Assembly (NCBI GenBank): GCA_012799935.1
Contig: JAAZKG010000036.1
Location: 1 to 36,915 of the forward strand
Direction: 5' to 3'
DNA length: 36,915 bases
DNA from: Erysipelotrichia bacterium
GTDB lineage: Bacteria > Bacillota_I > Bacilli_A > Erysipelotrichales > Erysipelotrichaceae
The notes under the pieces: model-generated
Databases searched by the model: none
The model's input: only the letters and a program-made list of their open reading frames with translations
Told to the model about the DNA's origin: nothing
Part shown: positions 1 to 36,915 of the stretch, in pieces
How the letters are laid out: the number at the start of each line of letters is the position of its first letter
Numbering within the stretch: the first letter of the stretch is position 1
Program-made: the position numbers and the translations under genes

Positions 1-258
1 AGTCTTGGTAATTTCATTAATTCCCGCTACTGCGGACTCGAAAATAGCATGAGTGTTTGCCATACATGCTGCTCTCCAGAAAACATCCTCTGTTACCAAA
101 CTAGAATGACCTGAACCAAACAGATTAATTAAACCACCATTTTTAGTACAGTCTGCTAATAATCTTGCAGCTTCCATTATTTTTGGACCTTGAGTATCAT
201 ATGCTTTTTGAACAACACCTTGCATTATTTCAAAATACTCTTTCCAAGCTTCTTTCAT
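1..258 (-). CDS. SIS (sugar isomerase) domain protein, N-terminal fragment cut by window edge
   Basis: Reverse strand reads MKEAWKEYFEIMQGVVQKAYDTQGPKIMEAARLLADCTKNGGLINLFGSGHSSLVTEDVFWRAACMANTHAIFESAVAGINEITKT, open to window start; LFGSGHSS resembles the SIS-domain phosphosugar loop; AAGGAAGG-type RBS upstream. Confidence 0.7.
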   Translation of the reverse strand, partial: MKEAWKEYFEIMQGVVQKAYDTQGPKIMEAARLLADCTKNGGLINLFGSGHSSLVTEDVFWRAACMANTHAIFESAVAGINEITKT

Positions 259-276
259 AAAAAACCTTCCTTTCTA

Positions 277-1455
277 TTATTTAGCGATTCCTGCATCTAT
301 TAGAATCGTCTTTACAATTTTCTTTGGCATTGTTATTGCTGTTCCAATAACAACTGCTGTTGCCCCCGCTTCAATAGCTTTTTTCATCTTTTCTCCATTA
401 TCGAATCTTCCTTCAGCAATAATATTTTCTACTCCGGCTGCCTTTAATTCACGAATGATTTCATAATCAGGCTCTGGAGTAGGTAAAGCACCAAATACGA
501 TTGGATTTTTCGAATATGGAGTATAACCAGACAAGGTAGTTCCTACCAAATCTGCTCCAGCATTCCAACAATTTATCCCTTCTTCAACAGTAGATATGTC
601 AGCAATAACGATTACATCAAACTGCTTTTTAATCTGGCGAATGAATTCTTCTACAGTCATGTCATCATATCTTTCGCGTTTAGTTCCATCAATTGCCACA
701 GCATCTGCTCCTAAATCAATCAATTCCTTTACCGTTTCTAGATTTGGTGTAATACGAAAATCTCCATCATATCCTTCTTTGTAAACTTTCTTTAAACCAA
801 TTAAAGGAGTATCTACTGTTTCTTTTACTTTTGGAATATTCAAATAGTTTGTACGGATAGCTGCTGCTCCTCCTGCAACACAACTTTTCGCCATTGCCGC
901 CATTACTTCAGGATATCCCATCTCTTCGTTTAAATCTGGCCCTGCATAGCAGGAAACTATTAATCCCTTATCAATTTTTCTTAAAAACTCTTCTCTTTTC
1001 ATTCTTTCTCCTTTCTTTATCCCGCATTCTTCATAACAAGATGCGTTTTTTAGTTTTTCAATATTGTCAATTTCCATTAGCTGTTCTGCCACACTTTGAA
1101 ACAATTTTAAATGCTGTAAATCATCAACTGCAGCAACAGCGATAATAATACGTACTGGATCATTGCTTGGGTGACCAAACCAAATATCCTTACATGATGT
1201 TACTATGGCAATGCTATTACGATTGACATTGCCATTTGGTCTAGCATGTGCCAAAGCAATTCCAGGAGTTACAACAATATATGGTCCTTCATTTTTTACC
1301 ATCTCTATCATATCTAAAGTATATTGGTGGTTAATATCGCCATTTTCTTCCAACAACTTTCCAGCTAGTAATAGTGCATTTTCCCAATTATCTAAAACTT
1401 GATTAAAGGCTGTAGTTTTTTTTGATGTATATTTTTCAATGCCCATAGTTACCAT
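277..1455 (-). CDS. nanE: PTS EIIA (fructose/mannitol type) domain fused in frame to N-acetylmannosamine-6-phosphate 2-epimerase
   Basis: N-terminal ~150 aa EIIA-like (GPYIVVTPGIALAHARP with active His); C-terminal ~241 aa NanE-like TIM barrel (IADISTVEEG, GTTLSGYT, AEGRF). Internal start MKREEFL at 1002 is preceded by AAAGGAG. Confidence 0.85.
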   Translation of the reverse strand: MVTMGIEKYTSKKTTAFNQVLDNWENALLLAGKLLEENGDINHQYTLDMIEMVKNEGPYIVVTPGIALAHARPNGNVNRNSIAIVTSCKDIWFGHPSNDPVRIIIAVAAVDDLQHLKLFQSVAEQLMEIDNIEKLKNASCYEECGIKKGERMKREEFLRKIDKGLIVSCYAGPDLNEEMGYPEVMAAMAKSCVAGGAAAIRTNYLNIPKVKETVDTPLIGLKKVYKEGYDGDFRITPNLETVKELIDLGADAVAIDGTKRERYDDMTVEEFIRQIKKQFDVIVIADISTVEEGINCWNAGADLVGTTLSGYTPYSKNPIVFGALPTPEPDYEIIRELKAAGVENIIAEGRFDNGEKMKKAIEAGATAVVIGTAITMPKKIVKTILIDAGIAK

Positions 1456-3518
1456 TTCTCTCTTTCTAACATCTTAAATAAATCATATGAATCATTTATT
1501 GAACATAATTCATCTACAGTATATTTCTCTAGTAAATTTAGCAATCCCTGTAGCGCTTGAACATGACTACTATAGTCATTAGGTGCTAGACAAAATACAA
1601 TCTTTACTGGATCAAATAGAGGATGATTAAATATCACACCATCTTCAAATCTTGTAAGTGAAATTGCCAGTCTATTAACCCCACATCCTACTTCACTATG
1701 TACTAGTGCTACACCTTTTGAAAATACAACATATGGACCTGCTTCTTGAATTGATTGAATTACTGACTGCACAAACATTTCATTAACATCATTGTTTTTC
1801 AATAATATCTGACAAGATGCTTTCACTGCTTCTCTCCAATTTTCAGCTTTGTTATAAAATGAAATATAACTTGGAGTTAATAATTGATATAATTTTAATC
1901 TTGGTTGTTCAAATTGATTAAGTGATGACTCTAAATTTTCTTGTAGATGTTGGACATCTCTAGCTGTTTCATTATTTAAAAATTCAGAATACATCAAATC
2001 AAAATCTTCTTTAGTTGTATGTTGCTCACTATAATTCAGCAACATTTTATTAATTTCTACATAATCTTTTTCTGTTAATAATGGATTAACAATTACATAA
2101 GGAATGTCGATATCTCCAAGATAAATGCTTGAAATTATAAAATCTAATTCCATTTTTCTTAAAATCTCAAAATCAACTTTTGGAAGGACTGCAACTATAG
2201 AAATATTGCTAAATCTTGTTAATATAGACTCTCTCAATAACCTTGCTGTAGCAGCGCCATTGAGACAAACGATAGCAACTTTTGCTGGTGGCAACATTCT
2301 GATTCTTCTTTCTAAAGAAGAACAAAAATGTAATACTAAATAACCAATCTCACTATCTGTAATTCCTTTTAGAAGAGAACTTTTATTTTCTTTGATTGTT
2401 TCTTTTAAATGGTTGAAACAAGTGAGATATTTTTCCTTAATTTCTTTTAAATCTGGATTGGCTATATCAATGTTATGTTGGATTTTAAAGAAAGTGTGTC
2501 CTAAATGGGCTTGTAAAGCAACATAAAGTTCCTTGTCACTAGTAAAATCTACATTCATTCTTTTACTCATGTCCTGAACAATTTCATCAATTAAAATTTG
2601 CATTTGCATCCAGTCTGTCTTTAAATATCTTTCTGGAACAATATATTGAATTCCTTCTAAATACATGGTTATCATGCAAACCTCTTTAACTGGTACTGAA
2701 ATAGAAAACTTATCTTCAATTTGTGCAGCAATATTTAAAGCTATGGCATAATTACGATTTTGTGGTTGATTGTCATATGTTTTAGGATAATCTTCAATAA
2801 CATTACCCATAGACATTCTTTTTATCATTGTAACCAGATACATAAGTAACATTAGTTTTGATTCATAAGTTAGCTCTTTATTAATTTCATCTTCTTCAAC
2901 CAAATGAATTATTTCTAATAACTTTTCTAAATACAAATCACAATACATTTCATATACAATTTTTCCTAAAGGTAGAAAATCAGTATATTGTTTACTTTCT
3001 AATCTGATATTTCTCATCAGTAGATTGACACAGAGGTTGCGAATATCTCTTTCATTGCCATTAATACGATATCCCTTTGATGTTTTGGCATCTAATTCCA
3101 AATTTAAAGGAAATAGTTTTGTTTTCAATTTTGAAATATCACTGTCTGCTGTTCGCTTAGAAATATTCAATTTATCTGCAAATGAAGAAGAAGTAATGTA
3201 GTCATTTGTAGCTATCAAAAGTAAAGCTATTGCTTCTTGTCTTTCTTCAGTAGTCATCTTGTAATCATAAGGGTCAATGTCAGCAATCAGTTCTTTTAAC
3301 TGGTGTTTTTGTTGTTCACTTAATTTCAAGGTATAAACACCATTTTTGAAAGTAACTTTTGGCAAGTGATTTTCAATAAGAAAATCATTTATTTTCGCTT
3401 CTCTGTAACGAATTTGTCTTGCTGTAAGTTTTTGCTGGGTGATGAAATCGTCAATTTTTACAGTCTTGTTTTTGACTAACAATTGCAAAAACTGCATAAG
3501 TTTACTATCCATCTTCAA
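1449..3518 (-). CDS. BglG/MtlR-family PRD transcriptional regulator with EIIB-like and EIIA-like C-terminal domains
   Basis: N-terminal HTH regions, PRD-like segments, IVCLNGAATARLL EIIB-like loop, C-terminal EIIA-like AGPYVVFSKGVALVHS. Confidence 0.85.
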   Translation of the reverse strand: MKMDSKLMQFLQLLVKNKTVKIDDFITQQKLTARQIRYREAKINDFLIENHLPKVTFKNGVYTLKLSEQQKHQLKELIADIDPYDYKMTTEERQEAIALLLIATNDYITSSSFADKLNISKRTADSDISKLKTKLFPLNLELDAKTSKGYRINGNERDIRNLCVNLLMRNIRLESKQYTDFLPLGKIVYEMYCDLYLEKLLEIIHLVEEDEINKELTYESKLMLLMYLVTMIKRMSMGNVIEDYPKTYDNQPQNRNYAIALNIAAQIEDKFSISVPVKEVCMITMYLEGIQYIVPERYLKTDWMQMQILIDEIVQDMSKRMNVDFTSDKELYVALQAHLGHTFFKIQHNIDIANPDLKEIKEKYLTCFNHLKETIKENKSSLLKGITDSEIGYLVLHFCSSLERRIRMLPPAKVAIVCLNGAATARLLRESILTRFSNISIVAVLPKVDFEILRKMELDFIISSIYLGDIDIPYVIVNPLLTEKDYVEINKMLLNYSEQHTTKEDFDLMYSEFLNNETARDVQHLQENLESSLNQFEQPRLKLYQLLTPSYISFYNKAENWREAVKASCQILLKNNDVNEMFVQSVIQSIQEAGPYVVFSKGVALVHSEVGCGVNRLAISLTRFEDGVIFNHPLFDPVKIVFCLAPNDYSSHVQALQGLLNLLEKYTVDELCSINDSYDLFKMLEREKW

Positions 3519-3916
3519 TTCTCCTTATTAAGAAAACTTTTTAACTTTTCCATAACTTCCTACTTTGTTTTATATCTAATAATTATCTAAAATATTTTCT
3601 GATTCACATTCACTATCAAAAATTACTAATATTTTTAGTACTATCAAAATTATTGTTTATGAATGCGATACTGCCGGGATACTTACTTTTACTAAATAAA
3701 GTAAATAGCCACAATTAATTTAGCCATTAAACTAAATTTAATATGATTGCTTTAAAAAAATTATAATAAAACAATAATATGCTACTAATTTCATTATATC
3801 TTAGGGATATTAAAGTATAAAGTGAAACTTTTTTCCGCCATTTTTGACAAAAGTTGCACTATTGAAACAAATATTTATTACATCTGAACTTATTTATTTT
3901 TTAGTCGCAATACAAC

Positions 3917-3952
3917 TAAAAAAGAACTTATCTTTTTTTCGATAAGTTCTCT
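3917..3952 (-). terminator. Rho-independent terminator downstream of PFOR
   Basis: AGAACTTATC/GATAAGTTCT 10-bp stem followed by T-run on minus strand, directly after stop at 3971. Confidence 0.85.
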
Positions 3953-3970
3953 TTCTTTAAACATAAATTA

Positions 3971-6900
3971 TTAGTCTTCTAATCTTGCTAATAAGTTATT
4001 GAAACGCTTTTCAGCATCTGATCTTGCTTTAGCATATAGTGCTTCAGCATTATCAGGATTAACTCTGACTAAGTTATTAAATCTTGCTTGTTCCATTAAG
4101 AAGTCATGGAATTTATCAAAGTTAGGATTCTTATAATCTAAGGTTAATGGTTTTTCATTGCGAGGGTCAAATCTATAAATATTGACATATCCGCATTCGA
4201 CAGCTGCTTTCTGCATTTCTTGATGCCTTACTAAGCCCTTTTTAATTCCGTGTAATTCACATGGAGAATACGCAATGATTAGAGATGGCCCATTATAGCT
4301 TTCTGCTTCTTTTAAAGCTTTGATAGCTTGAATTCTATTAGCACCCATACAAATTGAAGCAACATATACGTGACCATAACTCATAGCAATTTGACCTAGG
4401 TCTTTCTTAGCAACGGCTTTACCACCGGCAGCAAATTGGGCAATAGATGCAGCTTGAGAAGATTTAGAAGATTGTCCACCAGTATTTGAATATACTTCAG
4501 TATCTAATACTAAGATATTTACATTCAAGTCATTTGCGATAACATGATCCAATCCACCATAACCGATATCATAAGCCCAGCCATCACCACCAACAATCCA
4601 AATAGATGCAGATACTAAATCTCTAGCTTCCTTAGCTAATTTATGAACATTTTTATTAGCTGATTTAGCTGCTAACTCTTCAATTTGAGGAGCCAAACGT
4701 TTTTCTTCAGCTCTATTACCATTATTAGCTAAATAATCTTCAAATAATACTTTTAATTCTGGCTCTACTGTGTTAAGATTATCTTCCATAATTTTTAACA
4801 ATATTGCTCTCTTGTAGTTTCTAGCTAATGCCATACCATAACCAAATTCAGCATTATCTTCAAATAATGAGTTAGCCCAAGCAACACCATTTCCATCTTC
4901 ATCTGTAACAAATGGAGTTGAAGGAGTTGAACCACTATAAATTGAAGTACAACCTGTTGCGTTAGCAACCATCATATCTGGGCCAAATAATTGTGAAACT
5001 AATCTATAGTAAGGTGTTTCACCACAACCTGGACATGAACCAGGAACTTCCATATAAGGTTTTAAAAATTGAGTTCCTTTAGGAGTATCATCAACTAATT
5101 GCTTCTTATATTCAGTATCTTTATATAAGTAGTTAGCTAATGGTGCTTCTTTTAACATTGAATGGACATCAACCATTTCTAATGCTGCTCTTGGACATTC
5201 TTTAACACATAATCCACAACCTACACAGTTATCTGGAGAAACTTGAACTCTATATTTCAATCCTTTTGCCTTACCAACAGCATCAATAGTAGCAAATTCA
5301 AATGGTGCATTTGCAACTTCTTCTTCTGTTAAAGCAAAAATTCTGATTGTTGCATGTGGACATACAAATGAACAGAATCCACATTGGATACAATTTTCTG
5401 GAATCCATTTTGGTACAAATGAAGCAATGTTTCTATGTTCAAAATAAGCAACATTGTTTCTCATTGTTCCATCTAACACTCCAAATTTAGTGAAAGCACT
5501 AACTGGCATATTGTAACCGTTTAATGAGTTATATCCATAGACATGTTCATCCATGTAAGCATCACCAGTTTTAGGTTTTTCAAAATGAGGATCTAAATCA
5601 GCCCATTCTGGTTTGACTTTTATTTCAACTAAACCATCTTTACCAGCATCAATTGCTTTGTAGTTCATATTAACTACTTCATCACCTTTTCTACCATATG
5701 ATCTCTTAGCAGCTTCCTTCATTAGAACTAAAGCTTTATCATAAGGCATAATCTGCTCGTTTAAAGCAAAGAAAGCAGATTGTAAAGTGGTATTGGTTCT
5801 TCTTCCCATACCAATTTCAGCACAAATCTTTGTTGCATTGATGATATAGAATTTAGCATTTTTCTTTGCTAATTGAACTTTCATTCTATTAGGCAAATAT
5901 TCTTCAATCTTATCAGGGTCAATAGTGGTATTTAATAAGAAAGTACCATCTTGTGCTAAATCTTTTAAGATATCATATTTAGTAACATATGAGTCTAATG
6001 AACAAGAGATAAAATCAGCATTATTTACATAGTAAGTTGATTGAATTGGATCTGGTCCAAATCTCAAGTGGCTTCTTGTAACCCCACCTGCTTTTCTTGA
6101 GTCATATTGGAAATATGCTTGAGCATATAAATCAGTATTATCACCGATAATTTTAACTGAGTTTTTGTTAGCTCCAACTGTACCATCTGAACCTAAGCCC
6201 CAGAATAAGCAAGAAGTGTAAGTTCCTCTAATTGTAAAGTTAGGATCAACTTCTAATGATAAATGAGTAACATCATCAACGATACCAATTGTAAACTCTT
6301 CCTTTGGATTTTCTTTTGCCAGTTCATCATAAACCGCTTTAATTTGGTTTGGAGCGGTATCTTTAGATGCGATACCATATCTTCCACCGATAATTTCGAT
6401 GTCTTTATCTTTTAATACACTTAATACATCCAAGTATAAAGGTTCACGTGAACCGATTTCTTTAGTTCTATCTAAAACAGCAATCTTTTTAGTTGTTTTT
6501 GGTAAAACATTTAATAAATATTTAGTACTGAAAGGACGATATAAGTGGACATTAATAACACCAACCTTTTCTCCCTTTGCTACTAAAACATCAATAACTT
6601 CTTCAATAGTTTCAACTACTGAACCCATAGCCACGATAACTCTTTCAGCATCAGGTGCACCATAGTAAGTGAAAGGTTTGTAGTCTCTGCCTGTCTTTTT
6701 AGAAATTTCTTCCATGTATTCGTTAACAATATCTTCTACTGCAGCGAAATGTAAGTTTTGAGCTTCTCTACCTTGGAAAACAACATCATCATTTTCAGCT
6801 CCACCTCTGGTAACAGCGTTTCCATGTGGATTTAAAGCATTCTTTCTAAATTTTTCTAAAGCTTCTTTGTCAACTAAACTCTTTAAGTAGTCATAGTCTA

Positions 6901-7456
6901 AAGGTTCAACTTTTTGTACTTCATGAGATGTTCTAAATCCATCAAAGAAATGAACAAATGGAACTGAAGCTTTAATCGCTGCTAAGTGAGCTACTGAACC
7001 TAAGTCAAGAGCTTGTTGAACTGAACTTGATGCCAACATTGCACAACCAGTTTGTCTTGCAGCATAAATATCTTGGTGATCACCAAAAATTGATAGTGAA
7101 CGGGTAGCAATTGTTCTCGCTGCTACATGTACTACTGCTGGCAATAATTCTCCAGCCCATTTGTACATGTTTGGAATCATCAATAATAAACCTTGAGAAG
7201 CAGTAAACGTTGTTGCTAAAGCTCCTCCCTGTAGTGTTCCATGCACAGCACCAGCAGCGCCAGCTTCTGACTGCATTTCAGCAACTTTTACAACACTACC
7301 AAACATATTTTTACGATCTTGTGTCGCCCATTGGTCAATTACTTCTGCCATCGTACTTGACGGAGTAATTGGGTAAATTGCAGCAACTTCTGTAAATGCA
7401 TATGCAGCATAAGCAGCAGCTGTATTACCATCCATCGACATAAATGTTTTTGCCAT
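3971..7456 (-). CDS. nifJ: Pyruvate:ferredoxin (flavodoxin) oxidoreductase
   Basis: Full-length 1161 aa single-chain PFOR; YPITPSSTMAE, two 4Fe-4S motifs (CIQCGFCSFVCP, CVGCGLCVKECP), TPP domain GGDGWAYDIGYGG. Confidence 0.97.
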   Translation of the reverse strand: MAKTFMSMDGNTAAAYAAYAFTEVAAIYPITPSSTMAEVIDQWATQDRKNMFGSVVKVAEMQSEAGAAGAVHGTLQGGALATTFTASQGLLLMIPNMYKWAGELLPAVVHVAARTIATRSLSIFGDHQDIYAARQTGCAMLASSSVQQALDLGSVAHLAAIKASVPFVHFFDGFRTSHEVQKVEPLDYDYLKSLVDKEALEKFRKNALNPHGNAVTRGGAENDDVVFQGREAQNLHFAAVEDIVNEYMEEISKKTGRDYKPFTYYGAPDAERVIVAMGSVVETIEEVIDVLVAKGEKVGVINVHLYRPFSTKYLLNVLPKTTKKIAVLDRTKEIGSREPLYLDVLSVLKDKDIEIIGGRYGIASKDTAPNQIKAVYDELAKENPKEEFTIGIVDDVTHLSLEVDPNFTIRGTYTSCLFWGLGSDGTVGANKNSVKIIGDNTDLYAQAYFQYDSRKAGGVTRSHLRFGPDPIQSTYYVNNADFISCSLDSYVTKYDILKDLAQDGTFLLNTTIDPDKIEEYLPNRMKVQLAKKNAKFYIINATKICAEIGMGRRTNTTLQSAFFALNEQIMPYDKALVLMKEAAKRSYGRKGDEVVNMNYKAIDAGKDGLVEIKVKPEWADLDPHFEKPKTGDAYMDEHVYGYNSLNGYNMPVSAFTKFGVLDGTMRNNVAYFEHRNIASFVPKWIPENCIQCGFCSFVCPHATIRIFALTEEEVANAPFEFATIDAVGKAKGLKYRVQVSPDNCVGCGLCVKECPRAALEMVDVHSMLKEAPLANYLYKDTEYKKQLVDDTPKGTQFLKPYMEVPGSCPGCGETPYYRLVSQLFGPDMMVANATGCTSIYSGSTPSTPFVTDEDGNGVAWANSLFEDNAEFGYGMALARNYKRAILLKIMEDNLNTVEPELKVLFEDYLANNGNRAEEKRLAPQIEELAAKSANKNVHKLAKEARDLVSASIWIVGGDGWAYDIGYGGLDHVIANDLNVNILVLDTEVYSNTGGQSSKSSQAASIAQFAAGGKAVAKKDLGQIAMSYGHVYVASICMGANRIQAIKALKEAESYNGPSLIIAYSPCELHGIKKGLVRHQEMQKAAVECGYVNIYRFDPRNEKPLTLDYKNPNFDKFHDFLMEQARFNNLVRVNPDNAEALYAKARSDAEKRFNNLLARLED

Positions 7457-7530
7457 CTATAAGCCTCCTATTTTCTTTTATATTGCGTCTTTATTATAGA
7501 CCAAAACTGCTTTTCTCTCAATACATAAAG

Positions 7531-7584
7531 TTAAAACACCTTGCAAGTGATGGTATCTACCATCCACTTTAAGAAGGTGTCTTT
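7531..7584. terminator. Stem-loop terminator between rhomboid gene and PFOR
   Basis: ACACCTT..AAGTG.ATGGTA / TACCAT.CCACTT..AAGGTGT inverted repeat with T-rich flanks on both strands. Confidence 0.6.
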
Positions 7585-7616
7585 TAATTTTTATTCTATA
7601 TAATTCTATACATTTT

Positions 7617-8192
7617 CTATACTTTCTTATTTTTGTCTGAAACTAAGCCAAAGATAGAACCACATATTCCCCCCACAATATGAGTAAATTGCGAAATACT
7701 GTCGGTAATCATAATCGCATTATATATTTCAGCACCTAAGTAGATAACTATCACTAGTACTAAAGTCAAAGGAAGTTTACCTTTCTCAACAGATGTCACT
7801 GAAGACAGTACAATTAACATGAATACAATTCCCGAAGCTCCACATAGTGCTATATTAGAAAAAAACAAATTATTTAAAATTCCCGCAATTAAAGCAGTAG
7901 TTAAAACCATAACTAATAGTTTTTCAGAACCATATTTTTCTTCTACCATTGGACCTAGTAAAAGAATATAACTCATATTGCCAAGAAAGTGTTCCCAACC
8001 TAAATGGCCAAAAATATGAGTAATTAATCTAACATACATCATTGGGTTTAATAAGCTGTCTTTATATGTCATCGCTACAAATGATAAAAAGCCATCTCCT
8101 ATAAGATAGTATAAAATTAATACTATTAAACTAATTAATGAAAATGTTAATGTTACTGGAGCATTGTACTCAATTTTTTTAAATATCGACAT
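7617..8192 (-). CDS. Rhomboid-family intramembrane serine protease
   Basis: Multiple hydrophobic helices, GASG catalytic-Ser motif (ALCGASGIVFM), distal FTHIVGG His, GHLGWEHFLGNM. Confidence 0.85.
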   Translation of the reverse strand: MSIFKKIEYNAPVTLTFSLISLIVLILYYLIGDGFLSFVAMTYKDSLLNPMMYVRLITHIFGHLGWEHFLGNMSYILLLGPMVEEKYGSEKLLVMVLTTALIAGILNNLFFSNIALCGASGIVFMLIVLSSVTSVEKGKLPLTLVLVIVIYLGAEIYNAIMITDSISQFTHIVGGICGSIFGLVSDKNKKV

Positions 8193-8244
8193 AATATACC
8201 CTTCCTTTTTTTCAATTATACATTAACAAACAATAAAAAACTAA

Positions 8245-8898
8245 CTACCTTGTTAATTGTCCAAACAAAACAATAAATTCCTCACCCTTTATCTCAACCA
8301 ACTTAAATCTAAGTCCTCCATACTGAATAACTGTATTCAATTCAATTTTTCCTTTTTCTTTTATCCAAAAATCATACATCGTTAAGTTTTCATCATCTGA
8401 ATAATTCATAGATACACATTCAAAAGCTTCTTTTAGTTTATCATTGGAACAAATAGCATACCAGTTAGCATCAGATACTATTTTTTTAGGCAATGATTCC
8501 TTTTCTATCTCTAATACTACAGACATCTGATAAACTTCTTCTAACTGATATTTTATATACAGTTCCATTATAAAATTAGCCAACTTTCCAAATGGATCAA
8601 TTATCTGCCAATTATCGTTTTTTCCTAAAAAACCATAAGCATTAAAATAGTAATATTGTTTATTTGTAAGTTTTTTACGAAAGATTCTTGAACCATTCAT
8701 AACTGTTACATCATTTCCATCCGTTAATTCTTCTTTAGCTTCCAAAGCAATTAAAATATCTAACTTGATACTGTCAAAAACCGACATTGTTATTACCTGC
8801 TTATTATAACCAATTATTTCATAACGATTTAAAAAGATGAACCCAACTAACAAACCTACTACCAAAATTGGTAAAACTAGTCTTTTTATTATTTTCAT
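8245..8898 (-). CDS. Hypothetical protein with N-terminal membrane anchor
   Basis: 217 aa ORF, single N-terminal hydrophobic segment (LVLPILVVGLLVGFIFL), no family recognised. Confidence 0.6.
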   Translation of the reverse strand: MKIIKRLVLPILVVGLLVGFIFLNRYEIIGYNKQVITMSVFDSIKLDILIALEAKEELTDGNDVTVMNGSRIFRKKLTNKQYYYFNAYGFLGKNDNWQIIDPFGKLANFIMELYIKYQLEEVYQMSVVLEIEKESLPKKIVSDANWYAICSNDKLKEAFECVSMNYSDDENLTMYDFWIKEKGKIELNTVIQYGGLRFKLVEIKGEEFIVLFGQLTR

Positions 8899-9001
8899 TT
8901 TAGCTACTTCCTCTCTTAACTTGATTATACTATATATAACTGTATATCTAGTATTTTATTAAGATTATTTTATCAAAAAATCTTAAACATTCTCTATTTT
9001 T

Positions 9002-9242
9002 CATCATTTAGTTTATAATTAAATACAAGGAGTGATAAAAATGCCATTTTCGTTAGATATAAATCAAATACTTCTAATCACTATCAGCGTATTACTGTTA
9101 TTAATCGTTATTTTATTAATTGTCAATAATAGTAAAATAAATAAGCAGGAAAAAATTATTAAATATTATTTACATTATAGTTAATAAGCATACATACTAA
9201 TAATATTACATATCTTAATTAAAAAAAGGAGTAGCTTTTTAA
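9002..9242 (+). repeat. rmuC 5'-end direct repeat, copy 1 (truncated) with ~90 bp tail shared with copy 2
   Basis: 9002-9155 matches 22609-22761 with one substitution (AGC/AGT) plus a 1-nt run-length difference; tail matches 13484-13576 with a few differences. Confidence 0.95.
9041..9184 (+). pseudogene. Truncated rmuC start / potential 47-aa single-TM micropeptide
   Basis: ATG after AAGGAGTGATAAAA; MPFSLDINQILLITISVLLLLIVILLIVNNSKINKQEKIIKYYLHYS*; first 38 codons match RmuC. Confidence 0.6.
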
Positions 9243-9270
9243 TTAAACTCAAAGCATACTCCTTCTTTTT
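9221..9270 (-). terminator. Terminator of the TrpA-like/PTS operon; left stem lies in the repeat tail
   Basis: GGAGTAGCTTT ... AAAGCATACTCC stem, T7 on minus strand, adjacent to stop at 9270. Confidence 0.8.
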
Positions 9271-9998
9271 TATTTAGAACATTTGCTCTTCAGTTGTTTG
9301 ACAAATTCTGTTAAGCTTTTAAGATTATCGTATCGTTTTCCCAAAGCACTTCCTGGAACACATGCATAAATATCATAATCTACTAAAAACTCAACTGCTT
9401 CTGGCGTATAAATGCCTTGACCACACAATAATTGTACATCATCTCTCAACGATTTCACTGCTTTATAAATTTCAGCAAATCTATCAGTTGTAAATCCTGC
9501 CTTTTTATCTTTCTCATATGGAAATGTTTGCAAATAAACGAATCGTTCTGCTTTCTTTACCCCTTCTAATTCTTCTGGCGAACATTTATATGTTACAACT
9601 GGAGAATTTCGAATACCATTTTTCTTAACATTTTCTGCAGTTTCTTCACGAATTTTTCCAACTAAAAATACATCTTGTATTTTATTTTTCTTCAAAATTT
9701 CAATAACTTCATTTTCTCCATACGTATCAAAAATTTCTTGTGCGATTGAAGGTACAATTTCTAAATTTGGGTATTTATTTCTAGCCTTTTCTAGATAATC
9801 AAAATAATCTTGCAAATCTGGTTGCTTTTCTCTGGTTGTTTTTACCAAATCATAAAGGTGTTCTACTTCATAATATGGGTCAATTACTGGTAAATTCCAT
9901 TCTATTCCATCGCATCCACCAGCAACATAAGCATCTATTATTTCATCAAGTCTTTCGTGACTTGGATTTCCAGCTACTATCCAACAAAATAATTTCAT
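9270..9998 (-). CDS. TrpA-like TIM-barrel protein (tryptophan synthase alpha-subunit homologue) in a PTS operon
   Basis: GNPSHERLDEIIDAYVAGGCDGIEWNLPVIDPYYE resembles TrpA G(D/N)P...AGxDxIElGiPfsDP; C-terminal CGQGIYTPEAVEFL resembles TrpA GFGISTPEQV. Confidence 0.65.
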   Translation of the reverse strand: MKLFCWIVAGNPSHERLDEIIDAYVAGGCDGIEWNLPVIDPYYEVEHLYDLVKTTREKQPDLQDYFDYLEKARNKYPNLEIVPSIAQEIFDTYGENEVIEILKKNKIQDVFLVGKIREETAENVKKNGIRNSPVVTYKCSPEELEGVKKAERFVYLQTFPYEKDKKAGFTTDRFAEIYKAVKSLRDDVQLLCGQGIYTPEAVEFLVDYDIYACVPGSALGKRYDNLKSLTEFVKQLKSKCSK

Positions 9999-10015
9999 TT
10001 TTTAACTCTCCTAGA

Positions 10016-10858
10016 CTACATAATACCCATTGCTGTTAAAATACATACAACTATTATTGTTCCTACTAGCATAATAACAGTACTTACATTTTTCTTTCTC
10101 ATCCAATAAAAGAGAAATACAACAGCAAGTGAAAGCAAACCAGGGAAAATTCCATTAATAACATCCATAATATTAGTCTGATATCCTTCTGGTCCCCAAG
10201 TTAGTGCTAAATTAACACCAATACTAGTGTATGACATACCACCAATTACCATTAGTCCCAATATTGAAGCAGCACTCATAACTTTATCCATAAGTCCACT
10301 TTCCTGAAGCTTTGTTAATAAACCAGTACCCATCTCGTATCCAACCTGACCGCCATAAAAGCGGAAAATATTGTTTGGAATATTAAAAATTAAAAAATAT
10401 ACCAACGGAGCGATAGCATTTCCTGTCTGTGCCAAACTTATTGCTACAGATGCTCCAATAACTCTGATCGTACTTACAAATAATGCATCACCGATACCTG
10501 ATAAAGGCCCCATCAATGCAGATTTTACAGCATTTATTGAATGTTCATCAAAATCAGGGTCAAGTTTATTTTGTTCTTCCATAGCAACCATCAATCCACC
10601 CATGTAACTGTAAACCTGTGGAGTAGTTGCGTAATAAACTAAATGTCTTTGTAATGCTTTTGAGAAAGCCTCTTTATCATCACCATAAATTTTCTTTAAT
10701 GCTGGCCCAACAATAAAGCAGAAAGGAACATTTGTTAATCTTTCAAAATTACATGCACTCGCACCCATCATTGAACGCCAATTTAATTTAACAATATCTT
10801 TATGAGTAATAATCTTGTTATATTTATTTTCATTAATATTAGTATTCATTATCATCAC
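10016..10858 (-). CDS. PTS mannose/sorbose-family IID component
   Basis: WRSMMGASACNFERLTNVPFCFIVGPALKKIYGDD, FYGGQVGYEMGTGLL; IID family pattern; true start may be at 10849. Confidence 0.92.
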   Translation of the reverse strand: MMIMNTNINENKYNKIITHKDIVKLNWRSMMGASACNFERLTNVPFCFIVGPALKKIYGDDKEAFSKALQRHLVYYATTPQVYSYMGGLMVAMEEQNKLDPDFDEHSINAVKSALMGPLSGIGDALFVSTIRVIGASVAISLAQTGNAIAPLVYFLIFNIPNNIFRFYGGQVGYEMGTGLLTKLQESGLMDKVMSAASILGLMVIGGMSYTSIGVNLALTWGPEGYQTNIMDVINGIFPGLLSLAVVFLFYWMRKKNVSTVIMLVGTIIVVCILTAMGIM

Positions 10859-11612
10859 TTTTCCTTTCTTTCCCTACGGTTTTAAATGCTCCTACAAAAT
10901 TGTATTTAGTAAAAACAAGAATTAATCCTAAAACAGCAATTCCAATAATAGGAATTTTTAAGTATGCTGCTAAAAAGAACCCCAAAATGTAATAAGGTAC
11001 ATTTTCCTTATTCATAATCATAATCATAAGAATCGCCATACCTATCGCAGGTAGTACTCCGCCAGCTTTAGCCATTCCATTCAATATAACTGGGGGAATC
11101 ATATCCATAAATGCGTTGACCTTATCTGCACCCAATAACCACGCAAAATAGACAACAAAAAATTTTAATAAAGTGTTACCTATCATTTGGATGACCATTA
11201 TTCTATATACACCTTTATCATTGCCATTTTCAGCATGCTTATCAGCAATCTTAGCCATCACTGAATATAATGTCCACAAAATATTCTGTAACTGTGTCAT
11301 TACAACAGCAATTGGTACAGCCATAACTAAAGCTGCATCAGCATCTAATCCAGATTTAATCGCAAATGCACATGCTAAGATACCACTTATACCAGCATCT
11401 GGTGCAACATAAGCTCCAATAACAACTGAACCTAGAAAATATGTTTCTAATACAGCTCCTATTAACAAACCAGTTTGAAAATCGTTCAAAATCAATCCAG
11501 CTAGTGGACAAAGAACTATTGGCCTATTACAATACAAGAATCCAATGCACCAGTCTAACCAACAGTATGCTCCCAACAAGCCAAGTAAAAAAGCTTGCAA
11601 TCCTACTGACAT
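10839..11612 (-). CDS. PTS mannose/sorbose-family IIC component
   Basis: CNRPIVLCPLAGLILNDFQTGLLIGAVLETYFLGSVVIGAYVAPDAGISGILACAFAI; IIC family pattern. Confidence 0.92.
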   Translation of the reverse strand: MSVGLQAFLLGLLGAYCWLDWCIGFLYCNRPIVLCPLAGLILNDFQTGLLIGAVLETYFLGSVVIGAYVAPDAGISGILACAFAIKSGLDADAALVMAVPIAVVMTQLQNILWTLYSVMAKIADKHAENGNDKGVYRIMVIQMIGNTLLKFFVVYFAWLLGADKVNAFMDMIPPVILNGMAKAGGVLPAIGMAILMIMIMNKENVPYYILGFFLAAYLKIPIIGIAVLGLILVFTKYNFVGAFKTVGKERKSDDNEY

Positions 11613-11968
11613 ATTAATCCTCCTCTCTTTTTTTACCTATTAAATGTCATTAATATAATTTTCATCTATTATTTACATTTTTTAAAATGTCTTAGAACAG
11701 CATTTCATAATATTCAATCAGTTTTTTAGAAAGCAATTCTCAACTTGATTATTATTAAATATTTGGTTACATTTCTTAAAATTCAAATATTTAACTTTTA
11801 TTAAACTTAATTATTTCTATTTTTTATAAACAATGAATATGTAAATTTACATATAATCGTAACAAAATACAATTAATCGCTAATAATATTGAGTATTAGT
11901 TCACTATGAAAAATTGAATAGTAATTGTTAATGTTCTAACAATTTTGCTGTTCCTTTCTAATGAATAT

Positions 11969-11986
11969 TGTACAAGCGCTTGTACA
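11969..11986. promoter_or_regulatory. Candidate operator: perfect 18-bp palindrome
   Basis: TGTACAAGCGCTTGTACA upstream of the PTS IIC gene. Confidence 0.5.
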
Positions 11987-12030
11987 TTTAATTAGTACTA
12001 TCTAATTAAAGTATATTGCTTCATATTGTT

Positions 12031-12076
12031 AAAAACAACAAAATTGCCCTTAAATATTGGCAATTTTGTTGTTTTT
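12031..12076. terminator. Strong bidirectional terminator-like hairpin
   Basis: AAAAACAACAAAATTGCC / GGCAATTTTGTTGTTTTT, perfect 18-bp arms, 10-nt loop. Confidence 0.75.
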
Positions 12077-12085
12077 CTTTCAATT

Positions 12086-12115
12086 TACAAAAATATGTAC
12101 GTACATATTTTTGTA
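12086..12115. repeat. Perfect 30-bp palindrome
   Basis: TACAAAAATATGTACGTACATATTTTTGTA, no spacer, just downstream of the YhfZ-like gene. Confidence 0.85.
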
Positions 12116-12123
12116 CTATTAAT

Positions 12124-13044
12124 TTACCAATTTGGCTCAATTATTTTTTCAATAACACCTTTTTGTATTCTACTAAATTCACTTAAATCTATATATTTCC
12201 TTAACACTTTATCACAAAACTCATCATCACTTCTTACAATCATTACTGCGGTTGACAAATCTTCTAATTCAGGTCCAATTTCTAATGGCACAACGTTAAA
12301 ACCTTCAAATCCAGTTAAGCCCAATTCATCGTAATTCCATAAACTGACATCTATCTTTTCTTTTTTCAAAAATTGAAGTGTTTGACTAAAACGAGTTTTT
12401 ACTAAAATAACCCCATTTATATCTTTTATTAAATTGTTAATAAGCACAGCATGATCAATAGATTTTGTATCTATTAATATTTTCATTCCAGGTTCTATCT
12501 TTGTTTTACTATGATTCCTAAATACCAATGCATGATTAGAATGGTATGATTTTTTACCAAAATTGGCTAGGATTTTTATATTCAAACCACTTTCAATTGC
12601 CATATTGGCAGAAAGTTTTGAGCAAATTGCAAATTCACAATTGCCATCTACTACCATTCTGATTCTACTTTCACTTCCTCTTGAATATGCAAAATCGCAA
12701 TTTAAATCCCTAAGTAAAAGGTTTAATGCTGTAGATAAACCATAAAATGTATATGAAGAAAGGATAGGCAAAACCCCCATTATTCTTTTTCGAGAACTAT
12801 ACTCCTGAAGTGTGGAATAATCTATTTTCCTAATAAAAGTTCCTGAATGCCCTTTTCCTTCTAATTCAATAGCATGCTTTTTTTTAAGAAAAGAAATGGC
12901 ATTTTGTACAGTACCTCTAGCAACACCATATTTTTCCTGATAGTTACTTATTGGTGTAAGTCTATCTCCAACTTTTAATAACAATAAATCTGTTGCAATT
13001 CCTTTTATTACTTTTTCTATTTTTTGATACTCTTTCCCACTCAT
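12124..13044 (-). CDS. GntR-like / YhfZ-type transcriptional regulator with periplasmic-binding-like C-terminal domain
   Basis: HTH: ISNYQEKYGVARGTVQNAISFLKKKHAIELEGKGHSGTFI; C-terminal ligand-binding-like region (MGVLPILSSYTFYGLSTALNLLL). Confidence 0.7.
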   Translation of the reverse strand: MSGKEYQKIEKVIKGIATDLLLLKVGDRLTPISNYQEKYGVARGTVQNAISFLKKKHAIELEGKGHSGTFIRKIDYSTLQEYSSRKRIMGVLPILSSYTFYGLSTALNLLLRDLNCDFAYSRGSESRIRMVVDGNCEFAICSKLSANMAIESGLNIKILANFGKKSYHSNHALVFRNHSKTKIEPGMKILIDTKSIDHAVLINNLIKDINGVILVKTRFSQTLQFLKKEKIDVSLWNYDELGLTGFEGFNVVPLEIGPELEDLSTAVMIVRSDDEFCDKVLRKYIDLSEFSRIQKGVIEKIIEPNW

Positions 13045-13335
13045 TTCATAATCCTCCTCTTTTTAATTATATCATTGGTGATTCATGTAAAATAATCTAA
13101 AAACATTAGTGAATATATAAGTTTATATAATTTACTGTCTTTTTATAACTATATTGTAAATAAAATTAAACTTGTTTTATTGCATTTTAAATGTAAAATT
13201 AACAAGTATATAAAAATAATTCATCGTTAAGGAGTTTTTGTCTATTTCGTTATATTTTCTCTTTCTTGTAATTAAATTATACAATATATTTTAATAAATT
13301 AGTTTTTGCATATTTTTATTCTCTTTCTATAATCC

Positions 13336-13576
13336 CATCATTTAGTTTATAATTAAATACAAGGAGTGATAAAAATGACATTTTCGTTAGATATAAATCA
13401 AATACTTCTAATCACTACCAGCGTATTACTGTTATTAATCGTTATTTTATTAATTATCAATAATAGTAAAATAAATAAGCAGTAAAAATTATTAAACATT
13501 ATTTAAATTATCGTTAATAAACATACATACTAATAATTTTACATATCTTAATTTAAAAAAAGGAGTAGCTTTTTAA
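13336..13576 (+). repeat. rmuC 5'-end direct repeat, copy 2 (truncated) with tail shared with copy 1
   Basis: Same promoter/RBS/TM codons as 22609 with a handful of substitutions; tail runs to GGAGTAGCTTTTTAA (half of the copy-1 terminator). Confidence 0.95.
13375..13485 (+). pseudogene. Truncated rmuC start / potential 36-aa single-TM micropeptide
   Basis: MTFSLDINQILLITTSVLLLLIVILLIINNSKINKQ*; GAA of rmuC replaced by TAA. Confidence 0.6.
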
Positions 13577-13656
13577 CCATTTCTGGCTTTTTGAAAAAAA
13601 ATAACATCATTAAATTAAAATAATTGATACAATCCCAAAAAAGTTATAATTTTATT

Positions 13657-13690
13657 AGACATGTTTAGAAATAAATGTGTCTGTTTTTTC
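13657..13690 (+). terminator. Plus-strand terminator-like hairpin downstream of repeat copy 2
   Basis: AGACATGTTT/AAATGTGTCT stem (with two G-U pairs) then GTTTTTTCTTTCTTTT on plus strand. Confidence 0.5.
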
Positions 13691-13867
13691 TTTCTTTTAT
13701 ATTCTTCATTAAGCATAATATTCCGTCTAACTATTGTAACCGTTTTTTTTGGGAAAACTTTAAAATAAAACTGACTCCTTTTAATTGAACTTTATATTCA
13801 ACCTTCAGGTGTCAGTCAAGAAATAATTATGTTATTTTACGTATCAGCATAAAGTAAATAAAAGATT

Positions 13868-14857
13868 TTATTCCAGTTCTCTATTCAGCAAAAAAGGTAA
13901 ATTTGCAGATTTAGCTGCTTGTTCCAGAACATACTGAACATGCAAAGTTATTTCATTATATTTGTGACAGCTGATGAAATCTTTTTCTAGGTACATTCTT
14001 TCAAATTCAATCCATTCATGACATGAAGCACCAAATTCACCATCTATACCATCGGAAAACTTTTTGATTTCACCATCATTTAGTATCATCTCAATTTCTG
14101 CTACTCTGCTAGCAGTAGAAGTACAACGCATACAACCTTTTTCTCCCTGTATATTGATATAACAGGGAGCTTTACTATCCTTACTGTTAATTAAAGATGC
14201 TTTAAACTCTCCGTAATCTAAAACCAAAACACCGCTGGTATCTACGCCCTGATACATATTCGGATAATAATAAACACCAGCAGGTCTTCCAAAAAGTCCT
14301 ACCGTATAATGAATATTATAGACTCCCAAATCCATCAGTGCGCCTCCAGCCAGTTCTTTATTAAAGGCTGGTAAAACAGTCCCTTCCTTAAACCTGTCAT
14401 ATCTTCTGGAATACTGGGAAAAGTTACCATCAACTATTTTTATCTGCCCTATTTTTTCCATATAGGGTTTGAAATCTAGATAGTTTTTAGCAAATTGAGT
14501 GACAATTGCTTCAAATACAAATAGCTTCTTCTCTTTTCCAAGATTGATAAGTTCCTCTGCTTCTTTATAAGTTACACAAAATGGTTTTTCAACAATTACA
14601 TGCTTTCCTGCCAACAGTGCTCTTTTGGCATAACTGTAATGCAGACTGTTTGGCAGACCGATATAAATAACATCAACGCTTTCATCATTAAAGACTTTCT
14701 TTAAGTCGGTAGTATAATAATCAAAATCATTTTCAAACTGTTTTATTTTTTCTTCATGTCTGCCCCAGATAGCTCTTAAATGATAGAAATCATACTGTTT
14801 CCAAATAGGAAGAAAATTTGTAACAATAAATCCGGAACCCAGAACACCTAAATTCAT
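13868..14857 (-). CDS. Gfo/Idh/MocA-family NAD(P)-dependent oxidoreductase
   Basis: N-terminal LGVLGSGFI Rossmann start, DVIYIGLPNSLHYSYAKRALLAGKHVIVEKPF (EKP motif). Confidence 0.93.
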   Translation of the reverse strand: MNLGVLGSGFIVTNFLPIWKQYDFYHLRAIWGRHEEKIKQFENDFDYYTTDLKKVFNDESVDVIYIGLPNSLHYSYAKRALLAGKHVIVEKPFCVTYKEAEELINLGKEKKLFVFEAIVTQFAKNYLDFKPYMEKIGQIKIVDGNFSQYSRRYDRFKEGTVLPAFNKELAGGALMDLGVYNIHYTVGLFGRPAGVYYYPNMYQGVDTSGVLVLDYGEFKASLINSKDSKAPCYINIQGEKGCMRCTSTASRVAEIEMILNDGEIKKFSDGIDGEFGASCHEWIEFERMYLEKDFISCHKYNEITLHVQYVLEQAAKSANLPFLLNRELE

Positions 14858-14871
14858 CTTCTATATCCTCC

Positions 14872-16005
14872 TTAAAGTTGAGAAACACCTTTGCAGTAAG
14901 TCTGTATAGTATTAAAATCATCATCAAATACAGCTATATCTGCATCATATCCTGGTAAAATTCTTCCCTTTTTATCCGCAATATTCAGCAGTCTGGCAGC
15001 ATTATAACTTGAGGCATTAATAGCAGTTTCCAAATCCATTTCACATAGCTGTACAGCAATCCTTAAAATATTATTCAGACCCAGGGTAGAGCCCAAGTAC
15101 ATCCCAGTTCCAACCTCTTTGACACTGCCATCCTGAGTGACTTCCGCACAGAAACCACCACAATCAAATATACCAGGCGGCATTCCCTGCAGAGCCAAAG
15201 AATCGGTTACTAATATCAGTTTTTCTTTTCCTTTCATCTTTGCCAGGATTTTACAGGCCGGAACTGACACCATTGAATTATCACAAATCAACTCAGCATA
15301 TAAATTATCATTTAACATGGCAGCACCCACACATCCAGGATCACGGTGTTTTAACGGACTCATACAATTATAAGTATGAGTCATATTCAAAAGACCATGT
15401 TTATTTGCTTCATTTATCTGTTCAAATGTTGCTGCAGTATGGGCTGCAGTAGGTATAACATTTAATTTAACAAGATGATCAATAAACTCTGCTGCACCAG
15501 GCTTTTCAGGCGCCACTGCACATATTTTAATCAAACCATCAGCCACTTTATGATAACTGTTATATTCATCAATATCCGGATTAATAATGTATTTTATATC
15601 CATACCGCCGACATATTCTGTTCCTAAAAATGGACCTTCCAGATATATGCCCAGTATTTCTGCTCCACTGTATCCGTCATTAACGACATTTACAACATTT
15701 TCTATTGATTTTATCTGTGTCTGATGACTGCATGAAAAAGTTGTTACAAGCAATGAAGTTGTCCCAAACTTTGTAACACCTTTGACCCATGTTTTTATTC
15801 CCTGCTCATCAGTATCGATTGCATCGCAACCAAATCCTCCATGAGTATGAATATCAATAAGACCTGGAATAATCATATGGTTATTGTAATCCACATCAGC
15901 TTTGCTATCATAAGGAAGCCATTTGGCAACCTTGCTATTTTCGATAAGTAAAGCTGCTGGGGAGAAAGTACTTTCTCCCCAAACTCTTTTACTTTTAATA
16001 ATCAT
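14872..16005 (-). CDS. nagA: N-acetylglucosamine-6-phosphate deacetylase
   Basis: PGLIDIHTHGGFGCD, YLEGPFL, AAHTAATFEQ, THTYNCMSPLKHRDPG, LVTDSL motifs. Confidence 0.93.
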   Translation of the reverse strand: MIIKSKRVWGESTFSPAALLIENSKVAKWLPYDSKADVDYNNHMIIPGLIDIHTHGGFGCDAIDTDEQGIKTWVKGVTKFGTTSLLVTTFSCSHQTQIKSIENVVNVVNDGYSGAEILGIYLEGPFLGTEYVGGMDIKYIINPDIDEYNSYHKVADGLIKICAVAPEKPGAAEFIDHLVKLNVIPTAAHTAATFEQINEANKHGLLNMTHTYNCMSPLKHRDPGCVGAAMLNDNLYAELICDNSMVSVPACKILAKMKGKEKLILVTDSLALQGMPPGIFDCGGFCAEVTQDGSVKEVGTGMYLGSTLGLNNILRIAVQLCEMDLETAINASSYNAARLLNIADKKGRILPGYDADIAVFDDDFNTIQTYCKGVSQL

Positions 16006-16010
16006 CAGTT

Positions 16011-17564
16011 CTATAGAACTCCGATATAAGTCAACAGAACACCTACTACTAAGGCAGAAATCATCAGTACTACTGGTTTAATATTTTTCTTTAATAATTT
16101 AGACATTATATACACTGTCAATAATGGAACCATACTTGGCAATAATGAATCTAAAAACTCCTGAACACTAATTGCCATATCACCAGCAGTAATTACTAAT
16201 GGTGTTGATACCCAGACCATAGAACTGGTCATACCGCCGATTACCATCAATCCGACAATGCCAGCAGCAATTGACAGGTTTTCAAGTAAATTATATTGTG
16301 ATAATTTTGAAACAAAGTTCATACCTAATTCATATGACTTATGAGCTCCATAATAACGTGTAAATACAGCAGGTACATTAAAGATTATCAAAAATACCAG
16401 TGGTGCGGCAACATTACCCTGAACACCTAACGAACAAGCAACACCAGCTGCTACAGTACGCAGAATACCCCAGAAAATTGAATCACCTATACCAGCCAGT
16501 GGACCCATGAATGCTGAACGGACTGCACCGATTGATGCTGGGTCCATCGTGTCTCTGTTACGAGAATATTCTTCTTCCATCGCTAAAGTAATACCCATGT
16601 TGATAGGAGCACACTGAGGTGTAGTCTGGAACATTACACAGTTACGAGACATAGCTTCAGCTAAGGCTTCTTTGTCATCGCCATAGATTTTTCTCAGTGC
16701 TGGAATAAGAGCATAACCGAAACCGGTACCCTGAAATTTTTCATAGTTATATGAAGCTTCCAATGTAAAGGCACGCCAGAACATATTGTTGATTTCTTTT
16801 TTTGTCAGCATTGGCTTTGAATCAGCAGGTGCTGAAAAATCTGGTAGCTCCGTTGAACCAAGAGTGAAATATAAAACAGCAACTGAAGCACCCAAAATAG
16901 CAATCGCAATAGTATCCAAACCTAAATATGCTGCAAGCACAAAACCAATGAAGAAGAAGGCAGCAATCTTTTTGTTCCAGATAGAATTCAATAAAATCGC
17001 AAATCCAAGTGCAGGTAATAATTTTGTTCCAGCAGAAATACCATCCATTAACCAAGCTGGTAAACTGTTAAAGAAATTTTCAACCAATGTTGATCCTAAG
17101 TTTACACAGATAACAGTAGAAACAAAATACAGTAAACTCCAAAGACCAAATGCACACCAGTGATATCTCTCGTATTTTTTGTAATCCCCTTCTTTAGCTG
17201 CTTTGTCCATACCTGAAACAAAAACCTGAACTAAAATGTAATGCAGGTTGTCCAGCATTGAATAAAGTACCCCAAATGGTACTGCTAGGGCTAATGCTGC
17301 TTCCAATCCTGCACCTGACTGCATTGCGATTGCTACCGCAACACATCCAGCAAGTGTAACAACTGGTACAGCTCCGCCAATTGACATCTGTCCCATAAAT
17401 ATCAATTCAATTGAGCTGCCCATAATAACTCCTGTTGGTAAGTCACCATAGACTAAACCAACTAAAGCACCCAATACAACCGGTCTTTGTATCATACTGG
17501 TACCAGTAAGATAATCACATAAACCAATTACGGAAATTAATCCAACTAAAATCGACTGTAACAT
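16011..17564 (-). CDS. Fused PTS mannose/sorbose-family IIC-IID protein
   Basis: N-terminal IIC (IQRPVVLGALVGLVYGDLPTGVIMGSSIELIFMG) continues in one ORF into IID (FWRAFTLEASYNYEKFQGTGFGYALIPALRKIYGDD). Confidence 0.93.
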   Translation of the reverse strand: MLQSILVGLISVIGLCDYLTGTSMIQRPVVLGALVGLVYGDLPTGVIMGSSIELIFMGQMSIGGAVPVVTLAGCVAVAIAMQSGAGLEAALALAVPFGVLYSMLDNLHYILVQVFVSGMDKAAKEGDYKKYERYHWCAFGLWSLLYFVSTVICVNLGSTLVENFFNSLPAWLMDGISAGTKLLPALGFAILLNSIWNKKIAAFFFIGFVLAAYLGLDTIAIAILGASVAVLYFTLGSTELPDFSAPADSKPMLTKKEINNMFWRAFTLEASYNYEKFQGTGFGYALIPALRKIYGDDKEALAEAMSRNCVMFQTTPQCAPINMGITLAMEEEYSRNRDTMDPASIGAVRSAFMGPLAGIGDSIFWGILRTVAAGVACSLGVQGNVAAPLVFLIIFNVPAVFTRYYGAHKSYELGMNFVSKLSQYNLLENLSIAAGIVGLMVIGGMTSSMVWVSTPLVITAGDMAISVQEFLDSLLPSMVPLLTVYIMSKLLKKNIKPVVLMISALVVGVLLTYIGVL

Positions 17565-17574
17565 ATTATCCTCC

Positions 17575-18048
17575 TTATTTATTTAACAGTTTTTTTATTA
17601 ATGTCTTCGACTCATCAGGTGTTCTGCGAATTTCTAATTCTACCCCTTTGTCAAGCAGATATTTGCAGATTTCAATATCCTCAGATGTCAAAGATATAGC
17701 TGGTGCGTAACGAGCTGAATCAGCTCTTTCTCTCAAGTTGCCAAAATTGAGCGATGGTAAATCAAGTTCATCAAAAATTCTTTTAGCATCAAGTAAATTA
17801 TTGATGATGACCATGACCCTTCTTGTTGTTTCTATTTGTTCCCTCATATATGCAATACCATCAGCTACAGAAATAATTTTTAGTTCAACGCCAATAGGTT
17901 TTGCCAGCCCTAAAGTCATTTTCAGAAACTCATCATTTACAACCTTATCGTTAACAATTACAACCGTATGAATTGAATAGGTTTGTGTCCATAACAGCGC
18001 TACCTGCCCATGTAACAGACGGTCATCAATTCTAATAACACTTATCAT
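17575..18048 (-). CDS. PTS mannose/sorbose-family IIB component
   Basis: IRIDDRLLHGQVALLW active-site region typical of IIB-Man. Confidence 0.95.
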   Translation of the reverse strand: MISVIRIDDRLLHGQVALLWTQTYSIHTVVIVNDKVVNDEFLKMTLGLAKPIGVELKIISVADGIAYMREQIETTRRVMVIINNLLDAKRIFDELDLPSLNFGNLRERADSARYAPAISLTSEDIEICKYLLDKGVELEIRRTPDESKTLIKKLLNK

Positions 18049-18060
18049 TTATTTTCCCTC

Positions 18061-18444
18061 CTATAATTCTTTCATATTAAAGAAGTGTACCTGTTTTTTT
18101 CCATTTTCAATGCATTCTTTAATAATGTCTTCATTGATGTCATCATCATTCATTAAAGCTAACTCAAGAATCATTGAAAGATTAAAATCCGTTATTATGT
18201 AAGCATCTTTCCCACGCAATGCTGTCATTACTTCTCTATTAACTGAGCCATAACAAATATCAGTGAAAACCAATAACTTTTCATCTGAATTTTCTACAAT
18301 ATCGGTAATGGTCTGTTCAATTGATTCACTTTCTGGTTTATAGCAGTCAACTACAAAAAACTTTCTTCTATCACCAATAATAAAATTGATTGTATCAAAA
18401 GTACCTGATGCCATTGATCCGTGTGTTGCAATAATGAATATCAT
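18061..18444 (-). CDS. PTS mannose-family IIA component
   Basis: IIATHGSMASG with phosphoacceptor His; DICYGSVNREVM. Confidence 0.9.
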   Translation of the reverse strand: MIFIIATHGSMASGTFDTINFIIGDRRKFFVVDCYKPESESIEQTITDIVENSDEKLLVFTDICYGSVNREVMTALRGKDAYIITDFNLSMILELALMNDDDINEDIIKECIENGKKQVHFFNMKEL

Positions 18445-18503
18445 ACAATCTGATCTCTTTTATTCTATTTATATTATATTTTTCTTTAAAACCTTCTTCA
18501 AAT

Positions 18504-20456
18504 CTATTTTTTCACTATCAATAGTGAAAGTTGATTAGCCAAATCTATGCACCTCATTAAATTTTCATAGGTTGGATTTTTACGATACTCTAATACAAGT
18601 TCATCGTTTTTTAACCACCTGGTCATAAAGTCCATCAGTAAAATAAACTGTCTTGCTTGGCTAATATTACAGTCAGCATAAATAATCGTCTGTATCAAAT
18701 TTTTATCGATAACTATCTGTTTTCTCAAATTGAAAATTCTTACAAATGATTTATCAGGATGACTTTTAGTGCATAATAATGCACATCCGTTTCCTAATTC
18801 TGTAATTGAATAATCACCAATCACATCTTTATCATCTTCTTTATTTTCAGATAATAAATTGTTAATCTCACTAATTAGTTCACTTTCATACGAGCATTGA
18901 AGATTATCATAAACATTATTTTCATCAAGAAGTAATTTATAAAACTCATTTCCAATCAGCGATTTTTCAATTAAAACCGAAAGTCTATCAGGATCATAAT
19001 AATTAAAGTTCTTCAAAATCAGAACTGGAATATTTTTTATTTGTGGCAGTCCTGTTGAAGAAATTATTATATCATATTGACTTTCATCAATATTATCCAA
19101 TTCAGTAACATCTAATAACCTGATTTCATCGTTATTACCTTTCCTAGCAAAGTTTATTTTACTGTAAAGTATTATTCCTTCCGGTCTGCCAGTTCCTGTG
19201 ATAACTGCTATTGTTAATCCTTCACTCATTCTTTTCCTGCTCAAAGCTAAAGAAAAATACAGTGCTAAGTAACCTTCCTCATTTTCATCAACAAAAACTG
19301 AGAACTCTTTTTCAATATCAAAAATTATTCTTCTAGCAAAAATGGTAGCCACCAAATTTTCTTTCACAGCATTGCCTGATTCATAGTTTCTTAATGGAAA
19401 ACCTATTTCAAGTCTTTCAATCATTGCACTGACATGTACTAAAACATAGTCATAAATTGTCTGATCCTGAACTATATCAACACCATACTGTTCTTTAATT
19501 TCCTGCATTGTCTTATTAATAACCATTCTTAAACGGGTATGTTTTAAAGTATCATCATTTAATGAATGTTTTACATTTATTCTTTTACTTTTAAGATGCA
19601 GACTAAAATAAATCGCTTCCGATTGTGGTAGCACTATTCCAAATGATTCAGCTAACCTGTCTGCCAAGGCTTTCCCAGCCTTTTCTTCCAACGTTCCTTT
19701 AATTTTGTCCGCTATCTCATCTGAAATTTTAGCATAGTCAAACAACATCCATCTTCTTAAGGCGATCATGATATGAATAGTAAAATTTTCTACCGAATAC
19801 GCTGAAATCTGTATTGAATAATCTTTTAAGACTCCTAATAGAATCGCTTTTATTCTTTTTATTTCCACTTTAAGTGAAGTTTCAGGAAACATCAGATTGT
19901 CTTCAGCCTGAATTTTATCATTAAAGTAATTGTGAAAGAAAAACTCAGCGATACAGATTCTTTTGTAGATTTCTGAACCAGCTAATAGTATTGAATTATG
20001 CTGATTATATTGAAGAAATAGCTTGTAACGCTTTAAAATAATCTCAACCTTTTTCAGACAGGAGTATAGAGTCGGTTTTTCCACATACATTTCATCTGCT
20101 AGATCATCCATATCTACTGGAAAATCCACGGACAGAAGTTTCATAATTATATAATTAATTCGTTCTTCAGAAGTCTGAGGAATACGTTTCTTTTCTTCTC
20201 TGTATTTTGTCTTGAGATGATCATCAAGTAAAGAAAACTTCTCTTCATCAAATACCTCTAGGCTATATCCCTGACCCTGCTTGGCAATTATTTTCCCACC
20301 ATATTTCTGTAAGACTGAAGATAATCTTCTGATATCTGATTTGATTGTACGTGAAGAAACGCCAGTAATAAATGCCAGCTGTTCACTTGTTATGGGCTTG
20401 TTGCTGTCTTTAATTTCCAGCAAAATTCTCAAAATTCTGTTATTTAATCCAATCAT
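18504..20456 (-). CDS. BglG-family PRD transcriptional regulator/antiterminator
   Basis: N-terminal HTH (LAFITGVSSRTIKSDIRRLSSVLQKYG), PRD-like segments, PTS-like C-terminal region. Confidence 0.85.
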   Translation of the reverse strand: MIGLNNRILRILLEIKDSNKPITSEQLAFITGVSSRTIKSDIRRLSSVLQKYGGKIIAKQGQGYSLEVFDEEKFSLLDDHLKTKYREEKKRIPQTSEERINYIIMKLLSVDFPVDMDDLADEMYVEKPTLYSCLKKVEIILKRYKLFLQYNQHNSILLAGSEIYKRICIAEFFFHNYFNDKIQAEDNLMFPETSLKVEIKRIKAILLGVLKDYSIQISAYSVENFTIHIMIALRRWMLFDYAKISDEIADKIKGTLEEKAGKALADRLAESFGIVLPQSEAIYFSLHLKSKRINVKHSLNDDTLKHTRLRMVINKTMQEIKEQYGVDIVQDQTIYDYVLVHVSAMIERLEIGFPLRNYESGNAVKENLVATIFARRIIFDIEKEFSVFVDENEEGYLALYFSLALSRKRMSEGLTIAVITGTGRPEGIILYSKINFARKGNNDEIRLLDVTELDNIDESQYDIIISSTGLPQIKNIPVLILKNFNYYDPDRLSVLIEKSLIGNEFYKLLLDENNVYDNLQCSYESELISEINNLLSENKEDDKDVIGDYSITELGNGCALLCTKSHPDKSFVRIFNLRKQIVIDKNLIQTIIYADCNISQARQFILLMDFMTRWLKNDELVLEYRKNPTYENLMRCIDLANQLSLLIVKK

Positions 20457-20457
20457 A

Positions 20458-21798
20458 CTAATCTAACAGCTGCCATGCCTTTTCCCAGAGTTCTGGCAGA
20501 TATTGTTTATTTGCTTGCAATAAATCATAGAGCAATGGTTTTACAATACTGACATCAGTGATTGTTCTGTTTAACGCAAACCCCTGAACACATTTTTTCA
20601 GATTATTTTCCAACACCCCGTCAACACACAGTCTCTCACAGGCATACTGATTTTCAATCATACCTTTATAGAAAATATCTACTTCACCAAAATACAGTTT
20701 TTCAACACCTGAAAAAGTCACTATACAAGGAATTTCAACAATTGCATCTCTGTCAATGTTGGGAATTGCTCCATCATTAACTACCGGAATTAAAAATTGG
20801 GTATTTCTTTTCGGATGTAAAGTTGCTTCAATGAAATCAAAAATATATTCTCCATGCACTTTGCTGTCTAAACCGCTTCCCTTAATTGTGTTATTTTCAA
20901 TAATCTGCTGGCACATTTTTTCTACTCCTGCCTGCTTTTTATCTTTTACAGAGTTTGCTCTAGTATAATCAGGATTTGATTCTTTAACAATTTCATTCAT
21001 ATAAAAATAATACTCAAAATATGTCGAAGGTATATATCCTCCTAAATCTTTCAGCATTTTACCCAACCTTTTGAAAGTTGCTACCCAATCTGAATCATTT
21101 TTCAATTCATCAGGGACCACATTTTCAGATGTCAGTTTTTTAATTATCTCCGGCATCCTATCTTTTCCAGTTGAATCATAAATATTATTAAACCAGCCAA
21201 AATGATTCAATCCAAAATATCTGGGAACTAATTCACCTTTTTTCAGATTCAAAGCTGATTCAAAGGCATCGAGCATCAGTATTGTCATATCACATAAATA
21301 AACAAGCCTCTTATCATCACGATAATACCTCCTTGTTGCTTCAGCCAACATACTAGCTGGATTGCCAAAATTGATAATCCAGCTGTCCTTTGAATACTTT
21401 CTGGCAGCATCTACTATTTCCAGTGTATCAGCAATTGAACGCATTCCGTACATCAGACCACCTGCTCCACAGGTCTCCTGACCAATACAGCCATGTTTCA
21501 AAGGTATTTTTTCATCCGCTTCTCGCATATCAAGTCCACCTGTTCTAATCTGAACAAGTATATAATCTACATCTTTAACAGCTTCATCCAGTGTCTGCGC
21601 AACTTTAATTTCACACTCAGGATAAATTTCATTAAACATTACTTCAGCTGCCTGATAACGTAAAAATTGCCTTTTTTCATCAATATCATAAAGATAAACC
21701 CTATTTAAAGGAAAAACTTCTTTCTTTTGACATAGGGTATGTAATAAAGGCAATGTGTACAGACTACCTCCTCCAATAACAGCTAATTTATATGACAT
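20458..21798 (-). CDS. Glycoside hydrolase family 4 (6-phospho-glycosidase-like)
   Basis: LAVIGGGSLYTLPLL, QETCGAGG, NFGNPASMLAEA, GLNHFGW motifs of NAD-dependent GH4; start set to MSYKLAV with GGAGG upstream rather than 21831. Confidence 0.9.
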   Translation of the reverse strand: MSYKLAVIGGGSLYTLPLLHTLCQKKEVFPLNRVYLYDIDEKRQFLRYQAAEVMFNEIYPECEIKVAQTLDEAVKDVDYILVQIRTGGLDMREADEKIPLKHGCIGQETCGAGGLMYGMRSIADTLEIVDAARKYSKDSWIINFGNPASMLAEATRRYYRDDKRLVYLCDMTILMLDAFESALNLKKGELVPRYFGLNHFGWFNNIYDSTGKDRMPEIIKKLTSENVVPDELKNDSDWVATFKRLGKMLKDLGGYIPSTYFEYYFYMNEIVKESNPDYTRANSVKDKKQAGVEKMCQQIIENNTIKGSGLDSKVHGEYIFDFIEATLHPKRNTQFLIPVVNDGAIPNIDRDAIVEIPCIVTFSGVEKLYFGEVDIFYKGMIENQYACERLCVDGVLENNLKKCVQGFALNRTITDVSIVKPLLYDLLQANKQYLPELWEKAWQLLD

Positions 21799-22050
21799 AA
21801 TATTACCTCCGATATTTACTGGCGCTAACAATATTTATTCCTTGATTCTTCAGCTTTATTTTACTGTTTCAATATTTAAAATTTCAATTATTTATTAACT
21901 TAGCAAAACAAAAATATTTTTTTCTATTTATATTATAAACCACAATAATTAAAAACTTCAATTAAACTACTTTACGTTATTTGAATCAATAGTAACTACT
22001 CTTAATTTTGAAATTTTACGCTTAATTAACGGACGATATACCTAGACATT

Positions 22051-22500
22051 TTAAACACCATTGAATAAACAATAATTTTTAGTATCGTTATAATTGACTC
22101 TAAAATCAAACCACTTTGATATTCCAATCATAATTAGTATTTTTTCATTGTCATCGGTATCGGCAAATCCTTTAAGAAATACCATTAACGAAAGATACCT
22201 ATTTATATACTTAATAGCGACACTTTTATAGTAAGCCAACATTTTCTTTATTAAACTGTGAATATAACTAACCATATTTAAATGTTCTACCTTATTACGA
22301 GAAGTGTGTGTCTTTAAATTAACCAACTTACTTTCGCTTGCTTCAGCTAGTTAGTTGTAACAGAATAAACCATCACTATAAATAACGGATTTATTAAAGA
22401 TTCTTATTAGCTAAATGTAGTGAAATATCTTTATTAGTTGGTTTTCTGTTAATTGAGCTGATTTTTAATAATTCCTATTGTCTCATATGTTATGTACCTC
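22051..22500 (-). pseudogene. Degenerate IS1595-like transposase remnant (C-terminal part)
   Basis: Minus strand reads NKSVIYSDGLFCYN*LAEASESKLVNLKTHTSRNKVEHLNMVSYIHSLIKKMLAYYKSVAIKYINRYLSLM, resembling the IS1595 DDE region (SDG..Y, VNLK, HLN.VN..HS.LK, GVATKYLxNYL); in-frame stop; upstream boundary approximate. Confidence 0.6.
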
Positions 22501-22608
22501 TTTCAGTAATAAAATACTTTATTTTTAACTTTATTGATGGAGGGCGTTTTATGTATATAAGTATATTATCGGTTAATTAAGCTTTTTTTTATTATCTTTC
22601 TATAATCC

Positions 22609-22764
22609 CATCATTTAGTTTATAATTAAATACAAGGAGTGATAAAAATGCCATTTTCGTTAGATATAAATCAAATACTTCTAATCACTATCAGTGTATT
22701 ACTGTTATTAATCGTTATTTTATTAATTGTCAATAATAGTAAAATAAATAAGCAGGAAAAATTA
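22609..22764 (+). repeat. rmuC 5'-end direct repeat, copy 3 (within intact rmuC)
   Basis: CATCATTTAGTTTATAATTAAATACAAGGAGTGATAAAAATG... shared with 9002 and 13336. Confidence 0.95.
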
Positions 22765-24003
22765 ATTGATAGTAGATTAGATAAATATCTGATAGATATT
22801 AACAACAATACTAATTCTTCGCTAAATACCCTGGCAAACAATCTTTTCAATTACCTGCAGGCTAATAATAATGTCCAAATTGAAAGAATTGAAAATTCTA
22901 GCAGAAACATTAATGAAGGATTAAAATCTTTATCCAACTATCTTTTAGAATCCCAAAAACAAAATAATACTCATCAACTAAATAAACTAGAAACAATTAA
23001 TAAAACTCTAACTTCTAATGCTTTAATTGAAGAACAAAAACTGGATAATTTAAGAACAACAATAGAAACCAATCTAAACAGTATTAGACAGGACAATAAT
23101 AAGCAACTAGAACAAATGAGAAAAACAGTTGATGAAAAACTTCAAGAAACTCTGGAAACTAAATTAAGCCAATCATTTAAAACTGTTTCCCAACAATTAG
23201 AAAATGTTTATAAGGGACTAGGAGAAATGAGAACTTTAGCCACTGGAGTAGGTGATTTAAAAAGAGTTTTAACCAATGTTAAAACTAAAGGAATTTTAGG
23301 TGAAATCCAACTGTCAGCTATTATTAAAGATATTTTAAATAACTCACAGTATGAGGAAAATATAAATACCAATCCTGAAAGTAATGAAAAAGTAGAATTT
23401 GCGATTAAACTTCCTTCAACTGATGATAGTTTTATCTATTTGCCAGTTGACTCAAAATTCCCTTCTAGAGATTATATCGCCATTCAAAATGCCCTTGAAA
23501 CTGGTGATAAAGAAGAAATTGAAAATGCTCGAAAACAACTTATCAACACTTTAAAAATACAAGCTAAAACGATTAGAGATAAATATATTAGTGTGCCTCA
23601 CACTACTGAGTTTGCGATAATGTTTTTACCGACCGAAGGATTATATTCTGAAGCATGTAATCTTAATATGCTAGAAGTTTTACAAAGACAATATAAAGTT
23701 ACCATTACTGGTCCTAGTACCTTTGCGGCTTTATTAAACTCTTTGCAGATGGGCTTTAAAACATTGGCTATCCAAAAAAGAAGTAGCGAAGTTTGGAACC
23801 TGCTTGGATCAGTGAAAACTGAATTTGAAAAATTTGAAGGAGTCTTAAATAATGCCCAGCAATATATTCAAAAAACTTCTGATGAGTTGGATAGTCTGGT
23901 TGGAACCAGGACTAAAGCTATCAATAGACATTTAAAAAATATTCAATCAAGTAATATTCCACTTAGTGAATTTAATCAAATAGAAAATAAGGAGGTAGAA
24001 TAA
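22648..24003 (+). CDS. rmuC: DNA recombination protein RmuC
   Basis: N-terminal TM anchor, long coiled coil, RmuC domain (KTKGILGEIQLSAIIKDIL, LPVDSKFPSRDY, EFAIMFLPTEGLYSEA, ITGPSTFAALLNSLQMGF); start set to ATG after AAGGAG. Confidence 0.93.
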   Translation: MPFSLDINQILLITISVLLLLIVILLIVNNSKINKQEKLIDSRLDKYLIDINNNTNSSLNTLANNLFNYLQANNNVQIERIENSSRNINEGLKSLSNYLLESQKQNNTHQLNKLETINKTLTSNALIEEQKLDNLRTTIETNLNSIRQDNNKQLEQMRKTVDEKLQETLETKLSQSFKTVSQQLENVYKGLGEMRTLATGVGDLKRVLTNVKTKGILGEIQLSAIIKDILNNSQYEENINTNPESNEKVEFAIKLPSTDDSFIYLPVDSKFPSRDYIAIQNALETGDKEEIENARKQLINTLKIQAKTIRDKYISVPHTTEFAIMFLPTEGLYSEACNLNMLEVLQRQYKVTITGPSTFAALLNSLQMGFKTLAIQKRSSEVWNLLGSVKTEFEKFEGVLNNAQQYIQKTSDELDSLVGTRTKAINRHLKNIQSSNIPLSEFNQIENKEVE

Positions 24004-24004
24004 A

Positions 24005-24394
24005 ATGTGTGTTTTCTGTTCAATTATAAAAGGTGATATCCCAACAAACTTAGTTTATGAAGATGATGTTGTTATAGCAATACTGGATATTTCTCAAGCA
24101 ACAAAAGGTCATACCCTAGTTATTCCAAAAAAACACTACGTTAACATCTATGATGTTGAAGAAGAAACTCTGAAACATATGATTGCAGTATGTAAAAAAA
24201 TGGCTATCTTACTTACTGATAGACTAAATGCTGATGGTTGCAATATCGTTTCTAATAATAATGAAGCTGCAGGTCAAGCAGTGGGGCATATCCATTTCCA
24301 TGTTATTCCTAGATATGTAGGTGACGACTATTATATCCGTGGCCAAGTACATGATTATGATTTAAAAGAAATATTAGCTAAGATTACAAAATAA
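24005..24394 (+). CDS. HIT family protein
   Basis: CVFCSIIKGDIP and GHIHFHVIPR histidine triad. Confidence 0.95.
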   Translation: MCVFCSIIKGDIPTNLVYEDDVVIAILDISQATKGHTLVIPKKHYVNIYDVEEETLKHMIAVCKKMAILLTDRLNADGCNIVSNNNEAAGQAVGHIHFHVIPRYVGDDYYIRGQVHDYDLKEILAKITK

Positions 24395-24421
24395 GACCTT
24401 TATTTAGGTCTTACTTAACTT
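24390..24421. terminator. Hairpin between convergent HIT gene and glyA
   Basis: TAAGACCT / AGGTCTTA 8-bp stem, 6-nt loop. Confidence 0.6.
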
Positions 24422-25675
24422 TTATTTACCATATATTGGATATTTTTCCGTAAGAGCAATTACTTGTTTAATTAATTGCTCTTTTTTATCCTGAAAATCT
24501 TCTTTAGTAGCTTCAACGATTAATTTACCAACTAAATAACAGTCTTCTTCTGTAAAACCTCTAGTTGTTACAGTTGGTGATCCTATTCTAATTCCAGAAG
24601 TAACAAATGGTTTTTCAGGGTCAAATGGAATAACGTTTTTATTAACCGTTATATAAATTTCATCTAATCTTTTTTCCATTTCCTTTCCTGTAATATTAGC
24701 TTTTCTTAAATCTATTAACACCAAATGATTGTCGGTTCCTCCACTTACCAAATCTAAGCCACCATCAACAATAGCTTTAGCCATTGCTTTAGCATTGGCA
24801 ACTATTCGTTTTTGATAATCGACAAATTCATCAGTTAAGGCTTCTTTAAAGGAAATGGCCTTAGCAGCAATTACATGTTCAAGTGGGCCACCTTGAGTCC
24901 CAGGAAAAATAGCGGCATTAATCTTACTGGCAATTTCTGCATCATTGCATAAAATCAAACCACCTCTAGGACCTCTCAATGTTTTATGGCTTGTAGTAGT
25001 AACTACATCAGCATAGCCAATTGGAGTAGGATGAACTTTTGCAGCTACCAGTCCTGCAATATGAGCCATATCCACCATCAGGTATGCTCCTACACTATGA
25101 GCAATTTCAGCCATTTTCTTAAAATCAATAATTCTAGGATATGAACTGGCACCAGCTATTATCATTTTTGGTTTACACTGTTTTGCGATTTCCTCAACTT
25201 TTTGATAATCAATCTGGCAAGTCTTTTTGTCGACTCCATAAAAAACAACATTATAATTTTTACCTGAGAAATTGAATGGTGAACCATGAGTCAAATGTCC
25301 GCCATTATCCAAAGACATACCCATAATGGTATCGCCTACTTCACATAAGGCATGATATACCGCAAAATTTGCTTGAGAGCCTGAGTGAGGTTGTACATTA
25401 GCATACTTACATCCGAACAACTGTTTTGCTCTTTCGATAGCTAACGTTTCAATTTCATCAACTACATAACAGCCACCATAATATCTTTTATTCGGATAGC
25501 CTTCAGCATACTTGTTAGTTAATACTGATCCTGTTGCCATTAAAACTGCTTCAGAAACAATGTTTTCCGAAGCTATCAGTTCAATATTACGATTTTGTCT
25601 TTCTAATTCTTTCTTAATTGCCTCAGCTATTTGCTGGTCCTCTTTAGCAATTACCTCAATCATCCTAGTTATCAT
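24422..25675 (-). CDS. glyA: Serine hydroxymethyltransferase
   Basis: [43 protein letters not shown]-Lys motif. Confidence 0.98.
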
Positions 25676-25704
25676 AAACCCTCCAACATCTATAAAAGAA
25701 GTTA

Positions 25705-26562
25705 CTAGTTAACTTCTTTAACTTCTGTACTTTCTTCAGTGTTTTCTTTTTCTTCTATTGTATTAATTAAGATATTTCCTCTTAAAGTGTTAAAAATAAA
25801 AACTTTACCTTCTTTAGAGCTATCAGAAATCAAACTATTGCTTTTTTCAACTGTTTCAATTTCATTGACTAGATTTGTTTCATATATATAACCATTGTTT
25901 AGTTTTAATTGACCATAAGTTGTAGTTACTTCAAATTTAAATGTCTCAACACTTTCCATAAGTAAAAACTCAAAATCACCTGAGACAACAGAACCATTAA
26001 ATCTATTGAAAGTTGTACCAGACATTTTAATATCTCCAGTATTACATGAAACAATAATGCTATTGCAATTAACATTACTCATTATAAAATCACCAGTAAT
26101 ATTATTAAAGTTAATATTTCTAGCATCTACATCACTGATTGAAAAACTACCAATAATAGTTTTAACATTAACATCAATTATGCAATCTTGTGGCAAATAA
26201 ATTGTTACAACAGCTACATTTCTATCTGGTTGGAAAAGTAAAGAATCAAAGTTTTCAACTTTTTCAATAAATTCCATATTTAAAACTTTTTGTTCTAATT
26301 TAAAAGTGTTTGAATTATCCACTTTTTGATAATATGAAACCTTAATCTTTTCATTGTTGCTTGGTTTAATCACAACACTATGATTAATAGAATCAATATA
26401 GATAGAATTGATTTCTTCATTTTCATATTCTTGGAAAATTTCCAAATATGCTGAGTATGATTTGGCACTAGGAAAATAATACTTACCGTATGCGTAAGAT
26501 GTACCTAAGATTAAAACTAATAGTAAAACTATAATCAAAAATAAGCCGTTTTGTTTTCTCAT
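25705..26562 (-). CDS. Membrane-anchored DUF4097-like beta-helical protein
   Basis: N-terminal hydrophobic segment; repeated short beta units ([45 protein letters not shown]). Confidence 0.7.
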
Positions 26563-26800
26563 GTTCTAATTATAGCACTAATAACGAAAAACAAAATAGC
26601 CATTTCTAATTTTTGAAAAACGAAAATAAAACCTAAGATTGATTTGCGATAACTGTTATTTAATTTATTAAATAAAAAAAGATGGCCTTCCAAACATAGA
26701 AGTTCATCTTGTATATCTTTGTTTTTAAATAGTGTCACTGTCGTGTCTTATACCTTATTGTTTTCATAATTTTAATAACCGACAATGGCACTTATAAAAC

Positions 26801-27793
26801 TTAATTATTTGCTTTTTCTAAAATTACTATCAATCTATTTAATCCACCACCATAGCAAGTGACTAAAGCAAGATCTCCAGGTTGCCACCAAGCCTTATAT
26901 TCTTGTGCAGAAAATTTAGTCTTATAAATTTTAACAACATTATATAACTCACCATTAACAGTGACTGTATCCGTCATTTTTACTTTTGGCAACCAACTAA
27001 ACACTCCTGGATTATGTCCAAGCAAAACATTACCTTTATAATAGACAACATATCCAGCATCTAATTTTTTAACCATCTCATCATAGTTTTTATATGAACG
27101 ATAATTAACTTTCCAATTAACTGATGTATTTGAACTGGAACTAACCGTTTTTTTCCATTTACTTGTTAGATTTATATCTCCATGTGTCATATTATCAATA
27201 GCTATTATTTTCTCGCCATCTAAATACCAGCCTTCAAATTTGTATCCCGATTTGGTTGGATTTGTTAGTGTTGCGCCTTCACCATATCTATAAGTATCAC
27301 CTATCACTCCATCATAAATAATATTATATTCTTTACCTTGCCATTTACTATATAGAATGATATTTCCACTTGGTTTAATCAACATATTCGGATATTGATT
27401 CCCACTAATATCAAAATATCCCAAAAAATATTCATATGGATGATTTTCTTCTGAAGGTTTATCTAAAGAAACATTTTCTCCGTAAGTATACTTATTACTA
27501 TATCGGTTTTCACCATCAATGTAAGTAACCGTATAAGTTTTTGGTATGTACATTGGTCTATATGTATCAAAAGGTTTTAAAGTCACTACTAATTGATCTA
27601 TTGTAAAATTTTCGTATACCATGTTTTGATATTTTATTTCATCATTTAAACTCACATTAAATACTTCTTTTGTTTCTATCCCTGTTTCAGGATTAACCTG
27701 GATAACCGTTATTGGATAGACTTCTAACTGTGGAGAAACAACTCCACTTACTGTGAGGGTTAGAAATAATCCTAATACTAATTTCTTAAACAT
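26801..27793 (-). CDS. Secreted InlB B-repeat protein with C-terminal sortase-like domain
   Basis: Signal peptide-like N-terminus; two Listeria-Bacteroides repeat units (ending YSKWQGKEYNIIYDG, GYKFEGWYLDGE...TSKWKK); C-terminal LLGHNPGVFSWLPKV ... GDLALVTCYGGGLNRLIVIL with sortase-like His, TC and Arg. Confidence 0.65.
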   Translation of the reverse strand: MFKKLVLGLFLTLTVSGVVSPQLEVYPITVIQVNPETGIETKEVFNVSLNDEIKYQNMVYENFTIDQLVVTLKPFDTYRPMYIPKTYTVTYIDGENRYSNKYTYGENVSLDKPSEENHPYEYFLGYFDISGNQYPNMLIKPSGNIILYSKWQGKEYNIIYDGVIGDTYRYGEGATLTNPTKSGYKFEGWYLDGEKIIAIDNMTHGDINLTSKWKKTVSSSSNTSVNWKVNYRSYKNYDEMVKKLDAGYVVYYKGNVLLGHNPGVFSWLPKVKMTDTVTVNGELYNVVKIYKTKFSAQEYKAWWQPGDLALVTCYGGGLNRLIVILEKANN

Positions 27794-27877
27794 ATTTATA
27801 ACTCTCCTTTTTTATCAAGTTTATTTTTTATAAGATTTCTTTAAATATAAAATATCATTTCTCAACACTTATATTCT

Positions 27878-27920
27878 GTGATAACATCACTTAACCTGCC
27901 TAACTCTGTGATGATATCAC
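27878..27920. promoter_or_regulatory. Pair of near-identical palindromic candidate operators
   Basis: CTGTGATAACATCAC and CTGTGATGATATCAC (GTGAT-N3-ATCAC), exactly 30 bp apart. Confidence 0.55.
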
Positions 27921-28015
27921 CAAAATTAACCTAATATAAAAATAAATGAGTTATAAAACTTAAATATCTTCATTTTCTTTTTAGAAGTTGTGATGAAAAC
28001 AAAACCTGATTAGTC

Positions 28016-28050
28016 TTTAAAAAAGAGGAAGTTAAATTTCTTCCTCTTTA
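28016..28050 (-). terminator. Terminator of ABC/5'-nucleotidase operon
   Basis: AAAGAGGAAG/CTTCCTCTTT stem plus T-run on minus strand. Confidence 0.8.
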
Positions 28051-29526
28051 TTACCATGGTGAATTATCATTTTCTGGATGTCCTATCATAGGATATCTTC
28101 CTAATTCTGGTCTTTTAATTTCTTTGTGTTTTTTTACATATTCAAATAAAGTATCGTGAATAGGAACATTAGTATTTTTCCAATCAATTTGATTAGTTAT
28201 TTTTCCAGTTTCATTTCCTCCAGAAGCCATATATGCACTAGTAGTAACTGTATACTTTTTTTCTAAATCAATAGAACTACCATCTTCTAAAGTTATACTT
28301 ACTACTTTTGAAAAGGCAGGTTTAGTATTATCTATTTTTACCTTCATGCCAGAAAACATGATATTGGCATTATTACCAAATCTTTTAGGGTCAAGAACTA
28401 ACTCAAATAGATTCCAAATTTGTTTTCCTGTCATAAAGCCCTGATGAAGTGGGTCATTAAATCCCATTGCTTTAGAAATAGTAAATCTGGTAATATCCCC
28501 TTTAGAGATTTTGCGTCCACAGCTTGTACAGTTAAAATAAACAATATCTGTTTTGGTATATTCTCTGACCGCATCAGTAATCAAATTAGCCATTGGTGAT
28601 TCTACCGACAAACGCATAGGTATATCTTCTGTTGCAATAGCTAATACTTCCGAAAAATAATACTCATAAGGAGCGGTTACTCTATCTACAAATTTTTGAA
28701 TGTTTTTATCAGCTTCAAAATTGCCATTTAAAACATCGATAACTGTACATTTTTTATCAACAACTTTTCTAGTTTCAGTATCAAAAGTAAGGGTAATATG
28801 AGGAAGTGATTTACCACCAAATCCACCTTTGGTAACAGCACAATCCATTACTACTCTAGCATAATCTCCTGGGATATGACCGCCAATCATAACATCAGGT
28901 TTTAAATCGCTAATTTGTTTTAATACCTCAATTAATTCTCCAGATTCACTATCTTCTGTAAAATAAAAAGGAAAGTGAGTTAAACAGATAATTACTTCTG
29001 CTCCATCATCTCTTGCTTCAGTGATATATTTTCTTAGTGCTTCAACCTGACTTGAAACTTTAAAAGAAGCAAAATAATTAGAATCAACCATATACTGAGT
29101 ATATTCAGTTGTCACTCCAATAATTCCATATTTAATACCATTTTTTTCTAAAACTACATATGGTTTTACCCCTTTAATAAAATCGTTTGTTTCCTTGACT
29201 AAAATATTGGCACACAAAATTGGAAACTTATCTTTTATATAGTCAATATTTTCTTCCAACTGCTTTAATCCTCTATCAAACTCATGATTCCCTAAAACCA
29301 TGCAATCTGTTTCAATTAAATCTAATCCTTCAAACACTTCCTTACCATGCCATAAAATACGATTGATGTTATCGCCAGCATCCAAAAGCAAAGTATTATC
29401 TCTATTTTTACTTCTAACAGACTCAATAGCACTGTAAAACTTAGCCAATCCTGGAGCATTTTCATATTCTTTAAATTCTCCACCATAATCTGCATGATTT
29501 AAAATATCTATCTTAATTAATGCCAT
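28051..29526 (-). CDS. Metallophosphoesterase / 5'-nucleotidase-like protein, no signal peptide
   Basis: LLDAGDNIN, LGNHEFDRG, LTHFPF, IGGHIPG; 5'-nucleotidase C-terminal-like domain. Confidence 0.85.
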   Translation of the reverse strand: MALIKIDILNHADYGGEFKEYENAPGLAKFYSAIESVRSKNRDNTLLLDAGDNINRILWHGKEVFEGLDLIETDCMVLGNHEFDRGLKQLEENIDYIKDKFPILCANILVKETNDFIKGVKPYVVLEKNGIKYGIIGVTTEYTQYMVDSNYFASFKVSSQVEALRKYITEARDDGAEVIICLTHFPFYFTEDSESGELIEVLKQISDLKPDVMIGGHIPGDYARVVMDCAVTKGGFGGKSLPHITLTFDTETRKVVDKKCTVIDVLNGNFEADKNIQKFVDRVTAPYEYYFSEVLAIATEDIPMRLSVESPMANLITDAVREYTKTDIVYFNCTSCGRKISKGDITRFTISKAMGFNDPLHQGFMTGKQIWNLFELVLDPKRFGNNANIMFSGMKVKIDNTKPAFSKVVSITLEDGSSIDLEKKYTVTTSAYMASGGNETGKITNQIDWKNTNVPIHDTLFEYVKKHKEIKRPELGRYPMIGHPENDNSPW

Positions 29527-29527
29527 A

Positions 29528-30355
29528 TCAACCCTTTAAACCTCCTCGAGAAACACCAGTTACAATACTCTTTCTTGCAAACAAGAACAAGATAATCATT
29601 GGCAAGACCACAATTGTTGCTCCAGCCATTAATCTTTCATACCGTATTCCAGTTTCATTAGTAAAGGCAAATAAACCAAATGGTAACGTTCTGTTTTCAG
29701 TAGAATTAATTACTAAAATCGACCATAAGAAACTATTCCAACAAGCTATAGCATTAAGTAAAGCGATAGTGACTAAAGATGGTTTAGCAATAGGAACTAA
29801 TATTTCCCATAAAAATTGCCAATCAGATGCTCCATCAATTTTAGCTGAATGATATAAACTATCAGGAACTGACATAAAGAAATTTCTTAGTATATAAGTA
29901 TAGAAAATACTTGAAGTAAACGGAATAATTAAAGCAATTATTGTATCATATAAACCTAATTTAACAATTGTTGAATAGTTAGTTATTATTAGCATTTCAA
30001 AAGGAATCATCATCATAGCCACCAAAGCAGCAAAGATAATATCTCTACCTGGAAATCTCATCTTTGAAAAAGCAAAAGCAGCTAGTATGGTATTAAACAT
30101 TGTAATTGTGACACAGAAAATCGTAACAATTACTGAGTTTTTAAAATACTTTAAAAATGGTGCGGTTTTTAAAGCATAAACATAGTTATCCAAAGTTGCT
30201 TTAGCTGGAAAAATAGTTGGTGGAACTTTATTGGCTTCAAAGCCTGTCTTTAAAGAAGTAATAATCATCCAAAAGAAAGGAAAAAACATAATAAAGGCTC
30301 CGATTGCTAAGATAAGATAAAGTATAATCTTTTTATTTCTTTCTGTATTTTTCAT
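29528..30355 (-). CDS. ABC sugar transporter permease (UgpE/MalG type)
   Basis: Six hydrophobic segments, EAA-like motif AKIDGASDWQFLWEILVPIAKP. Confidence 0.92.
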   Translation of the reverse strand: MKNTERNKKIILYLILAIGAFIMFFPFFWMIITSLKTGFEANKVPPTIFPAKATLDNYVYALKTAPFLKYFKNSVIVTIFCVTITMFNTILAAFAFSKMRFPGRDIIFAALVAMMMIPFEMLIITNYSTIVKLGLYDTIIALIIPFTSSIFYTYILRNFFMSVPDSLYHSAKIDGASDWQFLWEILVPIAKPSLVTIALLNAIACWNSFLWSILVINSTENRTLPFGLFAFTNETGIRYERLMAGATIVVLPMIILFLFARKSIVTGVSRGGLKG

Positions 30356-30369
30356 TGTCGTTCTCCCTT

Positions 30370-31293
30370 CTAGTAATAATCATATTTTTTCTGAATTCTA
30401 TTTTGCACCATGGTAAATAATAAAATGATGGCAAATAAAACTATGGCACTTGCTGCAGCATAGCCTAGCTTCAACTTAGTATAGAATTGTTCATATAAAT
30501 AAAAGATAACTGTATATAAGTTATATGCTGGTCCTGGTTTACCTCCAAAAAGCATATACAAGGCATCAAATACTTTAAATGATGAAATCATATTGACTAT
30601 TGCTACCAATCCAATAGTAGGAGCTAAAAGTGGAACGGTAATATTAAAGAATATATCAATAGTTTTTGCTCCATCAACTTTTGCGGCAGTGTAGTATTGT
30701 GGGTCAATATTTTGAAGTCCTGCCAAAAGTAAAATAATCGTAAATGGCAACATACTCCAAACACCGTAAATACATAAACTTATCATCGAATATTGAGGAT
30801 TATTTAAAAAATTAATAGCATCGACATCAAATAAAGATAGTAGATAGTTTAATATTCCATAATCATAGTTAAAAAGCCAGCGCCAAACTAAACCAATAGC
30901 AGCACTTGAAGTAACCATTGGCATAAAATATGCTGTTTGAAATAATCCTTGCAGTTTTTCAACACTGTTTAACATAACCGCAATTAGAATTGAAATTACC
31001 AGTGAAATACTAACAACGACTAAAACATATTGCGTTGTATTAATTATCGCTTTGATAAATGTCGGATCAGAAAAAATCTTTTGGTAATTTCCTAACCCCC
31101 AACCAGAAAAAGTATCAGATATAACCTTATAGTCTTCTTTAAAACTAATAGCAACAGCATTGAAAAATGGATACACAGTAAAAACCAAAATTCCTAATAT
31201 AAAAGGCAATAGATAGATAGCTGGTTTTAAAAAGGTTTTCGCAGTAACCTTTTCATCACTTTTATATTTTTTAACTCTTTTAAATTTACTCAT
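30370..31293 (-). CDS. ABC sugar transporter permease (UgpA/MalF type)
   Basis: EAA-like motif AAKVDGAKTIDIFFNITVPLLAP. Confidence 0.92.
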   Translation of the reverse strand: MSKFKRVKKYKSDEKVTAKTFLKPAIYLLPFILGILVFTVYPFFNAVAISFKEDYKVISDTFSGWGLGNYQKIFSDPTFIKAIINTTQYVLVVVSISLVISILIAVMLNSVEKLQGLFQTAYFMPMVTSSAAIGLVWRWLFNYDYGILNYLLSLFDVDAINFLNNPQYSMISLCIYGVWSMLPFTIILLLAGLQNIDPQYYTAAKVDGAKTIDIFFNITVPLLAPTIGLVAIVNMISSFKVFDALYMLFGGKPGPAYNLYTVIFYLYEQFYTKLKLGYAAASAIVLFAIILLFTMVQNRIQKKYDYY

Positions 31294-32347
31294 AGTATCT
31301 TTCTCCTGTTAATTCATCAAACAAGAAAACACCTTCTGTTTTAAAACCAATATTTAAATTATCCCCGATTTTAATTGGTTTAGTAGCATCAATATATCCT
31401 CTAAGATTATATGAACCAATTTTTAAATTAACTAGGGTATCTTTTCCTGATAAATAAGATTCAACCACCTTAGTTTTAACATCATCTTTATCATTGAAGG
31501 TAATAGCTTCAGCTCTAGAAGCCAAAACTACTCTGGAGCCTTCTTCCACTTGCCATTTATGATTAGTTTTAATGATTTGATTATCACCATCAACTTTAAT
31601 TCCACCTTTAGTATAAACACCATGTAATTGATTAATTGTCGGAGAACCAATAAAATCAGCAACAAAAAGATTGGCAGGTTGATTGTAGAGATTTCTAGTT
31701 TTGTCATATTGCTGCATTTCACCAAGTTTCATCAACATAATGTAATCTGAAATAGCACTAGCTTCCTCTTGATCGTGAGTAACAAAGAAAGTAGTAACAC
31801 CTGATTCTCTTTGAATTCTTCTAATTTCTTCTCTCATCTCTACACGAAGTTTAGCATCCAAATTACTCAATGGTTCATCAAGTAACAACAACTTAGGATT
31901 TTTTACTAAGGCTCTGGCAATAGCGACACGTTGTTGTTGGCCTCCACTTAACTCTTTAGGTTTTCGGTTTAAATATTCTTCAATATGAACCATTTTAGCA
32001 AACTCTTTAGCTCTTTCGATTCTTTCTGCTTTTGAAACTTTTTTTATTTTTAATGGGAAACAAATATTTTCCAGTACTGTCATATGTGGATAAAGTGCAT
32101 AATTTTGAAAAACTAAACCAACTTCTCTTTTATCGGGAGTTAAATCAGTAACATCTTTTTCATCGAAAAATATTTGGCCTTCCGTTACTGGCAAAATTCC
32201 TGATAACATATTCAACATAGTTGTTTTACCACAACCTGAAGGTCCTAAAAGAGCAATTAGTTTGCCACTTTCAAACTCAGCAGTTAAACTGTTAACTGCT
32301 GTTACTTCACCAAACCTTTTAGTCAAGTTTTTTACTTTTACTCTCAT
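31286..32347 (-). CDS. ABC transporter ATP-binding protein (UgpC/MalK type)
   Basis: Walker A GPSGCGKTT, signature LSGGQQQRVAIARAL, Walker B LLLLDEPLSNLDAKLR, TOBE-like C-terminus. Confidence 0.97.
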   Translation of the reverse strand: MRVKVKNLTKRFGEVTAVNSLTAEFESGKLIALLGPSGCGKTTMLNMLSGILPVTEGQIFFDEKDVTDLTPDKREVGLVFQNYALYPHMTVLENICFPLKIKKVSKAERIERAKEFAKMVHIEEYLNRKPKELSGGQQQRVAIARALVKNPKLLLLDEPLSNLDAKLRVEMREEIRRIQRESGVTTFFVTHDQEEASAISDYIMLMKLGEMQQYDKTRNLYNQPANLFVADFIGSPTINQLHGVYTKGGIKVDGDNQIIKTNHKWQVEEGSRVVLASRAEAITFNDKDDVKTKVVESYLSGKDTLVNLKIGSYNLRGYIDATKPIKIGDNLNIGFKTEGVFLFDELTGERYYE

Positions 32348-32422
32348 TTTATTATTCCCCCAAATGTTATTTCTATATTTTAAGCGTTAAAAAAATAACG
32401 TTTTTTTCAACTTTATTTATAA

Positions 32423-32451
32423 GTAACCACACCTTAAAAAGGTGTGGTTAC
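32423..32451 (-). other. Strong intercistronic stem-loop between SBP and ATPase genes
   Basis: GTAACCACACCTT/AAGGTGTGGTTAC 13-bp stem, 3-nt loop, no immediate T-run. Confidence 0.75.
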
Positions 32452-32463
32452 GATTCTATTTTG

Positions 32464-33723
32464 TTATTGATTTAATTCTGCATTTGCAGCAGCAATCATG
32501 TCATCCAATGCAGTTTTTGGATCTACATTATTTAAACATGCTTCAGAAATCATTTTATCAATTGCTGTACGAACACCAGCTGAACCCTTAATAGCATTTA
32601 ACCAGTTGATAAAATCTTTACTAGCATATAATGCTTCAGCAGCAATATTTGTGTTGATATAATCTTGATATGCTTCAGTTTCCATACCTGAAATATAAGC
32701 AGGAAGTGCCCCGAAATTAATTGCCCATCTAGCTGTCATTTCAGTTGAAGTGAACCATTTTAAGAAAGTGTAAGCTGCTTTGGCCTTAGCTTCAGTAGAT
32801 TTAAAGCAAACAAATCCACCGCCCCAGCTTGAAGAATATAAAACATCTCCTGCTTGAGGAATTGGAGCACATCCAACTTCAAATGCTCCACCATTCATAG
32901 TAGCATAACCAACACCAGCACTTGAGCCAATATAACTAGCTACAGCACCTGAACAGAATGGACCTGAAAGATAGTAGTCATCACCAGGTAAACGGAAGAT
33001 ACCTTCTTTAATACAATCAGCTAGCCAAGTTAATTGTTCTAAAGCAACATCATAATCCAAATCCATCTGTTTTGTTTTAGCATTGATATAACCTGAACCA
33101 TTTTGAATTAATAAACCTTGGAATGTGTCAATAGCACTATCAGTACCAAAACCAGGTTTGCCAGTTTTTTGATAGATAATACGACTTACTTCTTCTAACT
33201 CTTCCCACGTTTTTGGAACTTCAAGATTTAACTCTTCAAACAAAGTCTTATTGTAGTAGAATACTTCAGAAGTACAAATATTAGGAATCATGTAAATGGC
33301 ACCATCACCCCATTGAGTAATTTCACCATAAACAAAACCAGTTAAATTTTCTTTGAAATTAGGAATACCAATAGTTGCATCATTAATATAAGGTGCAAAG
33401 TCTACCAATAAATCTTCATCGATGTAGTCAGCAACATTTGTTGGGAAACGACTACAAATATCTGGTCCGACACCATTGCGTAAAGCCTGAAGTAAATTAG
33501 CATCATAGTCTTGATAAGGCTGTTGAACTAATACCACTTTTACTTCGTTTTGTGATGCGTTGAATTCATCAACAATACCAGTTAAATATTCGTTATGATG
33601 TTCTGTATAAGTATGCCAATATGTAATTTCTACTGGTCCTTCATTAACAACCTCAGGTTTTTTACAGCCAACCATACCTACAAGCATCAAAACTGTTAAT
33701 ATAATAGTTAATAGTTTTTTCAT
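32464..33723 (-). CDS. ABC sugar transporter substrate-binding lipoprotein (UgpB/MalE type)
   Basis: Lipobox LVGMVGC; EITYWHTYTEHHNEYLTGIVDEFNAS. Confidence 0.93.
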   Translation of the reverse strand: MKKLLTIILTVLMLVGMVGCKKPEVVNEGPVEITYWHTYTEHHNEYLTGIVDEFNASQNEVKVVLVQQPYQDYDANLLQALRNGVGPDICSRFPTNVADYIDEDLLVDFAPYINDATIGIPNFKENLTGFVYGEITQWGDGAIYMIPNICTSEVFYYNKTLFEELNLEVPKTWEELEEVSRIIYQKTGKPGFGTDSAIDTFQGLLIQNGSGYINAKTKQMDLDYDVALEQLTWLADCIKEGIFRLPGDDYYLSGPFCSGAVASYIGSSAGVGYATMNGGAFEVGCAPIPQAGDVLYSSSWGGGFVCFKSTEAKAKAAYTFLKWFTSTEMTARWAINFGALPAYISGMETEAYQDYINTNIAAEALYASKDFINWLNAIKGSAGVRTAIDKMISEACLNNVDPKTALDDMIAAANAELNQ

Positions 33724-33935
33724 TTTTTCTCCCTTCTATTTTCTATTTATATTCCAAAAAAGTTTACTAACTTTTAATGGCTCAAAATTTTATGAAACAT
33801 CTAATTTTAATATCAATAATCGTTTTGTAAACTACTTGGTTTTTCCTTCTTCTTTATTATTATACCAAATTTCTATTGCATAACAATATTTAATAGTATT
33901 ATAAGTATTTTTTATAAAAAGATTTTCTAATATAA

Positions 33936-33962
33936 AAATCCCACATCGATGATGTGAGATTC
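33936..33962 (-). terminator. Terminator downstream of M16C peptidase
   Basis: AATCCCACATC GAT GATGTGAGATT stem with T-run on minus strand. Confidence 0.7.
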
Positions 33963-33967
33963 TATTT

Positions 33968-36853
33968 TTATAAATCTAATGTTTTATCAATAATATCCCT
34001 ACACTGTTCAAGTAAATTGGCTCCACCAACTACACAGACACTACCCTCTTCATTAACTTTTTTAAACACTTCTTTTATCTTTAAGAAATCTTCTTTAGTA
34101 GTAGTTAAAATCTGCGTTCTAACAGCACATTTATCTTGATAAGTTAGCCCAGCAAAATATTCAGCATTGCCTGTACTGATTTTAGTTTTTGCAGTTAAAA
34201 GTGGATCGCTATCACCAATAGTACCGATAATATAATTATCTATCCTATCAACATTTTTATAAAAATTATCTAGATAATTGTTAGTTGCTTTATAAACATC
34301 AATTGATCTTCTTGGATTTGGATCACGGAATGAATAGAACATTATATTACCTGCTTTACTAGAAACACCACAGCCATAAGCTCCACCTTTAGCCCTGATT
34401 TCATTCCATAAATAATCTAAACCTAAAACTTTATTTACGACCGCTAAATTACCTTTGATATCTTTAATATTATCTCTAACATTAGCTGTCATTGCTGCAT
34501 AGCCCACAGGTGATGCTACAGTAATTCCTTCATTTGCCTTAGCCATAACTTCTCTATCCGTTTTTATTATAGGGTTATTATCCTCTTTAATTGCTTTCAG
34601 AATATTTTGAGTAACATCTTCTTTTTGAGCACTCATTACACTTAAAGTTAAACGATTTTTAGTGAACACTGAGTTGTAGACATTTTGAAGTTTCTCCAGT
34701 TTTTCACTGTTAAAGTTAGTGATTAATTCTTTAACATAGTTATAGAAACTATAGCCACTCATCACTTCTTTGACAGTCGCAAACTCACTGGCAGATGCCA
34801 TTGCTCTATTGCCAGCATAGCTATGACCAGCCATTGAAATTTCCATTTCCATCATCGCTTTACCTTGTTTTAGTACATTCAATACTACTTTTTCATCATT
34901 AAACAAAAGATTATATAAATGTTCCTTAACAATTTCTAAAGCTTTCTCATTATTGTTATCCAAACAAGAATAAGTAACAGTTGCTAAATGTTTATAGCCA
35001 TCATTATGCTCATGAGCAACTAAAGTATTAGAAACATTGAAACTACCTAAATAAGTGTTTCTAATTCTTGCTAGCTCACTAGTTGAATGATTTTTAGATG
35101 GTAATTCTGTCATTAACTTAAATACAACAGCTAAATTTTGGCAATCTTCTAAAGACAAGTCCTCAACATTAAAATATAAACCACCATAAGTAATTCCTTC
35201 TGCTTCAGGAGCATAACTAATAACTGTTATTTTATCAACTTCAGTAATTTCTTTTTCAATTTCAGCTGGTTTTTCATCAATATCACTCAACTCTAAAGTT
35301 GGAAGCATTGCTTTAACTTCAGCTGTATCTTCACTTGATTGCCACTCTACTAACTGTCTATTGAAAGCAACTAAATCTTCAATTTCTTGCTTTGATAATG
35401 TTGCTTTATAGTCAGCAAGTTGTTTTTCTAACTCCTTTTGCTTTTGAACTTCAATTGTGGTTGAAGGAACCATTAATACTGAGGCATAGTGAGTTGGATT
35501 TAATAAATACTTTTCAATTAACTTTTCAAAGTAATCAGTATCAATCTTTTCTCTTAATGATTTATAAATACTTTCATTACATAAACCATCTAATGGATCT
35601 CCACCATAATTCCAGCTACTCAAGGCCAAAATATTATAAATAATTCCCTTAGGAGCATAACCAAAGTCTCTTTCTTTGTTAGTAAACTCCATCTTATTTA
35701 AATTAGCAATCAATTCTTCTTTATTTAAACCTTCTTTTACAACCTTTGTTAATACTTCTTTAATAGTTAAAACTATTTCATCATAGTTTTCTTTATTGGT
35801 ATTATTTGCTAGGATGAAAAGACTAGGTTGTAACAAGAAAGTTTCTACTCCAATCGTTACATTTTCAGCTAAGCCTTTTTCTAAAATTGCCTTAACTAAA
35901 ACTGATTCATTATTTTCAGCTAAAATATTGGCGATAATCTGAAAAGCTATACTTACTTCATAATCATTATAATCTGCTAAACCAAAACCAAAAGAAGCCA
36001 GTGCTTTATTGTTTATATCACTATTAGCTGGCACCGCAAACTCCCTTAGCAAAACATCTCTAACAACTGGTTTTTGTTTTTCGATGCTATATATTTCATT
36101 ACTTTCAGAATACTTATTTAAATATTCATCATTAATAATTTCCAAAATTTCCTCAACATTCATCTTCCCATCTAAAAAAATCATTGAATTTGTTGGATGA
36201 TAATACTTACTATGAGCTTCTTTAAAATCTTCGTAAGTCAATTCTGGAATAAAATCTGGATTACCACCAGAAGAATACTGATAACAGTTATCTGAAAATA
36301 AGGCATTAAGCAATAACTCATTAACCATACTTTCTGCTGTAGAGTAAGCTCCCTTCATTTCGTTGTAAACAACACCTTTACAAATAATAGGTTCATCTTT
36401 ATCATTTAATTCATAATGCCAACCTTCTTGTCTAAAAATGTTTTCATTTTTAAGACATAGCGGATTAAAGACCGCATCTAAATAAACTCTCGTTAAGTTT
36501 TTAAAATCTTTATCATTTCTTGAACTTACTGGATAAACTGTCTTATCTGGAAAAGTCATCGCATTTAAAAAAGTGTTTAAAGAACTCTTTAATAAATCAA
36601 CAAACGGTTCCTTTAATGGATACCTTTCTGAGCCATTTAAAACTGAGTGTTCTAAAATATGAAATACACCTGTACTATCAGTTGGAATTGTTTTAAAACC
36701 AATAGAGAATGTCTTGTTGTCATCATCTCTATCTAAATATAAAAGTTGTGCTTTAGTTTTTATATGAGTTAAATAATAAGCAGTTGCCTTTAACTCTTCA
36801 CTTTCAACAACCTTCTCTACTTTGAAACCTTTAACAATATCGTTAATTTTCAT
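33968..36853 (-). CDS. M16C-family zinc metalloprotease (presequence protease-like)
   Basis: Inverted zinc motif HILEH, NAMTFPDKTVYPVSSRNDKDF, full 961 aa. Confidence 0.93.
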   Translation of the reverse strand: MKINDIVKGFKVEKVVESEELKATAYYLTHIKTKAQLLYLDRDDDNKTFSIGFKTIPTDSTGVFHILEHSVLNGSERYPLKEPFVDLLKSSLNTFLNAMTFPDKTVYPVSSRNDKDFKNLTRVYLDAVFNPLCLKNENIFRQEGWHYELNDKDEPIICKGVVYNEMKGAYSTAESMVNELLLNALFSDNCYQYSSGGNPDFIPELTYEDFKEAHSKYYHPTNSMIFLDGKMNVEEILEIINDEYLNKYSESNEIYSIEKQKPVVRDVLLREFAVPANSDINNKALASFGFGLADYNDYEVSIAFQIIANILAENNESVLVKAILEKGLAENVTIGVETFLLQPSLFILANNTNKENYDEIVLTIKEVLTKVVKEGLNKEELIANLNKMEFTNKERDFGYAPKGIIYNILALSSWNYGGDPLDGLCNESIYKSLREKIDTDYFEKLIEKYLLNPTHYASVLMVPSTTIEVQKQKELEKQLADYKATLSKQEIEDLVAFNRQLVEWQSSEDTAEVKAMLPTLELSDIDEKPAEIEKEITEVDKITVISYAPEAEGITYGGLYFNVEDLSLEDCQNLAVVFKLMTELPSKNHSTSELARIRNTYLGSFNVSNTLVAHEHNDGYKHLATVTYSCLDNNNEKALEIVKEHLYNLLFNDEKVVLNVLKQGKAMMEMEISMAGHSYAGNRAMASASEFATVKEVMSGYSFYNYVKELITNFNSEKLEKLQNVYNSVFTKNRLTLSVMSAQKEDVTQNILKAIKEDNNPIIKTDREVMAKANEGITVASPVGYAAMTANVRDNIKDIKGNLAVVNKVLGLDYLWNEIRAKGGAYGCGVSSKAGNIMFYSFRDPNPRRSIDVYKATNNYLDNFYKNVDRIDNYIIGTIGDSDPLLTAKTKISTGNAEYFAGLTYQDKCAVRTQILTTTKEDFLKIKEVFKKVNEEGSVCVVGGANLLEQCRDIIDKTLDL

Positions 36854-36915
36854 TTAATAACCTCCCATTAAAAAAATATGTAACCAAAATAAATATATAT
36901 CATGGCATAAATAAT

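What the first reader, a model, noticed from the sequence alone, without database searches (positions are those of the whole stretch)
9150..9242. Conserved left-end tail shared by both truncated copies but absent from rmuC
After the rmuC-like codons, copies 1 and 2 stay similar for ~90 bp (ttattaaa.attattta.attat.gttaataa.catacatactaataat.ttacatatcttaatt..aaaaaaaggagtagctttttaa), whereas intact rmuC diverges at AAAAATTA. The two cassettes have different cargo, so a common end sequence suggests an element-specific terminus. The tail has more differences than the rmuC-like part, suggesting constraint on, or gene conversion of, the latter.
Basis: seen in the sequence. Interest (0 to 1): 0.75.

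Follow-up and report, generated by a model that had tools for sequence, protein, structure and literature searches.

The report
Tandem sugar-gene island at rmuC start
Two blocks of sugar-uptake genes sit side by side in front of a DNA-maintenance gene (rmuC), each bounded by a copy of that gene's first part and by the same short end sequences, so they look like two related inserted units that left the gene intact, but no enzyme that would move them is present.

Summary
The 3' part of the flagged stretch (9158-9242) matches 13491-13576 (5 substitutions, 1 gap in 86 columns). Both follow a copy of the rmuC start (A: 9002-9157, 13336-13490), and intact rmuC (22609 on) diverges from them at that boundary. 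Three sister genomes have an uninterrupted rmuC; the nearest is collinear with window 4066-9160 and then 22609-27941, so 13.4 kb was gained here. The gained DNA is two units with unrelated sugar-PTS cargo. Besides the left tail, both share a 24-bp right end (22/24) that is not native rmuC upstream sequence. Each unit thus reads A-tail-cargo-right end-A, and rmuC stays intact. This is the anatomy of tandem accreted, integrase-less (CIME-like) islands. Two things qualify the "element terminus" reading. The last ~22 bp of the tail are one arm of unit 1's operon terminator; the other arm lies in unit 1 cargo and is missing from unit 2, so the tail's outer edge is a breakpoint in a hairpin loop, suggesting a cargo swap. 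The tail was found nowhere else (200 family genomes, viral contigs, about 1 Mb of its own genome), and no recombinase is in or linked to the units. Mobility is inferred, not shown.

The parts
8899..9001 (.). Native chromosomal left flank (outside the insertion)
   Evidence: 92.2% identical to the sequence upstream of uninterrupted rmuC in G002; the matching positions left of copy 2 and of intact rmuC are only 54.9% identical to it
9002..9157 (+). A, copy 1: rmuC positions -39 to +117 (TATAAT, ribosome-binding site, 39 codons), truncated
   Evidence: 98.1% to 22609-22767; one substitution vs intact rmuC in the first 149 bp; frame open for 47 aa
9158..9242 (+). Tail (left end) of unit 1
   Evidence: 5 substitutions and 1 gap vs 13491-13576; absent elsewhere
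9221..9269 (-). Terminator hairpin of the unit 1 operon; one arm lies in the tail, the other in unit 1 cargo
   Evidence: -19.8 kcal/mol, z -4.9, 0 of 200 shuffles as stable; the copy 2 equivalent has no stable hairpin (z 0.27)
9270..11612 (-). Unit 1 cargo operon: TrpA-like barrel protein, PTS IID, PTS IIC (mannose/sorbose type)
   Evidence: Pfam PF00290, PF03613, PF03609
12124..13044 (-). Unit 1 cargo: YhfZ-type regulator
   Evidence: PF14503 4.7e-46, PF14502 2.2e-15
13312..13335 (+). Right end of unit 1 (RE24)
   Evidence: 22/24 identical to 22585-22608; similarity stops further left
13336..13490 (+). A, copy 2: truncated rmuC start with an in-frame stop at codon 37
   Evidence: 96.6% to intact rmuC over 179 bp including part of RE; 4 private substitutions incl. 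stop
13491..13576 (+). Tail (left end) of unit 2, ending in half a terminator
13868..21831 (-). Unit 2 cargo: Gfo/Idh oxidoreductase, amidohydrolase, PTS IICD, IIB, IIA, PRD/Mga-type regulator, GH4 glycosidase
   Evidence: Pfam hits
22020..22582 (-). Decayed IS1595-family remnant with terminal inverted repeats, abutting RE24 of unit 2
   Evidence: 25-bp imperfect terminal repeats; 99-aa frame hits PF12762 below its cut-off, E = 0.005
22585..22608 (+). Right end of unit 2 (RE24), now the upstream flank of intact rmuC
22609..22767 (+). A at the start of intact rmuC
22648..24003 (+). Intact rmuC, the interrupted and regenerated target gene
   Evidence: PF02646 9e-68; 94% and 84% aa identity to uninterrupted orthologues in G002, G001, G005

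Best explanation
A 13.4-kb island of two tandem units was inserted at the 5' end of rmuC in this Erysipelotrichia genome. Each unit has the layout A(rmuC start)-tail-cargo-RE24-A. The insertion left a truncated rmuC start on the left and supplied a new upstream flank to the intact gene on the right. The flagged tail is the common left end of both units and RE24 is their common right end. The most likely mechanism is recombination at the rmuC start between the chromosome and a circular form carrying RE24-A-tail, carried out by a recombinase acting in trans or since lost. The second unit was added by accretion at the resulting attR-like repeat, or both came as one composite. Later, the interior of one unit was exchanged at the loop of the operon terminator on the left and next to an IS1595 remnant on the right. 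Shown: the uninterrupted site in sisters, the repeats, the common ends, the unrelated cargo, the half terminator, the lack of a recombinase gene. Inferred: the circular form, site-specific recombination, the order of events, any present mobility.
For: Uninterrupted site: window 4066-9160 and 22609-27941 are adjacent in G002 (90.7% and 86.1%), and G001 and G005 are also uninterrupted. Three direct repeats of the rmuC start. Common left tail and common right end that is not native. Cargo has no close counterpart in sister species or in 200 family genomes; best hits are 64-78% identical or short. Only one substitution in 149 bp separates A of copy 1 from A of intact rmuC, against 5/85 between the tails (Fisher p = 0.025): the units were separate before the rmuC copies split, as expected for elements that arrived with their ends. 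No other separated direct repeat of this kind in 0.97 Mb of this genome. Precedents: CIMEs and tandem accretion (PMC5704250); Dehalococcoides ssrA islands, 15 of which lack an integration module (PMC3146451); SXT/R391 at the 5' end of prfC with tandem arrays (PMC2786100).
Against: No integrase in either unit. The genome's three tyrosine integrases and three large serine recombinases lie on other contigs, with no meaningful match to A or tail beside them; two of the three tyrosine enzymes look like the genus-wide XerC/XerD pair. The ~155-bp A copies are long for an att core, and copy 2's A is far closer to this host's own rmuC (about 97%) than the nearest sister species is (88%), which suggests homology-driven exchange or capture from this host lineage. 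No dyad with 10-bp arms was found in A. The tail was found nowhere else. The half terminator fits a cargo swap inside a duplicated unit as well as it fits two independent elements.
Confidence: 0.5

Rival explanations
1. Homologous recombination only, no site-specific element. A circle or fragment carrying an rmuC start plus unit 1 integrated once (Campbell-type). RecA crossing over between the flanking A repeats then amplified unit 1 in tandem, and the interior of the second copy was replaced by unit 2 cargo, with breaks in the terminator loop and at an IS1595 end. The tail is simply the undisturbed left edge of unit 1.
For: Tail similarity ends inside the loop of unit 1's terminator, whose other arm is missing in unit 2. 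Right-end similarity ends 2 bp from an IS1595 remnant. A copies are long and match this host's own rmuC. No recombinase is linked.
Against: It does not explain why the first circle carried an rmuC start. The tails differ more than A of copy 1 differs from A of intact rmuC (p = 0.025), the reverse of a recent duplication unless gene conversion homogenised A.
Confidence: 0.37
2. Assembly artefact: units 1 and 2 are alternative alleles at rmuC in a strain mixture, joined end to end in this metagenome assembly through the repeats.
For: The genome is a fragmented assembly (163 contigs, 84% complete), its named sister contigs are MAGs, and the repeats are about 155-265 bp long.
Against: The three A copies carry distinct substitutions and flanks, so they are separable; both outer flanks are collinear with a sister genome.
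Confidence: 0.08
3. The tail is an ordinary or chance-similar AT-rich stretch with no link to an insertion.
For: The tail is AT-rich and weak AT-rich matches occur in many genomes.
Against: 80 of 86 aligned columns identical, directly next to a duplicated gene start, and absent at the uninterrupted sites.
Confidence: 0.02

Closest known systems
CIMEs (cis-mobilizable elements) and tandem accretion, ICESt1/ICESt3-related elements of Streptococcus (as reviewed in PMC5704250)
   Same: Cargo flanked by attL/attR-like repeats, no integration or transfer genes, tandem arrangement, one end of a target gene repeated at each junction
   Different: Target is the 5' end of rmuC; repeats are about 155 bp; no helper integrase identified; excision not shown
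Tandem ssrA genomic islands of Dehalococcoides (PMC3146451)
   Same: Several islands stacked at one gene, bounded by direct repeats of that gene, with metabolic cargo, some without an integration module
   Different: 20-bp repeat of a tmRNA 3' end and a serine recombinase there; here a protein-gene start and no recombinase
SXT/R391 ICEs in the 5' end of prfC (PMC2786100, PMC4344509)
   Same: Insertion at the start of a protein gene; tandem arrays and hybrid elements
   Different: About 100 kb, own integrase and conjugation genes; here 4-9 kb units without either

Membership tests
CIME / integrase-less genomic island | Flanked by direct repeats of a target-gene end (attL/attR) | tested here: met
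   Three A copies; uninterrupted site in three sister genomes. That they act as att sites is not shown.
CIME / integrase-less genomic island | No integration or transfer genes of its own | tested here: met
   Pfam of all larger ORFs gives PTS and sugar genes and regulators; the only recombination-related trace is a decayed IS1595 fragment
CIME / integrase-less genomic island | att sites recognised by an integrase (own ancestor's or a helper's) | tested here: inconclusive
   Integrases on other contigs have no A or tail sequence beside them; genome 84% complete
CIME / integrase-less genomic island | Excision or mobilisation | not testable with these tools
   Needs PCR or reads for the circle junction and empty rmuC
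ICE or IME | Own integrase plus relaxase or conjugation genes | tested here: not met
   None among the ORFs of 9161-22608
Element family with conserved ends | Same end sequences found with other cargo in other genomes | tested here: not met
   Tail only in this window among 200 family genomes, 2.9 million viral contigs (exact pattern) and 0.97 Mb of its own genome

The most novel reading that the evidence does not exclude
The 5' end of rmuC is a previously unreported attachment site for a family of small, integrase-less sugar-uptake islands that share a left tail and a 24-bp right end, are moved in trans, and restore the gene with a new upstream flank each time they integrate.
Probability: 0.27. 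Interest if true: 0.5.

Novelty: new member of a known kind. Interest (0 to 1): 0.33.

Why it matters
If mobile, this would be a case of sugar-PTS operons spreading among Erysipelotrichia by stacking at one gene start without disrupting it, and the 155-bp repeats predict reversible loss of either unit. As it stands it is one locus in one assembled genome that adds rmuC to the list of possible island insertion sites.

Tried and rejected
Tail search in 200 family genomes: 42 other genomes had weak AT-rich matches; the best (G043, E = 4e-7) lies in an unrelated AT-rich intergenic stretch near phage-like genes, not by rmuC. Exact tail pattern and RmuC profile in viral contigs: nothing related. RmuC in genome contigs: only the three sister records plus one distant one. 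Cargo of unit 1 on plasmids: two weak Enterococcus PTS matches only. Two short G002 matches to A (C58, C6) lie beside housekeeping genes, no integrase. Dyad search for a recombinase core: none above chance. Scan of 0.97 Mb of the own genome for other gene-start repeats flanking cargo: none at comparable identity. Papers naming rmuC as attB or integration site: none found in the held library.

Full report
Observation. The window holds three copies of the start of rmuC on the + strand: 9002-9157, 13336-13490 and 22609-22764. Only the last continues into a full RmuC protein (PF02646). I call this segment A; it runs from -39 to +117 of the gene and includes TATAAT, the ribosome-binding site and 39 codons. 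Behind the first two copies comes a common tail, 9158-9242 and 13491-13576, with 5 substitutions and 1 gap in 86 columns. Intact rmuC leaves the other two at the A/tail boundary.

Uninterrupted site. In the nearest (G002) window 4066-9160 aligns to 1-5080 and window 22609-27941 to 4922-10246, so the 13.4 kb between them is an insertion with a 159-bp overlap. G001 and G005 are also uninterrupted.

Ends. Copy 1's left flank is the native one (92.2% to G002). The left flanks of copy 2 and of intact rmuC are not (54.9% each), but they match each other in the 24 bp directly before A (22/24) and no further. Thus the insertion consists of two units, each A-tail-cargo-RE24-A: unit 1 about 9158-13335, unit 2 about 13491-22608. 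The cargoes are unrelated operons: unit 1 has a TrpA-like protein, PTS IID and IIC and a YhfZ-type regulator; unit 2 has a Gfo/Idh oxidoreductase, an amidohydrolase, PTS IICD, IIB and IIA, a PRD regulator and a GH4 glycosidase. Neither has a close DNA counterpart in the sister species or in 200 family genomes.

What the tail is. On the minus strand 9221-9269 folds into a strong terminator of the unit 1 operon (-19.8 kcal/mol, z -4.9). One arm is the last part of the tail (AAAAAAGGAGTAGCTTTTT); the other arm is in unit 1 cargo. In unit 2 the tail's arm is identical, but its partner is missing and no stable hairpin forms (z 0.27). The two arms most likely arose together, so the ancestral left end carried the whole terminator, and unit 2 was joined to it by a break in the hairpin loop (inference). 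On the right, unit 2's similarity to unit 1 ends 2 bp from a decayed IS1595-type remnant (terminal repeats at 22020 and 22582; PF12762 below cut-off). Both outer edges of the shared ends therefore look like secondary breakpoints from a cargo exchange; the inner edge (A/tail, A/RE24) is the insertion boundary.

Timing. Between copy 1 and intact rmuC there is 1 difference in 149 bp of A; between copies 1 and 2 there are 4; between the tails 5 in 85. The contrast with A of copy 1 vs intact rmuC is weakly so (p = 0.025). That fits units that were already distinct when they entered rmuC, but the numbers are small and gene conversion of A is an alternative.

Mechanism. The arrangement matches integration at a gene start followed by accretion, as in CIMEs and tandem islands and in SXT at prfC. 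Against simple membership: no recombinase in the units; the recombinases elsewhere in the genome have no A or tail sequence beside them; A is long and host-like; and the tail was found nowhere else. Homologous recombination plus cargo replacement is a serious rival. I put the two at about 0.50 and 0.37.

Uniqueness. In 0.97 Mb of the same genome no other separated direct repeat of comparable identity was found, so this looks like a single locus, not a genome-wide habit. No paper in the held library names rmuC as an integration site.

Verdict. A real, coherent structure: a two-unit island at the rmuC start with common ends. It is most like integrase-less tandem islands; its mobility is unproven; interest is modest.

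Noticed in passing
window 22020-22582: Decayed IS1595-family remnant with 25-bp imperfect terminal repeats and no clear target duplication; similar ends occur in sister genomes G001 (C20) and G002 (C87).
   Followed up: partly
window 8245-8898: A 217-aa protein gene without Pfam match lies between rhomboid and rmuC here and in G002 but is absent in G001 and G005, so the region upstream of rmuC has changed before; one break lies close to the left edge of A.
   Followed up: partly
window 12086-12115: Perfect 30-bp palindrome (TACAAAAATATGTACGTACATATTTTTGTA) just downstream of the YhfZ-type regulator gene, beside another inverted repeat at 12031-12076.
   Followed up: no
window 15958-15981: Perfect 24-bp palindrome inside the 5' part of the amidohydrolase gene of unit 2.
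   Followed up: no
window 9041-9181: Truncated rmuC copy 1 still has an open frame for a 47-aa peptide with one hydrophobic stretch, whereas copy 2 has a stop at codon 37.
   Followed up: no
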